Below, in pieces: positions 1 through 64,000 of a DNA stretch of 64,000 bases; the stretch's first letter is position 1, and each line of letters starts with the position of its first letter. A model generated the notes under the pieces. That model did no database searches. It was not told where the DNA came from and was given only the letters and a program-made list of their open reading frames with translations. A program made the translations under genes and the position numbers. The stretch is from Desulfobulbaceae bacterium (GTDB lineage Bacteria; Bacteroidota; Ignavibacteria; Kapaibacteriales; UBA2268): positions 35,771-99,770 of the forward strand of contig JAGXRP010000057.1 in assembly GCA_018335795.1 (NCBI GenBank), given 5' to 3'.

Positions 1-29
1 GCAAATAACAAAACTTAAGCAGGTGTACG

Positions 30-1574
30 ATGAAAAGAACTGAAATCTTAGTGCTCGGTTCAGGTTTAGCCGGATGTATTGCGGCTTTGGCAGCAGCTGA
101 TTACGGTCGTGAAGTGACAATTGTCACCAAAGAAGATGATTTGTTGAGCGGAAATACCCCTTGGGCGCAAGGTGGAATTATCTACAAGGGTGTTCGTGAC
201 ACTCCCAAAAAACTGAAAGCCGACATCATGACAGCGGGCGACGGGCATTGTTGGGAAACCGCAGTCAATCAATTATGCGAGTTGGGTCCCAAATTAATCG
301 AAAAATATCTCTTTGACCGTTTGAATGTGGATTTCGACCGCGATAAAGAAGGCAAAGTCCATCTAACCGCCGAAGGAGCGCATTCTGAGCCACGAATTAT
401 ACATTCCAAAGATAGTACCGGGCATTCGATTCATGAAGCAGTCATTCGCGAAGTAAAGAAAAATCCGCATATTAAAATTCTGACAAATCAGACTGTTGTT
501 GATTTGCTGACCTTGTCGCATCATTCGACTAATACATTAGATATTTACAAAAAGCCGGCTTGTTTCGGGGCATATGTTATTGATAACACTTCATCTAAAT
601 TATACCCTATTTATGCCAACGAGACTATTCTTGCTCTCGGTGGCGTTGGGCAAATTTATCTCCATACAACAAATCCGTCCGAAACTACTGGAGATGGCAT
701 TGGTGTTGCTTGGCGTGCAGGCGCTCGATGTTTCAATTTGCAATTTATTCAATTCCACCCAACGACGTTTTACAATCAGCGCGACAGATTTCTAATCTCT
801 GAAGCTGTTCGCGGAGAAGGTGGCATCTTGATTGACAAATCCGGCAAAGATTTCATGAAAGATTATCATGAATCAGGTTCGCTGGCTCCACGTGATATTG
901 TTGCCCGTGCTATTCATCAAACTATGCTCGAAACGCACCACCCGTGCGTTTACTTAGACATCAGCTCCAAAGACTCGACTTGGGTGAAGGACAGATTCCC
1001 CTCAATTTACAAACATTGCCTCACAGGGGGTGTTGATATGACAAGTGAGCCTATTCCTGTCGTTCCTGCTGCACATTATCTTTGCGGCGGCGTTGGAGTT
1101 AGTTTAAAGGGAAAAACATCGCTCCAAAGGCTTTATGCAGTAGGCGAAGTCTCTTGCACAGGTGTTCATGGTGCAAACAGACTTGCTTCAACATCATTGC
1201 TCGAATGCGTCGTTTGGGGGCATATTGCGGGTTCGCAAGCGGCTCTGAATAGCGAGGACAATGATTATTTCCCCGATATTTTCGATTGGAAAGAAGAAAC
1301 TGAATTCATTGACCCTGCGTTGATTTCGCAAGATTGGCTAACGATTAAAAATACTATGTGGAACTACGTCGGATTGGTACGCACAAGGCAAAGATTGCTC
1401 CGTGCAACTACAATTTTACGACATTTGCAGACCGAAATTGAGCAATTTTACCAAAAAGCGCGTATGACAAAAAAAATCATCGAATTGCGTAATGGTGTCC
1501 AAACTGCTATTGCCGTAACATCTGCCACTTTGGAAACCAGAGTAAGTAAAGGCACGCATTATATAACCGATTAA
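30..1574 (+). CDS. nadB: L-aspartate oxidase
   Basis: Cytoplasmic FAD enzyme that oxidises L-aspartate to iminoaspartate, the first step of de novo NAD synthesis. The 514-aa length is normal for the family. Seen: N-terminal dinucleotide-binding motif GSGLAGC at residues 11-17, the flavin-site segment NTPWAQGGI, the active-site region FIQFHPTTFY, SEAVRGEGG, and the C-terminal FAD-binding block AVGEVSCTGVHGANRLAS. The GVHGANRLAS wording separates NadB from succinate dehydrogenase flavoproteins. An AGGTG sequence lies before the ATG. An ABC ATPase and smpB follow closely on the same strand. No nadA or nadC is in view. Confidence 0.95.
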   Translation: MKRTEILVLGSGLAGCIAALAAADYGREVTIVTKEDDLLSGNTPWAQGGIIYKGVRDTPKKLKADIMTAGDGHCWETAVNQLCELGPKLIEKYLFDRLNVDFDRDKEGKVHLTAEGAHSEPRIIHSKDSTGHSIHEAVIREVKKNPHIKILTNQTVVDLLTLSHHSTNTLDIYKKPACFGAYVIDNTSSKLYPIYANETILALGGVGQIYLHTTNPSETTGDGIGVAWRAGARCFNLQFIQFHPTTFYNQRDRFLISEAVRGEGGILIDKSGKDFMKDYHESGSLAPRDIVARAIHQTMLETHHPCVYLDISSKDSTWVKDRFPSIYKHCLTGGVDMTSEPIPVVPAAHYLCGGVGVSLKGKTSLQRLYAVGEVSCTGVHGANRLASTSLLECVVWGHIAGSQAALNSEDNDYFPDIFDWKEETEFIDPALISQDWLTIKNTMWNYVGLVRTRQRLLRATTILRHLQTEIEQFYQKARMTKKIIELRNGVQTAIAVTSATLETRVSKGTHYITD

Positions 1575-1607
1575 AATATTTTTCGCTTTCGACACTCACT
1601 ATTCTTT

Positions 1608-2381
1608 ATGATTGAAATTCATAACATATCGAAAAGCTTCGGACCAAAAGTTGTCCTCCAGGGAGTCAATTTGACTATTCCCGAGGGCGATTCTATTTGC
1701 ATTATCGGCAAATCAGGCTCAGGGAAAAGTGTATTGCTCAAACATATTGTCGGTTTGCTCGAATCGGACGATGGCTACGTTAAGGTGGACGGCGAGCGTA
1801 TGGACCAACTCACAAAATGGCAACTTTTCATACTTCGTCGAACAATGGGATTCGTATTCCAAGGGGCGGCATTATTTGACTCGCTGACTGTTTTCGAGAA
1901 TGTGATTCTGGGGCTTTACGAACATGGCGAACGAGACATAGAAATTCTTGAAAACGAGGCTAAGCGCGTGCTCTCGGCAGTACAACTATTGCCAGAGCAA
2001 AACAGCATCGGCGATAATGAATTTTCGCGAGAATGGAATATTTTGAAAAATATCAAGCCCTCCGATTTATCAGGTGGTATGAAAAAGCGTGTCGGAGTGG
2101 CTCGTGCTCTTGTCGGCAATCCCAAATATATTTTCTACGACGAGCCGACCACAGGGCTTGACCCCGTGACTTCGGAGCAGATTGACTTGCTGATCGCAGA
2201 TTTGACCAACAAATTGAACGTGACTTCAGTTGTCATCACTCACGATATGTTTTCGGTATTTCGAATTGCGAAATCGGTGGCAATGCTCCACGATGGAAAA
2301 GTCAGATTTTCAGGTACGGCAGAAGAATTACAAAAATCGGAAGACCCCGTAGTAATCGAATTTATCAGTAGGTTTATGTAA
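1608..2381 (+). CDS. ABC transporter ATP-binding protein, Mla (phospholipid/toluene) type
   Basis: A 257-aa ATPase subunit of an ABC importer/exporter. Seen: Walker A GKSGSGKS (residues 34-41), Q-loop region FVFQGAALFDSLTVFENV, signature LSGGMKKR, Walker B with YDEPTTGLDP, and a switch histidine in VVITHD. The sequence around AALFDSLTVFENV and the signature LSGGMKKR is typical of MlaF/Ttg2A proteins, which energise phospholipid transport between the two membranes. The permease and substrate-binding partners are not in the window, so the MlaF identity is inferred from family resemblance. The gene ends 1 nt before smpB, suggesting co-transcription. Confidence 0.88.
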   Translation: MIEIHNISKSFGPKVVLQGVNLTIPEGDSICIIGKSGSGKSVLLKHIVGLLESDDGYVKVDGERMDQLTKWQLFILRRTMGFVFQGAALFDSLTVFENVILGLYEHGERDIEILENEAKRVLSAVQLLPEQNSIGDNEFSREWNILKNIKPSDLSGGMKKRVGVARALVGNPKYIFYDEPTTGLDPVTSEQIDLLIADLTNKLNVTSVVITHDMFSVFRIAKSVAMLHDGKVRFSGTAEELQKSEDPVVIEFISRFM

Positions 2382-2382
2382 A

Positions 2383-2856
2383 ATGGCAAATATAGAAGCT
2401 GTTAGAGAGCGTAAGCAAAGGCTCATCACGTCCAATCGCAAAGCAAGGTTCGAGTACGAAGTGGTCAGTACGCTCGAATGTGGAATCGTCTTGACCGGCA
2501 CGGAAGTTAAATCATTACGTACCGGACGATGCAGTTTGCAGGATTCGTACGCCGCTATCGAAGTAAACGAATTGATTATTTACAACATGCACATCAACGA
2601 ATATGAGCACGGCAATCGCCAAAATCACATACCTAAGCGCGACCGTAAGTTGCTTGTTCATGAGCGAGAATTGAATAAATTGCGAAATGCCGTTAACGAG
2701 AAAAGCATGACACTTGTGCCACTTTCGATTTACTTTTCCGGGCATCTTGTAAAAGTAGAACTTGCATTAGTGAGAGCAAAACGCAAATATGACAAACGCG
2801 AAACAACCAAAAAGCGTGAAACAGAACGCGAAATCAGACGCAGTTTTAAACGGTAA
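2383..2856 (+). CDS. smpB: SsrA-binding protein SmpB
   Basis: SmpB binds tmRNA and carries it into stalled ribosomes for trans-translation. The 157-aa length is normal. Seen: GIVLTGTEVKSLR near residue 35, a central DSYAAI / NMHINEYEHG segment, RDRKLLVHERE, and the basic C-terminal tail KKRETEREIRRSFKR that enters the ribosomal decoding centre. It starts directly after the stop of the ABC ATPase gene, so it is probably last in that transcript; a strong terminator follows about 30 bp downstream. The tmRNA gene itself was not seen in the window. Confidence 0.96.
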   Translation: MANIEAVRERKQRLITSNRKARFEYEVVSTLECGIVLTGTEVKSLRTGRCSLQDSYAAIEVNELIIYNMHINEYEHGNRQNHIPKRDRKLLVHERELNKLRNAVNEKSMTLVPLSIYFSGHLVKVELALVRAKRKYDKRETTKKRETEREIRRSFKR

Positions 2857-2885
2857 GAAACGAAACGAAAAAAAAATAATAATTT

Positions 2886-2920
2886 AAAAAAAGTATTTGG
2901 ATATATCAAATACTTTTTTT
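2886..2920 (+). terminator. Rho-independent terminator after smpB
   Basis: A 14-bp perfect stem (2886-2899 pairing with 2907-2920) with a 7-nt loop. The stem begins with seven As and ends in seven Ts, so it can act in both directions. Its place just after smpB fits the end of the nadB-ABC-smpB transcript. Confidence 0.85.
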
Positions 2921-3042
2921 ATTTTGAAAAAGTTGTAAATGGTTCATTGAAAAAAGTTTTTCATGGTGTAAATAAAAACATTTAATATAGACCCGTAGCG
3001 GGTTCTGTGGTGTTTTCATTTATTAAATTTACTGGAGTATTT

Positions 3043-3135
3043 ATGAATCTGTCAGATGTACATAACAAGTACAAAAGTCGCGTTATGAGTACCGAGTACC
3101 GAGTACCGAGTACCGAGTACCGAGTACCACTTTAA
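3043..3135 (+). CDS. Possible 30-aa small ORF built on a heptanucleotide repeat
   Basis: ATG at 3043 with GGAG 6 nt upstream opens a 30-codon frame that ends at TAA 3135. The second half is encoded by the six GAGTACC repeats and reads STEYRVPSTEYRVP, because a 7-bp repeat gives a 7-codon period every 21 bp. I do not recognise the peptide. It could be a real small protein, a leader whose frame changes with repeat number, or chance. The good ribosome binding site is the only positive evidence. Confidence 0.3.
   Translation: MNLSDVHNKYKSRVMSTEYRVPSTEYRVPL
3087..3128. repeat. Tandem heptanucleotide repeat (GAGTACC)x6
   Basis: Six perfect head-to-tail copies of GAGTACC occupy 3087-3128. The array lies between the smpB terminator and a small secreted protein gene starting 33 bp downstream. 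Perfect copies imply recent slippage or selection, and a 7-bp unit changes the reading frame of anything translated through it. Confidence 0.95.
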
Positions 3136-3161
3136 GCAACCGCTTAATTCGGAGGCTTGAG

Positions 3162-3467
3162 ATGGTTAGAATTGCCCTTTTGTTTGTAATTTTTGTGGGC
3201 TTCACAGGAATTACAAACAGTCAAACATACAACCCAACGGATGGCAATGTTATTGTATCATTTGATTTACCTGAGAAAGGTATCTATTCGATTTCAGTTT
3301 ATGGTAATCTTGGGAATGAAATCTTTAAACAAGAAATCAATTCAGGAGCAAATTTGAATGTTGAATTCGAATTGAAATCAAATTCATTTGCAATAGGAAC
3401 GTATAATGTTGTTATCTCCGGGAGTAACGGTGAAATTATGAACGGTAAATTTATAAAAGTAAAATAA
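3162..3467 (+). CDS. Small exported protein resembling a stand-alone T9SS C-terminal domain
   Basis: A 101-aa protein with a signal peptide (hydrophobic LLFVIFVGFTGI followed by NSQT). The rest looks like the beta-sandwich of a type IX secretion C-terminal sorting domain: VSFDLPEKGIYSISVYGNLG, FELKSNSFAIGTYNVVISG and terminal GKFIKVK match the strand pattern of such domains (compare the C-terminus of the next gene). There is no N-terminal passenger. It may be a remnant of a larger T9SS cargo, or a small surface protein. GGAGG lies upstream of the ATG. Confidence 0.6.
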   Translation: MVRIALLFVIFVGFTGITNSQTYNPTDGNVIVSFDLPEKGIYSISVYGNLGNEIFKQEINSGANLNVEFELKSNSFAIGTYNVVISGSNGEIMNGKFIKVK

Positions 3468-3484
3468 TAATTGTTATTAACAAA

Positions 3485-3512
3485 ACCTGCCCACGATAAA
3501 AAGTGGGCAGGT
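3485..3512 (+). terminator. Intergenic hairpin
   Basis: A perfect 10-bp stem (3485-3494 with 3503-3512) and an 8-nt loop between two exported-protein genes, followed by AAAATTTTAAAA rather than a clean T-run. It may be a weak terminator or mRNA-end stabiliser. Its presence argues against a TTG start at 3471 for the next gene. Confidence 0.5.
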
Positions 3513-3533
3513 AAAATTTTAAAAGGACCTAAA

Positions 3534-4916
3534 ATGAATTATTACATATTAATTTTAATATTTATCTTACCTATAAATTTGTTGTCTAAAGATGTTTATA
3601 ATATAGAAAAAGCTTATTCTTTTTCTCAACTTATTGCCGCAAGCTCTATGAGTATAAAATGTTTAGATGAAAATAACTGTATTTTATTAAGGACTGACAA
3701 TTATTCATCTGGAATAATGCTTGAAAAAACTACTGATGGTGGTAATACATGGACATTAATTTTTGCCGATACTACTTTCAAATCGAGTGATTCTATTTAT
3801 CTTCCAAATTATTGGGGTGTAGCTTGTGAATATTTTGAAGATGGTAAAATAATAATATTTACTAATAGAGGACATATAATTATATCTGAAGATTTTGGGG
3901 AATCATTTATCAATTACCCTCAAATCGAAAACTACGGTCATCATTCTTTTGTAATGCTTGATTCAATAAATGCAATTACAACTTCAGTAAATTGGGTTGA
4001 CTACCCCGGCTCAAAAATTCAATTTTTAAAATCTTCAGATGCTTGTAAAAGTTGGAAAGAAATAATTGTACCAGATTCAATAAAAGCAAAATGGTATTTT
4101 GGGGGCTTATACAAACAAAAAGACAAAAGTTTAATGATTTATTGTGAAACAATTTATGGACTTGAAAGAGATTCTACAAAAAATTATTTCTATCATACAG
4201 ATTTCGAAGGTAGTTTCTGGAAATTTTTTGAAGTTCCAAAATTTGTTGATAATATTTATATGTTCGATGAATATGAAGGTTTTGCAACAGGTAGAAATCA
4301 AATTTTTGGTAGTTTCAATGATACAGCAATAACATCCAAAACATATGATGGAGGTAAAACATGGATAGTTAAATCGAAAACTACCTGGCCCAATGAAATG
4401 TTTTCTTCTCAATTAATTCATAATGATACTAATGTTTTTATTTCTGGTTCAGAATTTGGATTTCTTAAATCAACTGATAAGGGAGAGAGTTGGTATCAAC
4501 CGGAATTTCAATTAAATGATGATGTAAATCCTTTAGCTGCGATAACAAGTTTAGAGTGTAGTTTTGATAATGGGATTCTTTATTTTTATACTTTACCTAT
4601 GCAAGTCCTAAAAGCCACAAGAATAGGAACATCCGTCGCTTCGCCATCTGTGAAGCCCAAACGGATTTATCCAAACCCTGTGACATACGGCTCTGACTTC
4701 ATAGCAGAGTATGAAATTGCGACTTCCGGGCATCTGAAAATGTATCTGTCCGATTTGTCGGGTCGCGAAGTTTGCCCTCTATATAGCGATTTCGCCGAAT
4801 CGGGCTCCTACTCGATATCTTTGCGTTTACCAGAGAATATCAGTTCGGGCAGCTATTGGCTCGTCTCCGAACAACACGGCTACAAGCATGTCCAACTACT
4901 GAATGTGGTGAAATAG
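3534..4916 (+). CDS. Secreted BNR/sialidase-like repeat protein with T9SS type A sorting domain
   Basis: About 460 aa from ATG 3534, chosen because AGGA precedes it and a signal peptide follows (MNYYILILIFILPINLLS). The body carries repeated Asp-box/BNR-like turns: TTDGGNTW, SEDFGESF, SSDACKSW, TYDGGKTW, STDKGESW, implying a beta-propeller. The C-terminus begins RIYPNPV and ends SGSYWLVSEQHGYKHVQLLNVVK-like, a typical type A sorting signal for outer-membrane translocation by T9SS. The last ~290 bp are clearly richer in G/C than the rest of the gene, so the sorting domain may have been joined to an AT-rich passenger by recombination. Ligand unknown. Confidence 0.82.
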   Translation: MNYYILILIFILPINLLSKDVYNIEKAYSFSQLIAASSMSIKCLDENNCILLRTDNYSSGIMLEKTTDGGNTWTLIFADTTFKSSDSIYLPNYWGVACEYFEDGKIIIFTNRGHIIISEDFGESFINYPQIENYGHHSFVMLDSINAITTSVNWVDYPGSKIQFLKSSDACKSWKEIIVPDSIKAKWYFGGLYKQKDKSLMIYCETIYGLERDSTKNYFYHTDFEGSFWKFFEVPKFVDNIYMFDEYEGFATGRNQIFGSFNDTAITSKTYDGGKTWIVKSKTTWPNEMFSSQLIHNDTNVFISGSEFGFLKSTDKGESWYQPEFQLNDDVNPLAAITSLECSFDNGILYFYTLPMQVLKATRIGTSVASPSVKPKRIYPNPVTYGSDFIAEYEIATSGHLKMYLSDLSGREVCPLYSDFAESGSYSISLRLPENISSGSYWLVSEQHGYKHVQLLNVVK

Positions 4917-5077
4917 TGATGATTGACTGACTCAATGAGCTTTATTGATGCTCATTGAGTTGCAAAAAAAGATGAATATTTTTACATATTTTTCCAATCT
5001 AAGAACAACTTTATCGTATAATATTTATATTAGTATCTTGTAAAATGATAGAAGTTAAATACTTTTTGAGGTGATTT

Positions 5078-5926
5078 ATGATTAAGAGAATTCTTTTGCC
5101 TTTAGATGACTCAGAATATAGCAAGAAGGCGCTTGAACTTGCCATTTGGCTTGCAAAGCATCACGATGCAGAATTGACCGGTATGGTAATCTTAGATGTA
5201 CCCGGAATCAAACATTCATTTGGCTCAATTCCGCTGGGTGCAACGTACTACACCAAATTGTTGAGCGATTCGCGTTTGGCAACAGCAAAGGAACGCATTA
5301 ACGGGCTAATCCAAAGTTTTAATACAGAATGTGAAAAGCATTCCGTTCGTTACGCTAACTACAAAATCGAGGGTGTCCCGAGTGATGCCATTCTCGACGC
5401 ATCTAAATATTACGATGTGATGATAGTCGGCAAACGGACATTCTTTGAGTTTGATAGCGAAGGAACAGATGGACAATCTTTCGAGAAACTTTTGGATTAC
5501 TCGATTACTCCTGTGATTGCGGTTCCTAAGGAACTAAACTTAGAAAAACACACAAAAGAAGCTCGCAAGTACCTCATAATGTTTGATGCGAGTATTCCCT
5601 CATGTCGTGCCTTGCAGAGATTTGCACAGATGGCTGCGACGGGCAATATCGAGCTCAAACTCTTTATGTCGCATGATGACGAAGACTACCGCAATCACGA
5701 GTTAAATCAAGCAAAAGAATTACTCAATGCTCATGGTTTTGAAAAGGTAACAACCGAAGGCTCGGACATTGACATCAAGAAGCTGTTCACACCGGAAGAA
5801 ATGAAGAACTATGACGGTGTAGTTCTTGGCTCTCACTCAAAAAGCACTATCGCTACATTTTTCACAGGTAGCTTTACTCGCTACGTTATCGAAAACAGCA
5901 AGAGAGTTGTATTCGTAGGGCAGTAG
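5078..5926 (+). CDS. Tandem universal stress protein (UspA family)
   Basis: A 282-aa cytoplasmic protein with two Usp domains. The first begins IKRILLPLDDSEYSKKALELA and the second near residue 165 with YLIMFDASIPSCRALQRFA. The second domain ends in LGSHSKSTIATFFTGSFTRYVI, resembling the ATP-binding G-x2-G-x9-G(S/T) signature; the equivalent part of the first domain is degenerate. GAGGTG precedes the ATG. A terminator follows. Usp proteins are usually induced in growth arrest; no specific partner is visible here. Confidence 0.88.
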   Translation: MIKRILLPLDDSEYSKKALELAIWLAKHHDAELTGMVILDVPGIKHSFGSIPLGATYYTKLLSDSRLATAKERINGLIQSFNTECEKHSVRYANYKIEGVPSDAILDASKYYDVMIVGKRTFFEFDSEGTDGQSFEKLLDYSITPVIAVPKELNLEKHTKEARKYLIMFDASIPSCRALQRFAQMAATGNIELKLFMSHDDEDYRNHELNQAKELLNAHGFEKVTTEGSDIDIKKLFTPEEMKNYDGVVLGSHSKSTIATFFTGSFTRYVIENSKRVVFVGQ

Positions 5927-5947
5927 TCAGAATTTTGTGAATAGAAA

Positions 5948-5977
5948 AGAAGCTGTTGCAATTTAGCAGCTTCTTTT
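5948..5977 (+). terminator. Terminator after the UspA gene
   Basis: An 8-bp stem (5948-5955 AGAAGCTG with 5967-5974 CAGCTTCT) closed by an 11-nt loop and followed by TTT. It lies 22 bp after the UspA stop codon. Confidence 0.75.
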
Positions 5978-5987
5978 AGGAATATGA

Positions 5988-6040
5988 AAATCCCCCTGCT
6001 CGCAAGCTCCCCCTTTCAAAGGGGGATTAAGGGGGATTTT
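5988..6040. repeat. C/G-rich intergenic dispersed repeat (CCCCCTTT...AAAGGGGG family)
   Basis: Contains CTCCCCCTTTCAAAGGGGGA, a perfect inverted repeat, followed by TTAAGGGGGATTTT. Closely similar elements occur at 62197-62228 and 62596-62631 in the right host arm. It seems to be a mobile or amplified intergenic element of this genome. Confidence 0.75.
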
Positions 6041-6086
6041 GTTTTTATGAATATTTGATTGAGTGAACAAACATGTTGACTTAACA

Positions 6087-7157
6087 TTAAATTATTTTTT
6101 TGTCAATGTACTTCGAATTGATAATTCGCAAAGTACCCATGTAATCCATCTTGAATTGCAAGAAATCGCCAACTTTGTACTTGTTTTCGTTGTCGCCAAG
6201 GTCAATCACCAACATATCCGAACTTGCCCCGACGAAGCTCATATCGGGGTCAATCGGTGTAATGTGGCGCTCATCAACGTCGAGCAAACCAATATCAATA
6301 ATTGCTCGGTAAGATTTTTTCCCGACCAAATCTTGGTTAAATTCAAAACTGTGCCCGTCAACATTGGTTCCGAAATCACCCATCGGCACAACCGGTTTTT
6401 CGATTAATTCGATAATTTCGGCATAAAGCCTGAAAACGTCGTTGTTCATTTTATTCAGGGGCTTATCGTTATAGACATCTGTCCCGAGGAACAAGGTTTC
6501 GCCTACGCGAAAATGATTGATTCCTTTGGGTAGCAATTTCTGAAAAATTAACGGTATTGTAACCGATGACCCGCCCGACACAAATGGCAATGCTCTGTTA
6601 AATTTTGCTTCAATCAATTGCTTGTACAAACTGAGCTGAATCAGCTTGTCGGGATTGGGCAGAACTCCGTACAAACACGATAAATTTGTGCCGATTCCAA
6701 CAACTTCGATATTTTTGAGCTTGAACACATTTGAATAGAAGTTTACAAAATCATCGCCCATGACGCCTTCACGTAGCTCGCCAAGCTCAATCATTATGAT
6801 GATTTTATGTGTTTTCTGCTGTTTTTGGGCTTCTTCGGAGAGCAAGCGTATAGTTTCAATCTGAGTGTTCATGCTGATATCGGCATATTTGATGACACTT
6901 TGGACTACATTGCTTGCAGGGGGCTTTATGTAAACAGTTTCAATTTCGGGATTGATAGATTTCACCATTTTCAGATTTGATATTCGCGAATCGCAAACCT
7001 GCTTGATATCCAATTTCAAAAGTTCGGCAAGATAATCTTTGATACCGCATAGCATCTTAGTCACAACAGACCATTGTATGCCGTTTTTGTTGAATAATTT
7101 TTCGAGATAATCGAAATTATGCTTCAGCTTTTTTGAATCTAATGTAACGTATGCCAT
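6087..7157 (-). CDS. PLP-dependent amino-acid racemase, alanine/ornithine racemase family
   Basis: A 356-aa protein with the fold-type III alanine racemase N-terminal domain. The PLP-binding lysine is probably in SVVTKMLCG near residue 34, in place of the usual VVKANAYG. Other features are YIKPPAS, MIELGELREGV (PLP-site motif), VVGIGTNLSCLYG, a FVSGGSSVT segment, and HFRVGETLFLGTD. The segment order matches the predicted amino-acid racemases that include ornithine racemase rather than housekeeping Alr. The substrate cannot be told from sequence. The stop is 2 nt from the GNAT gene upstream, so the two probably form an operon. Confidence 0.78.
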   Translation of the reverse strand: MAYVTLDSKKLKHNFDYLEKLFNKNGIQWSVVTKMLCGIKDYLAELLKLDIKQVCDSRISNLKMVKSINPEIETVYIKPPASNVVQSVIKYADISMNTQIETIRLLSEEAQKQQKTHKIIIMIELGELREGVMGDDFVNFYSNVFKLKNIEVVGIGTNLSCLYGVLPNPDKLIQLSLYKQLIEAKFNRALPFVSGGSSVTIPLIFQKLLPKGINHFRVGETLFLGTDVYNDKPLNKMNNDVFRLYAEIIELIEKPVVPMGDFGTNVDGHSFEFNQDLVGKKSYRAIIDIGLLDVDERHITPIDPDMSFVGASSDMLVIDLGDNENKYKVGDFLQFKMDYMGTLRIINSKYIDKKII

Positions 7158-7159
7158 TA

Positions 7160-7600
7160 TTATTTTATCAGTCTCATTTCTAAATACTTATTCGTAAATC
7201 CAAGTTTTTCATATAGATACCTTGCAGGATTTTCGGGTTCGACATGAAGAGCTATGTTGCCTTTTGCAGTATTAATGGCTTCTGTCATCAACTTTTTGCC
7301 GACACCTTTGCCACGCATGTTTTTGTGAGTAGCGATATAAACAAGAATGTTTTCGGGGATATAACCCTTCATGCCCGTTTCATTGACCACGACAGCGCAT
7401 GCTATTTCTGTACCTTCGCGATTAACCAATACAAAACCACCAGGAGATTGGCTTTCTTTTATAGCATAATTGATAGCTTTTTCAATGTCCTCTTTCTTGT
7501 CACCGAATTGGTCTAAATTGTGAAACAAAAAATCAACAATTTCTTGCTTTTCAGCCGCTGATGGCTTCATTTCGGAGTTAAATAATTTCGTTTCTGTCAT
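7160..7600 (-). CDS. GNAT family N-acetyltransferase
   Basis: About 146 aa. The acetyl-CoA pyrophosphate-binding motif A is visible as VYIATHKNMRGKGVGKKLM, followed by NIALHVEPENPARYLYEKLGF (motif B). I use the ATG at 7600 because GAGAG lies 9 nt upstream; an in-frame TTG 15 nt earlier would overlap that site. It precedes the racemase gene by 2 nt, so an amino-acid-related substrate is plausible but unproven. Confidence 0.85.
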   Translation of the reverse strand: MTETKLFNSEMKPSAAEKQEIVDFLFHNLDQFGDKKEDIEKAINYAIKESQSPGGFVLVNREGTEIACAVVVNETGMKGYIPENILVYIATHKNMRGKGVGKKLMTEAINTAKGNIALHVEPENPARYLYEKLGFTNKYLEMRLIK

Positions 7601-7865
7601 AATATATTCTCTCAAATTAATAATATAAACTAATCAAATACCATATAATATAATTTCCGACACTAATAAAATAATCATTAATATCAAAATAAAGTATATG
7701 AAAATGAATAGATTACTAAAATACGCATAATAGTTGGATTAACCAAATAATTCACGAATTATCATCATAATTATCGCAAATTAATTGCCAAATAATCCCT
7801 ATTTATAGAAGATTTGAAGTAATATTTAGAGCATTATTTTGCGAATATTATCTATAAATATTATG

Positions 7866-8225
7866 CTAAATTCGCTCCAAATTCTCTCTCGTCAACTCTC
7901 CTTTGGTATCGCCTGTATTGAGAGTTGTGGCAGGTTCGAACAACATTATGGCGACCTCTTTCTCGGCAACGGGGCGATGCTCAATTCCATGCGGAACAAT
8001 CAAGAATTCATTCTTTTTGATTGTCACAGTTTTATCGCGAAATTCTATCTTTAGCTCTCCTTCGAGTACGTAGAAGAGTTCGTCTTCATTGTCGTGCTTA
8101 TGCCATACGAATTCTCCCAATAGCTTTGCGAGCTTGACATGTTGCCCATTCAATTCACCAACGATACGCGGATTGTAATAATCGCCAAACATCGCAAGCT
8201 TTTCCGATATATTCACCTTATTCAT
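7866..8225 (-). CDS. Cupin-domain protein
   Basis: A 119-aa single-domain cupin. Motif 1 reads WHKHDNEDELFYVLEGEL (metal ligands H, H, E) and motif 2 reads IVPHGIEHRPVAEKE (final H). Such small cupins bind a metal ion and may be isomerases, dioxygenases or sensors; no function can be assigned. It is the last clear host gene before the prophage on the left. The 265 bp between it and the GNAT gene is AT-rich, with nothing else recognised. Confidence 0.85.
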   Translation of the reverse strand: MNKVNISEKLAMFGDYYNPRIVGELNGQHVKLAKLLGEFVWHKHDNEDELFYVLEGELKIEFRDKTVTIKKNEFLIVPHGIEHRPVAEKEVAIMLFEPATTLNTGDTKGELTRENLERI

Positions 8226-8371
8226 GCTCTTCTCCCTAACATATCAAACTTATAGATTTACGCCAAAACTTTTTCATGTAATCTTGAATCTCAAGATGCA
8301 ATATAATCAAAAAAATGAAAATTCACATTTACACTCTACAAATGAAATGGGGAATAAGCAATCGTTTGGAA

Positions 8372-8413
8372 ACAAAAAAAAAGCCCTCGTAACATGTTGT
8401 ATTACAAGGGCTT
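8372..8413 (-). terminator. Leftward terminator near the left junction
   Basis: On the minus strand an 11-12 bp stem (8402-8413 with 8381-8392, one C/A mismatch on plus that is a G-U pair in RNA) is followed by at least eight Us. No gene lies upstream on that strand within 360 bp, suggesting it once ended an RNA or integrase gene that is now gone. Confidence 0.7.
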
Positions 8414-8559
8414 GGTATATCGTCTTGTGATCCCAAGGGAACTCCTACCCTATTTCTTGAAACCAATTGCCAGACGCCTCGAATCGCTTATATACTCAAG
8501 TTTGTTCAAATCAGATATTATCTTAAAAAGTCTAATTGACACAAATTTTGCTATATTAT

Positions 8560-8581
8560 TTGACACGTTTTTGACACGTTT
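8560..8581. repeat. Tandem 11-bp direct repeat TTGACACGTTT
   Basis: Two adjacent copies at 8560-8570 and 8571-8581; a related TTGACAC lies at 8537. The flanking sequence TTTTGCTAT is itself repeated on both sides. Tandem short repeats near a junction could be recombinase arm sites or a regulator binding site. Confidence 0.6.
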
Positions 8582-8714
8582 TTTGCTATTTCTAAATCCC
8601 CGATATTTGGGCATTAGGTTAATAAGGCACGATTTTTAAGGGCTATACCATATATATAGGTATAAATTTCTAAAAACCGAATATAAGCGGTTTAAACCGA
8701 CTAATTTTTACAAT

Positions 8715-8748
8715 CCAAAAAAAGACCCGCCGATTTTCTCGACGGGCT
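8715..8748 (-). terminator. Leftward terminator of the 8774-9151 gene
   Basis: Minus-strand hairpin (TCGACGGGCT region 8739-8748 with 8724-8733, containing one G-U pair) followed by a run of Us from the A-tract at 8717-8723. It sits 25 bp after the stop of the leftward gene. Confidence 0.75.
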
Positions 8749-8773
8749 GAGCATATAGGTTTTTAACCTTTCG

Positions 8774-9151
8774 CTATTCGAGGTTTCTTAGTTCCTCCGG
8801 CATTTTGTCAATAATACTTTGTTCAAGATTTGTAAAGTATTGTTGAATTTCTTGAAGCTTATCTTTTTCGTCAACCAAAAGTTCTTGGTCAATAACGAGA
8901 GCCAGACTTCTTTGAACAGTAGCAATTCTTTTCAAAGTTGGATTGAATTGCTTTGACAAGCGACGGAACATAGCGAGTTTCTCCATTAGAACCTTATGAC
9001 CGTTTGTAGCTTTTGTTTCTGAAACACTTGTTTCAGGAACATTTGGAGTTTCAACTTCGACTGAAGTGTTTGGAGTTTCTACTTCATTTTGAGTAGTTGA
9101 ATTGTTTGTAACTTCGTTTGAAGTTTCGGCTGATTTTAATGATTTAGCCAT
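8774..9151 (-). CDS. Hypothetical protein, acidic/Ser-Thr-rich N-terminus, helical C-terminus
   Basis: 125 aa. Residues 1-45 are low complexity with repeated VETPN/NTSVE-like words, and the rest is predicted helical and coiled (LMEKLAMFRRLSKQF, ELLVDEKDKLQEIQQYFTNLEQ). Not recognised. It ends at a strong terminator and could be the last gene at the left end of the prophage or a boundary host gene. Its start is supported by a nearby AAGG-type site (aaaggttttac before ATG). Confidence 0.55.
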   Translation of the reverse strand: MAKSLKSAETSNEVTNNSTTQNEVETPNTSVEVETPNVPETSVSETKATNGHKVLMEKLAMFRRLSKQFNPTLKRIATVQRSLALVIDQELLVDEKDKLQEIQQYFTNLEQSIIDKMPEELRNLE

Positions 9152-9189
9152 TGTAAAACCTTTAATATAAATTTAAAAATTTGTTTTGT

Positions 9190-9219
9190 GTCACCCCACT
9201 TTGGAGTGACTTTTTTTTT
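9190..9219 (+). terminator. Rightward hairpin with T-run, function unclear
   Basis: GTCAC at 9190-9194 pairs with GTGAC at 9206-9210 (two further G-C pairs inside after one mismatch), followed by nine Ts. No rightward gene precedes it, so it may be antisense, or may end transcripts entering from the left. The rest of 9152-9582 is AT-rich with no recognised gene. Confidence 0.5.
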
Positions 9220-9582
9220 CCGATTTTCAAAAAACTTTAATTAACTTTCGTTCATTTAACCTGTATCAAAAATAAGGTTTTTATGAATGCCATCCAAGAA
9301 ATATTCTTAAAAATTCCTAAAAAATTCCTTCGTAAAATGCTCCCATTCTCATAAGTGCGTATTATAATACCCGAATAAAAGAAAAAATTATTCTTATATT
9401 TCAAAGAATAATTCTTTAACTTGGAAAAAATATTTGATTAATTTTAGGTTTCAACGGTTGCATAATTCGTCAAAGCAATTTTCATTCACTTATGCCAAAT
9501 TCTTTTCAAATTTTTCATGACAATTTCAAACCGATTCAGTCTGAAATCAGCACAATTTGAAATTATCAGTTTGCATCTTGTT

Positions 9583-9612
9583 TTGTTAATATGTTCAAAA
9601 TTGCTACTTTTG
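9583..9612 (+). promoter_or_regulatory. Bacteroidetes-type promoter for the 9646 lipoprotein
   Basis: TTG at 9583-9585, a 19-bp spacer, then TACTTTTG at 9605-9612 matches the -33/-7 consensus TTG / TAnnTTTG. Predicted transcription starts about 9619, leaving a short leader with GGAG before ATG 9646. Confidence 0.6.
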
Positions 9613-9645
9613 TTCATGTTTGTTAATAATCAATCTGGAGCTAAG

Positions 9646-10071
9646 ATGATTAAGGTTTTTCAAAGTTATATTCTACTCTCTATTCTGTTTTTTATGATTT
9701 CTTGCGGTTCAGATAATGTCGTTAATCCTGATTACACATACATAAATGGGACTTACGATATTGACAATTCTCGTGGTGGTGATTTGTTTGACTTCGCCAA
9801 TGCTGAAAACGTTTCATCCGGTCCCGATTTTATCAAAATTGGGAAATACAAATTCATAGGTGTTTGGGGCGATAGTGCCGATTATGGGAAACATAATTTC
9901 ATCAGTTATTACGATACAAAGATTTCTGAAATTGATTACACTTACCGAATAAAGTTTTACTATATGGGTGGCAATCCGGGTTCTTTCAATATGGTGATTC
10001 ACGAGATGACAAACGGTATATCAGAAGACTATTGGTACTATATTGAAGCAATTTCAAGAAGAACAAAATAA
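9646..10071 (+). CDS. Lipoprotein at the left end of the prophage
   Basis: About 141 aa from ATG 9646, preceded by GGAG. Signal peptide with lipobox MISC (SILFFMISCGSDN), then a predicted beta-rich domain with YTYINGTYDIDNSRGGDLFDF. Not recognised. It has its own promoter and converges on the tape-measure gene, with 6 nt between the two stops. Independent promoter, opposite orientation and position at the edge of the late operon are typical of cargo (moron) genes expressed in the lysogen; a role in surface exclusion is only a guess. Confidence 0.65.
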   Translation: MIKVFQSYILLSILFFMISCGSDNVVNPDYTYINGTYDIDNSRGGDLFDFANAENVSSGPDFIKIGKYKFIGVWGDSADYGKHNFISYYDTKISEIDYTYRIKFYYMGGNPGSFNMVIHEMTNGISEDYWYYIEAISRRTK

Positions 10072-10077
10072 TTGCCA

Positions 10078-13000
10078 TTATGGTCTCGCTCTGCTTGCTT
10101 GTTTTGCATCTGTCCGTTTCAAACTTAATTTCAAATCGGGTCCTGCCAAAGTCGCTGTTAACTGCTGACTTGCTAACAAGTTTTCGATTGAGCGTAAACG
10201 TTGCTCGAGTAGTTGATTACTCCCACGTATAGCCGATTGCATGATGCTAATCAACTGCGGGTCTGTGGTTATCCATTCACGATTACGTCCACCAAGTTTT
10301 GACGCATCTCCTGCTACGAATGTTGTCGGGCTGTCAACTCTACCACCTGTCGAAAAACTTAACAAACCTTTCAAAATCGGCTGAGCTATTTTGTTGACGC
10401 CTGCATTCACACCTGCATAGATGGCAGGGGAGAATAGCATTTTTGTTAGGGGGTCGCCTGGAGCTAATTTTAACCAATCCAATACTAAGCTCAAAACGGT
10501 TTCGCTGATTTTGGTGCTTAACGCTTGTGCCGCCATACCAAATACCTTGCTGAAATAATCCCTTAGACTTTCAACAGCCGCATCTGCGTTACCAGCTATT
10601 AATGCCGTTGTCATACTGCTTAAAGCATCACCTGCCTCAAACATTGAAACAGACCATATATCAGCATTATTACTGATTACTTCGTTTATCTGTGCTAACT
10701 GCTCATTGTAGCCTTCAAGTGCTTTTTCATCAACAAGCGAAAGTGGTCCCTCGTTTCTTTTGCTTTCAAGGATGGCGATTCGTTCTTTGATTCCATCGCT
10801 TTCCAACTCTGCTAATTTTAGTTCCTTAACACGAGTTAATTCTAACTCCTTGCCCGACATAAAATTCAATGCAATGCTACGAGCTTTAGCAAAATCTTCC
10901 TCAGCATCGGCACGTTTCTTTCTGTATTCTTCTTCAATAGCTAATTTGCGTTCTTCTAAACTCGCGGTACTTTGTAATTCGAGCCTACCGTAATCTTCAA
11001 GAAGTTTTAATTTTTCGTCTTTTTCTTTGTCAAGAGCAGATAAGCCTGATTGTTGGTCGGCATCTAAACGTTCATTAGCAAAGTCTGAATAACGTTTGTT
11101 GTACTCAGCAAGACGGGAATTCATTGCATCGAAATTGCCTTCTACATACTTACGCTCTTTTGTATAGAATTCATCTACGAGGCTCAAACGCTTTGCATAC
11201 ATATCATCTACAATTCCGGATATTGTGTCATTCGCGGAACGCTCATTTTTGATTGCTTCGATTTGCTTTAGTTTTGCTTCATTAATCAAAGTGCCATATT
11301 TAGCTTTTACCGATGCTATTTGCTCCTCAGTAGCATTTTCACCCAAGAATGATAATTCGCCCTGCATGGATTCTTCTAAGCTCACCACAGTGTCTTTATG
11401 TGATTCTAATTCACGTTTATACTCTTCATGACGTCGGCGAAGTAAACCAAGAACTTCATCGTAATTGTCACCACCTTTGACGCCAATTTCAATTTCTGCT
11501 TTTAGTGATTCAAGCTGTAAATCTTCTAATTGTTTGGCAATATCCATCGCCTCTTTGTCAATACTCATATTGATTTCAATGACATTCAGTCCCTTCTCTT
11601 GAATATCAAATTTGAAATCTGCCAATGCTTGGTTAATTTCATCTTGCTCAGCTTGGCTAATACGTGCTTTAAATTCAATTGTGCCATCAGCATTTTCCGT
11701 AAATTCCCGTTTGAGTGCTAATGCCTTTTTATACTCTGCTTCTTGTTGTTTAGCAACTTCGAGAGTGTTCAGAGCTATTTTATATTCATCGTAGGCACTC
11801 GCTTCACGATTTTGACTAATTGCATCACGGCGAACATCTAACTCATACAATCGTGAGGCATTATCCAATTGCAATTTCTCATTAGCATAAACTCTGTTTA
11901 CCACGTCCAACCATCTTTCTCCCGGCTCAGGATTGTACCGTTTTAGGGTTTGTTCTTCTAATTTTGTAAGATTCTTCAGCTGGGCATTGCTAAGACTGTT
12001 TTCTTGACGTTGTGCCTTCAATTGTTGGTTTATTGATGAAATTGCTTCTTTGTCACCTTTGCTTTTCGCATCTCGGAGTTGTAGTTGCAAGTCGAGTTCT
12101 TTTGCCAATCCTTCGTTAAATGAAGTTGATGCTGCCGTCTTTACAGCATCAAAAGACTTAGCGATTTTGTCCACTTCTTTGGCTGTTTCTTTGGCTGTTT
12201 CCACTTGCTTTTTTTGCTCGGCAACAACTTCTTTTGCTTTATCCTTGCTGATTCCAAACTTAGTGGCAATCAATTCAATAGTCTTTTCTTCGCTTTGACC
12301 GTTCTTAGTTAGGAAATCATAATATTCGGCAGCTGCATTTTGTTGTCGCTCGAACTCTTTCAATCTGGCGTCAGTCACAGCCTGTGCCTGCTCGATTAAT
12401 GCTTGCTTTTGCTCGTTACTTAAATCCTTAAATTCACCTTCGCCTTCTAAAATTGCCATTTGCATTTTGATACCGGCTTGAGCGATTTCGTCCGATGATG
12501 ATGCTTTTGAGATTTCATCGGTATAAGTCTTTATTTGGGCTTCAACACGTTTACGAATTGTGCTTGTACCAAATAGGAATTCGGTCGCAATAGAGCCGAT
12601 TTTCTCTAATGAACTAAAATCAACTTCGCCTGTACTTGCAAAATCAACTATTGCCTTAATAGGGAAAGCAATGCCTGACGCTGTCGCATCTAAGTAGTCA
12701 CCAAAAGTAATATCATTCAAAAAGTCAGTTGCGAAGTTTTCCAACTCTTCTTTCTGTACTTCTACTTCAATAGTTAGTTTTTTACTTTCCAAGTCAAATT
12801 TCTGATTTTGCAAATCACCGATTTTGGTTTGCAATTCGCCAAGAGTTTCAGCACTTTCGCTACTCGCTTTCTGCAGAGCAGTCAAATTCTCAGCATAACT
12901 TTTGCTCGAATCAATGACGCCCGGATATGCTTTTGCTAATGACAACATCAAATCTCTATTCGTCATAGCCGCTTCGCCCTCTACCTCAAATGCCTTAACA

Positions 13001-14961
13001 AGTTTATTGCTCGATTCCAACATTGAAGTTTGTTTCTCAGCAATTTGAATTTGAGTATCAAGTAAACTTGCTTCCGCTTCCAATGCTTCTTTCCTTTCAA
13101 CTGCTGATTCGTGCATTGCATCAGATAATAACTTAACACCAACAACAAGACCCGCTATTGCAGCTGCTGCTATTACATATGGATTCGCTAACATTGTCAG
13201 ATTGAATGCTTTTTGTGCTCCGTCGGCGGCTACTGTGGCAGGGATTAATTTCGTTTTTAATGACTTTGCGAAGTCACCAACACGTTCAATTGCCCCCTCA
13301 GGTATCATTGCACCAATCCCGGCGAAAGATGTTATCATAGGAGCTAAACTGTTGGCAGAATCCAACAATACGACCGCTTGGTCACCTAATACTCCAAAAA
13401 CTTCAAATGCCATTGCTTGTACTTTGTTCATTATACCTTGAACTTGTACTCCAATACCTTCATTAGCCGTTGCAAAAGCACTCTCAACACTTCCTGCGGA
13501 TGCTTCGATAAGCAAGAAATCCGAAGCTGCTTTTTTGGCATTTTCGCCTGTTTGAGAAAGTGCAAATTGAATAGCTTCTACAGATGAGAAAGTGTTCGCC
13601 GCATCAAGACCCATATTGTTCATTGAAACACCAATCTTGCGCATTGATTCTTGCAAACCGTCTTTTTGTAATGATTCAATGCTAACTCCGGCTTCTTCCA
13701 TAACTTTTTTAAGGTTTGCTCCGGGTTTCATTAATTCGACAATGGCTTGACGGATTTGAGTAGTTGCTTGAGCTGTAGGTACGCCTTGTTTGGTTAGGGT
13801 GACAATCGCTCCCGCTACTTGATTAAATCCAACACCTGCGGCTGCTGCAATAGGTACAACTTGGCTTAATGAAGCGTTCATTTCGGGAACAGTCGTAACG
13901 CCATTTTTTACAGCACCAAACAATATATCAGCCGCATCAGCTGCTGATAAAATATCAGTTCCATAAGCATTTGTTACAGATGCTAAAGATGACACAGCGG
14001 AGTTGGTATCTGTCAAACCTGCAACGGCAAGTTTGGACGCTTGTTTGATAAACTCCATACCACCTGCAACATCTGCCATACCATTTACGACAGGGATTGC
14101 ACCTGCCGAAATTGCCGTATAGACCGCTTTTGTTGCTCCAACGACAGTTTCAGGGACTTCGGTAGATAATTGAATCGCTGCATCTCGAAACTCCTCAAAG
14201 TTTTCAACTCCAAGAGTACCAACATTACGTAATTGTTGGTCGAACTCTTTGTATGGCGTAACAAATTGGTCGAATGCCTGAGTGACTTGCTGAATCCCAT
14301 TCGCCACTAATCCGAATTTCGCCATTTTATCAAAGAAGGTGACTGGTTTTTCAAGCGTTACACCAAGTCTGTGAAGTTCTTTTTCAGATTTTTTGATTTC
14401 TTCTTGTAGCTTTTTATATGCTTCGCTCCCTTTTTGCCCTGTGGCTTCCATTTGTTTAAGTGCAGACTTTTGAGTGTTTAATCCTGATGTTACTTTGGCA
14501 ACCGATTCTTCGTATTCTTTTGCCATGCCTTTGATTTCTTTCTCAAATTTGTCGGTGTCAATATTATCAAAAGCTTTTTGCAATTCCTCAGTTAATTTGG
14601 CAAGATGTTCACCACTCAATCCTTCCATGCTTTGCTCGAGCTTCGCTAAATCAATATTATCAATATCTTTCAAACTCTCCAATAACATGGCAAATTCCTG
14701 TTCGGCTTTTTTTGTATCTATGTCAATCTCAATTCCTGACAAGGCATCTTCAATAGCTTTGCCGTCGGCTTCTAATGATTGAAGTAGAGTGCCGATGCCT
14801 TTAATTTCATTCTTGAAATTATCTGCATCAAATTTAATTTCCGGAGCGGATTTTTCTAAAACTTTTTGAGTCATAATTGCCAACTCAGCTAACTTCTTTT
14901 CATCAGCACCAAAGTTGACCACGAGGTCTAATATCATTTCAAATTTCTTACTTGCTGCCAT
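10078..14961 (-). CDS. Phage tail tape measure protein (TP901 family)
   Basis: 1627 aa, the largest gene in the window; its length should set the tail length. After a coiled-coil start, the region about residues 220-480 has the TP901-type core (SAGAIPVVNGMADVAGGMEF, SLASVTNAYGTD, LSQVVPIAAAAGVGFNQVAG, AQATTQIRQAIVELMKPG). A hydrophobic stretch ANPYVIAAAAIAGLVVGVKL lies near residue 595, followed by very long alternating-charge coiled coil. ATG 14961 overlaps the stop of the chaperone -1 frame (TAATG), so it is translationally coupled. It is the last gene of the leftward late operon and converges on a lipoprotein gene. Confidence 0.93.
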   Translation of the reverse strand: MAASKKFEMILDLVVNFGADEKKLAELAIMTQKVLEKSAPEIKFDADNFKNEIKGIGTLLQSLEADGKAIEDALSGIEIDIDTKKAEQEFAMLLESLKDIDNIDLAKLEQSMEGLSGEHLAKLTEELQKAFDNIDTDKFEKEIKGMAKEYEESVAKVTSGLNTQKSALKQMEATGQKGSEAYKKLQEEIKKSEKELHRLGVTLEKPVTFFDKMAKFGLVANGIQQVTQAFDQFVTPYKEFDQQLRNVGTLGVENFEEFRDAAIQLSTEVPETVVGATKAVYTAISAGAIPVVNGMADVAGGMEFIKQASKLAVAGLTDTNSAVSSLASVTNAYGTDILSAADAADILFGAVKNGVTTVPEMNASLSQVVPIAAAAGVGFNQVAGAIVTLTKQGVPTAQATTQIRQAIVELMKPGANLKKVMEEAGVSIESLQKDGLQESMRKIGVSMNNMGLDAANTFSSVEAIQFALSQTGENAKKAASDFLLIEASAGSVESAFATANEGIGVQVQGIMNKVQAMAFEVFGVLGDQAVVLLDSANSLAPMITSFAGIGAMIPEGAIERVGDFAKSLKTKLIPATVAADGAQKAFNLTMLANPYVIAAAAIAGLVVGVKLLSDAMHESAVERKEALEAEASLLDTQIQIAEKQTSMLESSNKLVKAFEVEGEAAMTNRDLMLSLAKAYPGVIDSSKSYAENLTALQKASSESAETLGELQTKIGDLQNQKFDLESKKLTIEVEVQKEELENFATDFLNDITFGDYLDATASGIAFPIKAIVDFASTGEVDFSSLEKIGSIATEFLFGTSTIRKRVEAQIKTYTDEISKASSSDEIAQAGIKMQMAILEGEGEFKDLSNEQKQALIEQAQAVTDARLKEFERQQNAAAEYYDFLTKNGQSEEKTIELIATKFGISKDKAKEVVAEQKKQVETAKETAKEVDKIAKSFDAVKTAASTSFNEGLAKELDLQLQLRDAKSKGDKEAISSINQQLKAQRQENSLSNAQLKNLTKLEEQTLKRYNPEPGERWLDVVNRVYANEKLQLDNASRLYELDVRRDAISQNREASAYDEYKIALNTLEVAKQQEAEYKKALALKREFTENADGTIEFKARISQAEQDEINQALADFKFDIQEKGLNVIEINMSIDKEAMDIAKQLEDLQLESLKAEIEIGVKGGDNYDEVLGLLRRRHEEYKRELESHKDTVVSLEESMQGELSFLGENATEEQIASVKAKYGTLINEAKLKQIEAIKNERSANDTISGIVDDMYAKRLSLVDEFYTKERKYVEGNFDAMNSRLAEYNKRYSDFANERLDADQQSGLSALDKEKDEKLKLLEDYGRLELQSTASLEERKLAIEEEYRKKRADAEEDFAKARSIALNFMSGKELELTRVKELKLAELESDGIKERIAILESKRNEGPLSLVDEKALEGYNEQLAQINEVISNNADIWSVSMFEAGDALSSMTTALIAGNADAAVESLRDYFSKVFGMAAQALSTKISETVLSLVLDWLKLAPGDPLTKMLFSPAIYAGVNAGVNKIAQPILKGLLSFSTGGRVDSPTTFVAGDASKLGGRNREWITTDPQLISIMQSAIRGSNQLLEQRLRSIENLLASQQLTATLAGPDLKLSLKRTDAKQASRARP

Positions 14962-15583
14962 TACATTCTCGTATTAATGAGGTATTCTAATGCACTAAAA
15001 GCATCGCATAATTTGCAATGCCTGATTTGGTCATACTTTGTTACATCGCCAAAGGCTAATAAATCCAGATACCATATTTCAACATTTTCAATCATTTCAT
15101 CGAGTTTGCCCGGATTGAATATGTTTTGTTTTAATTCAATTATTCGGAGGTGCTCTTGTTGGGCAATCCTTGTTTGTTCATCATCATCATCAGCTTTAAG
15201 TACTCCAGCATCTCGTTCCTGTTTCTTCCTGTACGAAAGAGTTGCGAGAGCTTTTGTTCGCTCCCTGAATTGATAAAAAAATCTTTTACCGCTTCCTCTA
15301 ATTTTGGAGTTGCTTCTGCATTCAAATATCTTATCGTTTGATACAGTTCGGTTTCAGCGAACCCACGGTCATATTTTTTGCCTTCTAAGATGAACAAATA
15401 CCGGCATATTTTCATTTTCCATTCAGCACCACCACTACGCACCCATTCATCGAGGGTAGGTGGTTCGGATTCTAATTGCAGTTCTCTATAAAGCCCTATT
15501 TCTTTTGCGAGTTCGCTTTGTTCGACACATAAATTTTTAAACGAATATTGTAGTTTCTTCCCTTCAAATTCAATTTCTATCAT
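14961..15583 (-). CDS. Tail assembly chaperone, -1 frameshift product (gpGT-like)
   Basis: Predicted 207-aa fusion. Ribosomes reading the 147-aa frame reach GA T TTT TTT A (residues D101-F102-F103); slipping back one base enters a frame open for 104 more codons, ending at the TAA at 14961-14963 that overlaps the tape-measure ATG as TAATG. The second frame reads like real protein (FREREKALATL-like helix, then DDDDEQTRIAQQEHLRIIEL, GKLDEMIENVEIWYLDLLAF). Lambda G/GT and many siphophages use the same arrangement immediately before the tape measure, where the fused form loads the tail tube subunit onto it. The 623-nt span equals 208 codons minus one base, as a -1 shift requires. Confidence 0.8.
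15140..15583 (-). CDS. Tail assembly chaperone, short form (gpG-like)
   Basis: 147 aa in the zero frame, ending NKQGLPNKSTSE. The protein is helical and acidic (EAVKDFFIN, NEMLEYLKLMMMMNKQ). Position between tail proteins and the tape measure, size, and the slippery heptamer in codons 101-103 identify it as the gpG-type chaperone by context rather than by sequence identity. Its ATG overlaps the stop of the upstream tail gene by 4 nt (ATGA). Confidence 0.78.
   Translation of the reverse strand: MIEIEFEGKKLQYSFKNLCVEQSELAKEIGLYRELQLESEPPTLDEWVRSGGAEWKMKICRYLFILEGKKYDRGFAETELYQTIRYLNAEATPKLEEAVKDFFINSGSEQKLSQLFRTGRNRNEMLEYLKLMMMMNKQGLPNKSTSE
15275..15281 (-). other. Slippery heptamer T TTT TTT for -1 frameshifting
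   Basis: Seven Ts on the minus strand, phased exactly as T TTT TTT relative to the zero frame (GAT TTT TTT ATC). Both tRNAs can re-pair perfectly after a one-base slip. I did not identify a definite downstream pseudoknot by eye. Confidence 0.78.
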
Positions 15584-16140
15584 ACTGATAATGTCCTTCT
15601 GATTAAGTTTTTATCTAATCCGCCTGTAGGTGCATCCACGCTAAGCGGTTCGTTTACGAATATGCTTCTAACTATTGATTGTACTGTGATTAAAAAGCGT
15701 TGCCGTTTTTCGGGTGTTTCAACTTTTATTGTTATTCGCGCATTATCACGCATATCAATATATCCACCCTGCCCGGCAGGACTGCTGTTTATAGCTCTTG
15801 TTGTCAATGTATTTTCTATCGGTGTTGGTAAGAGAGGCCAATTGTTTATTGCCCCTAATGAAATTACCGCACTTACTGTTTTGTTCATCATTGCGTTTAC
15901 ATAGCTAATCCATGGAACTTCCATTTTGTTATGCGGAACAAATATTTGAGCTTTTACCGTATAAGCAATGGTTCTTGGAAGTCCTTCATCATCAGTGCGA
16001 ATGATAGGCTCAAACAAGAAATCACTTTCGGCTTCCAATTGCATGAGGGTAACGGTATTCGTGCCGTCATGCAACGTTAATGCTCGAATAGGTAATTGTA
16101 ATATACTTTCAGCAATATTCTTAACTAATACCGTCGCCAT
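15580..16140 (-). CDS. Phage tail protein, unknown role
   Basis: 186 aa, predicted mostly beta. Contains VTLMQLEAESDFLFEPIIRTDDEG and RITIKVETPEKRQRFLITVQSIVRS. It lies between another small tail gene and the chaperone and overlaps the chaperone start by 4 nt. In siphophages this slot often holds the tail terminator or tail-tube protein, but I cannot decide which. Confidence 0.6.
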   Translation of the reverse strand: MATVLVKNIAESILQLPIRALTLHDGTNTVTLMQLEAESDFLFEPIIRTDDEGLPRTIAYTVKAQIFVPHNKMEVPWISYVNAMMNKTVSAVISLGAINNWPLLPTPIENTLTTRAINSSPAGQGGYIDMRDNARITIKVETPEKRQRFLITVQSIVRSIFVNEPLSVDAPTGGLDKNLIRRTLSV

Positions 16141-16561
16141 TTGCTACCTTCAAGTTTAATTTTAATTCAGGTAAATATTTCGATTCGTTAATGTAATCCA
16201 TAGGCAAAACTCCACCACCTGAAACTACATTGATATAATCTCCTGTGGTAGTATCTGTCACTAAATATTTGTGGCTTGACTTCCAGAAGTTGGTTACGAA
16301 TGCACGTTTTGCTAATGTCATCAACTCGTCAGCTGTAATCACAATATCATATATTTCATCACTTGAAATTACATGCTCGAAATTACGCCCACGCTTAGTT
16401 TTACCTGAGACTGTTTCGGTTTCAATGCTCGGTATAAACTTAAGTGTATTGAATTGCATTTGAGCACCAACTGCCCCCTCAGGCATGACAGTTGCAAAAT
16501 CAGCGTTATAAGCTGTATCGTCTGGCAATGGAGCGTTGCAATATGCTAAGATTATTATCAT
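16121..16561 (-). CDS. Phage tail protein, unknown role
   Basis: About 146 aa from ATG 16561, which overlaps the upstream stop as ATGA; a longer start at 16573 would lack any ribosome site. Sequence has RGRNFEHVISSDEIYDIVITADELMTLAKR and TDTTTGDYINVVSGGG. It overlaps the next gene by 20 nt. Not recognised; position and coupling place it in the tail module. Confidence 0.6.
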   Translation of the reverse strand: MIIILAYCNAPLPDDTAYNADFATVMPEGAVGAQMQFNTLKFIPSIETETVSGKTKRGRNFEHVISSDEIYDIVITADELMTLAKRAFVTNFWKSSHKYLVTDTTTGDYINVVSGGGVLPMDYINESKYLPELKLNLKVANGDGIS

Positions 16562-19029
16562 ACAAATTTCCACTTCTTTGGTCGTAAAACAAAACTTGTT
16601 AAGCTGTCAATCCGCCCTAATATGCAGTAAACATCTTCACTCCCCGAAGCGGCTAATAGGGGGGAGTGTGAAAGGTTCGACCCAACGGCATTTGTTCTCA
16701 AGAATAGATTTTCAGAAACGTGACCTGTGAAGTCATAAACTCCCGGCATATTAACACGCCCTCCTGTTTGCACCATGATAGTGTCGCCACTTATACCACT
16801 TGCTAATGCAATACCTAAATCCGCTCCGGGATATGATGAGTTTGCCTCTGCTTTGGCAATTGTGTTATCACTAAGTATCATCACGGCTTCACCAATTGCA
16901 ATTTCTGATGGTGGCGTAGTATTAACAATAACGTAACCACCTTTTCCTGTATCGGTATTAGTAACGCTTTCATTGCCGTTCACCACTTCCGGCAAAGGAA
17001 TTGGAATAAGGTCAGGTATTGTTTCAGGATAGCCAAAAGCGTAAGCACTTTTATCAACCAGCTTAATAGTAGTTTCAGGTTTGCTCAAATCTCGTTCAAT
17101 ACCAACTACTACGTAATCTCTATCAATATCTAAATCTGTAAAAACGTCGTCCGCAAATCTTTTGACTATTTCGGAAAACTTGAATACGCTCCCCAATGTT
17201 AGTTTTTTCCAACTTGCTCCCGCCGCACCTTCAACATCATTGAACCCGTTCCAATATGGAACTTTGATATTTAGGGCTGTTTCATAATACTGCTGTCCCG
17301 TTTTATATATCTCATTAATATAATCAGCAAGTTTATAAAAAACCTTATCCTCGCCGTTTATAGTTGCTATGATTGCATGAGCTGTTCTTGTAATATGTTC
17401 GTACTGCTCAGGAATTGTTTCCTCGATTCGTGTTGTTTGCACGTATATCCCTGTATGCAGTTGCACGGAGCCGGGAGATGTTCCGTTTGCGTAAATACCC
17501 TCAAAATTTCCCTCATACTCCCACGCGTGCATCGCACCTGTGGGGTTAGCCACTACATTGATAGGGACTGAGTGTATTGATACTTCGTCAGTTCGCCCGG
17601 ATAACCGCATTAGCTCCTGTAACGTTGGCGATATTGATAACATAAGTTTTTTACTATCGATATTCTTTTGCTCTTTAAGTTCCTCGAGTAGGTTAATTTT
17701 CTTTTGATATTTAGATACGTAATATGAACTTAATCCACCCATCCGTTTTATATCAGCGCCCTCATCTAATTCATTTGATGCTAAGGCATAAAAGTTTGTA
17801 CCACCATCAGCATCTCGATTGCTACTGCTATCAAAACTGCTTTCATCAACATCAACTAAATAAGTGTAACCGCTATTTACTATGCTCTCTCTGGGAATGA
17901 ACTCTATTGATATTTCATCAAACGCACTATATCCAAGTACTAAAAAGCACCCTAAATCACGAGCTAAAGTAAATAACAATTCGGACATTGTTTTGAGTTT
18001 TGTCATGAACGCCATGTCCATTGTGTCAATATTGTATTGCAATAAATCCACTATGCCGTCTTCGCCAACAACGTATTTGTCGTTTATCAATCGGCTGTCT
18101 ATCATCGTTTGACTAACAAACAAAGGGCTTGTTGTGTTTGTTTTTGCGTCTGACAATTTTAATCGAATTCTGCGTGGGTATGGTAGCCATTTATCCGAGC
18201 GGAACATCCCTATATGGTCATATTCCTTCGCTGTTTCAAACTCAGATACATAACTCGGCAAAACGTCAATCCCTAAATCACTTTCGGCAAGAGCAAAAGA
18301 TATTGATATTCCATATTTTTCTTGTAATAAAGTACTGCTTAATGCCAGCATCTTGTCGAGGTATGTCTTGAGGTTGAGCAGAGGGGTGTAATGTATGTAA
18401 CGCTGACTTGCTCCCCATTCCACGTATGCCACACGGTGCAAGGCTACGGATTTGAACCACGTATCAAAATGAGTTGCTTCAAACATTCTTTCCCTAAGAT
18501 TGCTTATTCTCACGCTCTCCAAATCATACACATCATCATTGATTTTGCTTTCATCAAGCATCGAAACGTCGAATGACAATGCTGATAATTTATAGCTTCG
18601 TTCCGGTCTTATATTAGGGCTAAAATTTGCTCCACGCCAAGCAATATCTTCACCTGAAATTTTGGTGTTCAACTTACCCACGAATAGCATATTTTCAGCA
18701 ATCGGTTCTTCGCCAAAGAATAAAGCACAATACCTTACCGAATTAACATTTGTAGCATCTAAACAGAAATACATTGCTTTTTTATCTGTTTCCGATTTGC
18801 AACTAAGCGAATTGATTTCGAATGTTAGTTCATCAATGCCGAATTTCCCATCTTCAAGCTCCAAATCTTGCTTATGCTTTTCAAAGTCATAAATATCAGT
18901 ATAGATAGTACCAATCGGTGCTAATTCATTTGTTAAGAACAATTCGCTATAAACATTCGAGACGGCAAAACGTATTGCTTGCCGTCCGAAGTTATGTTCA
19001 TTAACGCTATATTCTTGAATTATTAGCAT
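16558..19029 (-). CDS. Large tail tip/hub-like structural protein with C-terminal decoration-like domain
   Basis: About 823 aa from ATG 19029 (TAATG overlap with the previous stop). The N-terminal two thirds (RQAIRFAVSNVYSELFLTNE, TLLQEKYGISISFALAESDLG, LLFTLARDLGCFLVLGYSAF) look like a tail hub/baseplate protein, a call based on size and place. The C-terminal ~130 residues are different: EIAIGEAVMILSDNTIAKAEAN, GADLGIALASGISGDTIMVQ, GGRVNMPGVYDFTG resemble the small beta-barrel of DUF2190-type capsid cement proteins. That domain may present the tip to the host surface. Confidence 0.6.
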   Translation of the reverse strand: MLIIQEYSVNEHNFGRQAIRFAVSNVYSELFLTNELAPIGTIYTDIYDFEKHKQDLELEDGKFGIDELTFEINSLSCKSETDKKAMYFCLDATNVNSVRYCALFFGEEPIAENMLFVGKLNTKISGEDIAWRGANFSPNIRPERSYKLSALSFDVSMLDESKINDDVYDLESVRISNLRERMFEATHFDTWFKSVALHRVAYVEWGASQRYIHYTPLLNLKTYLDKMLALSSTLLQEKYGISISFALAESDLGIDVLPSYVSEFETAKEYDHIGMFRSDKWLPYPRRIRLKLSDAKTNTTSPLFVSQTMIDSRLINDKYVVGEDGIVDLLQYNIDTMDMAFMTKLKTMSELLFTLARDLGCFLVLGYSAFDEISIEFIPRESIVNSGYTYLVDVDESSFDSSSNRDADGGTNFYALASNELDEGADIKRMGGLSSYYVSKYQKKINLLEELKEQKNIDSKKLMLSISPTLQELMRLSGRTDEVSIHSVPINVVANPTGAMHAWEYEGNFEGIYANGTSPGSVQLHTGIYVQTTRIEETIPEQYEHITRTAHAIIATINGEDKVFYKLADYINEIYKTGQQYYETALNIKVPYWNGFNDVEGAAGASWKKLTLGSVFKFSEIVKRFADDVFTDLDIDRDYVVVGIERDLSKPETTIKLVDKSAYAFGYPETIPDLIPIPLPEVVNGNESVTNTDTGKGGYVIVNTTPPSEIAIGEAVMILSDNTIAKAEANSSYPGADLGIALASGISGDTIMVQTGGRVNMPGVYDFTGHVSENLFLRTNAVGSNLSHSPLLAASGSEDVYCILGRIDSLTSFVLRPKKWKFV

Positions 19030-19751
19030 TAAGCGTAGGAATAAGTTAAGTCTGGAGATAGTACAATATCGCCTGCTAACAACAATGCTTCTTCCGGTGC
19101 AGTTATTACAGGAGATGCGATATTTGTTGCTTTGCCTTTCCATGCTATGTTTGCAAATGTGATTGCTTCTAAAGCTCCTGCTGCAATTGCATCAGCGCCA
19201 ACAGGGTTTTTATAAGACACAAATTCGAGTTGAATTGATGAAGCATTCGCTCCTGATGTAAAGTCAATATCGGAGTTTAGCTTGCATAACATCCTCGCCC
19301 AACCGTCAACCTTCGGTGTTCCTGTTGATTTGCCATGATGGGTGAAGCCTGTGGCAATAGAGATTAAAAGCAATGATTCCATATTGTCTTTCGCATTCTT
19401 TAGCCATGCTGTAAAGCTGTTAATTGAAGTTGGTAATGGTGCTTCATTGTTGGTAAATACGATTTTACCTTTGCCGGTTGCATCACTTGATTCTTCGGCA
19501 GGCGTAATATCGGTTTCATCCTCGCCCGATAAAACGAGACTTTCGGCTTTAAATCTGAATAATGCTCCGTCACCTCTTTGAATGTCCAGATTGTTTGATG
19601 ATTGTGCCGCCGCATCTGCTTTTGGCATTACTATTTGAACGTTTTGCAAGTTGTCAAAAGTCCATAACAAAGACGGTACACCTTCTGTAAGTTTGTGAAT
19701 GTAGCAGAATGGTGCGCCACTTATGATAATTCTCTTATCCGTTGTTGTCAT
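19029..19751 (-). CDS. Phage structural protein, candidate tail tube
   Basis: 240 aa. DKRIIISGAPFCYIHKL, ALFRFKAESLVLSGEDETDITP and SFTAWLKNAKDNMESLLLISIATGF suggest a beta-sandwich structural protein. Length and place fit a major tail protein, though tube genes more often sit directly before the chaperones. AAGGAG lies before the ATG (a strong site suited to abundant expression). The next gene starts inside its stop codon. Confidence 0.5.
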   Translation of the reverse strand: MTTTDKRIIISGAPFCYIHKLTEGVPSLLWTFDNLQNVQIVMPKADAAAQSSNNLDIQRGDGALFRFKAESLVLSGEDETDITPAEESSDATGKGKIVFTNNEAPLPTSINSFTAWLKNAKDNMESLLLISIATGFTHHGKSTGTPKVDGWARMLCKLNSDIDFTSGANASSIQLEFVSYKNPVGADAIAAGALEAITFANIAWKGKATNIASPVITAPEEALLLAGDIVLSPDLTYSYA

Positions 19752-19808
19752 GTTGAAATTCTCCTTAGAAATAATTAATAATAAATGCCTTATTTATATT
19801 GAAATGCT

Positions 19809-20816
19809 TTAATATATTCGCTTTAAAATGATGCGAGTTGTTGCCTTTACTTCTGCGTTCCCCACAAGGGAAGTCACTTTGTGCTGTAATTTAATTGTGC
19901 TTGTAACTGAACCGCCGTATAGAATGCCAAAATATATTTTTGGTATTGGAGGGTCTTCGTCATCTAAACCCGCAAATACAACTTCATTAAGTAAATTCAC
20001 ATTGTATTTGAGCTTGTTTTCAGAGCCGTTGTATGGCATGTAGAAATTCCGAGTGTTTGTCCCATACATCTCAGTAATTGCTTCGCTTGGCGTGAACTTG
20101 AATGTATATTCCATTCCATTCGCTAAAGGACCCGCTTCAGGGAACATATAAAACTCAAAACTGTATAGCTCCAATGCCCCAACATCAAACACTATATTAT
20201 TGTCGTCATGCCATATGCCGTCGTTCGGGACTATTTGGTCATTCGGCTTAAAATGATACTTGTTATCCGATAAGCCAACCCAACGCCAACCCTGCCAAAA
20301 GTAAAAACCACTCCCGAGCCTAACAATTCGACCTGCATCAGCCATTGTTAAGCCTGTCGGCAATGTTTCAACAGCTTCCAAAAGTGCGTTATGAAGTTGC
20401 ATATTGTTTACATTGAACTTGTCGCCACTAAACAGTATCTCACTTTCGGATTGTGGTTCAGCAAGATTTCTGCTTTTCAATTCTATACCACAACTTTCAA
20501 TACCTTCCGCCGGGCGTTGTGCATCTGCACGAATGCTTACTTGGCTTAAACTTGTTTCTAAATTCTCGTCAAGTTGGGTGTTAAGTTGCACAGTAGCATT
20601 TAAGTGCTTACCTGTGTCATCCATATCAGTAGCAATATTTGTTTCTTTGTATGTCTCAGCTATTGTTACCGTAATAGCGCTTGTTGCCTCTAATTCATTA
20701 CCTGAATTGTACCGCAATGTTTGCCCGTTCGTTCCTGATGGTGTGCCTGTTTCAGGGTCAAGGAACAACGGTTCGCCTGTTTCCGGGTCAACAGCTTGTA
20801 TTTTTAGTACACTCAT
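19809..20816 (-). CDS. Tail fibre / receptor-binding candidate
   Basis: 335 aa. Starts with MSVLKIQAVDPETGEPLFLD, a run typical of fibre N-termini, followed by a region about residue 165 (TMADAGRIVRLGSGFYFWQGWRWVG) and a beta-rich C-terminus ending KATTRIILKRIY. It is ATGA-coupled to the paralogous pair upstream. I infer a host-recognition protein from position among fibre genes. Confidence 0.55.
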   Translation of the reverse strand: MSVLKIQAVDPETGEPLFLDPETGTPSGTNGQTLRYNSGNELEATSAITVTIAETYKETNIATDMDDTGKHLNATVQLNTQLDENLETSLSQVSIRADAQRPAEGIESCGIELKSRNLAEPQSESEILFSGDKFNVNNMQLHNALLEAVETLPTGLTMADAGRIVRLGSGFYFWQGWRWVGLSDNKYHFKPNDQIVPNDGIWHDDNNIVFDVGALELYSFEFYMFPEAGPLANGMEYTFKFTPSEAITEMYGTNTRNFYMPYNGSENKLKYNVNLLNEVVFAGLDDEDPPIPKIYFGILYGGSVTSTIKLQHKVTSLVGNAEVKATTRIILKRIY

Positions 20817-21244
20817 ATTCTATCGTAATGATGATTTAACAAAACGTTATCAATTTCTTGTATAGTGTTAGCTTTTTCAATCAATGTTTTCAAACGGTGG
20901 AATTCCTGTCTATACCTGTCAATTCGCTTAGTAATATACAAGCAACGTTCGGGAGTGTAAAGTCCAAGAGCCGCATTGATTTGTTGATGTATTGGAATCT
21001 TGCACAGTTCAAAACTCATTTGCGAGGCTCTGTTTATTGCAAATTTCCGTTTGTCCGAAATCTTTAAGTTGTCTGACATTTCATTCCATAAAGAGTTGCA
21101 CTCTTCAAAGGTTGGGTAATGCTTAATACCTAAGTCCTGACACACTTCTTCAAAATCTGCATAATTTAAAGTTGGAATATCCGAAGGCAATTCGCTCTCC
21201 GGATTATCTATTTTCCATTGTTCTATTACAAGTTTTAAGTTCAT
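20813..21244 (-). CDS. Fibre-module protein, copy 2 of a tandem paralogous pair
   Basis: 143 aa, helical. Shares YPTFEECNSLWNEMSD, the MSFELC.IPI..QINAALGLY segment and a REFHRLKTLIEKANTIQEID tail with the neighbour at 21247-21684. Not recognised. Its place immediately before a fibre gene suggests a fibre assembly chaperone or a fibre subunit, which is inference only. Confidence 0.6.
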   Translation of the reverse strand: MNLKLVIEQWKIDNPESELPSDIPTLNYADFEEVCQDLGIKHYPTFEECNSLWNEMSDNLKISDKRKFAINRASQMSFELCKIPIHQQINAALGLYTPERCLYITKRIDRYRQEFHRLKTLIEKANTIQEIDNVLLNHHYDRI

Positions 21245-21246
21245 GA

Positions 21247-21684
21247 TTAATTGATTTCCGAATATTTATTAGTCGCTACAATCTCATTTACTTCTTCAAT
21301 TGTTTTGGCTGATGAAATTGCTTCTTTCAATCTGTAGAATTCTTCTCTGAACTCATTGCATACACGAGTGATGTTGTAGGTTTCCTCAGCAAAGTAAAGC
21401 CCAATCGAAGCATTCATCAATTTATAATCAGGATAAATCCTCTGCCTTAGCTCAAAACTCATTTCTGAAACTTTGGCAATGCACGTTTCTTTGTATTGCT
21501 CTAAGTTCCAAACATCTGACATTTCATTCCATAGCGAGTTGCACTCTTCAAAAGATGGATAACCCACCCAACCGACTTCATTAGCGGTCTCTTCCATGGT
21601 TGCATAATTACGAAAGCGTACGCCCTCAGGAATTGCTTTCCCTGTGCGTTTTGACCATTCTACTATTACTTGATTTAAGTTCAT
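21247..21684 (-). CDS. Fibre-module protein, copy 1 of a tandem paralogous pair
   Basis: 145 aa; YPSFEECNSLWNEMSD, MSFELRQRIYPDYKLMNASIGLY and REEFYRLKEAISSAKTIEEV align with the next gene along the full length. The DNA is also partly conserved around the ECNSLW codons. A tandem gene duplication followed by divergence, directly between two fibre genes. Confidence 0.6.
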   Translation of the reverse strand: MNLNQVIVEWSKRTGKAIPEGVRFRNYATMEETANEVGWVGYPSFEECNSLWNEMSDVWNLEQYKETCIAKVSEMSFELRQRIYPDYKLMNASIGLYFAEETYNITRVCNEFREEFYRLKEAISSAKTIEEVNEIVATNKYSEIN

Positions 21685-21689
21685 TTTCT

Positions 21690-22694
21690 TTATGAGTTTA
21701 GTTTGTAAGCAATTGCATCAAGAATACGATAATAAGTGTTTGCGTGAGCTGCCGACCATTGAATTGCCAATTTTATAATTATGCTTGCCGTAAAATCTAT
21801 CGTTGTAAAACGGCTGCTATTACGTGAGTTAGTATCGGTTGTTTGATAATCTGAATTAATTCGGTCGTAAGAAAACGCTACAGCCCCGACTATCCCCGGA
21901 GTTGCGTAATTACCTTGCGCCACCATAACAGTTCCTGCTCTTGTAAATTTTATTTCGCGGGTGGTATTGCCCTCCCCGGACGTGCTATTTACGCCGCCGA
22001 AATCGTGTATCACCAAATTGCCTTGGACATAAGCCTTTGAATTGAGTGTCCTTGTAGCACCAGCGAATTGCTTTGTCCTTGTATTGAAATTTATTGTTAT
22101 CGTCTCCCCATTTTTCCACGTATTCGCGGGCACGGTGAAAGAAATAACATCAATTTCGCTCGCTGTATTCTCAGCGTCAGCCGTCGTGACAGAATAAACA
22201 GTAATACCCGCGCCACCTGCGGGAGTTCCCCACTTCATACCCGTGCTCTGTGCCGAGTCAGCCATCAAAACGGTATCATTTGCACCTACACCTAATTTGG
22301 TAAGAACTGAAGATGAACTTGCGGCTAATATGTCGCCTTTTGTGTACGATGTTTGATTTGTACCGCCTTTTGCAACCGTAATTGTTGGCACGCGTGCAAT
22401 GTCGAGCGTGCCCGACGTTATTTCACTCGCAGCGTGGTTATGACTTTGAGCCGCTACGCTAACACCGATGTCGGCGTCTTTTAATATCGTTGCGTCTGCG
22501 GGTTCGTAAACGCCGCTATGATTGTGGTCAGATATAGCATACAAGACATAAGAGCTTACAGTTTTGCCAACTGCAATTTTTTCAATATCAGTAACAAAAT
22601 AAGGCTCACCAATTTTTAAATTGTTGGCAGATGCCTGAGTGTTTAAATTCGCAAGTGTAGTTCGCAAGAAACGTATAGTTTGCTCTCTCGCCAT
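21690..22694 (-). CDS. Phage tail fibre protein
   Basis: 334 aa. N-terminus REQTIRFLRTTLANLNTQAS, then GEPYFVTDIEKIAVG and the fibre motif DHNHSGVYEPAD, a second SHNHAASEITSGTLDIARVP repeat and VAKGGTNQTSYTKGDIL, wording common in tail fibres. The C-terminal ~170 residues are a separate predicted beta domain (TVPANTWKNGETITINFNTR) and may be the receptor-binding head. Confidence 0.82.
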   Translation of the reverse strand: MAREQTIRFLRTTLANLNTQASANNLKIGEPYFVTDIEKIAVGKTVSSYVLYAISDHNHSGVYEPADATILKDADIGVSVAAQSHNHAASEITSGTLDIARVPTITVAKGGTNQTSYTKGDILAASSSSVLTKLGVGANDTVLMADSAQSTGMKWGTPAGGAGITVYSVTTADAENTASEIDVISFTVPANTWKNGETITINFNTRTKQFAGATRTLNSKAYVQGNLVIHDFGGVNSTSGEGNTTREIKFTRAGTVMVAQGNYATPGIVGAVAFSYDRINSDYQTTDTNSRNSSRFTTIDFTASIIIKLAIQWSAAHANTYYRILDAIAYKLNS

Positions 22695-22697
22695 AAT

Positions 22698-23156
22698 TTA
22701 GAATGTCCCGCCGTTTATTACATCTGCCTCAATCGTTACGAATCCATTTCCTGCATCTTTTGTCCATTTCAAACTACTCCCCATGCGAACAACGCCGTCC
22801 GAGCCGTCAGTTCCATAGAGGTACCCTGCTGTTCCGCCCGATACAACAGCTACTTTTTCATCCGCCGATTCTTCGGGAATATTAAAAGCTGCTTTAAGAG
22901 CCGACAAGGTCATCTTTTTTTCTTTTTGCCCAGTACCGTCAGCATCATGGATTATCACAAAGTCGGTATCTAAATTTAATGATGCAAGTGTGACCAAGTC
23001 CTCGATAGCGGGAACAATTACTATCTTTGTAGTTGGGTCAACTGCGACGTGCAGTGTACCTCTATCAGTAGTAACGTGTGCTTCGCCTGCTAACATCCCG
23101 GAGTTTGGCAAATTAGCTTTGACACCTGCTTTTAGTTGAATCCGTTGAATACTCAT
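22698..23156 (-). CDS. Tail fibre / baseplate protein
   Basis: 152 aa. RIQLKAGVKANLPNSGMLAGE is the common start of fibre and hyaluronidase-like tail proteins (RAGTKANLP-type), followed by HVTTDRGTLHVAVDP. The C-terminal GTAGYLYGTDGSDGVVRMG is strand-rich and ends INGGTF; the next upstream gene ends FGGTF. It starts directly at the preceding stop. Confidence 0.7.
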   Translation of the reverse strand: MSIQRIQLKAGVKANLPNSGMLAGEAHVTTDRGTLHVAVDPTTKIVIVPAIEDLVTLASLNLDTDFVIIHDADGTGQKEKKMTLSALKAAFNIPEESADEKVAVVSGGTAGYLYGTDGSDGVVRMGSSLKWTKDAGNGFVTIEADVINGGTF

Positions 23157-23363
23157 TTAAAATGTCCCTCCAAAAATATATGTGTTTTTATCTAATTTTA
23201 AATCTAACTTCTCATCAATAACAGCTTTAGTATAGTAGCGTTCGTCGTGATTGTGACCTGTATCGCCGATTGGATGATTAATCTCATTAACAACAAAAGT
23301 GCTGCTTTCGATAATAGTTTCATTTTCATCGGTCTGAATGTCGAATACTACGCTAACTTCCAT
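23157..23363 (-). CDS. Short tail-fibre-like protein
   Basis: 68 aa. Contains GHNHDERYYTKAVIDEKLDL, a widespread fibre motif in which the HxH histidines of a trimer can bind metal. Ends YIFGGTF. Possibly a fibre connector, or a fragment split from a longer fibre, since the same motif class occurs in the neighbouring fibre. Confidence 0.65.
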   Translation of the reverse strand: MEVSVVFDIQTDENETIIESSTFVVNEINHPIGDTGHNHDERYYTKAVIDEKLDLKLDKNTYIFGGTF

Positions 23364-23367
23364 TGCC

Positions 23368-23706
23368 TCATACTCCTAATGGTGTTAGCATTTCTCTTAA
23401 TATATGGTGACCTTGCATCTTTGGGTCTGTCACTACTCGACCCTCAGCAGTCACAATTACGAAATCATGATAGTATGTGCCTAAAGCAAGACTGTTTGTT
23501 AGCTCCGGTGTAATCTTTAGCACCGTTTCGTACAGACTTTCATGTTCGGTTTTTGAAATATGCAAAGCTGGTACGGTGTCGGTCTTAGATTTTTTCCATG
23601 TATGATGAACAGTACAATCTGTCAAATCGTAAGGAATACCATTCAATTTATATTGAAATCGTAGGTCATAATCTGCACCTTGTATGAATTCGCTTGGCAT
23701 TTTCAC
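23368..23706 (-). CDS. Baseplate upper-protein-like (BppU N-terminal type) protein
   Basis: 112 aa; GTG start at 23706 chosen because AGGAAG lies 7 nt upstream. FIQGADYDLRFQYKLNGIPYDLTDCTVH and LETVLKI..ELTNSLALGTYYHDFVI resemble the small beta-domain at the N-terminus of baseplate upper proteins that anchor fibres. Followed closely by fibre genes. Confidence 0.55.
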   Translation of the reverse strand: MKMPSEFIQGADYDLRFQYKLNGIPYDLTDCTVHHTWKKSKTDTVPALHISKTEHESLYETVLKITPELTNSLALGTYYHDFVIVTAEGRVVTDPKMQGHHILREMLTPLGV

Positions 23707-23710
23707 AACG

Positions 23711-24037
23711 TTACTTCCTATAAATATAAATTACTGTATCTTTAATCAAAACTTCTCTACGTCTTGCATACGGATTGTCGAGAGCCCAAATAATATGACC
23801 ATCTTTAAGTATTTCGTATTCAACTTCATTGGTAGAGCCGTCCATACATGGCGGTTCTGTCCAATATACCGGCTCATATCTCACAACAATGGAATCTATC
23901 GGAGCGGTGTTTCTTTGGGCTTCTAATGGCTTCCAAGTGATTGAAACATTCTCGTATATGTATTTAGCAGTATCGCAACTTGACAAACTAAGTAGTATTA
24001 CTGAGAATAACAATATTGATTTGATTAATTTATTCAT
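23711..24037 (-). CDS. Prophage lipoprotein next to the lysis genes
   Basis: 108 aa with signal peptide and lipobox LSSC (VILLSLSSCDTAKY). The mature part is 90 residues, with TEPPCMDGSTNEVEYEILKDG. It starts within the stop of the previous gene (ATGA). Position after membrane-segment genes makes an outer-membrane spanin subunit possible, but it is not proline-rich as typical Rz1 proteins are. Confidence 0.6.
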   Translation of the reverse strand: MNKLIKSILLFSVILLSLSSCDTAKYIYENVSITWKPLEAQRNTAPIDSIVVRYEPVYWTEPPCMDGSTNEVEYEILKDGHIIWALDNPYARRREVLIKDTVIYIYRK

Positions 24038-24225
24038 GACTTCCCTTTTAAAGCATCTTGGATTTGTTGGTATCTAAAACATCGTTCGTACATTTCTACA
24101 TTGAAAAACAAGAGTAGTGATTCTATTATGTCATTACGGCTACATTTAATTTCTTTAGCCGCTTTGTCAGCTTTTCGCCGTGCTTCGTCGCTAATGTTAA
24201 TAGTCACAGGTTCGCGGTTTCTCAT
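24034..24225 (-). CDS. Ribbon-helix-helix-like small protein
   Basis: 63 aa. REPVTINISDEARRKADKAAKEIKCSRNDIIESLL has the strand-helix-helix pattern of RHH DNA-binding proteins. An unusual find in the middle of a late lysis/fibre block; it could control late expression. ATGA overlaps on both sides. Confidence 0.6.
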   Translation of the reverse strand: MRNREPVTINISDEARRKADKAAKEIKCSRNDIIESLLLFFNVEMYERCFRYQQIQDALKGKS

Positions 24226-24482
24226 TGCTTCACCTTTGGTGTTTTTACTTCACATATCTGTTTTTTATTAGTGGCTTTTAAAACATTGATATAATCTTTC
24301 ATGATATATGAACTTCCATACATCCATCCTATGGCAGATACAGCTTTTACAACAATATTCCACTCCAATGGATTCCATTCAACGTTTATAAATGCGGCGA
24401 GTAGATAGATTGCAATGGTTAAAATGAGTACCCCAGTCAATCCACCAAATAAGTAGATACGTTTCTCGTTTATTTCGCTCAT
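24222..24482 (-). CDS. Two-TM membrane protein (holin-like)
   Basis: 86 aa with one clear TM (IYLFGGLTGVLILTIAIYLLAAF) and a second weaker one (VVKAVSAIGWMYGSSYIM), then a basic tail. Size and topology suit a class II holin; context (endolysin nearby) supports it. Not certain because several other small membrane proteins lie in the same block. Confidence 0.5.
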   Translation of the reverse strand: MSEINEKRIYLFGGLTGVLILTIAIYLLAAFINVEWNPLEWNIVVKAVSAIGWMYGSSYIMKDYINVLKATNKKQICEVKTPKVKQ

Positions 24483-24823
24483 TTTTGCACCTTTCTCGGA
24501 CGTCCAACTTTACGCTTTTCAGTAGCTTCATCCGCTTTGACAAACTTTCCTGTTTCATCGCGAAGGGCGTATTTGTTTTTGGGAGCGGATTCAACTTGAC
24601 CACCATCAGTAATTTTCTCAACTGTCTTTTTCAATTCCTTAGCAGTTTCAACTTGAGCATCTTCGGCAGTCTTTTTTAGCTCCTCTTGAAGTTTGTCCGT
24701 GTTTACGCCTGTCTTATCTGCAATCCATTGCAATAACATTATTCCTATAAAGCATACAACAAGCAATCCAACCAACCCAAACAATACGGTATTATTATTA
24801 AATACTTCAATTAAAAATTCCAT
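24479..24823 (-). CDS. One-TM protein with charged coiled tail and AT-hook-like end
   Basis: About 114 aa from ATG 24823 (GGAG 6 nt upstream; an ATG 12 nt earlier has none). TM TVLFGLVGLLVVCFIGIMLLQW, then a helical region (LQEELKKTAEDAQVETAKELKK), and the basic terminus KRKVGRPRKVQK with a GRPRK AT-hook-like motif. Possibly a holin/antiholin or inner-membrane spanin; unassigned. Confidence 0.5.
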   Translation of the reverse strand: MEFLIEVFNNNTVLFGLVGLLVVCFIGIMLLQWIADKTGVNTDKLQEELKKTAEDAQVETAKELKKTVEKITDGGQVESAPKNKYALRDETGKFVKADEATEKRKVGRPRKVQK

Positions 24824-24841
24824 GATAAACTCCATATATTT

Positions 24842-25798
24842 TTAATAATTAAGTACTTCAATGAGTACTTTTCCTTTTCGTATATTAATTGAATCTGCTG
24901 CTGCACGACTCAAGTCAATTATTGCATTGTTTTTGAACGGTCCACGGTCGTTGATTCTGACTTCGACTGACTTTCCATTTCTGATGTTTGTGACTCTAAC
25001 TCTTGTTCCAAATTCGAGTTCTTTGTGGGCTGCTGTGAAAGCTTCCGGTCTATATATTTCTCCATTAGCTGTCCGGCGACCGTCAAAATAATCGGAATAA
25101 TAGGTCGCAATGCCTTCCATAGTTTCAAGAATCTCATCTTTAGTCTCCGCTTCTATAAATTCATAATAACTTGCAACATCAGTTATATGCGTTGTGCCAT
25201 CGGCAATCATGCCTCTAAGCGTAATTTCCCTCATTTTTACTGCATCATTCACGTTCCCCCCGATAATAATGCCTTCTTGTGCTAAAGTGTCCCATGAAAC
25301 AAACGTGTCAACATGTGCTCCGCCCGGTCTTCGCTTTACTCTCCAATCTCCGGGCTTAGGGATATAATTGCCATAAATTACGTCGCTTAAAGCATAAGTA
25401 CGCCCAATTACTGCATAATCTCTTGCACGTGCGGACATAATGATTGGATATGCTTTGCCCTCTTTTGATTTTATCCCCCCAAAAATTCCACACCATGGCA
25501 CAGGATATAAGAAGCCAAAATACTTACGCCAAATGTCAATACTGTCGCCACGATTTGAGCCTTTCGGTTGTTCAACAACATGAAGGCATTCAAGCATGAG
25601 ATGAACATGAAGTGGTATTTCACTCCTCAGATTCTCCGATGCTTGGTTCTGTTCTTGTTTCTGCTTGTCTTTCAGTAGCAGTTGGTTGGCGATACTCTTC
25701 GCTCTGACTTCTGTCAGAGATAAGGGAATTTCCGACCTGAATGCCAGTGCTAATAATGACAACAAGAGCAAGAATAAATATAGCGGAAGCAATCGCAT
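24842..25798 (-). CDS. Putative endolysin: CHAP-like amidase domain plus RlpA-like domain, with signal peptide
   Basis: 318 aa. Residues 1-20 form a signal peptide (LLPLYLFLLLLSLLALA). The middle part (YFGFLYPVPWCGIFGGIKS, GGAHVDTFVSWD) has the Cys and His expected of a CHAP-type peptidase. The C-terminal ~90 residues are a double-psi beta-barrel of RlpA type (GIATYYSDYFDGRRTANGEIY, FGTRVRVTNIRNGKSVEVRI, NDRGPF, IDLSRAAADSI). The start at 25798 has AAGGA 9 nt upstream and lies 179 nt inside the previous gene in another frame; without it the protein would lose its export signal. Confidence 0.7.
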   Translation of the reverse strand: MRLLPLYLFLLLLSLLALAFRSEIPLSLTEVRAKSIANQLLLKDKQKQEQNQASENLRSEIPLHVHLMLECLHVVEQPKGSNRGDSIDIWRKYFGFLYPVPWCGIFGGIKSKEGKAYPIIMSARARDYAVIGRTYALSDVIYGNYIPKPGDWRVKRRPGGAHVDTFVSWDTLAQEGIIIGGNVNDAVKMREITLRGMIADGTTHITDVASYYEFIEAETKDEILETMEGIATYYSDYFDGRRTANGEIYRPEAFTAAHKELEFGTRVRVTNIRNGKSVEVRINDRGPFKNNAIIDLSRAAADSINIRKGKVLIEVLNY

Positions 25799-26240
25799 TT
25801 TGTGCTATCCTTTTAATTGTGTTTCCGGGTAATACAAATTCATCGTAAGCTAAAACCAGAGCCAACATCCCAAATGAGAAGAACACTCCAATTGCGACCG
25901 CGAATAGTGGCAGAAAGTAGAGCCAAAACGTTAAAGATAATGCTCCTGTTACGGCTAATCCACCTATAACAAAGATGTTTCTTCGTGTGTTGAACTTTTT
26001 ATCAGCTTCGCTTAGTTCTTCTGATGCCTCAAACGGTTGTTCGATTGCAATTTGAACATCTTTACGAACCGATTTAACTTCGTCAATTAACAAATCCATC
26101 TCGTTTGAAATAGCAACTATTTCATCCATAAGTATTTGGTTTGGGTCTGCTTCGGTTTTAACTTCTTTGGGTCTAATATGCTCTAAGATTTCGGCAATAT
26201 TTTCTTCAAGACCTGTTAGTCTTTCATCAATCGTAGTCAT
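25620..26240 (-). CDS. Coiled-coil membrane protein (three TM), lysis-block candidate
   Basis: 206 aa. N-terminal coiled coil (ERLTGLEENIAEILEHI, EIVAISNEMDLLIDEVK) then three hydrophobic segments (NIFVIGGLAVTGALSLTFWLY, FLPLFAVAIGVFFSFGMLALVL, IASAIFILALVVIISTGIQV) and a polar tail. The final 179 nt also encode, in another frame, the signal peptide and linker of the endolysin. Could be a holin partner or an inner-membrane regulator. Confidence 0.55.
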   Translation of the reverse strand: MTTIDERLTGLEENIAEILEHIRPKEVKTEADPNQILMDEIVAISNEMDLLIDEVKSVRKDVQIAIEQPFEASEELSEADKKFNTRRNIFVIGGLAVTGALSLTFWLYFLPLFAVAIGVFFSFGMLALVLAYDEFVLPGNTIKRIAQNAIASAIFILALVVIISTGIQVGNSLISDRSQSEEYRQPTATERQAETRTEPSIGESEE

Positions 26241-26241
26241 G

Positions 26242-26490
26242 TTAGCCTCTCAGTATTTTAAAGAACGCATCGCCAAACCGCAAACTAAGTTCATCAGCTT
26301 GGTCATCTGTGATGTTTTTAGCTTCTTCTTTAGCCGCTATGGTCAACAAGCGTATTTCTTTGCTTAATACCAACAGGTCAACTTTGCCGGCAACCTCAAG
26401 TTCTTGCAAATCAGCATATGATAACAAGGAATTGATTTTTGTTAGCAACTTGCCTATGTTATCCGTTTTCTTTTCTATATTCTCTGCCAT
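26242..26490 (-). CDS. Small helical protein of the late operon
   Basis: 82 aa, helical and soluble (NIGKLLTKINSLLSYADLQELE, ITDDQADELSLRFGDAFFKIL). Its start overlaps the previous gene by 32 nt and its stop is coupled (TAACATG) to the next. Not recognised. Confidence 0.55.
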   Translation of the reverse strand: MAENIEKKTDNIGKLLTKINSLLSYADLQELEVAGKVDLLVLSKEIRLLTIAAKEEAKNITDDQADELSLRFGDAFFKILRG

Positions 26491-26761
26491 ATTTCGCCCT
26501 ATACTCTATTGATTTAATTCTATCTTTTGAATCGTTAATTTCTTTTGAGTGGTCATTATATTTATTCCACAGTAACTCGAATTGCTTTGTCCAATTGTCA
26601 TTCTTTTCGCTTTGTTTGTCCATAAAAGAAACAAGGCTTTGAACAATGATTTTAAGCTCTTTAACTGCATTCGCTGCTGACTTTAAAATAAAGCCGAAAA
26701 GCAGAAGGAAAACCGCTAAAATAAATTCGAGTATTATTCCAAGTATCAGCCAATTGTCCAT
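26459..26761 (-). CDS. One-TM protein with coiled-coil tail
   Basis: About 100 aa from ATG 26761, chosen because it directly follows the upstream stop as TAACATG. N-terminal TM (WLILGIILEFILAVFLLLFGFI) then charged helices (IIVQSLVSFMDKQSEKNDNW). Small N-anchored coiled proteins next to lysis genes are often spanin- or holin-related; unassigned. Confidence 0.55.
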   Translation of the reverse strand: MDNWLILGIILEFILAVFLLLFGFILKSAANAVKELKIIVQSLVSFMDKQSEKNDNWTKQFELLWNKYNDHSKEINDSKDRIKSIEYRAKYGREYRKENG

Positions 26762-26762
26762 G

Positions 26763-27200
26763 TTAGTGTCCGTCGAAATATATTCCATTGTAATTAATTA
26801 TCATCCCCATAAGGACTGTTCCATCCTTAACCGATGGGAGCGGGTCAGTTGATGCCCATTCAATAGATTCAATAATCCCTGATTCTAATTCCGGATAAAA
26901 GACAGTTAATTCTTTTCTGATTTTTTGAGCTAAAACCTTTGCACCATATCGAGGATGTCTTTCCGATATACTGTATATAGTGAATCCAATTGCAATTGTG
27001 TTGCTATGTGAATTGATATCTTTACGTCCGCCACGACTGCCGTTGTCATAAATGAATATGTCAGCATGGGGATGTGTTAAATAATTCTCTTCCGATTCGT
27101 TTTCATTATACATTTCCGGCATTTCTTGAACACATGCATCATCAGGACTAATCTTAGTCTTGAGATATTCAACAACTGCATCTACAATTTCCAATTCCAT
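26763..27200 (-). CDS. Mu gp37-like protein
   Basis: 145 aa. Follows the gp36-like gene with TAATG overlap, as gp37 follows gp36 in Mu-like phages. VAQKIRKELT-like segment and IESIEWASTDPLPSVKDGTVLMGMIINYNG are consistent with the tail-completion/terminator-like fold of that family. The assignment leans on gene order. Confidence 0.6.
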   Translation of the reverse strand: MELEIVDAVVEYLKTKISPDDACVQEMPEMYNENESEENYLTHPHADIFIYDNGSRGGRKDINSHSNTIAIGFTIYSISERHPRYGAKVLAQKIRKELTVFYPELESGIIESIEWASTDPLPSVKDGTVLMGMIINYNGIYFDGH

Positions 27201-27631
27201 TACGGCATCTCACTATAAAAGTCACTTGTAAACTTTTGTTTAGGCACGGAAACTGCCATTGATACTCTATGATTGACAGGTTTTTCAACTACTGAAATTA
27301 ATATTACGCCTCTTTGAATCAAGTGCAATCTTTCCAGAGCTTTTGTTTTTCGCTCTTTAATCAATTCAGGAGCTGATTTACCACGTCTTTCATATAAATC
27401 AATAACAGCAAGTTCGATGTTTAGGTCTTTCAATATGCGTTCATCGGGATGTTCTTCAACCGGCACTTCGTAGCGACCTCTCAAATAGCCGTCAATGAGT
27501 GATGCAGATTTTTCAATACACTTCAAAACAACAGCTTCATCAACTCTTGAAGCATCGGCATCATTTGATAGCATTTTTGTCTTAGTTTCTGACAGATTTT
27601 CTACTATATCGGCAACATCGCAATAACTCAT
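27200..27631 (-). CDS. DUF1320 / Mu gp36-like head-tail protein
   Basis: 143 aa. SYCDVADIVENL start, ASLIDGYLRGRYEVPVEEHPDERILKDLNIELAVIDLYERRG and RLHLIQRGVILI match the DUF1320 pattern (short N-terminal helix, then SxxIDxYLxxRYxxP). Such proteins follow the capsid gene in Mu-like phages and probably sit in the head-tail connector. 103 bp separate it from the capsid gene's stop. Confidence 0.82.
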   Translation of the reverse strand: MSYCDVADIVENLSETKTKMLSNDADASRVDEAVVLKCIEKSASLIDGYLRGRYEVPVEEHPDERILKDLNIELAVIDLYERRGKSAPELIKERKTKALERLHLIQRGVILISVVEKPVNHRVSMAVSVPKQKFTSDFYSEMP

Positions 27632-27733
27632 ATTCGTTTTTTTCGCTCAATTTTTAGGTTAAAAATAAAACTTGGCATGGGTGCATAGGGTACGAGTAGC
27701 TTCTTAATACACAAATACACCCATAACCAAATA

Positions 27734-28783
27734 CTAATCACCAACAACTTTACAGGAGATAAAGGAATCGGCATCATGAATTGCAGGTAATGACTTTTGT
27801 TCCAAAGTCCACGACATAGCTTTTTTGTTCTTTTCTTCAACATCCAAGTGAAACTCGGAAATGATAGTTTGAAGTTTCTTATTAACAAGATTATACACCG
27901 GACCATAATGCACACGATTGTTGCTATTCTTACGGAAAGTAACAATAGCTCTATCCACAGGGATTAACTCAGTTGATGTGTCATTGTCGTCTTTGAATTG
28001 TTGGTTGTATTCGTAGAAGTCAATACCCATGATTTTACCAAGATAATTAGCCGCTCCAGATTGAGTTGCGTTTAAATCCAAAGTACCGATTTTATAGTTG
28101 TTTGTATCGAGTGCTTTTTTAACGACCTCATTTGACACAAACGCATCAGAAGCATCAGTACCTAAAATTACAATGTCAGGGGATTGACCACAACGGCGTA
28201 ATATGTCACGTTTCCATGCACGGATGTTAGTCAAAATATCACCTGTTTCATCATCCCAATAGTTACCAGCACCCAAATCAGTCAAATGAACATTATTTTC
28301 AAACAAGTAATCAATGTTGAACGAGATGTTGGTTTGTGCTACCGCAACTTCACCTGTTGAAATAGCTTTACAAGCCATCCATTCGCGTCTAAGCATCGCC
28401 CTTGATTTGAGATATTCTAAATGCCTTACAACAAACTTATTAGCTTCCTCAGCTTTACGTCCCGGATTTTGGTCATATATCTGACCAAAAGCGTTGTAAT
28501 CTGCAAGTTCTTGAGCCGTGAAGATGTATTCTTCATAGGTTCGTGGAAGTGAAACTGTTTGATACACACGATTGTCTTTTTGTAGCAATCTCGGACCCTC
28601 ATGTTGGTTCACGAACTTTGCTAATTTATCACTATGTGAAATTACTTCAAGGTCAATTTTATCAGCCGCATGTCCCTCAGGTTTACTGAAAAGCATATCC
28701 AAGACAAACGGGTCAAATACTTTAGTTTTATTGACTGCTGCGGTCATTGAACGCGAGTCAAACATATCAAGCATAATAGACAT
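27734..28783 (-). CDS. Major capsid protein (lambda gpE family)
   Basis: 349 aa. FDPFVLDMLFSKPEGHAADKIDLEVI, LAKFVNQHEGP, TVSLPRTYEEYIFTAQELADYN and CGQSPDIVILGTDASDAFVS are characteristic of the gpE capsid family with HK97 fold. It lies after a decoration protein and a protease, the usual order. Starts three bases after the decoration stop. Confidence 0.9.
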   Translation of the reverse strand: MSIMLDMFDSRSMTAAVNKTKVFDPFVLDMLFSKPEGHAADKIDLEVISHSDKLAKFVNQHEGPRLLQKDNRVYQTVSLPRTYEEYIFTAQELADYNAFGQIYDQNPGRKAEEANKFVVRHLEYLKSRAMLRREWMACKAISTGEVAVAQTNISFNIDYLFENNVHLTDLGAGNYWDDETGDILTNIRAWKRDILRRCGQSPDIVILGTDASDAFVSNEVVKKALDTNNYKIGTLDLNATQSGAANYLGKIMGIDFYEYNQQFKDDNDTSTELIPVDRAIVTFRKNSNNRVHYGPVYNLVNKKLQTIISEFHLDVEEKNKKAMSWTLEQKSLPAIHDADSFISCKVVGD

Positions 28784-28785
28784 AA

Positions 28786-29457
28786 TTAATCAGTCTCCTT
28801 TTTTATTACAATAGAACCGTTATTATAAACACCTGCCGTAATGGTAACTCCAGCGGCTGCGGTGAGTGTAGATAAGTTATATTCGCCGTCAACGTAACAG
28901 AAACCACCCTCGTCACCATCGGTTGCGTCTACGGCACAGCCAAGAATACCAACAAGGTTTTGAACACCATTAGTTGCTGCAGGATTCCAGAGGTAATATT
29001 TGTTATTACCTGCTAAATAAGCAACGGTGATGTTGAAACTGTCGCCTGCAACGAAGTCAGTTGCTCCATCAGCAATTGTGAACTTCACAACACCATCAAA
29101 AGCAGTTCCCACAACACCCGAACCTATGACAATACCGTCAGGGTCTTCAACAACAAATGAGCCTAAGTTAGTTGCGGTTTCGACAAACAATACTTTGTAA
29201 ACTCCGGCTTTTACACCTACTGCATGAGCAGGGTCAGCGAGTGTAAGAACACCATTGCCGGTATTACCTGCACCTGCTTCAGCGGTTACTTCGTCGAATG
29301 CGCCGATTGTTTGTTTACCGAGCATGGCGCCACGTGCAAGGTTTTGACCTGATGCGATTATAATATCGCCAATTTCTTTAGTTGGATTGATGCCCGCAAA
29401 AATATCTTTTTTGTGAGTTTGAGTCCCTAAAGTATTTATTCCTAAATCTAAAGCCAT
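28786..29457 (-). CDS. Head decoration protein (lambda gpD-like)
   Basis: 223 aa. An N-terminal INPTKEIGDIIIASGQNLARGAMLGK and a C-terminal LVGILGCAVDATDGDEGGFCYVDGEYN have the form of head decoration protein D. A middle insertion (VLTLADPAHAVGVKAGVYKVLF, VAGDSFNITVA) resembles a repeated decoration domain, making it longer than gpD. Located between protease and capsid genes. Confidence 0.85.
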   Translation of the reverse strand: MALDLGINTLGTQTHKKDIFAGINPTKEIGDIIIASGQNLARGAMLGKQTIGAFDEVTAEAGAGNTGNGVLTLADPAHAVGVKAGVYKVLFVETATNLGSFVVEDPDGIVIGSGVVGTAFDGVVKFTIADGATDFVAGDSFNITVAYLAGNNKYYLWNPAATNGVQNLVGILGCAVDATDGDEGGFCYVDGEYNLSTLTAAAGVTITAGVYNNGSIVIKKETD

Positions 29458-29458
29458 C

Positions 29459-30550
29459 TTATTTCACTCCTTGAGCTGTTGCTACTGCATTTTCAATTTC
29501 ATCGTTGTGATTACCTGTATTGTCAGTACCACTATTGCCAAATTCATTGAATTCAACAATCTTAGGTAGGTTTCTCATAAAGTCCTTGACCAATTCGTTT
29601 GCAGGTTTCTTTTTGTCTTCTTCACTAAAATTTAAGTCAAGTGGGAAGTCTTGATAGTCGCCCGGATTGTCAATTCTATAAGCCATTTCAAGCACAGGGA
29701 AAGCCTTAGTTTTGGCAATACCTGCAAGTGGTGTTTCATTCGCAATGAAATCAGCGATTTCATGAGAGCGGTTTTTCAATTCGAGTTCAGTTTGTCGCCT
29801 TAGCATTCCTTTGTATTCATCAGATTGAGCAAAGGCAGATTCTTTAGGTTTTTCAGTTGTTTTTGGCTTAAATGCGCCAAACACTTCTGAGAAAGTTGCG
29901 AATGCCTTAGCGTATGTATCATCTGAGACTTGACCTTTCAGCTTTGCGAAATACGAATCTTTCAATTCATTAAAATCCATTTCATAATCTCCATGTTGAT
30001 TAAAGTTATTTTCTTGTTTTGTTGGTGCAGGTGCAGGTGCAGGTGGTTGATTCTCATTCGGAGTAACCACAACCGTTTTGGGTTCATGTTCTGGCTCTGG
30101 TTCAACAATTAAAAAAGCAATATCACTTAGCTCAACATCTTCTTCATTAAAGAAAATGCCTTCGTATTCTGCCAATTCAACACTACCCAAACCTTTGATA
30201 GCAGGCGGTACGGCTCCCAAGAACCCTACATGACGGAGCAAATTATTTGGATAAAGCCTAACAGAAACTTTCTTATAAGCTCCGCTTTTTACTTCATCTA
30301 CAAATGATTTTTGCATATCACGAAGTTTAGCCCAAAGTTGACCACCTTCGTATTTAAGCGAATCCACCCAACCGAGTGCAGGGTCATCATTTTTGGGATG
30401 TCCTTTGACGGCAGGAGCATCATGTTTTTCGGCTGGGGGTTGTTCGTTGTACATCTTCACCATATTACGCACATCGTCATCAGACCAAGTCCGAGTATTG
30501 CCTGCGGCGTCGGTATGAGTACCGGGTTTGAAAATTGGTATCCAACTCAT
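29459..30550 (-). CDS. Phage head maturation protease/scaffold (Mu gpI-like)
   Basis: About 363 aa from ATG 30550; a TTG 57 nt upstream is less likely. WIPIFKPGTHTDAAGNTRTW, DAPAVKGHPKNDDPALGWVD and VSVRLYPNNLLRHVGFLGAVPPAIKGL match the Mu I serine protease, and the C-terminal half (after the Pro-rich linker QPPAPAPAPT) resembles the Z-type scaffold domain. First gene of the leftward late operon that runs unbroken to 10078. Confidence 0.88.
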   Translation of the reverse strand: MSWIPIFKPGTHTDAAGNTRTWSDDDVRNMVKMYNEQPPAEKHDAPAVKGHPKNDDPALGWVDSLKYEGGQLWAKLRDMQKSFVDEVKSGAYKKVSVRLYPNNLLRHVGFLGAVPPAIKGLGSVELAEYEGIFFNEEDVELSDIAFLIVEPEPEHEPKTVVVTPNENQPPAPAPAPTKQENNFNQHGDYEMDFNELKDSYFAKLKGQVSDDTYAKAFATFSEVFGAFKPKTTEKPKESAFAQSDEYKGMLRRQTELELKNRSHEIADFIANETPLAGIAKTKAFPVLEMAYRIDNPGDYQDFPLDLNFSEEDKKKPANELVKDFMRNLPKIVEFNEFGNSGTDNTGNHNDEIENAVATAQGVK

Positions 30551-30720
30551 AATATTGTCCAAATTATAATTTACATTCACTACGAATGTAGGGGATGCAA
30601 ACGGCAATATTCAAAGCGTGAAACTAAGTTGTGATTAGTGTTTTACGCAGAAATCCACGCATTTAATTGTGAGTTTAATTTGCATTACTTTTCAGTATTT
30701 ACAACTATTGGAGAGTAGGA

Positions 30721-31068
30721 ATGGGATTACAACTTATATACTTAGACCCGCATGAACTGATTGATTACGAGAATAACGCAAAAATTCATACTGATGAAGA
30801 AATAATCACCTTAGCAAATATAATCAAAGAATTTGGATTTCATGTACCGGTGGTGGTTGATGAAAATAAAATTTTAATAAAAGGGCATAAGCGTAAGCTT
30901 GCTTCAATCTACTTAGAGAAGCCTTTAATACCTGTCATTGTTAGAGATGATTTAACTGAAGAACAGAAAAGAGCGGCTCGAATAGCAGATAACAAAGCAG
31001 GCGAATCTGATTGGGATATGGAGAAGTTGAAAGCTGAATTGTTGGGATTAAGATACTTCTTTTTGTAG
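30721..31068 (+). CDS. ParB-like nuclease-domain protein, probably truncated
   Basis: 115 aa. LIYLDPHELIDYENNAKIHTDEE, GFHVPVVVDENKILIKGHKR, RAARIADNKAGESDWD match the ParB N-terminal (ParB/Srx) domain. In phages this domain usually continues into a DNA methyltransferase; here it ends shortly after the conserved IADNKAGE stretch with LLGLRYFFL, so the partner domain has been lost. GGAGAGTAGG precedes the ATG. It lies between the two divergent arms of head genes. Confidence 0.75.
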   Translation: MGLQLIYLDPHELIDYENNAKIHTDEEIITLANIIKEFGFHVPVVVDENKILIKGHKRKLASIYLEKPLIPVIVRDDLTEEQKRAARIADNKAGESDWDMEKLKAELLGLRYFFL

Positions 31069-31207
31069 GCGTGAAGTGCTTGTCGAGTTATGAAAACATT
31101 CCTCGACTCCAATTCTTTCCTAATTTGACTTTGTGTGTACATAATCCGTATTCGTGTTCTTTGTTTAAATACGAAATTAACTGTTTTAACTGATTTAATC
31201 AATCATT

Positions 31208-31423
31208 TTACTCATTTTCTGCTTGAATTTTTGGTTTTGGGGGATATTTTAACCTAATTTCATCATAATTTTCGATGAATTTGATAGCATCAACCACAGT
31301 TTCATCCGGTAGCGTGACCTCGAAATGTTCTTTGTTGTGATGATTAGTTAAGTACTTGTAAACTTTACTGATTGTACCTTGAAAGTACTCATGTGTTATA
31401 GTGCTTTTTGCTTTGAATATCAT
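31208..31423 (-). CDS. Small hypothetical protein under operator control
   Basis: 71 aa: FKAKSTITHEYFQGTISKVYKYL, HFEVTLPDETVVDAIKFIENY. Not recognised. It has a well-defined leftward promoter whose spacer contains one of the shared operators, divergent from the terminase genes, so it is probably controlled by the phage repressor or another phage regulator. Confidence 0.55.
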   Translation of the reverse strand: MIFKAKSTITHEYFQGTISKVYKYLTNHHNKEHFEVTLPDETVVDAIKFIENYDEIRLKYPPKPKIQAENE

Positions 31424-31450
31424 TTTTTTGCCTTAGTGATTTACTTGTTA

Positions 31451-31481
31451 CAAATATACGATTCTTTTTTACAACTGTCAA
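31451..31481 (-). promoter_or_regulatory. Leftward Bacteroidetes-type promoter with operator in its spacer
   Basis: On the minus strand TTG (31481-31479), a 20-bp spacer and TATATTTG (31458-31451). The start site would be near 31444, 20 bp before the ATG at 31423. Operator site 31468-31482 overlaps the -33 element. Confidence 0.7.
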
Positions 31482-31505
31482 ACGGATAATATGACAACTG
31501 TCAAA
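31467..31505. promoter_or_regulatory. Two tandem operators, 23 bp apart
   Basis: Site 1 TTTACA-AC-TGTCAAA (31468-31482) and site 2 ATGACA-AC-TGTCAAA (31491-31505). They are imperfect palindromes of TTTGACA-N2-TGTCAAA. The same motif occurs in tandem at 42008-42070 and singly at 45303-45317. Confidence 0.7.
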
Positions 31506-31540
31506 CATAATTTATTAATAAAATGCCGTAAGTGTTAAAT

Positions 31541-32029
31541 ATGTCAACTGATAAGCTAAAGCAAATATTTCTCGAACTATTTCCTAAGAATGCGTTAAAT
31601 GTCGCTGTTACATGCCGAAAGGCAGGCATCAGCAGAACCATTTACTACATTTGGATGAAAGATGACAAAGAGTTTGCCGAAAAGATTGAAGAAATAAAGG
31701 AAAGTTTGATAGATTTAGGTGAAAGTACTCTGATTAAGCTGTTTACAGGTATCAAGACAACACAAACTAAGACCAGAGAAGTAATAACACCACAAGGAAA
31801 GAAAGTAAAGCTATTAGAAGTAACAGAGATTGAACATAAACCTGACCTTAGAGCTTTAATGGAGTTTCTAAGGGCTAAGGCGAAAGATAGGGGTTATGGT
31901 GGAGCAATTATTGATGAAGGCAATAAAGTACAGCTGACGGAAGAAGAAATGCAAAGATTGATGAAGTTAAATATCAACGAGTTGATGATATTGGCTAAGC
32001 TAACGGAGCGTGTGAATGTTGCATCTTGA
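31541..32029 (+). CDS. Terminase small subunit-like protein
   Basis: About 162 aa. N-terminal helix-turn-helix (ALNVAVTCRKAGISRTIYYIWMKDDKEFAEKI), helical middle, and a VQLTEEEMQRLMKLNINELM end. HTH plus place directly before the large terminase identify it as the DNA-recognition subunit. It overlaps the large subunit by 14 nt. ATG 31541 is used; a GTG 9 nt earlier is possible. Confidence 0.75.
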   Translation: MSTDKLKQIFLELFPKNALNVAVTCRKAGISRTIYYIWMKDDKEFAEKIEEIKESLIDLGESTLIKLFTGIKTTQTKTREVITPQGKKVKLLEVTEIEHKPDLRALMEFLRAKAKDRGYGGAIIDEGNKVQLTEEEMQRLMKLNINELMILAKLTERVNVAS

Positions 32030-33503
32030 TAAAATAATGCAAATATCTGATTTTTCAATCAAGCTGTTAGCTGAAATGTTCAAAGATGACTTTTACAGCT
32101 TTTTGCGTTATTATTGGGATTCAATCGAAGATGCCCCGCTTGTTGACAATTGGCATATCAAATACCTTTGTGATGAAGTTCAAACGGCTGTTAAGCGAGT
32201 TGCTGAGGGCAAACCTAAGTTGTATGACTTGTGTATTAACGTGCCTCCCGGTTCGACGAAAAGCCGTATATTCTCAATATTTTTACCTGCATGGATATGG
32301 ATATTACGCGAATCATTGAGAGTGTTATCTGCAAGTTATTCAGCTAATTTAGCAACTGAATTCGCTTTAAAATCTCGCGATATTATTCGTAGCGATTCAT
32401 TTAAAACGATGTTTCCAAGTATAGTATTACGAGCGGACAGAGACACTAAAAGCGAATATGAAAACACACTTCGTGGAGTTCGGACGGCGACAGGTATATT
32501 TGGCACAATCACAGGTAAACACGCTGATATTATCATAGCAGATGATATAATTAGTGCTGAGGAAGTTCATTCAACTGCTAAGCGTAATAAAGCTAATCGA
32601 GTTTTAACTAATACTCTATCAAGGCGTAAACGAGATAATAACATCACCTTGACAATCCTTGTAATGCAACGCTTACATGCCGATGACCCAACTGCTCAAA
32701 TGCTTAAGAAGTCAAATGTTAAACATATATGCTTGCCCGGAGAGCTAACCGAAGATGTAAAACCTGCTGAATTGAGAAGCCATTATGTTGACGGTCTGTT
32801 TGACCCTGTAAGAATGAATCGAAGTGCGCTGAGTGATATTAGGGATGAAATGGGAAGCTACGGATATTCGGCACAAATAAGGCAAAATCCTGTTGACCCG
32901 GAAAGCATGATATTCAATCCTGCATGGTGGCAATATTACAAAGTGGCTCCACCGCTTGACTTAGTAATCCAAGTTTGGGATACTGCATACGAAGAAGGCG
33001 AAAATAATGCTTATTCGGTGTGCTTGACAGTCGGAGTGAATAACAAAGGATATTTCATTTTGAATCGGTTCAAAAAACGGCTGTTATATCCTGATTTGTT
33101 GAAAGAGGCAAAAGTGCAGTATGTAACGTATGACCCTGATTATATCGCCATTGAAAAAGCGGCGAGTGGGCGGAGTTTAATACAAAGTTTGAAGCGTGAA
33201 ACAAAGCTCCCAATAAAAGAAGTTGCAACTATGGATAAAGTAGTTCGGGCACATCAACAATCGCCTAAAGTGGAGCGAGGATTAGTATTTTTACCTGAAG
33301 GTGCTGATTGGTTAGATGATTTTATTTCAGAACATTCAGAGTTTCCGGGTAGCAAGTTTAAAGACCAAGTTGATACGCTAACAATTTCACTACAAAGGCT
33401 TGAACCTCATTTCAGAGCTTTACAGGCGAATACTAATAAGGTTTCCAATAGACAATTAACAAATTATAGACAAGAAGAATCAATTTATCAAGGGCAATTA
33501 TAA
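32016..33503 (+). CDS. Terminase large subunit
   Basis: 495 aa DNA-packaging motor. Walker A-like VPPGSTKSR (residues 76-84) and Walker B DIIIADD (171-177), then the RNase H-like nuclease domain with VWDTAYEEGENNAYSV, VTYDPDYIAIEKAASG and DQVDTL acidic residues. GGAG lies 7 nt before ATG 32016. The following portal gene starts in its stop codon (TAATG). Confidence 0.93.
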   Translation: MLHLDKIMQISDFSIKLLAEMFKDDFYSFLRYYWDSIEDAPLVDNWHIKYLCDEVQTAVKRVAEGKPKLYDLCINVPPGSTKSRIFSIFLPAWIWILRESLRVLSASYSANLATEFALKSRDIIRSDSFKTMFPSIVLRADRDTKSEYENTLRGVRTATGIFGTITGKHADIIIADDIISAEEVHSTAKRNKANRVLTNTLSRRKRDNNITLTILVMQRLHADDPTAQMLKKSNVKHICLPGELTEDVKPAELRSHYVDGLFDPVRMNRSALSDIRDEMGSYGYSAQIRQNPVDPESMIFNPAWWQYYKVAPPLDLVIQVWDTAYEEGENNAYSVCLTVGVNNKGYFILNRFKKRLLYPDLLKEAKVQYVTYDPDYIAIEKAASGRSLIQSLKRETKLPIKEVATMDKVVRAHQQSPKVERGLVFLPEGADWLDDFISEHSEFPGSKFKDQVDTLTISLQRLEPHFRALQANTNKVSNRQLTNYRQEESIYQGQL

Positions 33504-35020
33504 TGAAATTTTCAGATATTTTCGGAAAGAAAAGCTTACCAACAAAAGAAGTGGCTAATAGCGAACCAAAGAAAGAACCACGGAAAACTGATGGTATGTT
33601 GGGTGTTGTTGCAAGTGCTGACTTCGTCGAAATGGCATTTGGCGAATTGCAGAATCCTGATGAAGTTTTGAATAAAAAAAGGTTAGGCATTGATGCTTAT
33701 TACAATTTGCTATATGATAGCCATATAATGAGCTGTGTTCAATCTCGAAAAGCCGGAACTCAATGCTTAGAATGGGATATTGACAGAGGTTTAGAACCAA
33801 CTAAGGAAAGCAAGTTCATCAAAGCATTATTTGCCAAACTCAATTTGCATAAAGTGATTGATGAAATGCTTGATGCTGTTTTGTATGGTTTCAAACCTAT
33901 GGAAGTATATTGGCATGAAGTCGGAACGTTGGATGTAGAAAATGAAGTTTGGAAGGGCAACTTCCTTATTCCAAGTGCTATTATCGGCAAACCGCCGCAT
34001 TGGTTTAAGTTTGACCCTGACGAGAATCTCGTATATTCTAAACACGCTCAAAGAATTGTACCACACTCGCGGAAGTTTATTGTTGTTAAACATGGCGATA
34101 CAGGCGGGAATCCTTACGGTCGGGGAGTGTTAGCTAATTGCTTTTGGCCATGGACTTATAAAAAAGCAGTAATGGAGTTCTGGACGAGATACAGCGAAAA
34201 GTTTGGAGCTCCGTATATGATAGGCTTATTAGATAGCACAAGTCCGAGCTATACACCTGAAGAATTGGCGAATGCTTTAAGTGCTTTGATTGGTGGTGGT
34301 TCGGGAGTATTTAGTATGAATCTCGCTGAGGGTGAAAAGATTGAAGCTATTAATGCAGGTAGTACGCAATCGGGTGAAACTTATAAAAACCTTGTTGGTT
34401 TTATGAATGCTGAAATCTCCAAAGCGATATTGTCCCAAACACTTAGTACAGAGCAAGGTGATAAAGGCACGTTTGCACTTGGAAAAGTTCATATGGACGT
34501 AAGGCAAGAAATTGTTGAAAGTGATATGCGTTTGATTGAACAAACTTTCAACACTTTGATTCAATGGCTAATTGATTATAACTTTGAAAACGTTGAGCGT
34601 ATGCCATACTTTGGCATGTATGAAGAAGATGATGTAAACTTAGCATTAGCTGAGCGTGATTCGAAATTGCTTAGTACAGGTAAAATTGTATTCACCAAAG
34701 AACATTACAAAAAATACGGTTTGAAAGAAGATGAGTTTTATATTCCCGAAGAACCAAAAGCACCTGAAATTAAGCAAGAAACACCCGCTTTTAGCGAACA
34801 TGATGAGCAAGCACAAGAATTGGGTGTAATTGGTGAAGAAATGTTAAAAGTTGTTTCTGAAGCGATTGAGGGGGCAAATAGCTATGAAGAAGTTGAAAGC
34901 AAGCTGTTTAAATTATATCCTGATTTGGAAAATGACAAATTAGTCAAGATGTTAGAACATCTGTTATTTGTCAGCAATGGTTTGGGTAGGGTTGAAGGTG
35001 GTGGAGGCAATGTTAAATAA
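33503..35020 (+). CDS. Portal protein (Mu gp29 / DUF935 family)
   Basis: 505 aa. YDSHIMSCVQSRKAGTQCLEWDI, GRGVLANCFWPWTYKKAVMEFW, RYSEKFGAPYMIGLLD, and the ISKAILSQTLSTEQGDKGTFALGKVHMDVR segment match the DUF935 portal family of Mu-like phages. It forms the dodecameric DNA gate at the capsid vertex. The last 11 nt overlap the next gene. Confidence 0.92.
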   Translation: MKFSDIFGKKSLPTKEVANSEPKKEPRKTDGMLGVVASADFVEMAFGELQNPDEVLNKKRLGIDAYYNLLYDSHIMSCVQSRKAGTQCLEWDIDRGLEPTKESKFIKALFAKLNLHKVIDEMLDAVLYGFKPMEVYWHEVGTLDVENEVWKGNFLIPSAIIGKPPHWFKFDPDENLVYSKHAQRIVPHSRKFIVVKHGDTGGNPYGRGVLANCFWPWTYKKAVMEFWTRYSEKFGAPYMIGLLDSTSPSYTPEELANALSALIGGGSGVFSMNLAEGEKIEAINAGSTQSGETYKNLVGFMNAEISKAILSQTLSTEQGDKGTFALGKVHMDVRQEIVESDMRLIEQTFNTLIQWLIDYNFENVERMPYFGMYEEDDVNLALAERDSKLLSTGKIVFTKEHYKKYGLKEDEFYIPEEPKAPEIKQETPAFSEHDEQAQELGVIGEEMLKVVSEAIEGANSYEEVESKLFKLYPDLENDKLVKMLEHLLFVSNGLGRVEGGGGNVK

Positions 35021-35738
35021 AAAGCTATTGTTTCAACTGCTGAAAAGCAAACCTGAAAAAGCATTAAAGTATTTGTTGCTTAGAGGGCGTAATCTGATAA
35101 CTGCCGACGAATGGCAGGCATTAAAAGATAAATCCCATGATACGGCTTTTACTGTGGCAGGGATTGTAAGGGCGGATTTTCTGCAAGATATTTTCAATGC
35201 AGTTGTTGAAATGAAAGAGCAGGGCATTCCGCTTGCTCAAGCGAATGCCTTGTTAGTTGAAAAGCTACAAAAAAGAGGTTGGACAGGGTCCGGTAATCGC
35301 TTTAAGGTTACTCTTGACACAAATATGAAAGTAGCCCATTCACAGGGGTTTTACGAAACTTTAAATCGTCGAAAGGACACGCATCCGTATTGGATTTGGC
35401 GTCAAATACAACGAAACACTAAACGGCATGAACATGCAGAATTGGACGGTAAAGTGTTTAAGGTTGAAGATGCAAAACTGTTTCCGCCTGTTGGTCATGG
35501 CTGTGATTGTAGTGCTATTCCGATGACAGAAGCTGAGTTTCAACAAGGTGGTTACGAACTATCAACATCTGACAAAATATTAAGTGATCCGAAATTAGAA
35601 ACTCTCAAAGCTGAACGTGAAGCATTTGACTTCGAGCCGGGAAAGGTTTATAAACCTGATATGGCAAAGTATAGCCCTGAACTAAGGAAAGAAGTTGTAA
35701 AAGCTGTTATTAACAAGAAAAAGGGAGTGAAAGCATGA
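35010..35738 (+). CDS. Mu gp30 / F-like head morphogenesis protein
   Basis: About 242 aa from ATG 35010 (GGAGG just upstream, start inside the portal gene). ADFLQDIFNAVVEMKEQGIPL, FKVTLDTNMKVAHSQGFYETL, WIWRQIQRNTKRHEHAELDGKV and FPPVGHGCDCSAIPM are typical of SPP1 gp7 / Mu F-type minor head proteins, including the GHGCDC cysteines. A few copies bind the portal during assembly. Confidence 0.88.
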   Translation: MLNKKLLFQLLKSKPEKALKYLLLRGRNLITADEWQALKDKSHDTAFTVAGIVRADFLQDIFNAVVEMKEQGIPLAQANALLVEKLQKRGWTGSGNRFKVTLDTNMKVAHSQGFYETLNRRKDTHPYWIWRQIQRNTKRHEHAELDGKVFKVEDAKLFPPVGHGCDCSAIPMTEAEFQQGGYELSTSDKILSDPKLETLKAEREAFDFEPGKVYKPDMAKYSPELRKEVVKAVINKKKGVKA

Positions 35739-36337
35739 GCAACAAGTCATTCAAAGATATTCTAAAAGCTATAAATCAACGCTTAGGACGGTTAAAACCA
35801 CCTATTGACAAAGAGATATTGACTGACGTTGCCGATATCATAGAAATATCAATAGCTAAAAACTTTGATATGGGTGGACGTTGGGACGGCAATAAGAGTG
35901 ATATTGGTTTATTCTCTGGAGGCACTCAGAAATGGGCGCCACTTGCTGATAATACTAAAGCACGATATAAGACTTTGGGCTATTCTCAGGAAGCTACATT
36001 GAATCGAAACAAGAATCTAAGGTCTGCAATTGATGTATTCGGGCGGAGTGGCAAAGTGTTTATTTCTGTCAAATCGCCTTATGGTGCAATTCATCAATGG
36101 GGTGGAACAATAGACCATCCCGGGGGAACTGAATACGGTTACAAGTTCAAAAAGGACATGAAAACCCACAAAATACAATTCTTGAAAAAGGGGCGTGGCT
36201 ATAAAGTTCTTGGCAAAACCGGACCACACAAAATACATATCCCGGCACGACCTTATTTGGTAATTGGTGAAGAAGAAATGCTGTTAGTTCTTGATGTAGT
36301 TCAAAGAGCAGTTGTTGATGGTGTGGCTAAAAAGTAA
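35735..36337 (+). CDS. Phage virion morphogenesis protein (Mu gpG family)
   Basis: 200 aa. WDGNKSDIGLFSGGTQKWAPLADNTKARYK, LRSAIDVFGRSGKVFISVKSPYGAIHQWGG and HIPARPYLVIGEEEM match the phage morphogenesis/tail completion family, with the final PARPYLVIGEE signature. ATGA overlap with gp30-like gene. Ends the rightward packaging operon. Confidence 0.88.
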   Translation: MSNKSFKDILKAINQRLGRLKPPIDKEILTDVADIIEISIAKNFDMGGRWDGNKSDIGLFSGGTQKWAPLADNTKARYKTLGYSQEATLNRNKNLRSAIDVFGRSGKVFISVKSPYGAIHQWGGTIDHPGGTEYGYKFKKDMKTHKIQFLKKGRGYKVLGKTGPHKIHIPARPYLVIGEEEMLLVLDVVQRAVVDGVAKK

Positions 36338-36344
36338 TAAAAAG

Positions 36345-36371
36345 AAGGCTACCTAAGTGATAAGTAGCCTT
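36345..36371. terminator. Bidirectional terminator between convergent operons
   Basis: AAGGCTAC (36345-36352) pairs with GTAGCCTT (36364-36371) around an 11-nt loop, between the stops of the rightward morphogenesis gene and the leftward 36379 gene. Confidence 0.7.
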
Positions 36372-36378
36372 TGGATTA

Positions 36379-36780
36379 TTAATAAACTACTCTCTTACTA
36401 AAATCTATCAACTCTATCGGTTCATTGAGTTTACCCGGTTCGCTCATTTCGCATCTTTCGCATTCCCTTACACACCACTTGTTGCCATAATCGCTTTCAT
36501 TAGTCGGTTTTGCTTGGTCGCCTTCATAAGTTTGTGGGTCAATCGGTGCATCGCCTAATTCATCATCAGAACAGAATATAAAATTGTCAAAATCAATTTC
36601 TTGCTCATCCAAAGGGTCATTACCATCAGGATAAACACTTTCACCATTTAAGCCAAAGATTCTCGTTTCGCTTATCTCCGGGTATAGTCTTGGTCTCTGA
36701 CTATTGCCCCATGCCTTATTGCATTTTTCATCACAAGCAACTTTTACTTTTTGTCCGAAAAATGTGATTATTTTTTCCAT
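36379..36780 (-). CDS. Cys-rich hypothetical protein
   Basis: 133 aa. VACDEKCNKAWG near the N-terminus and KWCVRECERCEMSEPG near the C-terminus give six cysteines that could bind zinc. The middle is very acidic (DGNDPLDEQEIDFDNF, CSDDELGDAP). Family not recognised; similar acidic CDEKCNKAWG proteins occur in phages. Confidence 0.6.
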   Translation of the reverse strand: MEKIITFFGQKVKVACDEKCNKAWGNSQRPRLYPEISETRIFGLNGESVYPDGNDPLDEQEIDFDNFIFCSDDELGDAPIDPQTYEGDQAKPTNESDYGNKWCVRECERCEMSEPGKLNEPIELIDFSKRVVY

Positions 36781-36791
36781 GTTGTTGCCCT

Positions 36792-37247
36792 TTACCTAAT
36801 CAACCCAACACTTTTGAGCTTCTCGGTGTTATTTGTGTTATCAGTATGATTAATTAACCACCAACGTTCAACGGCATCTGCAACGGCGTATAAAGCTCCA
36901 ATGCTTAGATTTATGAGCTTAGCAACAACTTCACCACCGTCTACTCCCCACTTCTTATCCAAGCCCTCATATACGATAGCATCAGCAACTGAAGCGTGCA
37001 TCAATCTTATTGTGAAATCATCGAATAAAACGCCATTACACGCATCGCAAATTAGCATTGCTTCATCTTCTGTAAAATTTGCTTCACGAAGTGCATATTT
37101 AAGTAAGTTGTAGTATCTCTTTAAATCACGTCGAGCGACTTTGTGCGACGAATCGTTACCTACGTCCACTCTTTCAGTCAATTCATTCCATTCTTCATCA
37201 GTTGGAATATAGTGTATCACATTCCTTTTGTTGTTATTTTCAGCCAT
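36792..37247 (-). CDS. Hypothetical protein
   Basis: About 151 aa from ATG 37247 (GGAG 6 nt upstream). HYIPTDEEWNELTERVDVGND, RRDLKRYYNLLKYALREANFTEDEAMLICDACNG and FDDFTIRLMHASVADAI. Mostly helical. Not recognised; part of a leftward four-gene accessory block. Confidence 0.6.
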   Translation of the reverse strand: MAENNNKRNVIHYIPTDEEWNELTERVDVGNDSSHKVARRDLKRYYNLLKYALREANFTEDEAMLICDACNGVLFDDFTIRLMHASVADAIVYEGLDKKWGVDGGEVVAKLINLSIGALYAVADAVERWWLINHTDNTNNTEKLKSVGLIR

Positions 37248-37265
37248 TCTCTTCTCCATATCGTT

Positions 37266-37568
37266 TTAAATTTTTATAATCGTTAAAGAATCGTGACGAA
37301 ATTCTTCGTCACCGGGCGAAAATAGAAGTTCATAATCTTTGCTTGAATCATAGAGACCTTCGCCGTCGTACCAGTCTTGTGATTCGGGCGTCACTTCACG
37401 TTGCTCGCAAAGTTGGGTAAACGCTTCATCGTTCAAATAGACAATGTCGCTACTATCATTCATGAAGTGCTCTTTAACCGCCTTCCAAAGTTCTCCAACG
37501 GTCATTTGATACTCCGAAATTTTAATACCGTTACGGTATTCAACGTAATTGTTTAATTCGTTTTCCAT
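37266..37568 (-). CDS. Small acidic hypothetical protein
   Basis: About 100 aa from ATG 37568, preceded by AGGAG. Contains LWKAVKEHFMNDSSDIVYLND and QDWYDGEGLYDSSKDYELLFSPGDEEF. Strongly acidic; not recognised. Its ribosome-binding block (AGGAGATTTTGAAATGGAAA) is identical to that of the next gene upstream. Confidence 0.6.
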   Translation of the reverse strand: MENELNNYVEYRNGIKISEYQMTVGELWKAVKEHFMNDSSDIVYLNDEAFTQLCEQREVTPESQDWYDGEGLYDSSKDYELLFSPGDEEFRHDSLTIIKI

Positions 37569-37584
37569 TTCAAAATCTCCTAAA

Positions 37585-38154
37585 TTAATTTGATAATATA
37601 GTGTACATTTCTTTTGAAGTTTCATCGGCTATTGTGTAATCAGTCTTTGCGACTTTGCCTTGTAAACTTTTTGCTAAACAATACAATTGCTTCGATGAAC
37701 AACGCTGCATTTTCAAAATGGTGTTTGCGACCGCTTTTGCAAAATCGTCAAATAAATTCAATTTGCAAAATTCATCCAACATTGTGTATGCGGCTTGCTT
37801 ATCATCTCTAGCTTGTGCATTTGCTGGGAATTCGACTGTCAGGTAAAAAAGCAAATCTTGAATCGCTTCTATTGATGATGGGTTGTCAATCATATTCGCT
37901 CGCTTTGCTTCAAAAGCATTACGCTCGTTAGCTTTGCTTTGTCTTTTCGATTCTTTTGCAGCTACGGCTGCTGCTATTCTTTCCTCGAACGACATCTTTG
38001 CAACTTTGCTTGCTTTTTTTGCTTTCATGGCATCTTGTTGAATCGCAGATTGCTCATTTTCCCATACAAGAAGTGATTTAATTTCAGACTTAGAGGCAGT
38101 CTTCATCCAACTTTTTAACTCAGCTTTTGTCATTTTTGCAAAATTCGTTTCCAT
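37585..38154 (-). CDS. Hypothetical basic/helical protein
   Basis: 189 aa. N-terminal KMTKAELKSWMKTASKSEIKSLL, an Ala/Lys-rich coil (RIAAAVAAKESKRQSKANERN) and a helical C-terminus (LLFYLTVEFPANAQARDDKQAA). Not recognised. First gene of the leftward accessory block; AGGAG precedes the start. The 225 bp to the methyltransferase gene are AT-rich, with TATATTCG at 38348-38355 as a possible weak -7 element. Confidence 0.6.
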   Translation of the reverse strand: METNFAKMTKAELKSWMKTASKSEIKSLLVWENEQSAIQQDAMKAKKASKVAKMSFEERIAAAVAAKESKRQSKANERNAFEAKRANMIDNPSSIEAIQDLLFYLTVEFPANAQARDDKQAAYTMLDEFCKLNLFDDFAKAVANTILKMQRCSSKQLYCLAKSLQGKVAKTDYTIADETSKEMYTILSN

Positions 38155-38379
38155 TTCAAAATCTCCTCAATTGTTTTTTAATAGTTGCAAATCATCTTGA
38201 TGTAAAAATAATACATAAAATTTACATATGCAAATATTTTCTTTGCATTTTGTAATATTTTTATACATTTTGTAAAGAATTAATTTATTTTTCATTTTGA
38301 GTTAATAATTCCAAAGTAGCAAATTTTCATGATTGAGTAAATATTGCTATATTCGTAGATTATTATTTTGGTATAGTAA

Positions 38380-40059
38380 ATGAAAAAAATCTACTTTGGT
38401 GATTGTTTAGATGTGTTGAAACGGCTAAATGCCGAATATCCGAAAGGATTCATAGATTTGGTTTACATAGACCCGCCGTTCAATTCAAAGCGGAACTACA
38501 ATGTTTTGTTTGAAGATATTGACCTGAAGGATACCAAGGCGCAGAAAGAAGCATTTGCAGATACTTGGAGCAATGTTTCTTATATGGACACAATGGACGA
38601 AATCAGGGGCTTGGATGATGATTTGTATGTGTTTTTGAATGCTTTGGATAGCATAAGGTTATCGAAAAGTGCTATTTCCTATTTAACCACTATGACGATT
38701 CGAATTTACTACATACACAAAGTCTTGAAAGATACCGGCAGTTTTTATCTGCATTGTGATTCTACGATGAGTCATTACTTGAAGTTAGTTTGTGATTTGA
38801 TATTTGGTGCCGGAAATTACAGAAATGAAATAATATGGAAGCGGACTAACAACCCTAAAGGTTCTCAATTTAAAGACAAAAAGTATGGTGTTTATACAGA
38901 TACTCTTTTGTACTATACTAAATCAAAGGATTATTATTTTGAGCTTGATAGCGTTCGTTCTTCATTGGATATGGATGAATTGTTAACCAAGTATCCTAAA
39001 GAAGATGAAAGAGGCAGGTATTTAGAATATCCAATATTGCGATCAGCTTCAAAGGGTGAAAGACCGAACTTGGTTTACGAATACAAAGGCTTCACTCCAG
39101 ATAAATGGGGTTGGGTAGTTAGAAAAGAGAAATTAATTGCTATTGACGAAAGAGGTGATTTAGCCTGGCGAAAAAACGGTATGCCTTATCGCAAATATCG
39201 TGTTGATGAAGATAGAGGTAGACCCGTTGGGAATTTGTGGGACGATATATTCCGCATTCAATCGAATGCCGACGAATCTCTCGGCTACCCTACACAAAAA
39301 CCTGAAGCCTTGCTTGAACGAATAATCAATGCGAGTTCGAACGAGGGAGACATTGTAGCTGATTTCTTTTGTGGATGCGGAACAACTGTAGCCGTTGCAA
39401 ACCGACTAAATCGGCAATGGATAGGTGCGGATATTTCACATTTAGCAATCAAACTTGTGCTTGAAAGGATTGCAAAACCACATGGAGAAATGGCTTCAAA
39501 AATATTAGCCGAGATTCAAATTGACGGATTCCCAAGAGATATTGCATCAGCGCGTGAATTAGCAACAGGCACGGATAAACATAGAAGTTTTTTCCAAGAT
39601 TGGATAATCGAGTTTAAATTAGGTGGTGTTAGTAATCCTAAAAAGTCAGGTGACGGCGGAAAAGATGGATATGTTACTTTTACGCGATTAGATGGAAGAA
39701 AGGGGGTTGCTCTCGTTGAAGTAAAATCCGGTGGAATCGGAATAGCTGATTTAAGAGCATTTATGAATGTTGTTGAAAGGCAAAAACCCGATATAGGTGT
39801 TTTCGTATGCTTTGAAAGTCACGTCACTAAAGGGATGTTGCATTTAGCAAAAGAAGCAGGGAAATATAAAATAGAAATCAACGGAGTGATTCAATCAACT
39901 CAGATTGATAGAGTTCAAATATTAACTGTAGAGGCGATTATGGGCGGGAATTCATTTGTATTTCCTATTACCGGATTGCCAACTCAAACATTTAAAAAAG
40001 CAACCAAAAGAACGCAGGTTGTAAACGAAGATTTGAACATGGATGAATTGTATGATTAA
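38380..40059 (+). CDS. DNA adenine/cytosine-N4 methyltransferase fused to a PD-(D/E)xK nuclease-like domain
   Basis: 559 aa. Motif IV DPPF at residues 31-34 precedes the AdoMet motif DFFCGCGTT at 328-336, the beta-class order; YPTQKPEALLERII sits just before. From about residue 405 a second domain appears: WIIEFKLGGVSNPKKSGDGGKDGYV, then ALVEVKSGG (E447, K449, with D429 upstream) and IGVFVCFESHVTKGML, an Mrr-like restriction endonuclease pattern. It may be a modification-cum-restriction enzyme or a methylase with a nuclease-derived DNA-binding domain. No separate restriction gene is adjacent. A strong terminator follows. Confidence 0.85.
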   Translation: MKKIYFGDCLDVLKRLNAEYPKGFIDLVYIDPPFNSKRNYNVLFEDIDLKDTKAQKEAFADTWSNVSYMDTMDEIRGLDDDLYVFLNALDSIRLSKSAISYLTTMTIRIYYIHKVLKDTGSFYLHCDSTMSHYLKLVCDLIFGAGNYRNEIIWKRTNNPKGSQFKDKKYGVYTDTLLYYTKSKDYYFELDSVRSSLDMDELLTKYPKEDERGRYLEYPILRSASKGERPNLVYEYKGFTPDKWGWVVRKEKLIAIDERGDLAWRKNGMPYRKYRVDEDRGRPVGNLWDDIFRIQSNADESLGYPTQKPEALLERIINASSNEGDIVADFFCGCGTTVAVANRLNRQWIGADISHLAIKLVLERIAKPHGEMASKILAEIQIDGFPRDIASARELATGTDKHRSFFQDWIIEFKLGGVSNPKKSGDGGKDGYVTFTRLDGRKGVALVEVKSGGIGIADLRAFMNVVERQKPDIGVFVCFESHVTKGMLHLAKEAGKYKIEINGVIQSTQIDRVQILTVEAIMGGNSFVFPITGLPTQTFKKATKRTQVVNEDLNMDELYD

Positions 40060-40140
40060 ATTTGCATCAGCTCATCAATTTTCGTATTTTTGATTTCTCG
40101 ATACACTGAAAGATAAATATATGTTATTTATCTGTATCAA

Positions 40141-40177
40141 AACACTCGGTTCACCTCAATTTTCCGAGTGTTTTTTT
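40141..40177 (+). terminator. Terminator after the methyltransferase gene
   Basis: AACACTCGG (40141-40149) pairs with CCGAGTGTT (40164-40172), followed by five or more Ts, 80 bp after the methyltransferase stop. Confidence 0.85.
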
Positions 40178-40260
40178 ATTTTGTGCAGAGACTGTATTGG
40201 CAAGGTATTCAGGGTATTGGCACGTTTATTGCTTATTGCAGTAATTTTCAGGAAAGAGTA

Positions 40261-40470
40261 TTGAAATACCGCACAAAATCAAAAGAAGTTGAAGCATTCA
40301 GATATGGCATCGAAGAAGTGCCGGAATGGGCTATTGGAAAGATAACAGAAAGAGGTATTTTAGACGGCAAATACCAGCTGTTCTTAGGGTACTATGTCGT
40401 TTACCAAAATGAAAAAATATTCCCAATGAATGCAGTACAATTCGGGAATAAATACGAAAAATCTGAGTGA
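40261..40470 (+). CDS. Small phage protein of the YRxKPxxxEAxxW type
   Basis: About 69 aa from TTG 40261, preceded by AGGAAAGAG. The start KYRTKSKEVEAFRYGIEEVPEWA and the end FLGYYVVYQNEKIFPMNAVQFGNKYE fit a common family of 70-100 aa phage proteins beginning KYRKKPVVVEAxQW and ending in a G(D/Y)YIV...F..KYE block. Function of that family unknown. The homology fixes the TTG start, since upstream residues do not fit. Confidence 0.6.
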   Translation: MKYRTKSKEVEAFRYGIEEVPEWAIGKITERGILDGKYQLFLGYYVVYQNEKIFPMNAVQFGNKYEKSE

Positions 40471-40629
40471 TTTTGTATGTTTATTTTAGTTTTAAAAAAC
40501 CGTCATAAATGCCCCTAATTTTGATTTATTTTTTCAAAGGATAGTTTGATACGTTTTTCGTATAAAAATTAAATCTACCCCTATATGCGTTAGAAATTTT
40601 GATATTTTAGTTTGCTTTTCAATGTAGCT

Positions 40630-41097
40630 TTAACTTGCTTTTTCAATATCCTCTACTTTCCAAGTGCTTTCAGAATCGTCCTTGTAAAGCCACTTTTTTA
40701 ACCACACTTCGGCTCTCCCTTGAATCATTACGCCGAGCCGATTTGATGCGTCATAGGTGACTGTGGCTCTTGCTACTGAATAGGGGGTGCCGTTGTATTT
40801 TGCCTTAGCTTCTAATAATTCCGCTTGTGATTTGCCGAGTTCGGTTGTAGTGTCAGGGTTCGCTAACCAGTCTTTATCTGTCATCATTGGATTGCCGAAG
40901 CCGTTGGAATCTAAAATCACAACTTCTGTTCCGGAGTTGTCATCATACGGCTCAAACTTTCCGCTACTTGGCGAAACAAGTGATTCCCTAACAGCTTCAC
41001 AAGCTATGTCGTAAACGGTTTCTTCTTCAGACTTCCCGCAGGACGCCAAAAGCATCATAGCAAACAATGCTAAAAACAAACTTTTCAAATACTTCAT
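40630..41097 (-). CDS. Prophage lipoprotein
   Basis: About 155 aa from ATG 41097 (GGAG upstream). Signal peptide with lipobox LASC (LFAMMLLASCGKSEEE). ACEAVRESLVSPSSGKFEPYDD resembles exported proteins with a 'lesions/charge' SPSSAKFP-type motif seen in phage and bacterial lipoproteins. Downstream (leftward) of the iteron-rich region. Confidence 0.7.
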   Translation of the reverse strand: MKYLKSLFLALFAMMLLASCGKSEEETVYDIACEAVRESLVSPSSGKFEPYDDNSGTEVVILDSNGFGNPMMTDKDWLANPDTTTELGKSQAELLEAKAKYNGTPYSVARATVTYDASNRLGVMIQGRAEVWLKKWLYKDDSESTWKVEDIEKAS

Positions 41098-41282
41098 TTT
41101 GCACTCCAAATTTTTGAATAAGCAAATATAGCATTTTCGTTTTAAACAACAAAAAATTTTTAAACCGGAGTTGAAAATCATACTCAAGAATTTTGCGAAT
41201 GCGAAATTCGGATTTTTTCTTTTATATTTCTTTATTTCTTCTTTTCTTTATTTCTTTGTCTTTGTATTATATTCTTAAGTTG

Positions 41283-41574
41283 TTGTTGTTTTTGAAAAGT
41301 GCAAACCTGAATACGCTTGCTAATAGCGACATCTCAGCCTTTTTTTGTTTGTTGTCCGTTTGTTGCGTAATGAAAATTACAATCCGTTGACATAGACCAA
41401 TACAGTGTTTTCAGTAATATTTTGTTTGTTGTTTGGGTGATGAAAATCACATCGAATTTGCATCGAATTTACATCGAAAATGCAGTTTGTTTGTTGTTTT
41501 GTTTGTTGTTTTTGAAAAGTGCAAACCTGAAAACGCATACTAATAGCCCTATTTCAGTTACATTTTGTTTGTTG
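41283..41574. repeat. Duplicated ~70-bp unit within the iteron region
   Basis: Positions 41283-41354 and 41504-41574 align: both have GTTTTTGAAAAGTGCAAACC, then ACGC, CTAATAGC, a TTTCAG/CTCAG-like stretch and TTTGTTTGTTG. Spacing about 220 bp. CCGATGAATAC is also repeated at 41646 and 41766. Confidence 0.8.
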
Positions 41575-41815
41575 TTTGTTTGTTGTTTGTTTGTTGTTTG
41601 TTTGTTGTTTGTTTGTTGTTATTGAAATTTTGCTCTCTTGAAACGCCGATGAATACACGCTACATCAAAGGTATTTTGTTTGTTGTTTTTTCGATATTTC
41701 TTAAAATCTGTGTGTTATTGTTTGTTATTTGTTTATCTTTTCGTGATTGATAATAGCAGATATTACCGATGAATACTGATTGTATAAGCATATTTTGTTT
41801 GCCTTTTGTTTGTTG
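41344..41815 (-). repeat. Iteron array B (candidate replication origin), 11-bp unit
   Basis: Minus-strand unit CAACAAACAAA. Five perfect tandem copies at 41564-41618; further full copies at 41344-41354, 41421-41431, 41486-41496, 41498-41508, 41675-41685, 41805-41815 and degenerate ones at 41358, 41718 and 41793, all in one orientation. Beyond the array (leftward) lies ACAACAACTTAAGAATATAA and an A/G-rich tract matching the segment after the iterons inside the replication initiator gene (52333-52375). Confidence 0.75.
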
Positions 41816-42007
41816 CAGATTTTTAGGATGCTGTATAGGACTGCCTCTTGGGGTGTGCTATGTATCTGTTTAATCTGTCAAATTTCTTAGTCTTGCCTAA
41901 TAATTTAACATATAGCAGAGATAGTAGATGAATAGGGAGTTACAAGGAATATGTAGTACAAAAGTAGTATCATATTCCCCAAATGGAGAAAATGATATAG
42001 CTTACTG

Positions 42008-42070
42008 CTTGACAGATGTCAAATGAACTGCTTTACACTTGTTAATTATTAATGGTTTACAGATGTCAAA
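42008..42070. promoter_or_regulatory. Three tandem operators at 23-24 bp spacing
   Basis: CTTGACA-GA-TGTCAAA (42008-42023), TTTACA-CT-TGTTAA (42032-42045, weaker) and GTTTACA-GA-TGTCAAA (42055-42070). TG positions 42017, 42040 and 42064 are 23 and 24 bp apart, like tandem phage operators. Same motif as 31467-31505 and 45303-45317. Confidence 0.7.
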
Positions 42071-42152
42071 TAAAGAGTATAAAAAACGCCCCAAACTATC
42101 AAGTATGGAGCGCGCGTTGCAAAGTGAATAGTGTTTTATAGATTAACCGCCG

Positions 42153-42599
42153 CTATCCTTCCTTAACTACTACGATTCGAGAGTTGCAAACCTTTTCAAT
42201 TGAGTTTCTGACATTCCAATAAGACTTATCACCTTTATTGTATTCATCGGAGCCATATCTGGGGTCTGTGGTGCTTACGACATTACCTAACCTATTCGTT
42301 TCATACATTAGTGATTTGTAAGTAGCAGTAATTTTGCCGTCACGAATATTAAAGTCCCAAATCATTTTAGCTCCAAAAGTCCCAGCAACTAACGGCGGTG
42401 AATCAATCTCTGCATTCAAGTAACCAATATTCTCATTAGCATTCTTAATAACGAAGTTGTTTTGCATAAGGATAGTTGTTATATCCTTGAAGATTTCAAC
42501 ATCATTCTTGTTGCACTCAGCAAGATTACGATATACAACCGGAGTGCAAGAACTCAAAATCACGGAAAAGATAACGAAAATAGCGAACAAATACTTCAT
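42153..42599 (-). CDS. Prophage lipoprotein next to the repressor
   Basis: About 148 aa from ATG 42599 (GGAG 6 nt upstream). Signal peptide with lipobox LSSC (VIFSVILSSCTPVVYRN). Mature region has TILMQNNFVIKNANENIGYLNAEI and MIWDFNIRDGKITATYKS, a fold-like pattern of small lipoproteins of unknown role. It follows the repressor gene on the same strand and is therefore probably expressed in the lysogen; superinfection exclusion is an inference. Confidence 0.65.
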   Translation of the reverse strand: MKYLFAIFVIFSVILSSCTPVVYRNLAECNKNDVEIFKDITTILMQNNFVIKNANENIGYLNAEIDSPPLVAGTFGAKMIWDFNIRDGKITATYKSLMYETNRLGNVVSTTDPRYGSDEYNKGDKSYWNVRNSIEKVCNSRIVVVKEG

Positions 42600-42647
42600 T
42601 TCAAACTCCATAAAAATTTAACATAGACAAAAATAACAATTTTCATC

Positions 42648-43313
42648 TTACAAATAATACTTCACCTCAATAGCAGTACCCAATATCTTAGTGTTATGGA
42701 ATCCGTTCACTTTGATTGTTTCATAATCCTTATTGTCCGATACTAAGTGCCTTGCATTATCTGCATCAATATGGACTCTTTTGCAGTACAGCACACCATC
42801 AACAATAGCAATAACGATTCTGTTATGAGTTGGTTCAGTGAGGTGTGTATCAAATATAACAATAGATTCATTTGGTATTGTGGGGTGCATCGAATCGCCG
42901 CTTATTCTAATTGCTTTATACCTTTCGAGCGAAAAAGCAGACGGCACTTCATAGGTAAAAGCTGACGGTTCAAAATCATATCCTTTTCCGGCATTCGCCG
43001 GCACAGGAAGTAATTCAATGTTTGTTCGTTTCGGATATACTACTTGCGGTTCGCTTACTACATTCGACGGTTCTTGAGTTGATTGCTTTAGTTCGGGCTG
43101 TAATTGCATATCACCTTCCCCGTACAACAACCATTTGATATTATACCCTAACTTTTCTAACGATGCAAGTTTTTCTAATGTAGGAGTGCTTACTCCATTT
43201 AACCATCTCGAAAGCAGGCTGTTTTGTAAATCGGCTGTCTTAGCGAGATTTGCAGGCTTTCCAAAGAAATCTTTGTCAATGATATAACTCAATCTTTCGT
43301 GGAAAGTTTTCAT
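42648..43313 (-). CDS. Prophage repressor: HTH plus S24/LexA-type peptidase domain
   Basis: 221 aa. N-terminal HTH (FFGKPANLAKTADLQNSLLSRWLNGVSTP), linker, then an S24 domain with catalytic Ser141 in SGDSMHP and Lys178 in YCKRV. Ala-Gly at 108-109 (PANAGKG) is the likely self-cleavage site, so RecA-stimulated cleavage would induce the prophage. A rightward promoter region lies upstream (43349-43403). It is the natural candidate for binding the shared operators, though this is unproven. Confidence 0.9.
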   Translation of the reverse strand: MKTFHERLSYIIDKDFFGKPANLAKTADLQNSLLSRWLNGVSTPTLEKLASLEKLGYNIKWLLYGEGDMQLQPELKQSTQEPSNVVSEPQVVYPKRTNIELLPVPANAGKGYDFEPSAFTYEVPSAFSLERYKAIRISGDSMHPTIPNESIVIFDTHLTEPTHNRIVIAIVDGVLYCKRVHIDADNARHLVSDNKDYETIKVNGFHNTKILGTAIEVKYYL

Positions 43314-43348
43314 AATAGAAAAAATATTGATATAATTAAAAATAATAT

Positions 43349-43403
43349 TTGCATTGTAGAAAATTTTGTTCTATATTTGAACTGCAATAAATTTGCATTG
43401 AAA
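43349..43403 (+). promoter_or_regulatory. Rightward promoter, copy 1 of a duplicated control region
   Basis: TTG 43349-43351, 20-bp spacer, TATATTTG 43372-43379, then AACTGCAATAAATTTGCATT. The same arrangement occurs at 44942-44998. It faces away from the repressor gene and into the antisense strand of the BRO fragment, so its present transcript has no obvious coding target. Confidence 0.65.
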
Positions 43404-43424
43404 TAATTGTTCTTTGAAAATCGG

Positions 43425-43667
43425 TTAAGCGTATTTTAATTTTTTCATCAATTTCATGCTTTGAAAGCCTCTGTTTATGGGGATGTCGTGAAACACAACA
43501 CCCCCCTCTTTACAGTGCCGGCTTATTGCATCGGAAGAATTTTTGTATCCTAATGCTTTGCATACATCTGAAGCAACAAACCAAATATCGTTGTTTATTT
43601 CGACTGTTTTGATTTCATTCAACATATTCTCTTCATCATTTTGATATTTAAAAACTACTAATTGCAT
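43425..43667 (-). pseudogene. BRO-N antirepressor fragment
   Basis: 80 codons from ATG 43667 (GGAGCAG upstream). EIKTVEINNDIWFVASDVCKALGYKNSSDAISRHCKE is the first half of the BRO-N domain found in phage antirepressors. It then ends early (GFQSMKLMKKLKYA), lacking the second half and the C-terminal domain. It could be a truncated gene or a small regulator; an inverted copy of its last bases (GTTAAGCGTAT, 43424-43434) occurs at 45014-45024. Confidence 0.65.
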
Positions 43668-43731
43668 TGTGTCTGCTCCTTTATAAGACGGTTTAAGGGT
43701 GACTATAAGTCTGAAATTACGCCTATAGGAA

Positions 43732-44517
43732 TCATAATTTATCAAGCAACTTCTTCTTTTGCTCACTAAATTCTTGCTCCGATAGTATCCCACTTTCATG
43801 AAGTTTGCCAAGCTTAGCGAGTTGCTCAAGTACGTCCGGCTCGGGTTTGCTTGTTATCACCGTCGGCTTTGGTTCTGATAGTTTATTCCTAATGAATTCT
43901 GCGAACTTTCGGGCAGAATTTTTATCTACATTTTCAATATTTGCAGTGTTCCCGGAAGTATGGATTTTTACTTTGCCAAATACCATGCCTGTTTCATACT
44001 GTATTGAGGTGATTTTATCTAAGGGGAAGTCTTCTACTTTTAAACCGTAGAGAAGTCCTTTGTCAACAAAAACGAGCCTTCTGTTTGTTGATACAAGAAT
44101 CCCTTGACCGTTATTGTAGGTCCCTTGAATGATATTGTCAATACTTTCATCTATGTTCAGGATTTCTGGGAGTTCGTTAATTTCTTTTCTCCCCCAAAAG
44201 GCAGAAGAATTATCAAGCCCAAGGCTTTGAATTTGGGTTCTGATTTCTACTAAACGCAAGCTCTGTTTATCTTTCTCGGTATCTAATAATGCTTTCCGTT
44301 CTAAAATCTCGGCGTTTTCTTTTTCTCGCTCAGTAAAGCTTTCCAGAATTTCAGCGAGAGTGTAACGTTTAAGACTTTTGGCGATAGTTGGATTAGCATC
44401 ATTTATTTTTTTAAAACAATTGAGGCATACTTCTTCACCACCTCTTATTTTCCCTGCACCGAAAGTGCGTTTATTGTTAGCAGTTAGTGCTATCGAACAC
44501 ATAATACAATTACTCAT
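43732..44517 (-). CDS. Zinc-finger, PH-like and SHOCT domain protein
   Basis: 261 aa. N-terminal CxxC pairs (NCIMCS and EVCLNCFKKI), a coiled middle (EREKENAEILERKALLDTEKD), a bacterial PH-like domain (GTYNNGQGILVSTNRRLVFVDKG, KITSIQYETGMVFGKVKIHTSG) and a C-terminal SHOCT motif (QLAKLGKLHESGILSEQEFSEQKKKLL). Such proteins are frequent near immunity regions of prophages; function unknown. Lies in the block between the two copies of the duplicated promoter. Confidence 0.75.
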   Translation of the reverse strand: MSNCIMCSIALTANNKRTFGAGKIRGGEEVCLNCFKKINDANPTIAKSLKRYTLAEILESFTEREKENAEILERKALLDTEKDKQSLRLVEIRTQIQSLGLDNSSAFWGRKEINELPEILNIDESIDNIIQGTYNNGQGILVSTNRRLVFVDKGLLYGLKVEDFPLDKITSIQYETGMVFGKVKIHTSGNTANIENVDKNSARKFAEFIRNKLSEPKPTVITSKPEPDVLEQLAKLGKLHESGILSEQEFSEQKKKLLDKL

Positions 44518-44546
44518 TATAGCCTCTATAATCTATTAAATTTTTT

Positions 44547-44957
44547 CTAATCAGATACATTTTTTGCTTGCAACATCACGATTGTTTTTTGCAGAATATC
44601 AATTTGAGCATTTAGATTGCTTATTTGCGAATCGTCATATGCGATATTCGCATAAGTCTGTCCGGTTAATAACTCATGTAAATCAATATTGAAGTTCTTG
44701 TATAGCGAAATCAGTATTTCAACAGCAATGTCAATATCGCCTTTCTCGAGTCTTGACACGTAGCTTTGCTGCAAACCGAGCCGTTCGCCAAACTGTTTTT
44801 GGCTAAGGTTCAACTTCATTCGCAAATTTACCAATCTTTCTCGCAACCCGTCAACGCCAGATTGGTTCTCGTTAGAAACGACATTTTTAATAATTTTTAC
44901 CCCAATTAAAAAAAAAAATATTCCAAAATCGAATTTTTTATTTGCATTGTATTCCAT
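44547..44957 (-). CDS. XRE-family transcriptional regulator
   Basis: About 136 aa. LRERLVNLRMKLNLSQKQFGERLGLQQSYVSRLEKGDIDIAVEILISLY is a clear helix-turn-helix of the XRE family; the C-terminus is a short coil (SNLNAQIDILQKTIVMLQ). The start is uncertain; ATG 44957 has no good ribosome site. It is divergent from the early operon and its start abuts the rightward early promoter, the classic place for a Cro/CI-type switch protein. Confidence 0.8.
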   Translation of the reverse strand: MEYNANKKFDFGIFFFLIGVKIIKNVVSNENQSGVDGLRERLVNLRMKLNLSQKQFGERLGLQQSYVSRLEKGDIDIAVEILISLYKNFNIDLHELLTGQTYANIAYDDSQISNLNAQIDILQKTIVMLQAKNVSD

Positions 44958-44998
44958 TATTGCATATATTTGAACTGTAATTAATTTACACATTGAAA
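44942..44998 (+). promoter_or_regulatory. Early rightward promoter (PR-like), copy 2 of the duplicated control region
   Basis: TTG 44942-44944, 20-bp spacer, TATATTTG 44965-44972, then AACTGTAATTAATTTACACA. Start expected near 44979, 100 bp before the first early gene at 45079. It would drive the long rightward early operon. Confidence 0.75.
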
Positions 44999-45078
44999 AA
45001 ACTTATTTGAAACATACGCTTAACTATTTTGAAACTGAATTTTAACTGTTTTTTATCAATTTTATAAAGGATTCTAAA

Positions 45079-45285
45079 ATGTCTAAAGTACAAAAGAAAA
45101 CTGCAACGCCCAGGCAAAACGCTTTTCCGGTTTATATCTCCGGTGCTTTGCGTTCCAGATTGCAAGAAGTAAAAGACTTCTTCTTGCTTACCCGTGATGT
45201 TCACGCTGCCTCCCATTGTGTCAAAGTCGGTCTTGAAATATTCAAAACAGACCCCGAAAGATTCAAAAAACTTGTAGCAATGTAG
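45079..45285 (+). CDS. Small early protein
   Basis: 68 aa: basic N-terminus SKVQKKTATPRQNAFPVYISGALRSRLQEVKDF then VHAASHCVKVGLEIFKTDPERF. First gene behind the early promoter, with AAGGA before the ATG. The pattern of a short strand (FPVYIS) followed by two helices suggests a ribbon-helix-helix regulator, but it is not certain. Confidence 0.55.
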   Translation: MSKVQKKTATPRQNAFPVYISGALRSRLQEVKDFFLLTRDVHAASHCVKVGLEIFKTDPERFKKLVAM

Positions 45286-45302
45286 CTCTTCATAACATTT
45301 TA

Positions 45303-45358
45303 CTTACAACTGTCAAACAAACTGATACAAACATAAACAAATTTTTATAATATAGCAA
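45303..45358 (-). promoter_or_regulatory. Leftward promoter with adjacent operator
   Basis: Minus strand: TTG (45358-45356), 20-bp spacer, TATGTTTG (45335-45328). Immediately downstream is the operator CTTACA-AC-TGTCAAA (45303-45317) covering the expected start region. The transcript would run antisense to 45079-45285 toward the XRE regulator gene. Confidence 0.55.
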
Positions 45359-45375
45359 AATCGTATAGCAAAACA

Positions 45376-45576
45376 ATGAATAAGAAAATCCGCAAAATAC
45401 TTGATAACAGAGAGATTTCAGGCAAATCAAAGGTTGCTATTATTGTCCGTGTTGATAGTGATTACAGAAGAAAATTGGATTGCATAAAAAAAGCTGAGAA
45501 CATCAAGTATGATGTTGATTACATCAGACAGATGATTGACGCACATTACAAATTAATTAAAGGAGATGTGTCATGA
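45376..45576 (+). CDS. Small early protein, possible RHH
   Basis: 66 aa: KIRKILDNREISGKSKVAIIVRVDSDYRRKLDCIKKAENIKYDVDYIRQMIDAHYKL. A basic start, one strand (KVAIIVRVD) and two helices would fit a ribbon-helix-helix fold. Overlaps the next gene by 4 nt. Confidence 0.5.
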   Translation: MNKKIRKILDNREISGKSKVAIIVRVDSDYRRKLDCIKKAENIKYDVDYIRQMIDAHYKLIKGDVS

Positions 45577-45842
45577 CAAGATTTGCGACAATCGAAGAAG
45601 CGTTCACCGATAACGACTGCAAAGCATTAGCAAAGCAACTTACAGCCCTTATCGTAAAACGTGAACCCTTTTCAAACCGTGATGAGTGCCTTGAAGCAAT
45701 CGGTGATGAGATTGCAAGCAAATCAGATGAAGCAGCAGGCGCACCGGTATCACTCTTTTTCTTTGTTGAAGTTGTTGCGAAATATGCTAAGAAAATGAGA
45801 CGTTTGATAAGGATTGGACGATACAGCGTAACGATGAGATAG
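45573..45842 (+). CDS. Small early protein
   Basis: 89 aa: RFATIEEAFTDNDCKALAKQLTALIVKREPFSNRDECLEAIGDEIASK then AAGAPVSLFFFVEVVAKYAKKMRRLIRIGRYSV. Helical. Not recognised. ATGA overlap and GGAGATG site upstream support translation. Confidence 0.5.
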   Translation: MTRFATIEEAFTDNDCKALAKQLTALIVKREPFSNRDECLEAIGDEIASKSDEAAGAPVSLFFFVEVVAKYAKKMRRLIRIGRYSVTMR

Positions 45843-45901
45843 ACTTATTTACTATACATACATAGAATCTAATAAAATTTATATAAAAAGCGAAAAGAGC
45901 C

Positions 45902-46237
45902 ATGGAAAAACCTGTAAAATATTCTAAAATCAGTACATCATACAATTTATCAAAAAAAGTAGTTGATGCAGTCGAACAACTTCTTATAAAAGAATATCCA
46001 AGCCTTAGCTTTACAGTTTTAGTTGAACATCTTGCATCGAAGCAAATCGAGAAAATAAGCGATAATGAGTTCGATGATATTGCTAAAGTGACTAAAAACC
46101 TTACGTTCACACGTAAATTCAGAAGCAAAATAGAGCAAATCGCTATTAAGCAAAGCGTAACAAGCCGTTTAACAGCTTCTGCAATAGTCAATCGCCTATT
46201 AGAAAAAAGTTTATTAGAAGGCAACAGCAATGATTGA
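45902..46237 (+). CDS. Small early regulator-like protein
   Basis: 111 aa with two similar helical halves: STSYNLSKKVVDAVEQLLIKEYPSLSFTVLVEHLASKQ and TFTRKFRSKIEQIAIKQSVTSRLTASAIVNRLLEKSL. Each has strand-helix-helix character, so it may be a tandem RHH DNA-binding protein. Overlaps the next gene by 8 nt. Confidence 0.5.
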   Translation: MEKPVKYSKISTSYNLSKKVVDAVEQLLIKEYPSLSFTVLVEHLASKQIEKISDNEFDDIAKVTKNLTFTRKFRSKIEQIAIKQSVTSRLTASAIVNRLLEKSLLEGNSND

Positions 46238-46514
46238 AAGATTCTTAACACCTAACCAAGTAGCCAAATTACTGCATATCCATTCTTCGAAAGTTAGGGA
46301 AGAAATGGATAACGGAAGGCTGAAATGTAAATATTTCGGCAGTCATCGCAAGACTACAGAAACTTGGGTCAAAGAATGGCAATACCAAGCAGACAATCAA
46401 AGTTGCAGTGTAGTGCAGAACGGCAGACCTGCAACAAATCATAAATCATTACAAAAAAGGAGTGTTTTAGATGTCGTTAAAAACCATCAACGACTACAGC
46501 TTCAGAACAATTGA
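46230..46514 (+). CDS. Excisionase-like winged-helix protein (MerR/HTH_17 type)
   Basis: 94 aa. ERFLTPNQVAKLLHIHSSKVREEMDNGRLKCKYFGSHRKTTETWVKEW is the usual AlpA/Xis-type HTH (TPxQVAxLLxxxxxxVRxxxxxGxLxxxxxGxxxR). It could be an excisionase, but no integrase is visible, so transcriptional control is equally likely. The end overlaps the next gene by 44 nt. Confidence 0.75.
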   Translation: MIERFLTPNQVAKLLHIHSSKVREEMDNGRLKCKYFGSHRKTTETWVKEWQYQADNQSCSVVQNGRPATNHKSLQKRSVLDVVKNHQRLQLQNN

Positions 46515-46833
46515 ACCAATGGCAGATTGGAATTCAGATATTGTTCTTGACCGTGACCTCAAAGGTAATCCTGTTACCAATGTGCCTCGTCGAATAATTC
46601 ACCATAGCCCGGACGGTTTTGAATGGGGATATGGCGGAAGTGGACCCTCAGACTTAGCTTTAAACATTTTATCGCTTTATGTCGGTGGAGAAATAGCATT
46701 TCAACATCACCAAACTTTCAAATGGATATTCTTGGCTAAAATGCCTATCACAGGCGGAATTATTCGCCAAGAAATCATCAAAACTTGGTTGGCATCCAAA
46801 GGCATTACACTTGAAGTAGGAGCATCAGTATGA
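46471..46833 (+). CDS. DUF6166-like protein
   Basis: 120 aa. Central block FEWGYGGSGPSDLALNILSLYVG followed by FKWIFLAKMPITGGII resembles the small DUF6166 family, which carries a WGYGGSGPADLALNIL signature. AAGGAG 8 nt before ATG. Function unknown; common in mobile elements. Confidence 0.65.
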   Translation: MSLKTINDYSFRTIEPMADWNSDIVLDRDLKGNPVTNVPRRIIHHSPDGFEWGYGGSGPSDLALNILSLYVGGEIAFQHHQTFKWIFLAKMPITGGIIRQEIIKTWLASKGITLEVGASV

Positions 46834-47207
46834 CAAAATTAGCTATCGAAGTTCAATCTATGCTGATGTCCGGAATTACTTATGAAGAAGCTTTTGAAGA
46901 ACTAAACAACACTTATCAATCACCTGTACTTGTTGAAATATTCAATGAATTCAGAAGCAATTATATTGATGATTTCCAAGTGTTCGCAAACAGCATGTCA
47001 AGCCTTAATGATTACGCTGAGTTCGCCGCCGGATATGCAAACAACATCAAAGTACTTTGTGAAAAAATAAGCACAGTTCACATTGATGAAGCCCCTCATG
47101 ACAACCACATAGAACATACAGAAGATTGCGACAAGTGTATACTTGAAAGCATAGACTACAACAATGAACAAAAACATTTACACAGTTATTATGGAGCAAC
47201 AAGATGA
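46830..47207 (+). CDS. Hypothetical early protein
   Basis: 125 aa, acidic and helical: LAIEVQSMLMSGITYEEAFEELNNTYQSPVL, YAEFAAGYANNIKVL, then HDNHIEHTEDCDKCILESIDY whose His/Cys residues could bind a metal. Coupled by ATGA on both sides. Not recognised. Confidence 0.55.
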   Translation: MTKLAIEVQSMLMSGITYEEAFEELNNTYQSPVLVEIFNEFRSNYIDDFQVFANSMSSLNDYAEFAAGYANNIKVLCEKISTVHIDEAPHDNHIEHTEDCDKCILESIDYNNEQKHLHSYYGATR

Positions 47208-47557
47208 TTAACTTAGGTGTAGCATTTAAGGATTTAATCACAGAGAATCTCGCAGATTTTGAATTTAATCGTGAAGTTGTTGGAGATGTTGAAATATGGA
47301 CTGACGAAGCACTAAACGATAAGCAGGGCTTTGGAATTTACTTCGTATTTCAGCTGAACGAAGATAACCAATTCAACGGTGAGTTCGCTATTCAGTTTAA
47401 AACACCGGACGATAGCCAATATTCAATTGGTTGGAATCTCTCCCGGCGAATAATAGAACTTATGGCATCGGGTGCAGATGAGTTTTCAAATGCATTACAA
47501 TTAATCGACGATGTTGGCAAAGATTTTAAGAAATTCAGCAAGAAGGTGGTACAATGA
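47204..47557 (+). CDS. Hypothetical early protein
   Basis: 117 aa: LGVAFKDLITENLADFEFNREVVGDVEIWTDEALNDKQGFGIYFVFQL and SIGWNLSRRIIELMASGADEF. Mixed alpha/beta. Not recognised. ATGA overlap on both sides. Confidence 0.55.
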   Translation: MINLGVAFKDLITENLADFEFNREVVGDVEIWTDEALNDKQGFGIYFVFQLNEDNQFNGEFAIQFKTPDDSQYSIGWNLSRRIIELMASGADEFSNALQLIDDVGKDFKKFSKKVVQ

Positions 47558-47811
47558 AAGCACGTAGAAGATTCAACTTTTGGTACTTCATACACCACGA
47601 TTTAAATAGAGTAGCGATGTATCTTGTATTTGGCATAGCATCATTCTTTGGGATGCTCTGCGGTTACAATCTCGCTACAAACGTAAATCCGCTTATTGAC
47701 ATATTCCCATTCTTTATGACAATTGCAATTCTCGGAATGGTCATAGGTGCAGGATATACAGTTTATAGCTTTTGGAAAGTATTTAAAATTTTACGTCGGA
47801 GCGGAAAATAA
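47554..47811 (+). CDS. Two-TM small membrane protein
   Basis: 85 aa with TM segments MYLVFGIASFFGMLCGYNLA and FFMTIAILGMVIGAGYTVYSFW, short basic ends. Early-operon membrane proteins may act in superinfection exclusion; nothing specific identifies this one. Confidence 0.55.
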   Translation: MKARRRFNFWYFIHHDLNRVAMYLVFGIASFFGMLCGYNLATNVNPLIDIFPFFMTIAILGMVIGAGYTVYSFWKVFKILRRSGK

Positions 47812-47814
47812 GAA

Positions 47815-47834
47815 AGCTCCCTGGCAGGGGAGCT
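47815..47834 (+). other. Intergenic hairpin
   Basis: AGCTCCC (47815-47821) pairs with GGGAGCT (47828-47834), loop TGGCAG, directly after the membrane-protein stop. No T-run follows, so it is more likely a processing or stability element than a terminator. Confidence 0.5.
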
Positions 47835-47912
47835 CTCTTGCTCAATCACTAAATTCAACCTCTCATGAGGCATTACAAAAAAAGGTATTACAAAAATAAG
47901 GAATTATATAAT

Positions 47913-49208
47913 ATGAAACAAACATTAGTAAAACTCGAAATCGAGCATGTTCTCGGAGTTAAGGCTGTGGCTCTGCCTATCAACGGAAAATCAGTATCAC
48001 TTATCGGCAAAAATGAAGCCGGTAAAACATCAATAATTAACGCTCTCGGTATAGCACTTGGGCAAATTAAGGACGGTAATCCAACTACAAATGGTGAACG
48101 TAAAGGAAGCGTAATTGCTGAATTTGATGATTACATCATTTCGAAAGAATGGAAAAACGGCAAAATGAATTCTTGGAAAGTTGAAGGCAAAAATGGCTCG
48201 AAAGAACTTCCGCCAAAAGAACTGCTTGACGGCTTTATAGACACAATTAGCTATCGTCCCGATGATTTCATCAATCGTAAAGCAAAAGAACGTCTGGCGG
48301 TTTTAGCTAAGGCAGTTGGCTATGATTTAGATGAACATAACAGACGATTTCAAGAAATTTACAATCAACGTACTGATATTGGACGTGACCGCAAAAAAAC
48401 CGAAGGCATTCTTGACAGTTTGAAAAGACCGTCAATTGATTGCCCGGAAAAAGAACTCAGCATTTCTACCCTACTCGCCGAACTCGAAGGCTACAAAGAC
48501 AAAGCTCGTGAAAGAAACAGTATTGATATTGATTTGCAAAGTGCTCAACGCATGGTTTCCGATATTGATAATGAAATAGCTCAACTTCAAACAAGATTGC
48601 AGGAGCTTACTGCAAAACGTGGTATTCAAAAAGACAAAATCGAAAAGTTGATTGTTGCTTTGAATGAACATCCGAACTATGACTATAACATCGAATCAGT
48701 TAATCAAAAGCTGACCAACATTGAGAAAATCAATGCAGAAGTTAGAGCAAAAGCACAGTATGACAAAACTAAGGCAGAATATGAGAAGTATGATTTTGAA
48801 TATGACAGAAAAACTGACGAATTGAACGGCATGAAAGACGGTTTAAGCTATAAAGTTAGCGAAGCGGGACTTCCTGACGGCTTTGAATTGATAGATGATG
48901 AGATTTATATCAATAAGGTACATTTCGATAAACTGAGCACGTTTCAGAAGCTTGATTTTGCAATGAAAATAGGCATGAGAATTAAGCCAACTGAGGGCAA
49001 ACCTTATACGCAAATCTTGTGCATGGATGTTAGCCAATATGACCAAGACAACCGTGCTAAGGTTCTTGAAATCGCCGAACAAAACGGTTATCAGGTTATA
49101 CTTGAAATCGCTCAGATTGCCAACGGCAAAGCACCATCGGAATTAGCGAAATCTGCTTGTTTCTATATTGAAGATGGTAGTGCAGAATTGTTAGAGGTGA
49201 CAGCGTGA
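47913..49208 (+). CDS. RecF/SMC-like AAA ATPase of a recombination module
   Basis: About 431 aa. Walker A in SLIGKNEAGKTSIINALG (residues 29-46) preceded by a strand-rich start, then a coiled-coil middle (QSAQRMVSDIDNEIAQLQTRLQE) and a C-terminal ATPase half with ILCMDVSQYDQDNRAKVL as the probable Walker B/D region. This looks like a small SbcC/RecF-type protein with a short coiled coil. It is coupled (GTGA) to a PD-(D/E)xK nuclease gene, suggesting a joint role in DNA end processing and recombination. Confidence 0.8.
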   Translation: MKQTLVKLEIEHVLGVKAVALPINGKSVSLIGKNEAGKTSIINALGIALGQIKDGNPTTNGERKGSVIAEFDDYIISKEWKNGKMNSWKVEGKNGSKELPPKELLDGFIDTISYRPDDFINRKAKERLAVLAKAVGYDLDEHNRRFQEIYNQRTDIGRDRKKTEGILDSLKRPSIDCPEKELSISTLLAELEGYKDKARERNSIDIDLQSAQRMVSDIDNEIAQLQTRLQELTAKRGIQKDKIEKLIVALNEHPNYDYNIESVNQKLTNIEKINAEVRAKAQYDKTKAEYEKYDFEYDRKTDELNGMKDGLSYKVSEAGLPDGFELIDDEIYINKVHFDKLSTFQKLDFAMKIGMRIKPTEGKPYTQILCMDVSQYDQDNRAKVLEIAEQNGYQVILEIAQIANGKAPSELAKSACFYIEDGSAELLEVTA

Positions 49209-50281
49209 AAACTGAATCAATAACAGCCTTTGAAGCGGTGTTCGGAAAAGATTACGAACGTAATGAATCTGTCAAAAACAACGGCTATGCCATCGTTGAA
49301 CCCGAACTTGTTATATTCGACCGTGATGCCTTAAAAGTAGCTCCACGCAAATTATACCGCTTTGATACAGACGGTAAACGTTGGTACTATGAATTCTTAG
49401 ACAGCATGAATACCGTTCCGATGTTTTATTGCGGTGTCACTTCATCAATTGCAAGTCTTGATTTGCTCCCAAGTTCGGAAGGTTTATATTTCTATTATAA
49501 CAAATTCTCATCCATGGAAGCCGCTAAACAAGATATGCAACGTAAAGCCGATTACGGTTCTTTTATTCATGTCCTGATTTCACGCTTTATAAAACTTCGG
49601 ACATTAGAATTTGCTGATATGGATGACTTAGTTGCTCTCTATAAAGCTCATTATGATTTGGATTACAGCAATAGACATTGGGCTGATAGAGCAATCAAGG
49701 ATTTGATTGCTGTTAAAAATTGGATGGACGACTACGAAGTCAAACCTTTAGCTACCGAATTGGTGTTACCCGGAAAAGACGGTTACGCAACGGCTGTTGA
49801 CTTAATATGTGAAATGACATTGGGTTCAGGGCAAAACTGTAAAGTCTTAAAGACTGACATCAAAAATGGTACAATGCAAACAGTTCGAGCCGCTATTGAC
49901 TTCAAGACAGGTGACGGATTCTACGAAACTCATGAAATGCAAATGGAAGCTGTGCGCAGAGTAGTTAATGAAAATCTGCCTGAATTGAAAGTTACCAAAA
50001 TGTTCAATGTTAGTCCTAAAGGGATTACCGATTTGAAATGTGAAATGAAAGACCAAACCGATAAAGTGACACATACGGCTTTGGTTAATGATGCTCCAAT
50101 TACCTATTTCGATTTGTATTGGGAAATCTTCAAAATGCGTAATCCAAACTTCAACAATCCTAGACATATCAACATTTTCAAAGGTTCAGTTTCGTTAGAT
50201 GCCCCCGCATCTGAAACCGTTCAACACATTTCACTCAATCCATATAACTTAGTAATCGAAAAACACAGGAGAGACCAATGA
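49205..50281 (+). CDS. PD-(D/E)xK exonuclease-like protein
   Basis: 358 aa, GTG start overlapping the ATPase stop. Conserved triad region: ATAVDLICEM (acidic), AAIDFKTGDGFYETHEMQMEAVRR (D-x-K then Q), preceded by ADYGSFIHVLISRF, a helix typical of RecB-like/Cas4-like exonucleases. Probably the nuclease partner of the ATPase gene. Confidence 0.75.
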   Translation: MKTESITAFEAVFGKDYERNESVKNNGYAIVEPELVIFDRDALKVAPRKLYRFDTDGKRWYYEFLDSMNTVPMFYCGVTSSIASLDLLPSSEGLYFYYNKFSSMEAAKQDMQRKADYGSFIHVLISRFIKLRTLEFADMDDLVALYKAHYDLDYSNRHWADRAIKDLIAVKNWMDDYEVKPLATELVLPGKDGYATAVDLICEMTLGSGQNCKVLKTDIKNGTMQTVRAAIDFKTGDGFYETHEMQMEAVRRVVNENLPELKVTKMFNVSPKGITDLKCEMKDQTDKVTHTALVNDAPITYFDLYWEIFKMRNPNFNNPRHINIFKGSVSLDAPASETVQHISLNPYNLVIEKHRRDQ

Positions 50282-51582
50282 GCATGAATTTAACACAAAG
50301 TAATATACCGGGACGCCTTGTCAAAAATCCCGAAAAACAACAATCACTAAGCAACAATTTGGGCTACAGCATAATAGGTAAAATCAAAATCGGAGAGAAG
50401 TACATCAGTAAAAACGGCAAAGAATTACCGCGAAGTATTGATTATTTCCGAGCTACCGGCGCATATTCGGAAGTATTTCATCAGAAATTAGGTGACAAAC
50501 CTAATATTCTTGAAATAGTGTTTCCGAGTGCAGACCATAGACAGGTGTGTTTTCAACGCATAGAGGGCAGGGATTCCAAAGGGAATCTCTGTGCTGTCTT
50601 TAATGGAGCGGAGTATTTTGTCTATGATACCGAAACGCAAAAGTATCTGTTATGCAGTCAACAAGAGTTTGAGAAAGCAAAACAAAACGGCATTAAGGTT
50701 AAGTCCGGATTCGGGGCAAATGAAAAAATCGAAATCGTCAAGATTGATAATTGGAAAGAACGGCTAACTATTCGATTCTTTGTTCTAAAGCTCCCCGGGA
50801 TACTTGGAGTTTGGGAACTATCCACAAGTGGGACCGAAACAGGAATTCCTAACATCATTCAAAATTATGATGATTTAGTGAAGTCAGTTGGTCAAAACAT
50901 CAACAAAGTAGTTTGCGAATTAAATGTAAAATTTGCTTCTTCAAACAAACCCGGTACGCAATCCAAATACCCTGTATTGCAAATGACACCTAACATAAGC
51001 TACGAATCTTCATTGTTGCTTAAGCAGTACAGCCAACAAGCTTCTGAATATAATTTGTTGTTAGATGACAAAGCAATATTTCAATTATCCTCAGGAAACC
51101 CTCCAGAAGCATCAAAACATCTGCAACTTGCTGAAGCAAACATTGAACAAATTGATGATGATGATGATGATTTTGAAAGTGTTGAAGTAGTAGAAGTAGT
51201 AGAAGTAGCAGAAGTTGTTGAAGAAGTAATCCCTGAAAAAACTGCAAAAGCTGATACAAAGAAGAAAAAGCCATTCACACCTGAGAGTTTCAAAGAGTGG
51301 GCTGTAAAAGATTCTGCCTTGTACGTTGAAAAAACTCCAACTCAGGAAATGCTTGTTAATGTAGCAACTGCTTTGAATCTCTATTCAAAAAACAATATGG
51401 AAGATAGAATCAAAGTACTGCTTTTCTTATTCGGCAAACAGAGCTTAGAATTATTGACTTATGGCGAATGCAGTACACTTCTAAAGTGGCTAAAAACGGA
51501 AAATGTGGACGGTATATTAATACCGAGTGACATGACGATTACGACACAATTTGAACAAATTATTAACGCAAAAGGAGAATGA
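50278..51582 (+). CDS. Recombination-module partner protein with acidic linker
   Basis: 434 aa. N-terminal ~280 residues are mixed alpha/beta (FRATGAYSEVFHQKLGDKPNILEIVFPS, CFQRIEGRDSKGNLCAVFNG, LTIRFFVLKLPGILGVWELSTSG), followed by an acidic stretch DDDDDFESVEVVEVVEVAEVV and a helical C-terminus. Unrecognised, but it is third in an ATPase-nuclease-X set; it might bind ssDNA, as acidic-tailed proteins often do. Confidence 0.6.
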   Translation: MSMNLTQSNIPGRLVKNPEKQQSLSNNLGYSIIGKIKIGEKYISKNGKELPRSIDYFRATGAYSEVFHQKLGDKPNILEIVFPSADHRQVCFQRIEGRDSKGNLCAVFNGAEYFVYDTETQKYLLCSQQEFEKAKQNGIKVKSGFGANEKIEIVKIDNWKERLTIRFFVLKLPGILGVWELSTSGTETGIPNIIQNYDDLVKSVGQNINKVVCELNVKFASSNKPGTQSKYPVLQMTPNISYESSLLLKQYSQQASEYNLLLDDKAIFQLSSGNPPEASKHLQLAEANIEQIDDDDDDFESVEVVEVVEVAEVVEEVIPEKTAKADTKKKKPFTPESFKEWAVKDSALYVEKTPTQEMLVNVATALNLYSKNNMEDRIKVLLFLFGKQSLELLTYGECSTLLKWLKTENVDGILIPSDMTITTQFEQIINAKGE

Positions 51583-51583
51583 A

Positions 51584-51886
51584 ATGAGTGAAGAAATGAA
51601 TCCCCAAAGTGGCAAATCCAAGTTGGATTTGTTAAATGATAAACACGAAAGAGGCTCTGCCGTATATACGGCATTAATTGCCGAAATGAAAGTAGTTAAA
51701 GATGGTCGCTTACAGCATGACTTGTACGAGACCTATGCTAATAGTCATCATTTTGACAAAGTCTTAGTATCGAAAGTGATCAAAAGCTGTATTGAATTGG
51801 AATTGTTTTCATCAGACGGCATCTGTTTCTGGGCGAATGATGCTATTGATGAAAAGCCGGAATTGGAATCAGACATCAACGATTAG
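51584..51886 (+). CDS. Hypothetical early protein
   Basis: About 100 aa from ATG 51584 (AAGGAG upstream). KSKLDLLNDKHERGSAVYTALIAEMKVVKDG and HFDKVLVSKVIKSCIELELFSSDG. Mostly helical with a winged-helix-like order. Ends 73 bp before the replication initiator gene. Confidence 0.5.
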   Translation: MSEEMNPQSGKSKLDLLNDKHERGSAVYTALIAEMKVVKDGRLQHDLYETYANSHHFDKVLVSKVIKSCIELELFSSDGICFWANDAIDEKPELESDIND

Positions 51887-51959
51887 GGATTGTATTGACT
51901 TTGTTTTTTTTTGAACTTTCGGAACGATATTGTTAAACTCGCAACAACAATGAAATTAT

Positions 51960-52829
51960 ATGCACGAAATGAGTGGTTGGGTAAAGATTCACAGAAGGAT
52001 TTTAGATTGGCAATGGTATCAGGACACAGTTGTATTTAGGGTGTTTGCGCATTGTATATTTAAAGCCAATTTTACTGATAAGGAATGGTTAGATGCTACT
52101 ATCAAAAGAGGCAGTTTTGTTACCTCTTTGCTAAAGCTGTCTGATGAAATTAAACTGTCAGTAATGCAGGTACGAAGGGCTTTAAATTGTTTGTCAAAAA
52201 CAGGTGAAATTTCGGTAAAAACAACAAACAAATATACGGTTATAAGTGTTTCTAATTACGACACTTACCAAGTTGAAATAACTGAAAAAGACAAACAAAA
52301 GACAAACAAAGAGCAAACAGAAGACAAACAAAGGACAACAACTAAAGAATATAAGAATATAAGAAAGAAAGAAGAAACTAACACAGGCGATAAAGTTCTT
52401 GTAAAAAACCTTTTTGAGCAATTTTGGCTTTTGTACGATAAAAAACTTGGGAAAGAAAAATGCTATTCTTTATTCTCGAAAATTCCTGAAAAGGAATACG
52501 TAAAAATCATTGACCATGTTCCGAAATATGTTTTAAGCACTCCGGACAAACAGTACCGCAAGAACCCTGAAACATATTTGCGAAATCGAAGCTGGAATGA
52601 TGAAATAGTAGTTGAAAAAGCGAAAACGTCGCCTAAGCAAAGTAAACAAAACGGTATTGACATGGATGCACTTGCGGAATCAAGAAGAAAAGCCGGATTT
52701 GGTGAAGACGTAATTATGAAATACGACCCACATCCAAACAATGACTTTGATTTATATAGAAACAACGAATTTGCAAAATTAGAAGAAATTACAGGAACTA
52801 AAAATGGGAACAATGCTGACAAAAATTGA
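51960..52829 (+). CDS. Replication initiator (phage replisome organiser-like) carrying internal iterons
   Basis: 289 aa. N-terminal winged helix (GWVKIHRRILDWQWYQDTVVFRVFAHCIFKANF, KRGSFVTSLLKLSDEIKLSVMQVRRALNCLSKTGEI), Lys/Gln/Thr-rich linker (residues 108-140), then a DnaD-like C-terminal helical domain (FEQFWLLYDKKLGKEKCYSLF). Such proteins bind the origin and recruit helicase loader. The linker codons contain four 11-bp iterons (52290-52332) followed by an AT-rich tract, so the origin probably lies inside its own gene as in lambda O. The next gene overlaps it by 26 nt. Confidence 0.8.
   Translation: MHEMSGWVKIHRRILDWQWYQDTVVFRVFAHCIFKANFTDKEWLDATIKRGSFVTSLLKLSDEIKLSVMQVRRALNCLSKTGEISVKTTNKYTVISVSNYDTYQVEITEKDKQKTNKEQTEDKQRTTTKEYKNIRKKEETNTGDKVLVKNLFEQFWLLYDKKLGKEKCYSLFSKIPEKEYVKIIDHVPKYVLSTPDKQYRKNPETYLRNRSWNDEIVVEKAKTSPKQSKQNGIDMDALAESRRKAGFGEDVIMKYDPHPNNDFDLYRNNEFAKLEEITGTKNGNNADKN
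52290..52380 (+). repeat. Iteron array A and AT-rich tract inside the initiator gene
   Basis: GACAAACAAA at 52290, 52301 and 52323 and GCAAACAG at 52313: the CAAAC cores are at 52292, 52303, 52314 and 52325, exactly 11 bp apart. An 11-bp period is not a codon multiple, so the repeat is kept at DNA level. It is followed by ACAACAACTAAAGAATATAA (52335-52354), a repeated GAATATAA and an A/G-rich tract, a likely unwinding element. Confidence 0.75.
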
Positions 52830-53445
52830 TGAAAATCTTGCTATGATGCCATCTCAAGAAGATGAAAGGTATAATAGATTGCAGTCAATACCATATGGTT
52901 CTGTTTATGGCAGTCGTATGACTAAGCTCGACCTCGATTACATGCTTGCCAAATTCAGCGTAAATTATTCACTTGATTTCTATGCAGACAAAAGTAGTTC
53001 ACGTTTGAAATGCCAAATGATATTTGAACGATGCAATGAGTTGAATTGGTCAAGCGAAGAATTTCGTAATCGAGTTGAATCATTCCTTGATACTTGCAAA
53101 TGGGATACTTTCACTCGTGCCGATTTCCTTAACTACGACAGACCGATGTTACTCACTCATTCGGACGTTATGGAAATTCATCGCAATAAAGACCCGAAAA
53201 TTTGGGATAAAATCAAGCGATACGAAGTCAATGGTGTTATTCTTTATGGCGAAATTAGGCATAATTTCCAATTGCCGGAATATGAATCAATCAATAGAGC
53301 ATTGCCGGCTTCAACGGTAACAACTTTTGAACGTTCGGAAGAATGGAATATCATGGGTCAGTATCTTGAATTGAAAGTTAAATATGAGGCATTGCAAGAG
53401 AAATACAAAGAATTAGAATCAAGAATCAAAAAAGGTAGCATTTAA
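52804..53445 (+). CDS. Helicase loader candidate / replication accessory protein
   Basis: 213 aa. MLAKFSVNYSLDFYADKSSSRLKCQMIFERCNELNW, EEFRNRVESFLDTCKWDTFTRADFLNYD, then a coiled C-terminus (LELKVKYEALQEKYKELESRIK). No Walker motifs. Overlaps the initiator gene by 26 nt, and its place suggests a loader or initiator cofactor; not recognised by family. Confidence 0.5.
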   Translation: MGTMLTKIDENLAMMPSQEDERYNRLQSIPYGSVYGSRMTKLDLDYMLAKFSVNYSLDFYADKSSSRLKCQMIFERCNELNWSSEEFRNRVESFLDTCKWDTFTRADFLNYDRPMLLTHSDVMEIHRNKDPKIWDKIKRYEVNGVILYGEIRHNFQLPEYESINRALPASTVTTFERSEEWNIMGQYLELKVKYEALQEKYKELESRIKKGSI

Positions 53446-53485
53446 AACAATTCGCTTTAATCACTAATTTAAAAAAGGTAACTAT

Positions 53486-53698
53486 ATGACGAACCTTAGT
53501 CAATCGGACATCTCAGTCCAAGAATTTTGCCTTCTACGTGGTCAGCTTCTGAAAAGAGGCGAACACTACATAATAAAAGTAATGTCGATACCGACAAATC
53601 ACGGTAAAAAAGAAAAATATCGCTGCGTTGTACTAACCAAACAAGGTATAGCCGCCGTGCATGGTTACAGATATGGTAGGAGTTTCATGTGGAATTAA
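53486..53698 (+). CDS. Small hypothetical protein
   Basis: 70 aa: SQSDISVQEFCLLRGQLLKRGEHYIIKVMSIPTNHGKKEKYRCVVLTKQGIAAVHGYRYGR. An AAGG site precedes the ATG. Not recognised. Overlaps the RusA gene by 10 nt. Confidence 0.5.
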   Translation: MTNLSQSDISVQEFCLLRGQLLKRGEHYIIKVMSIPTNHGKKEKYRCVVLTKQGIAAVHGYRYGRSFMWN

Positions 53699-54126
53699 CA
53701 TTTGAAATATTAGGCACTCCACTCGCCAAACAAAGCATGAAATTTACCAAAGGTGGTGTTAGATACCAACCCAAACAAGTTACTCAAAATGCCGAAAATA
53801 TCAAAAGTCAGGTAATATCACAATTGCCGGAATCATTTAAAATAATTGCTAATCCGGTTGTTGTTGATGCTATATTTATTTTTCCGCCATTGAAAAGTTT
53901 CAATAAAAAGATGAAACAGCATATTGATAATGGTGGATATATAATTAAATCAACCAAACCGGACCTTGACAACTTGGAAAAAGCTATCAATGATGCTTTA
54001 GAGGGAATTGTTTTTCTAAATGATTCGCAAGTCTGCAAGGTACGCAAACTGAAATACTACGGCAATACGCCCCAAGTACGAATAAGAGTAACTGAAGTAA
54101 CTGAATTATTAATTAATAAAATTTAA
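53689..54126 (+). CDS. RusA-family Holliday junction resolvase
   Basis: 145 aa from GTG 53689 (GGAG in front). FEILGTPLAKQSMKFTKGG, then KPDLDNLEKAINDALEGIVFLNDSQV: the catalytic aspartates D92, D94 and D102 in KPDxDNxxKxxxDAL are those of RusA. It cuts four-way junctions arising in phage recombination and replication. Followed by a structured intergenic region. Confidence 0.92.
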   Translation: MELTFEILGTPLAKQSMKFTKGGVRYQPKQVTQNAENIKSQVISQLPESFKIIANPVVVDAIFIFPPLKSFNKKMKQHIDNGGYIIKSTKPDLDNLEKAINDALEGIVFLNDSQVCKVRKLKYYGNTPQVRIRVTEVTELLINKI

Positions 54127-54130
54127 CCAC

Positions 54131-54196
54131 AATGCCCGGCACGGAAATCATAAAAGAACTCCCAACTTCCTCGATTGCGGCACCGTGTCGGGTGTT
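54131..54196 (+). promoter_or_regulatory. Structured RNA element, copy 1
   Basis: CCCGGCACGG (54135-54144) pairs with CCGTGTCGGG (54183-54192), with four more possible pairs outside; 38-nt loop. Starts 4 bp after the rusA stop and ends about 20 bp before the next gene's start. A second copy with compensatory changes is at 54572-54627. Confidence 0.7.
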
Positions 54197-54215
54197 ATTT
54201 ATAAGGAAAATTAAA

Positions 54216-54557
54216 ATGACAACAGAATACAATTGGAACGAACATGGTGTATGTACCAACTATTCGACTTTGTATTTTCGACCACGAAAGAGGGAATCTT
54301 TTGAACTAAACTACGCTGTAATAGACGGTAAATACTATGTTGGTTACAACGTTCAGGTTAACGATTCAGGGTCTATGAGTCCATGCTCTAAAAATGGTGA
54401 AAGCTTCGACTTTTTGATGGACGGTATAAAAGACACCATCAAAAGAGTGAAACGTAAAAGCATAAAATTTCACAGATTAGTTAAAGCCTTTGAACATGAT
54501 AAAACAATTAGAGCAGAAATTGATTTAATCTGCAATATGCAAATGAATTTATTTTGA
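54216..54557 (+). CDS. Hypothetical protein between two structured RNA elements
   Basis: About 113 aa from ATG 54216 (AAGGAAAATTAAA site). YFRPRKRESFELNYAVIDGKYYVGYNVQVNDSGSMSPCSKNGESFDFLMDGIKDTIKRVKR is beta then helical. Not recognised. It sits between the two homologous hairpins, so its expression may be controlled by them. Confidence 0.6.
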   Translation: MTTEYNWNEHGVCTNYSTLYFRPRKRESFELNYAVIDGKYYVGYNVQVNDSGSMSPCSKNGESFDFLMDGIKDTIKRVKRKSIKFHRLVKAFEHDKTIRAEIDLICNMQMNLF

Positions 54558-54571
54558 ATTAACTAACACCA

Positions 54572-54627
54572 CTTCCCGGCGTGGGCATCCTTAAAAATAT
54601 CCACAATATTAACACCACGTCGGGGAG
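54572..54627 (+). promoter_or_regulatory. Structured RNA element, copy 2
   Basis: CCCGGCGTGG (54575-54584) pairs with CCACGTCGGG (54615-54624), plus three outer pairs; 30-nt loop. Relative to copy 1 two adjacent pairs change as A-T to G-C and C-G to T-A, keeping pairing. Followed by TTTTT and then the HNH gene. Confidence 0.7.
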
Positions 54628-54654
54628 AGGTTTTTAAAACAAAGATAGAGCAAT

Positions 54655-54951
54655 ATGCCAATTGATTATAAAGAATATCACCCGAAGTGGAAACTCATCA
54701 GCCGTTTGATTCGCTTCAAACGTGCGGATAACCGTTGCGAATGGTGCGGAGCAGTTAATTACGAACCTCATCCGGTCACGGGCTCGAAAGTGATTTTAAC
54801 GGTTGCTCATATTGACCAACGCAAAAGCAATAACCGATTTTCAAATCTTGCTGCTTTATGCCAACGGTGTCATCTGAATCATGACCGAAAGCATCATATA
54901 CACAAGCGTATTTATGGAAATAATAAAAATCAATTATCACTAATTAATTAA
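54655..54951 (+). CDS. HNH endonuclease
   Basis: 98 aa. CEWCG (C28, C31), VAHID (H52), ALCQRCHLNHD (C69, C72, H73, H76) form a zinc-bound HNH/beta-beta-alpha-metal site. Free-standing phage HNH proteins may be packaging cofactors, homing enzymes or DNA repair nucleases; here it is far from terminase. Preceded by the second structured RNA element. Confidence 0.85.
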   Translation: MPIDYKEYHPKWKLISRLIRFKRADNRCEWCGAVNYEPHPVTGSKVILTVAHIDQRKSNNRFSNLAALCQRCHLNHDRKHHIHKRIYGNNKNQLSLIN

Positions 54952-54968
54952 ACAAAAAAAGGAACATA

Positions 54969-55385
54969 ATGAAATTACCTGCAATTAACACTCCCGAGCG
55001 TACAGCGTTCGATTTCTTATCAGCATGGCGACGTAAAGATTATGAAACTATGCTAAAACTTTGTCAAATCACTTGGGTACAAACCACTGATAACGCCCAA
55101 CAATGGCTTATTGATGCTTTCTCGCAAATGGATTTGAAGCAACTCCAAATACGCAGTAGCCGAAGTGCTGTAAATTTGGTTTATGTGCATATTAAAGTCA
55201 AATTTATTATCGAGGGAAAAACAATTAATAGCGAATTTTCAATAGTGACAATTCGAGAATCTGCACCTTATACTCCCGACGTGAACGGCACTTGGGGAGT
55301 AAATCCAATATCAATATATCGCGGTCTTGCGTGGGAAAATAGAAAGAATTTTACTCCAATTGAAATACCGGAGCAAAAACAATGA
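54969..55385 (+). CDS. NTF2-like hypothetical protein
   Basis: 138 aa. TPERTAFDFLSAWRRKDYETMLKLCQITWVQ, AQQWLIDAFSQMDLKQLQI and INSEFSIVTIRESAPYTPDVNGTWGVNPIS have the helix-then-sheet order of NTF2-like folds. Function unknown. AAGGAA site before the ATG. Confidence 0.6.
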   Translation: MKLPAINTPERTAFDFLSAWRRKDYETMLKLCQITWVQTTDNAQQWLIDAFSQMDLKQLQIRSSRSAVNLVYVHIKVKFIIEGKTINSEFSIVTIRESAPYTPDVNGTWGVNPISIYRGLAWENRKNFTPIEIPEQKQ

Positions 55386-55420
55386 GTCAAGTTAATGCCA
55401 ATTAAATTTTAAAGGAAAAT

Positions 55421-55711
55421 ATGAAAATCTTAGGAAAGAATTACGAAGTATTGATATTAAACGATTCGCCAATGATGTCTAATATTGGCGAAATCGACAA
55501 TAAGGCTTGTAAAATTTACATCAACGGTGGTCTTAGTACCGACGAGCAAAAAGAAACACTTTTGCATGAAACTATTCATGTCGTAGATTATCAATTAAAA
55601 TTAGGATTAACTGAAGACCAAGTGCATAGATTGTCAGTCGGTCTGTTTACAGCTATTCAAGACAATTGGGGTGGTATTCCTGACATTATTGGAGGTGACG
55701 CAAAGCAATGA
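55421..55711 (+). CDS. ImmA/IrrE-type zinc metallopeptidase-like protein
   Basis: 96 aa. Catalytic HExxH as LLHETIHVVDY (H49, E50, H53) and a downstream RLSVGLFTAI helix. In ImmA-type proteins this protease cleaves a phage repressor or XRE partner. It is far from the repressor gene, so its target is unknown. Overlaps the next gene by 4 nt (ATGA). Confidence 0.75.
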   Translation: MKILGKNYEVLILNDSPMMSNIGEIDNKACKIYINGGLSTDEQKETLLHETIHVVDYQLKLGLTEDQVHRLSVGLFTAIQDNWGGIPDIIGGDAKQ

Positions 55712-56058
55712 AAATCACCAAAGATAATATCGTTTTCGTTCAGTATAACGGTCACAACAGACCGCATCAGGTATGTTTCAGTCCCCGAGACGGGTCCATT
55801 AGCCCCCATATGATTTACAAATTCTTTCAAGAGGAATACGAAATACGTTGCAGATATGCCACTTACGGTATGCCAAGCCTGTCAAAACGTGCTAATCTTC
55901 GTAAGCGGATGAAAGTTTGGTTTAAGCCTGAGTATAGACCTTACGACAGTGAATATTCTGATAGATTATTAACCAATGCAGAAATTAATGGCTACGGCTA
56001 CGAAATAATCACAGAACCACTATTCATAAATGAGATTATAGATGCAATTAATTATTAA
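55708..56058 (+). CDS. Hypothetical protein
   Basis: 116 aa: ITKDNIVFVQYNGHNRPHQVCFSPRDGSISPHMIYKFFQEEYEIRCR, basic middle (SLSKRANLRKRMKVWFKPEYR). Not recognised. The 90 bp after it contain a short hairpin TCGCA-AAA-TGCGA (56108-56120) and a TAA trinucleotide run before the next gene. Confidence 0.55.
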   Translation: MKITKDNIVFVQYNGHNRPHQVCFSPRDGSISPHMIYKFFQEEYEIRCRYATYGMPSLSKRANLRKRMKVWFKPEYRPYDSEYSDRLLTNAEINGYGYEIITEPLFINEIIDAINY

Positions 56059-56149
56059 TAAAAATCATGTTCAAACAATTAACTAATCATATACCGCTTT
56101 TTGCACATCGCAAAATGCGAAATCTAATAATAATAATAAGGAGATTTTT

Positions 56150-56788
56150 ATGCCTATCGAAGCAAAAATAATTGATAATGCCGTTGTAAACGGTAATATG
56201 AAATCATATTCAGAACCTAATGACCCGGAAACAATTGACGAATTCTCAGATGAATTTGGGGAAGGTAATGAATCCGAATCAAAAGTAGAATCCGACCCCG
56301 ACACACCACCTGAAGAAGCCATTGATGAAAATCGCGGTAAAGCTACAACTATTGATATTGAAGTTGAATTCTCAGAAGAAGAACTAACAACTTTGGCAGA
56401 ACAAATCACCGCTATGGATAGCTCCATTGACAAATTAGAATCTGAAATGGATGGCTACAAACGTTCTGCAACACGGTTGAAAAAGGAAATCGAAGAGCAA
56501 GACAATGAACGCCGTGCCTTATCTCGGAAATATCGTGTAGGTAAAGAAGTTCAAACCTTGTCAGTTCGCCGAGTTGAAAATTACGAAGATGGAGTGATTG
56601 AATACTATGGCATTCCTTCAGGAAAGTTAGTACATACCGAACCTGTAGTTGACGGTGGTTTGTTCGATAAGTCAGTATCAATTGAAGTTCAACCCGAAGA
56701 ACAAAATGATGAAGTCGAAGATAATGACAATCCGTTTGAAACAACAGAACCTGAAGAAGTCGAAGAACTTGAAGAAGTAGAGAACTAA
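56150..56788 (+). CDS. Acidic coiled-coil protein
   Basis: 212 aa, very acidic. Ends of both arms are rich in D/E (DDEFGEGNESESKVESDPD, EVEDNDNPFETTEPEEVEEL). A central coil (LAEQITAMDSSIDKLESEMDGYKRSATRLKKEI). AAGGAG precedes the ATG. Not recognised; acidic phage proteins may mimic DNA or shield partners. Confidence 0.55.
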   Translation: MPIEAKIIDNAVVNGNMKSYSEPNDPETIDEFSDEFGEGNESESKVESDPDTPPEEAIDENRGKATTIDIEVEFSEEELTTLAEQITAMDSSIDKLESEMDGYKRSATRLKKEIEEQDNERRALSRKYRVGKEVQTLSVRRVENYEDGVIEYYGIPSGKLVHTEPVVDGGLFDKSVSIEVQPEEQNDEVEDNDNPFETTEPEEVEELEEVEN

Positions 56789-56789
56789 G

Positions 56790-57131
56790 ATGAAAAGTAC
56801 AATTATAACAATACTTGCTATCGTTCTGATTATCGGGGGGATAATTGGACTAAGCTACGCTTTTGGCTGGATAGGAGTTCACCAAACCGAGACGATTTAC
56901 GCTGCCAAACAAGATGCCAAACGTAAAGTATTTGAGCAAACGCAAAGCTATGTTGAAGGCAAACGCCAATCCGCTCTTAAATATTACAAAGAATATCAAA
57001 ATGCCGACGAAAGCGGAAAACAAGCTTTAAAAAATATCGTTTCTCAGGACTTTGCGAATTTTGACGAGGATAAATACTTATCAGGCTTTTTGCGTGATTT
57101 CATCCGCGAATGTAAATACAAATCAAATTAA
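56790..57131 (+). CDS. N-anchored membrane protein, LemA-like phage family
   Basis: 113 aa. TM TIITILAIVLIIGGIIGLSYAF at the N-terminus, then a helix TIYAAKQDAKRKVFEQTQSYVEGKRQSALKYYKEYQNADESGK. The YVEGKRQ.ALxKYYxEY pattern recurs in small phage membrane proteins of unknown function. The start follows the previous stop by one base. Confidence 0.6.
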   Translation: MKSTIITILAIVLIIGGIIGLSYAFGWIGVHQTETIYAAKQDAKRKVFEQTQSYVEGKRQSALKYYKEYQNADESGKQALKNIVSQDFANFDEDKYLSGFLRDFIRECKYKSN

Positions 57132-57148
57132 TAATTAAGGAGAATTTT

Positions 57149-57667
57149 ATGAAAAAAGTGTTGTTTTTATTCATTAGCTTAATTGCCATTAGTTTTATGG
57201 GCTGCGATGAAAATAAAGTTGAAATGAGTGCTGACATAGAATCGCAAGCACAAACCGAACAAATTATGCAAGAGGCAAACCGTCAGGTGGGCTTTCCTGC
57301 AATCGTAAATTATCAAGAAAAAAAGAATCTGAAATGGATTTACGAACTTTGCGACCAAGAAAATCTGATTTGCCATGCTTATCTGATGAACGAAATGACA
57401 GGCGAAGTTGGTCAATATCTTGGGGAGTGCATCGGCTACGGCATTCCTTACAGTACGCAATTTTCTAACCCTGAGAGATTGGAACGAGATAGATGGGCAA
57501 ACGGTGGCGGATACGGCTTCGGTATGCCACAACCCGAGCCGAACGGACTTTTTAAGCCTGAAGGACTTTCTGCCACATGGCTAATTATGATTGACCCAAG
57601 CACTAAACAGCCACGCCCTGTTTATGTCGAACCTGCAATTATTGTATCACCATTTAAATTGAACTAA
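57149..57667 (+). CDS. Phage lipoprotein
   Basis: 172 aa. Signal peptide with lipobox FMGC (LIAISFMGCDENK). IMQEANRQVGFPAIVNYQEKKNLKWIYELCDQENLICHAYLMNE and GYGIPYSTQFSNPE recur in a family of lipoproteins next to small TM phage proteins like the preceding one. Periplasmic face localisation suggests superinfection exclusion, not demonstrated. Confidence 0.7.
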   Translation: MKKVLFLFISLIAISFMGCDENKVEMSADIESQAQTEQIMQEANRQVGFPAIVNYQEKKNLKWIYELCDQENLICHAYLMNEMTGEVGQYLGECIGYGIPYSTQFSNPERLERDRWANGGGYGFGMPQPEPNGLFKPEGLSATWLIMIDPSTKQPRPVYVEPAIIVSPFKLN

Positions 57668-57668
57668 T

Positions 57669-58346
57669 ATGATTTACTATCTTGCAACTCCATATTCAGG
57701 CGATAAGCTATCAAAAATGCGTCATCGCTATGTTTTCGCCCTTATTGTATCTGAGGAGCTACGAAAGAAAGGATATGTTGTTTATAGCCCTATAATTCAT
57801 TGGCACGTTCAAACTCAATTGTTTAATCTACCTCCCGAAGCATCGTTTTGGGAGGTACAGAACAATGCTATGATTGAAGTTTGTGGCGGTATTATTATAC
57901 CAAGTATTCCACAATGGGAGTTAAGCGAGGGTGTCGTTGATGAGTTGGCTGATTTCCAAACAGCCGGCAAGGAAATCATATTCTATGAACCGGAAGCGAA
58001 ATATAAAGCTGAGAAAAACCGTTTCAGAAGTTCAATCGTAGTATCGTACCAAGATATAGTTGATGTTGTTTCAAAAGCTGTTGGCATCGAAAAAGAAAAT
58101 ACATTATCCAAAAAACAAACTCGTAGAATTGCCGATGCACGACACTTAGCAAGATACATTTTCATGATTATGAATAGCCACATCACTTATCCCGAAGCTG
58201 GTCGCTTAATGGGAACTGACCATTCCACAATTTGCCATTCATTGACTTTTTGCGACGATAGATTGAATTCGGTTGCTAAAGACAAAAAGTTCATAGCAGT
58301 AAAAGAAAACGCATTAAAAATATTATCAGAACAAAAAGAATTATGA
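57669..58346 (+). CDS. Fusion of DUF1937-type domain and DnaA domain IV-like HTH
   Basis: 225 aa. N-terminal YYLATPYSGDKLSKMRHRYVFALIVSEELRKKG and IHWHVQTQLFNLPPEASFWEVQNNAMIEVCGGIIIPSI match DUF1937, related to nucleoside 2-deoxyribosyltransferases. C-terminal IADARHLARYIFMIMNSHITYPEAGRLMGTDHSTICHSL matches the DnaA box-binding domain, including the DHSTICHS-type HTH signature (normally D-H-S/T-T-V). The two parts fused could link nucleotide metabolism or a ligand signal to origin binding. Confidence 0.78.
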   Translation: MIYYLATPYSGDKLSKMRHRYVFALIVSEELRKKGYVVYSPIIHWHVQTQLFNLPPEASFWEVQNNAMIEVCGGIIIPSIPQWELSEGVVDELADFQTAGKEIIFYEPEAKYKAEKNRFRSSIVVSYQDIVDVVSKAVGIEKENTLSKKQTRRIADARHLARYIFMIMNSHITYPEAGRLMGTDHSTICHSLTFCDDRLNSVAKDKKFIAVKENALKILSEQKEL

Positions 58347-59773
58347 CGTTAAGACCTTATCAAGCAAGATTTAAATCAGCAATATATAATAGTTTTCGCA
58401 CGAATATAAATGTCATGGGAGTGCTACCCACTGGCGCAGGCAAAACTCATTGTTTTTCTTCAATCGTGTCTGACTGTATTGCCAAAGGTCACAAAGTGCT
58501 AATATTAGCTCATCGTGAAGAATTGATTGGTCAGGCATACGCTAAGTTGAAAAACGGGTATAATTTAGAGGTTGGAGTTATCAAATCAGGATATACGCCC
58601 AACCTCTCTGCTCCGGTACAAGTGGCAAGTGTGCAAACTTTAATCCGTAGAGATTTGAATATTCCATTTAAATTGATGATTGTAGATGAAGCTCACCATG
58701 ACCAAAAAAACAACACATACGGCAAGATAAGGGATAAAATCAAAAAGTATTCGCCTACTTTGCGTGTGTTGGGTGTTACGGCTACTCCAATAAGGTTAAA
58801 TGGTTCGGGATTTAAAGATGTTTATGATGATATGGTAATCGGCGCCACGGTCAAGGAACTTATAGAACTTGGAAATCTTGTACCACCGAAATATCTTATT
58901 CATGCTCCTGTTGATTTGGGTGGTGTAAAGAAAACAGGTGGTGACTACAATTTGAAACAATTAGCCGAAAGTTACCGAGCAAAAATGCCATGTGAGCTAT
59001 TAATTGAAGACCACCTGAAGTATTTTCAGGGCAAACAAACTGTTGTTTTTGCAATTAACATCGAACATAGCAAGGATATCGTAGAGAGTTATAATCGTAA
59101 AGGGATAAAAGCGGCTCATATTGATGGTGACACTCCAGATGAAATACGCAAATCAATTCTCCGGGACTTTGCCGATAAGCGTATAACTGTGATTTCAAAC
59201 TTTGGAATATTAACAGAAGGTTTTGACTGCCCGGGAATTGAAGTTATTCAACTTGCTCGACCAACTGAATCACTATCTTTGTTTATGCAAATGGGGGGTA
59301 GAGCGTTACGTCCAGCTGAGGGAAAAGAACAAGCAATCATTTCAGATTGGGCGAATGCAGTAATGACACATGGCAAATTAGAATTTGACCGTGATTGGAC
59401 TTTGGGGGGATTGAGCGGTAAGTATAAGAAAACAGTAAAAGCACTTGATAAGCTGACAGGCAAAGTGTATTCCTTAGAACGTTTACCGATGGATATTCCA
59501 CCTGAGTGGCTTGAATTGATTGAAGTTGATGATGCTCAAATTCATAAAGCTAATGAGTATAACAATATTGTTGGTGAATTCAAGAAGTTGCATTTTACAG
59601 CTACTCAGCGTGGTTTTAAGCCCAAGTGGGTCTTTTGGCGTTTGATGGATAAGTACAAACCGAAAACTGATGAAAAAATTACAACTATTGCTACGGTATT
59701 TGCCGAAAATGTAGAATGGAAACCTTCATCAGTTCCGCATTTAGTTAGAGAATATAAACAGAAAATTGGTTAA
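58343..59773 (+). CDS. Superfamily 2 DEAD/DEAH-box helicase
   Basis: 476 aa. Walker A PTGAGKTH (residues 29-36), DEAH 115-118, GVTATPIR, and the C-terminal helicase motifs including TEGFDCPGIEVIQLARPT and QMGGRALRPAEGKEQAIISDW. Short phage helicases of this form unwind DNA during replication or repair. Ends directly before the promoter of the late activator gene. ATGA overlap with the upstream gene. Confidence 0.9.
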   Translation: MTLRPYQARFKSAIYNSFRTNINVMGVLPTGAGKTHCFSSIVSDCIAKGHKVLILAHREELIGQAYAKLKNGYNLEVGVIKSGYTPNLSAPVQVASVQTLIRRDLNIPFKLMIVDEAHHDQKNNTYGKIRDKIKKYSPTLRVLGVTATPIRLNGSGFKDVYDDMVIGATVKELIELGNLVPPKYLIHAPVDLGGVKKTGGDYNLKQLAESYRAKMPCELLIEDHLKYFQGKQTVVFAINIEHSKDIVESYNRKGIKAAHIDGDTPDEIRKSILRDFADKRITVISNFGILTEGFDCPGIEVIQLARPTESLSLFMQMGGRALRPAEGKEQAIISDWANAVMTHGKLEFDRDWTLGGLSGKYKKTVKALDKLTGKVYSLERLPMDIPPEWLELIEVDDAQIHKANEYNNIVGEFKKLHFTATQRGFKPKWVFWRLMDKYKPKTDEKITTIATVFAENVEWKPSSVPHLVREYKQKIG

Positions 59774-59795
59774 TAAACTTTTTTTACTATATTTG
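59766..59795 (+). promoter_or_regulatory. Bacteroidetes-type promoter of the Mor-like activator
   Basis: TTG 59766-59768, 19-bp spacer, TATATTTG 59788-59795. Start near 59802, 19 nt before the ATG. The -33 element overlaps the end of the helicase gene. Separate promoter from the early operon implies independent timing. Confidence 0.7.
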
Positions 59796-59820
59796 CACAA
59801 CCACAACAAAGATTTTCAGC

Positions 59821-60186
59821 ATGAAAGAAGAAGATATTGTCGCATTAATAACATACGAAGACCTTCCGGACAACCTGAAATTTGTTGCCGATAATGCAGG
59901 ACTTCAAGCCGTCAAACAACTAATTATAGGCATACCGGGACTAACTGTTTACGTGCCACGCTTGGATAATCCAAAGTTGGTACGCCCTTATGTCATCAAG
60001 CGCATCAATGAATGCGTTGATACCACGCATTTACTGCAAAAATTGGTGATGGAAACTCGACTTGCAGAATCTACATTACGCAAAATGATTGATGAGTTGC
60101 TTAGTGCAAAGCTACTGAATAAAAATCCATTACCGGTGCTAAGCCGACATCAACCTGTGAATCAAGATAAGATGTTTCACGAATGA
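59821..60186 (+). CDS. Mor/C-like late transcription activator
   Basis: 121 aa. LPDNLKFVADNAGLQAVKQLIIGIPGLTVYVPRLDNPK fits the Mor/C family of Mu (helical dimer part followed by a YVP strand), and VIKRINECVDTTHLLQKLVMETRLAESTLRKMIDELLSAKL is the C-terminal HTH. In Mu, Mor activates middle transcription and C activates late genes. Being the last gene at the right end with its own promoter, it is a good candidate for turning on the leftward late operon. Confidence 0.72.
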   Translation: MKEEDIVALITYEDLPDNLKFVADNAGLQAVKQLIIGIPGLTVYVPRLDNPKLVRPYVIKRINECVDTTHLLQKLVMETRLAESTLRKMIDELLSAKLLNKNPLPVLSRHQPVNQDKMFHE

Positions 60187-60221
60187 GAGGCTAATCTAAA
60201 TTAACATGCTTTCAACCTCAT

Positions 60222-60320
60222 CCCACCCCCTCCTTGAGAAATAAAAAATACCCCACAACCCCGCTCTCGTGGCGGGGCTGACGTGGGGGCGATATTGTGT
60301 GTTTACTTTGAAGACTTATC
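60222..60320. repeat. C/G-rich dispersed host repeat, copy 1; marks prophage right edge
   Basis: CGCTCTCGTGGCGGGGCTGA then CGTGGGGGCGATATTGTG and a TTTGAAGAC end. Similar copies at 62085-62145 and 62633-62695. As a host element it places the prophage boundary to its left, between 60186 and about 60250. Confidence 0.75.
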
Positions 60321-60356
60321 TTATTAGCATAAGCAAAATTGTTGATAAATTCATTA

Positions 60357-60788
60357 TCAATTATCACTTAATTTTATCAATTTAATATCTCTTGGGACAC
60401 CTAATTCCTTGCATTTTATTGCAAATTCTTCAAGGCTCATTGGTCCATGTACTTTATCAGTATGTATTTCCACTATCCAGTAATAGTACAATTTACTTTG
60501 TCGTACTAAAGTTTTTTTTACATCAAATTTTAGAGGTCGATATTCTTCACGTAGTTTATCTTGAATTTCATAAACAGGTTTTTGAATAGCTACTATAAAA
60601 TCCGAGTTGCTTCCATATTTTACTATATCTCTACTTATATGAATAGTGCTATTAGTATCCATCAACGCAAAATAACTACCAGCATCATAATTAATCTCAT
60701 AACCATTAGCAAATTTAGCAAATGGCTCGCTACTGCATGAAAAAATCATTACAGTAAACAATGCCAAAAGAATGATTTTAAAATACAT
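60357..60788 (-). CDS. Lipoprotein downstream of the RHS tip gene (possible immunity protein)
   Basis: 143 aa. Lipobox FSC (LFTVMIFSCSSEP). Mature domain: YEINYDAGSYFALMDTNSTIHISRDIVKYGSNSDFIVAIQK. It lies 2 bp after the stop of the RHS gene on the same strand, the usual place of an immunity gene for an RHS toxin C-terminus. The exported location would then mean protection outside the cytoplasm. The family resembles DUF3997-type lipoproteins, but I am not certain. Confidence 0.55.
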   Translation of the reverse strand: MYFKIILLALFTVMIFSCSSEPFAKFANGYEINYDAGSYFALMDTNSTIHISRDIVKYGSNSDFIVAIQKPVYEIQDKLREEYRPLKFDVKKTLVRQSKLYYYWIVEIHTDKVHGPMSLEEFAIKCKELGVPRDIKLIKLSDN

Positions 60789-60790
60789 AA

Positions 60791-61993
60791 TTACTCCTTT
60801 ATATATACTTTTCCATTGAATATGACATCAAATTTGCCACCGATTTCAAAAGTATTTCTGATAATTGCCCAAGGCATTATAGGTGTATTGAAGAATTGAC
60901 CAAAAACTACACCTGCCCCAAAAGTGCCAAGATTTCTACTTAAACTACCATTTTGTTCAAAATTCATATCAAAAGGATTAGAAGATATCACAAATGCACT
61001 TTCACTTACTTTCATCATTTCTACTTTCCCAAAAGCTAATGCGATTTTTGATAACTTACCCCCATTAAATAGATTGATGTTTCTACTTTCTCCTAATGAC
61101 ATGCCAGATAAACCTAACTGACCTTGGTTAGTGTGGGAAAAATTTAGCATGAAGGCATTCACAATAAAATCACTTCTGCCACCAAATTGATAATGGAAAT
61201 ACATTTTTGCTAATAGATTATAACTTGATGTTCCATAAGAATCGGCTTCACATACAATTCCAGGCTTATCGTAATGTGCTAATCCATCAGGTGGGATGAA
61301 ATAATGATGGGGTCCCTGAGTCGCTGCTACTAAATCTTCTGCTGTCTCATAGTAAATACCTTTATGTTCCCACGGTGTAGGCTCCTTAGATACCCCATTG
61401 CTGTTAGCTTTATTACCATCGCTACCATTCGTGGTGTTACTTTCATTTCCATTATTCCCACTACCATTCTCCCCACTTCCATCTTCTCCGGTCCTTCCAC
61501 CGCCGCCACCGCCACCACGTGCCTCTGGAGAATTTTTCCAATCGACCATTAAATCAAAGAAGCTATCCACCGCATTCGCCCAAGCTTCCATAAACCTATA
61601 GTTACTTTCAACCAATGCCCCCTGATATGCCGCTTCCGCCCTTTCTACATCATAAGTATATAACGCCATCAACCTGTCTTGGTCTTTCTCTTTCTCCGGT
61701 GCCAGCCCCGAAGGGTCTTTCCAAACGAGTGGGGAATTAAAGGAATAATGATAGGGGGTATGTCGTGGCATAGCCTCGAATAGTGGGTCAACACTCAGGA
61801 AACGCCCGATTTCTGCCGAATACATTCGCATTCCCATCGCAAAGCAACTCGATTCGCCGTCGTATTCTGCCGTCGCAAATCCGTGTTTCGTCGGTTCGTC
61901 GCCACCGTCCAACTCTCCGAAGGGCTTGTAGTCACAATCATATGTTTCGATAGCTTGTCGCACACTATTTTTCCATACAGTCAATCTATTCAA
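60791..61993 (-). pseudogene. Orphan RHS-core fragment with C-terminal domain
   Basis: About 400 codons, opening at TTG 61993 immediately after a stop (TAA at 62000-62002). It begins in the middle of an RHS protein: VWKNSVRQAIETYDCDYKPFG, TKHGFATAEYDGESSCFAMGMRMYSAEIGRFLSVDPL, NSPLVWKDPSG are the end of the RHS barrel and the core motif where toxin begins. The next ~270 residues hold a Gly-rich linker, an Asn/Gly/Ser-rich stretch, and an unrecognised C-terminal domain. The N-terminal YD-repeat barrel is missing, so it is probably a displaced toxin cassette or a decayed gene. Confidence 0.75.
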
Positions 61994-62038
61994 ATTGTCT
62001 TACGTATATTGATAACTTTTAGTTGACTGAAGTTTCTC

Positions 62039-62067
62039 GTCTCGTCAGCTGTTACATCTGACGAGAC
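62039..62067. terminator. Hairpin upstream of the RHS fragment
   Basis: Perfect 10-bp stem GTCTCGTCAG (62039-62048) with CTGACGAGAC (62058-62067) and a 9-nt loop, no T-run. Possibly the end of a lost transcript. Confidence 0.45.
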
Positions 62068-62084
62068 AGCCTCCCCACCCCCAG

Positions 62085-62228
62085 CCCCACTCTAGTGGCG
62101 GGACTGACGTGGGGGGGGATATGGTGGTTGTTTTTTGAAGACTACACGCTTACCTTTTATGCAAAATTAAAAATAAAATTGAAAAAAGAAATTCATTTCC
62201 CCCTTTAGCAAAGGGGGTAGGGGGATTT
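62085..62228. repeat. C/G-rich dispersed repeats, copies E and B
   Basis: 62085-62145 matches the 60222 repeat (CACTCTAGTGGCGGGACTGA, GATATGGTGG, TTTGAAGACTA), and 62197-62228 matches the CCCCCTTT...AAAGGGGG element of 5988-6040. Placed between the RHS fragment and the DUF559 gene. Confidence 0.75.
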
Positions 62229-62230
62229 GA

Positions 62231-62581
62231 TTAGTGCATTTCATTTTCAATAATCTCCAAAACTGCGGTTAATCTTTTCTTTACATCATAATTCGTAAAT
62301 CTCAAAACTTTCATGCCTATGCCTTTTAGATAGTTATCTCTATGTAAATCGTATTCTTGTCCGGAATTGCTATAATGTTGCGAGCCATCTAATTCTATAA
62401 CCAACTTGTATTTCGGGCAATAAAAATCAACAATATAGTCTCCAATTGGTTTTTGGCGATAAAATTGAGTCTTGTTGATTTGTTTTCTCTTCAGTTTTGA
62501 CCACAATATAATTTCAACATCGGTCATGTTATTCCTAAGTTCACGAGAACGTTCTTTCAATTTAATGTTATAGTCAAGCAT
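62231..62581 (-). CDS. DUF559 / Vsr-like endonuclease-fold protein
   Basis: 116 aa. SRELRNNMTDVEIILWSKLKRKQI, FYRQKPIGDYIVDFYCPKYKLVIELDGSQHY and VLRFTNYDVKKRLTAVLEII match DUF559 with the PD-(D/E)xK-like core (D in YIVDFYCP, E-x-D in IELDGSQH). This family is scattered through genomes as single genes with unknown targets. It is bounded on both sides by dispersed repeats. Confidence 0.85.
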   Translation of the reverse strand: MLDYNIKLKERSRELRNNMTDVEIILWSKLKRKQINKTQFYRQKPIGDYIVDFYCPKYKLVIELDGSQHYSNSGQEYDLHRDNYLKGIGMKVLRFTNYDVKKRLTAVLEIIENEMH

Positions 62582-62595
62582 AATTTATATTCTTT

Positions 62596-62695
62596 AAATC
62601 CCCCTTAGTCCCCCTTTGCCAAAGGGGGAAAGCCCGCTCTCGTGGCGGGGCTGGGGGCAGGGGCGATATGGGTGTGATGGTTTGAAGGCTATGTA
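62596..62695. repeat. C/G-rich dispersed repeats, fused pair
   Basis: 62596-62631 is the CCCCCTTTGCCAAAGGGGG element, joined directly to a copy of the CGCTCTCGTGGCGGGGCTGG element at 62633-62695 ending GATGGTTTGAAGGCTATG. Two repeat families sit side by side here. Confidence 0.75.
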
Positions 62696-62704
62696 CAAAA
62701 GTTA

Positions 62705-63568
62705 TTAATCTTCAAAATAGAATATGTCAAAAAATTCGGGTTTTGTTTCAGGCTCACTCGAATATCTGTTCCAATATCGTTGGCTGTCGATTACATAGAT
62801 GTTACTAAAGCACCATTTTCCTTGATATAGTACAAAAATGATTTCCACACCAATTTGTTTATCATCAGACATATATATCATACTATGATAAAAATTCTTT
62901 CCGATTGAATTACTATCAGACATTATAAAGTAGAATCTGTCAATTGCAAAACTTAGTTCTATATTTTTAGCTTCGTTTAGTTTATTAATATAATAATTTT
63001 CTTTAAAAACACGTAGGTATGGAATACTGTCACAAATGAGTTCCGAACTTTTGACGATATTCATTAAATCTTCAGGTTGTCTGAGCATTTCTAACAATAA
63101 TTCTTCTTTTGCTTGTCTGATTTCAGGAGCATACTCTTCTTCTTTTGCAAACTCATCAATAGTAAGCAAATACCAAATATTATCTATAAAACCAAACGCA
63201 AAACTAATTCCATACCCTGTTTGCCCAAATAATATGCTTACTTCATTGACAAGTATTTCCCCCATATTCAAATCTCTAATGTTCCAATAGCATTTTCTTG
63301 ACTTGAATAGTTTAAATCTATTTTGTTGCAATTTCTTAACATATGTCAATTTTTCTATTCTACGTACACTATCCCGTAAACCATCCTTTAACAAATATGT
63401 ATAATCAGGATGATAGTAGTCCGAATTTTTGATAATATATTCGAAATTTTCAAAATCATTCATGACTTCAAAGATAAATTCTTTGCAAGTTTGGTCGCAA
63501 GCTGAAGCATTATTGATTATCATGAAACCAGTCATGATACAAGCAAATATAAATATAAAGATTTTCAT
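62705..63568 (-). CDS. Exported hypothetical protein
   Basis: 287 aa with a signal peptide (FIFACIMTGFMIINNASACDQ). Mature part: KNSDYYHPDYTYLLKDGLRDSVRRIEKLTYV, IRDLNMGEILVNEVSILFGQTGYGISFAFGF, and MIYMSDDKQIGVEIIFVLYQGKWCF near the end. Not recognised. Seven bases from the next gene upstream, so probably one transcript with the peptidase-like gene. Confidence 0.6.
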   Translation of the reverse strand: MKIFIFIFACIMTGFMIINNASACDQTCKEFIFEVMNDFENFEYIIKNSDYYHPDYTYLLKDGLRDSVRRIEKLTYVKKLQQNRFKLFKSRKCYWNIRDLNMGEILVNEVSILFGQTGYGISFAFGFIDNIWYLLTIDEFAKEEEYAPEIRQAKEELLLEMLRQPEDLMNIVKSSELICDSIPYLRVFKENYYINKLNEAKNIELSFAIDRFYFIMSDSNSIGKNFYHSMIYMSDDKQIGVEIIFVLYQGKWCFSNIYVIDSQRYWNRYSSEPETKPEFFDIFYFED

Positions 63569-63575
63569 AGTATTA

Positions 63576-64000
63576 TTATTTCCAAGGTAAAACTTCTTGT
63601 GGTCTATTGGTTTTTAACCTGAGTTTATTAAGTCTGTTAATTGTTGAATGTTCTCTATCTAAAGGTTGCCAAAGAAAGTCATATCTTACAAAACCCTGTT
63701 CCAAAAAGTCAATATGATGCCCAGTTTCGTGAGCGACAACTTCCCATAGTTCAAAAGGCTCTTTTAATAATCGACCCAACCAGTTTGTTTCTGTAGATAT
63801 ATAAAAATGATCTTCAGGCACTTTATCTTTAAATAGGGCATTTGAATAAAAAAATGTTTTTCTACTTTTGTCATAATCTCGTGAATAAAGTCCTGGAATT
63901 ACATCTGCATTACTGTTTGTTTTACGGTTGTAATAAGAAGTTATATCATCAGGTGTCCAAATATTGATTAGAAAATCACCCCCAATAAGTGGGTCAAAGA
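63576..64000 (-). CDS. Partial zinc-peptidase-like / RHS-CT-like protein, continues beyond the window
   Basis: The frame is open from 63576 to the window edge (about 141 codons), so the gene starts past 64000; a GTG at 63821 is internal. It contains GGDFLINIWTPDDITSYYNRK, NADVIPGLYSRDYDKSRKTFFYSNAL and AHETGHHIDFLEQGF with an HExGH-type zinc motif (HETGHH). The C-terminus LNKLRLKTNRPQEVLPWK is typical of short toxin-type ends. It may be the C-terminal peptidase or toxin domain of a larger polymorphic protein. Confidence 0.6.
   Translation of the reverse strand, partial: FDPLIGGDFLINIWTPDDITSYYNRKTNSNADVIPGLYSRDYDKSRKTFFYSNALFKDKVPEDHFYISTETNWLGRLLKEPFELWEVVAHETGHHIDFLEQGFVRYDFLWQPLDREHSTINRLNKLRLKTNRPQEVLPWK

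Follow-up and report, generated by a model that had tools for sequence, protein, structure and literature searches.

The prophage in the DNA analysed here probably carries two origin modules that a single DnaD-like initiator would bind, one of them inside the initiator gene and the other larger, inverted and standing alone in non-coding DNA. A sequence-only reading of the window, by which the whole stretch of 64,000 nucleotides is meant, had suggested a phage origin in the initiator gene together with a second origin-like array, and the sequence comparisons described below support this suggestion.

The initiator gene and its internal array

The gene and the elements within it are the following.

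51960-52829, + strand: DnaD-like replication initiator / helicase loader gene (PHROG 2514, phrog_270, AlphaFold2 model, winged-helix matches)
52222-52232, + strand: single exact iteron CAACAAACAAA in winged-helix coding DNA (TTNK codons), 67 bp upstream of the in-gene array
52289-52332, + strand: in-gene array of iterons with a period of 11 bp, one of the copies degenerate; consensus AGACAAACAAA
52335-52378, + strand: terminal motif ACAACAACTAAAGAATATAA (52335-52354) with a purine/AT-rich tract that may serve the in-gene origin as unwinding element

The encoded protein has significant profile matches to PHROG 2514 'DnaD-like helicase loader' (E 2.6e-31, residues 4-140) and matches phrog_270 'replication initiation protein' (E 4.5e-22); a sequence search against solved structures gave no significant match, the best having an E of 0.54. 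It is laid out as a winged-helix N-terminal domain (residues ~6-105), a low-confidence linker (107-142) and a C-terminal part, with AlphaFold2 pLDDT values of 88-95 (by tens of residues) for 21-100 and below 50 for 107-142. The phage also encodes an exonuclease (phrog_298) and a RusA resolvase.

Counted from the TTNK codons, CAAAC cores stand at +71, +82, +93 and +104, an exact 11-bp spacing that agrees with the earlier description. Counting the winged-helix copy, the gene holds 4 exact cores vs 11 in the remote array, and the 66- and 67-bp steps found in the latter recall the distance of the lone iteron from the in-gene array. The tract that follows (52339-52400) is 73% AT and 71% purine.

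The remote non-coding array

The second module consists of the following elements.

41344-41815, - strand: remote non-coding array, 11 exact CAACAAACAAA, conserved at 70% identity in the sister prophage G001
41564-41618, - strand: five perfect tandem CAACAAACAAA, the core of the remote array
41509-41563, - strand: 55-bp spacer S3, with the dyad CTGAAA..GCTATTAG..TTTTCAGGTTTGCACTTTTCAAAAA
41289-41343, - strand: 55-bp spacer S6, of the S3 family (83-nt repeat, 83% identical), dyad less perfect
41205-41286, - strand: terminal motif ACAACAACTTAAGAATATAA (41267-41286) with a purine/AT-rich tract that may serve the remote module as unwinding element

The five tandem units with further scattered copies, claimed earlier for this strand, are present, and they are not a product of chance: the window contains 12 exact iterons against 0.22 expected, a number that none of 100 shuffles reached. 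At up to one mismatch, 14 ACAAACAAA cores lie inside the array, with steps of 11, 12, 42, 65-67 and 77 bp between iterons. The tract (41205-41285) is 80% AT and 77% purine. The region, which sits in the gap left of the repressor gene, had been called gene-free; no stop-to-stop frame of at least 80 aa covers over half of it, and parts of it coincide with three + strand ORFs of 61-67 aa.

The regular spacers prompted a CRISPR-like repeat-spacer reading, which was dropped because several of them are related to each other (S3/S6 type). A structured RNA was rejected on zero Rfam matches across 40500-42700, as was a cluster of promoters or terminators, since neither terminators nor promoters of the sigma-70 type, the promoter type scored, are in excess at the array. 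DnaA boxes, scored with a consensus, number 3 in the window vs 10.7 expected, with none in either array.

Likeness of the two arrays

Both arrays end alike, in ACAACAACTWAAGAATATAA followed by a purine/AT-rich tract, and the parts of the module stand in the same order on opposite strands about 10 kb apart, in agreement with the earlier description. The in-gene linker used as a blastn query matches the remote array with an E of 1.2e-7 in the window and 8e-16 in the sister prophage. The iteron prefix is AG in the linker array vs CA in the remote one, and the two arrays of the window are therefore not perfectly matched. Nothing in the in-gene origin corresponds to the remote spacers, and the spacers tested are unrelated to the wing-to-linker DNA of the initiator (z -2.0 to 1.8). 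The remote array may be an ancient duplicate of the in-gene module.

Conservation in a sister prophage

G001 is the prophage of a sister species, with late genes 88-91% identical and collinear to those at 24.6-36.3 kb of the window. Similarity is lost beyond the early region as well, much of 8.8-24.6 kb being diverged or unaligned by blastn. Across 36.3-59.76 kb, the segments found by blastn are the remote array with its internal repeats, the initiator, and cross-matches between the two kinds of array, to which tblastx adds three weak segments. The alignment of both regions in a related prophage, proposed earlier as a check, covers 41248-41813 at 70% identity (E 4e-56) for the remote array and 51975-52616 at 75% for the initiator. 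Both modules are thus kept jointly in a sister prophage whose neighbouring genes differ.

The remote array of G001 matches that of the window unit by unit, retaining the five-iteron core (two copies with a one-base change in the core), the 54-56-bp spacers and the 66-, 67- and 77-bp steps, and its terminal motif aligns as well. ACAACAACTAAAGAATATAAG is present in the initiator gene of G001 too. The remote prefix is CA in all 11 exact cores of the window and GG in 8 of the 9 exact cores of G001, where at most a few hundred bp separate the array from late genes. A further contig, IMG/VR 3300025525_000038, is 100% identical to window positions 10078-61867 and for this reason was excluded as an independent case, leaving G001 as the one independent relative known to carry the remote array.

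Iterons across the initiator family

The earlier reading held that an 11-bp period cannot be kept by a coding frame and that the DNA itself must be selected. The first part is incorrect, given that a protein period of 11 residues (33 bp) such as QQTNNKQTTNK does exactly this, and a codon-permutation test was needed for that reason. Over within-linker permutation of codons, the period of 52 non-redundant linkers stands out at lag 11 (z 9.8) and lag 22 (z 5.1), whereas the window's own in-gene array does not exceed the codon null (p 0.37 within the linker, 0.17 gene-wide). Selection on the DNA is accordingly supported for the initiator family and not for the gene of the window alone; related phages were found to keep the 11-bp DNA period along with the protein linker, the opposite of what the earlier reading had named as a refutation. 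The loci were found by protein, the best 80 of 305 being reduced by similarity to 54, of which 53 were of usable length and 52 had a long enough linker. This set is not fully blind, because contigs carrying 3 of the 54 loci (L014, L180 and L190) had also come up in the DNA-pattern search, and some of the genes that seeded the query alignment came from such a search too.

Among 20 viral contigs with (ACAAACAAANN)3, the pattern lies inside a DnaD-like initiator in 13, forms the remote array of this phage in 1 and falls elsewhere in 6. Matches outside a recognisable initiator made up 6 of 20 viral contigs, 6 of 13 in another search and 8 of 10 genome loci; several of them resemble leader or low-complexity DNA. 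Core clusters lay outside the called initiator ORF at 2 of 80 loci (L120 and L126), both with a short ORF call. Many initiator genes have an iteron copy 66-68 or 78-79 bp upstream of the linker array and often a purine-rich ending, and blocks 66-68 bp apart are seen both within genes and in non-coding arrays. Even when loosely defined, the terminal motif occurs in only 15 of 53 linkers, the window's among them. Cellulophaga phi18:3, Staphylococcus IME1364_02 and Dulem virus 39 have different iterons in the same place, with their best self-match (a raw value) at 11 bp, which is less clear in Vibrio 1.133 (likewise raw).

Search for a second array elsewhere

At 79 loci, that of this phage included, 15 had a match to their own linker at E <=0.01 (best 2.4e-4), within flanks of at most 10 kb, which are too short to reach even the window's own remote array. 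Whole contig records were searched for that reason. A second array was found in none of 28 other viral contigs of 30-104 kb, 19 of which carry the pattern at one place each, the 9 without any pattern match being uninformative on this point. None was found in phi18:3, Vibrio 1.133, IME1364_02 or the 50 of 59.75 kb searched of Dulem 39, nor in G101, G106 or G108. A distant blastn search of 41150-41850 against the phage collection returned nothing; the 18-mer GAAAAGTGCAAACCTGAA occurs in two unrelated contigs besides this phage, and a longer spacer motif matches only the phage's own contig. Against 54 family genomes (E 0.001) the remote array matched 16, 14 of them over short stretches of at most 78 bases, the other 2 being this genome and G001. 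In no other phage tested was a second array found, and initiators of this family therefore do not generally require one. A literature search found no report of the array among the titles listed.

Alternative explanations

The remote array might instead be the main origin, the in-gene array having weakened and been kept as an autoregulatory or minor site. More and better iterons (11 exact vs 4), a more AT-rich tract and the partly degenerate state of the window's in-gene array speak for this. We nevertheless consider it unlikely, in that both sister phages keep the in-gene array and the other relatives tested showed no array besides it; in these relatives it is the natural candidate for the origin.

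Somewhat less likely again is a titration or handcuffing locus, limiting initiation without starting replication, in the way that incompatibility iterons of plasmids do. Such a locus would account for the abundance of high-quality iterons close to the repressor gene and for a prefix unlike that of the in-gene array, but a pure decoy would have no need of the terminal motif and purine/AT-rich tract that both phages retain.

We give slightly less credence still to a partition, packaging, looping or transcription element that resembles an origin by descent only. Dyads in the conserved spacers point to a second DNA-binding protein, Foldseek gives weak matches between the initiator model and TubR, a protein of plasmid segregation (E 0.012), and in G001 late genes are close by. 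Against this, the terminal motif and tract are common to the in-gene module, the searches for sigma-70-type promoters, terminators and Rfam families gave nothing in its favour, and array and initiator have been retained together amid early DNA that for the most part cannot be aligned.

The earlier suggestion that the array is the decayed, functionless remains of an initiator gene is highly improbable. There are motifs in common, and tblastn with initiators as queries matches the array weakly, with a best E of 4.9e-6 and some alignments that start in the winged-helix part (L136 residues 70-138, E 5e-5). When the spacers were shuffled around unchanged iterons, however, 6 of 40 arrays reached an equal best match and 9 of 40 an equally good match starting before residue 89, so that the iterons alone suffice for the likeness. 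The spacers tested are unrelated to the spacer DNA of the initiator gene, and the conservation of spacing, five-copy core and several spacers across species argues against decay.

Proposed function of the two modules

Two modules served by one initiator are therefore retained here as the preferred explanation. In the first, the linker DNA would both encode a flexible stretch of the protein and form an array of 11-bp iterons, with an A/G-rich tract for unwinding behind it. The second is laid out largely on an 11 x 6 bp grid, in which spacers of mostly 54-56 bp, some carrying a conserved dyad, separate the iterons, with the central five, the terminal motif and the tract. We infer that the winged-helix domain binds the ACAAACAAA iterons at both modules. 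By analogy with SPP1, theta replication may start from one of them, and the initiator on the other could provide a second start or a fork barrier feeding recombination-dependent (sigma) replication.

A more specific version is offered tentatively, as a possibility that we rate below even chances. The remote element would be a stand-alone origin of a new composite design, with iterons and dyads on a 66-bp (6 x 11) grid and a second protein on the dyads. A long, phased initiator complex, inverted to the in-gene origin, would act as a fork trap or late origin setting the switch from circle to concatemer, and the element would evolve in concert with the initiator, being kept with it when most other early DNA is exchanged.

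In this family, selection on protein and on DNA is hard to separate because the origin appears to lie within a gene. A non-coding module with the same core, step and ending would allow separate tests. The DNA rule of 11-bp linker iterons, in many cases with an upstream copy and often with a purine-rich end, can assist in flagging candidate origins among uncultured phages whose initiators are DnaD-like.

Comparison with known systems

The in-gene origin belongs to a known type, to which the stand-alone module with conserved spacers adds a variant. Phage lambda has iterons and an AT-rich tract inside its initiator gene O, with an initiator and an iteron length that differ from those of the present prophage, and we know of no second array there. 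Phage P4 has two distant iteron sites, ori and crr, for one initiator, the primase-helicase alpha; to our knowledge neither site lies inside the initiator gene.

Near the top of the structural matches to the initiator are 4pql 'N-terminal domain of DNA binding protein' (Z 9.0, 6.5 A, 96 residues), 4pt7 'Structure of initiator' (Z 8.9, 7.2 A, 97 residues) and 5kbj 'Rep-DNA complex' (Z 8.3, 3.2 A, 87 residues), with Z values that tie with CRP-type winged helices and two large rmsd values. All three are presumably RepA_N proteins; Pfam RepA_N is not among the initiator's matches at E 0.01. The RepA_N initiator of pSK41 has a winged-helix N-domain and origin boxes central in rep, in DNA that also encodes the linker (PMC5703833). 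The prophage resembles it in both respects, and differs in that pSK41 is a plasmid with one origin.

For 80alpha ORF20 and other DnaD-like phage initiators, an origin embedded in the initiator gene is described (PMC5499656). The initiator type is broadly that of 80alpha, the family profile giving an E of 2.6e-40 for the IME1364_02 DnaD protein and 3.7e-5 for 80alpha ORF20; the 80alpha repeats have their best self-matches at 30 and 15 bp, vs 11 here.

The closest layout is that of SPP1. There, oriL lies within gene 38 and oriR between genes, about 12-13 kb apart, both served by one initiator, G38P, for which binding is reported; the origins consist of direct repeats and an AT-rich unwinding element, and what the second origin does in the theta-to-sigma switch is so far described by a model (PMC6316719, PMC3485210). 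Unlike the present prophage, SPP1 is a lytic Bacillus phage, and the likeness concerns the published layout. Both phages have an array inside the initiator gene (here with the family-wide DNA period noted above) and a second, distant set of intergenic repeats with an AT-rich tract, 10 kb off and conserved in G001 in the present case. If the explanation preferred here is true, the prophage would add a further SPP1-like two-origin layout, in an unrelated phage.

Two iteron modules in a prophage region

The window covers a prophage region; the genes between about 8.8 and 36.3 kb, which run in both directions, appear from a reading of their translations to be structural. The features of its two iteron modules, in window coordinates, are as follows.

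41344-41815, - strand: remote array, 11 exact copies of CAACAAACAAA, five as a perfect tandem
Ending of the remote array, read on the - strand: ACAACAACTTAAGAATATAA, then a tract of 80% AT and 77% purine over 81 bp
51960-52829, + strand: initiator gene, with one exact iteron at 52222 (the wing copy, in winged-helix coding DNA)
52289-52332: in-gene 11-bp array, within the initiator gene
52335: ACAACAACTAAAGAATATAA, within the initiator gene, where a purine-rich tract is also present

The sequence-only reading had proposed two iteron plus AT-rich modules as candidate phage origins, one inside the initiator gene; the second module, outside that gene, is borne out as real and origin-like, and is conserved in a sister prophage. 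The remote array is found with the window's linker DNA as query (E 1.2e-7), shuffles give an expectation of 0.22 for CAACAAACAAA in the whole window, and the two modules are oriented oppositely. No frame of at least 80 aa overlaps more than half of the remote array, parts of which are overlapped by + strand ORFs of 61-67 aa.

The initiator matches PHROGs for a DnaD-like helicase loader (E 2.6e-31) and a replication initiation protein. In its predicted structure the winged helix is confident and the C-terminal part poorly predicted, with pLDDT falling below 50 across residues 107-142, a stretch that takes in the array. Foldseek gave no match to this model at E 0.001 or better; in a further structural comparison the top rows were generic winged helices, with which rows titled initiator and Rep-DNA complex tied.

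Family searches covered ten early proteins of the prophage. Upstream of the initiator lie a gene matching a Gp3-like recombination directionality factor (50278-51582; PF18897, E 4e-21), an adjoining exonuclease-like gene and one small ORF. The protein at 57669-58343 combines a DUF1937 / deoxyribosyltransferase-like part with a DnaA C-terminal HTH (PF08299, E 7e-13), and Cellulophaga phi18:3 likewise has a gene annotated DnaA protein (PF08299) close to its initiator; DnaA boxes show no excess in the window. The prophage also encodes an N4/N6 DNA methyltransferase with a C-terminal Mrr / inactive-restriction-nuclease-like domain (38380-40059), and the 7-bp unit GAGTACC stands in six perfect copies at 3087-3128.

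The 11-bp period in the initiator family

It had been argued that the coding frame cannot keep an 11-bp period, so that the DNA itself must be selected. This argument is insufficient by itself, since the period is codable as an 11-residue repeat, although a family-wide codon test supports its conclusion. From the best 80 of 305 initiators by protein similarity, near-duplicates were removed and 52 genes tested, including the window's, with synonymous codons permuted within each linker as the null. Self-match at lag 11 was 0.535 vs 0.499 under this null (z 9.8), with a second peak at lag 22 (z 5.1); lag 33 (z 3.7) barely exceeded other lags (lag 4, 3.3; lag 40, -3.5). Individually, 14 of the 52 genes reached p < 0.05. 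A gene-wide codon draw gave z 17.5 with 36/52 genes passing, but here most lags go up because linker codon usage is itself unusual; the control winged-helix stretch, assessed by gene-wide draw only, gave z 0.8 (lag 11) and 0.7 (lag 22), with 1/53 genes. The window's gene alone shows no significant period (p 0.37 within-linker, 0.17 gene-wide). Among relatives, each of the three codon phases is represented by exact iterons. At the level of the family, the 11-bp period is a property of the DNA.

At the same place, and computed with no null, named phages of other hosts show periods as follows: the best self-match is 11 bp with different letters in Staphylococcus IME1364_02, phi18:3 and Dulem virus 39, less clear in Vibrio 1.133 (lags 22 and 11 tie), and 30 and 15 bp in 80alpha.

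Conservation in a sister prophage

The two related modules are conserved and jointly retained in one sister prophage (G001, same genus), with 65% identity in the initiator and 70% over 566 bp in the remote array. When the window was compared with 60 kb around the latter, the late genes at 24.6-36.3 kb were collinear and 88-91% identical, and 8.8-24.6 kb aligned only partially (67-97%). From 36.3 to 59.76 kb, blastn alignments were confined to the remote array and its inner repeats, the initiator, and matches of one kind of array to the other; tblastx added three weak segments (23-28%, rows >40 residues).

The remote arrays correspond unit by unit. Both have five tandem iterons (a core base is changed in two of G001's), a double site near the end, and then the ending and tract; spacers measure 54-56 bp, except for one of 66 in G001, and regularity declines in the outer part, which has steps of 42 and 52. 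Exact cores carry the prefix CA in 11/11 window copies and GG in 8/9 G001 copies. Linker iterons carry AG in the window, whose two arrays thus differ, and GG in G001; the wing copies carry CA and CG, respectively. Such concerted prefix change, with GG in the G001 linker, would be expected if the sites track a changing binding protein, or from homogenisation.

Among the spacers, two (S3, 41509-41563; S6, 41289-41343; - strand) share the motif CTGARA...GCTATTAG...TTCAGGTTTGCACTTTTCAAAAA and are clearly related to each other and to their G001 counterparts (z 10-14). A weak relation to S3 is seen for S2 and S5 (z 3.8, 4.4), and none for the window's S4 (z 1.3 or less). In the window the exact dyad is present a single time, a count reached in 16/100 shuffles, so its case rests on conservation; the combined motif is absent from all other viral contigs searched. 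A second protein may recognise the spacers, or they may serve to bend the DNA. Against mononucleotide shuffles, no spacer shows a relation to the wing-to-linker DNA of the initiator (z -2.0 to 1.8), and initiator-like tblastn matches to the remote array are accounted for by the iterons, 6/40 arrays with shuffled spacers scoring as well.

Distribution of iteron arrays

The pattern (ACAAACAAANN)3 occurs in 20 viral contigs (13 in DnaD-like initiators, one in this phage's remote array, six elsewhere) and in 1/391 genomes of the host's class, namely this one. The 22-mer CAACAAACAAACAACAAACAAA occurs in 13 viral contigs (six, one and six, respectively) and in 10 genome contigs, 2/10 within initiators. 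The step between iteron blocks is often 66-68 bp, with 55-59, 78-79 and 88-100 also seen; a 65-67-bp-step pattern is present in four viral contigs and at both places in this phage. One initiator linker (locus L099, about 2830-3060, - strand) has two blocks with a 68-bp step. At four loci (L107, L109, L095, L108) three ACAAACAAA follow one another at 11-bp steps with no recognisable initiator around them; the arrays of L095 and L108 stand ahead of a reading frame's first ATG, in the manner of a leader.

Doublet positions were compared with initiator loci in the 29 viral records that carry an initiator of this type and were searched whole, many of them fragments: 20 had a doublet match, and only this phage had two separate places. 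No second copy of their own linker DNA was found in phi18:3, Vibrio 1.133, IME1364_02, 50 of the 59.75 kb of Dulem virus 39, or the genomes G101, G106 and G108; a contig of G005 gave a single 21-base match (E 0.007). A second array is likely rare among such phages, bearing in mind the fragmentary records.

Proposed mechanism and known systems

The remote array is a real, conserved second module with the make-up of an origin, a function for which it is a candidate. In a mechanism modelled on the two-origin layout of SPP1, the winged helix of the initiator would bind the iterons of both modules, the purine/AT tract would open and theta replication would begin at one module, the other serving as a late origin, fork barrier or titrator.

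In SPP1, two similarly organised origins lie about 12-13 kb apart, oriL within gene 38 and oriR intergenic, and initiator on oriR is proposed to stall forks, leading to concatemer replication (PMC6316719, PMC3485210). For 80alpha, complementation of an ORF20 mutant in trans is reported to fail, which led the authors to infer a gene-embedded origin (PMC5499656), while the pSK41 account places origin boxes centrally in rep, within linker-encoding DNA (PMC5703833). The in-gene part here is of a known kind and the two-module layout is precedented by SPP1; the composite non-coding module is a new variation.
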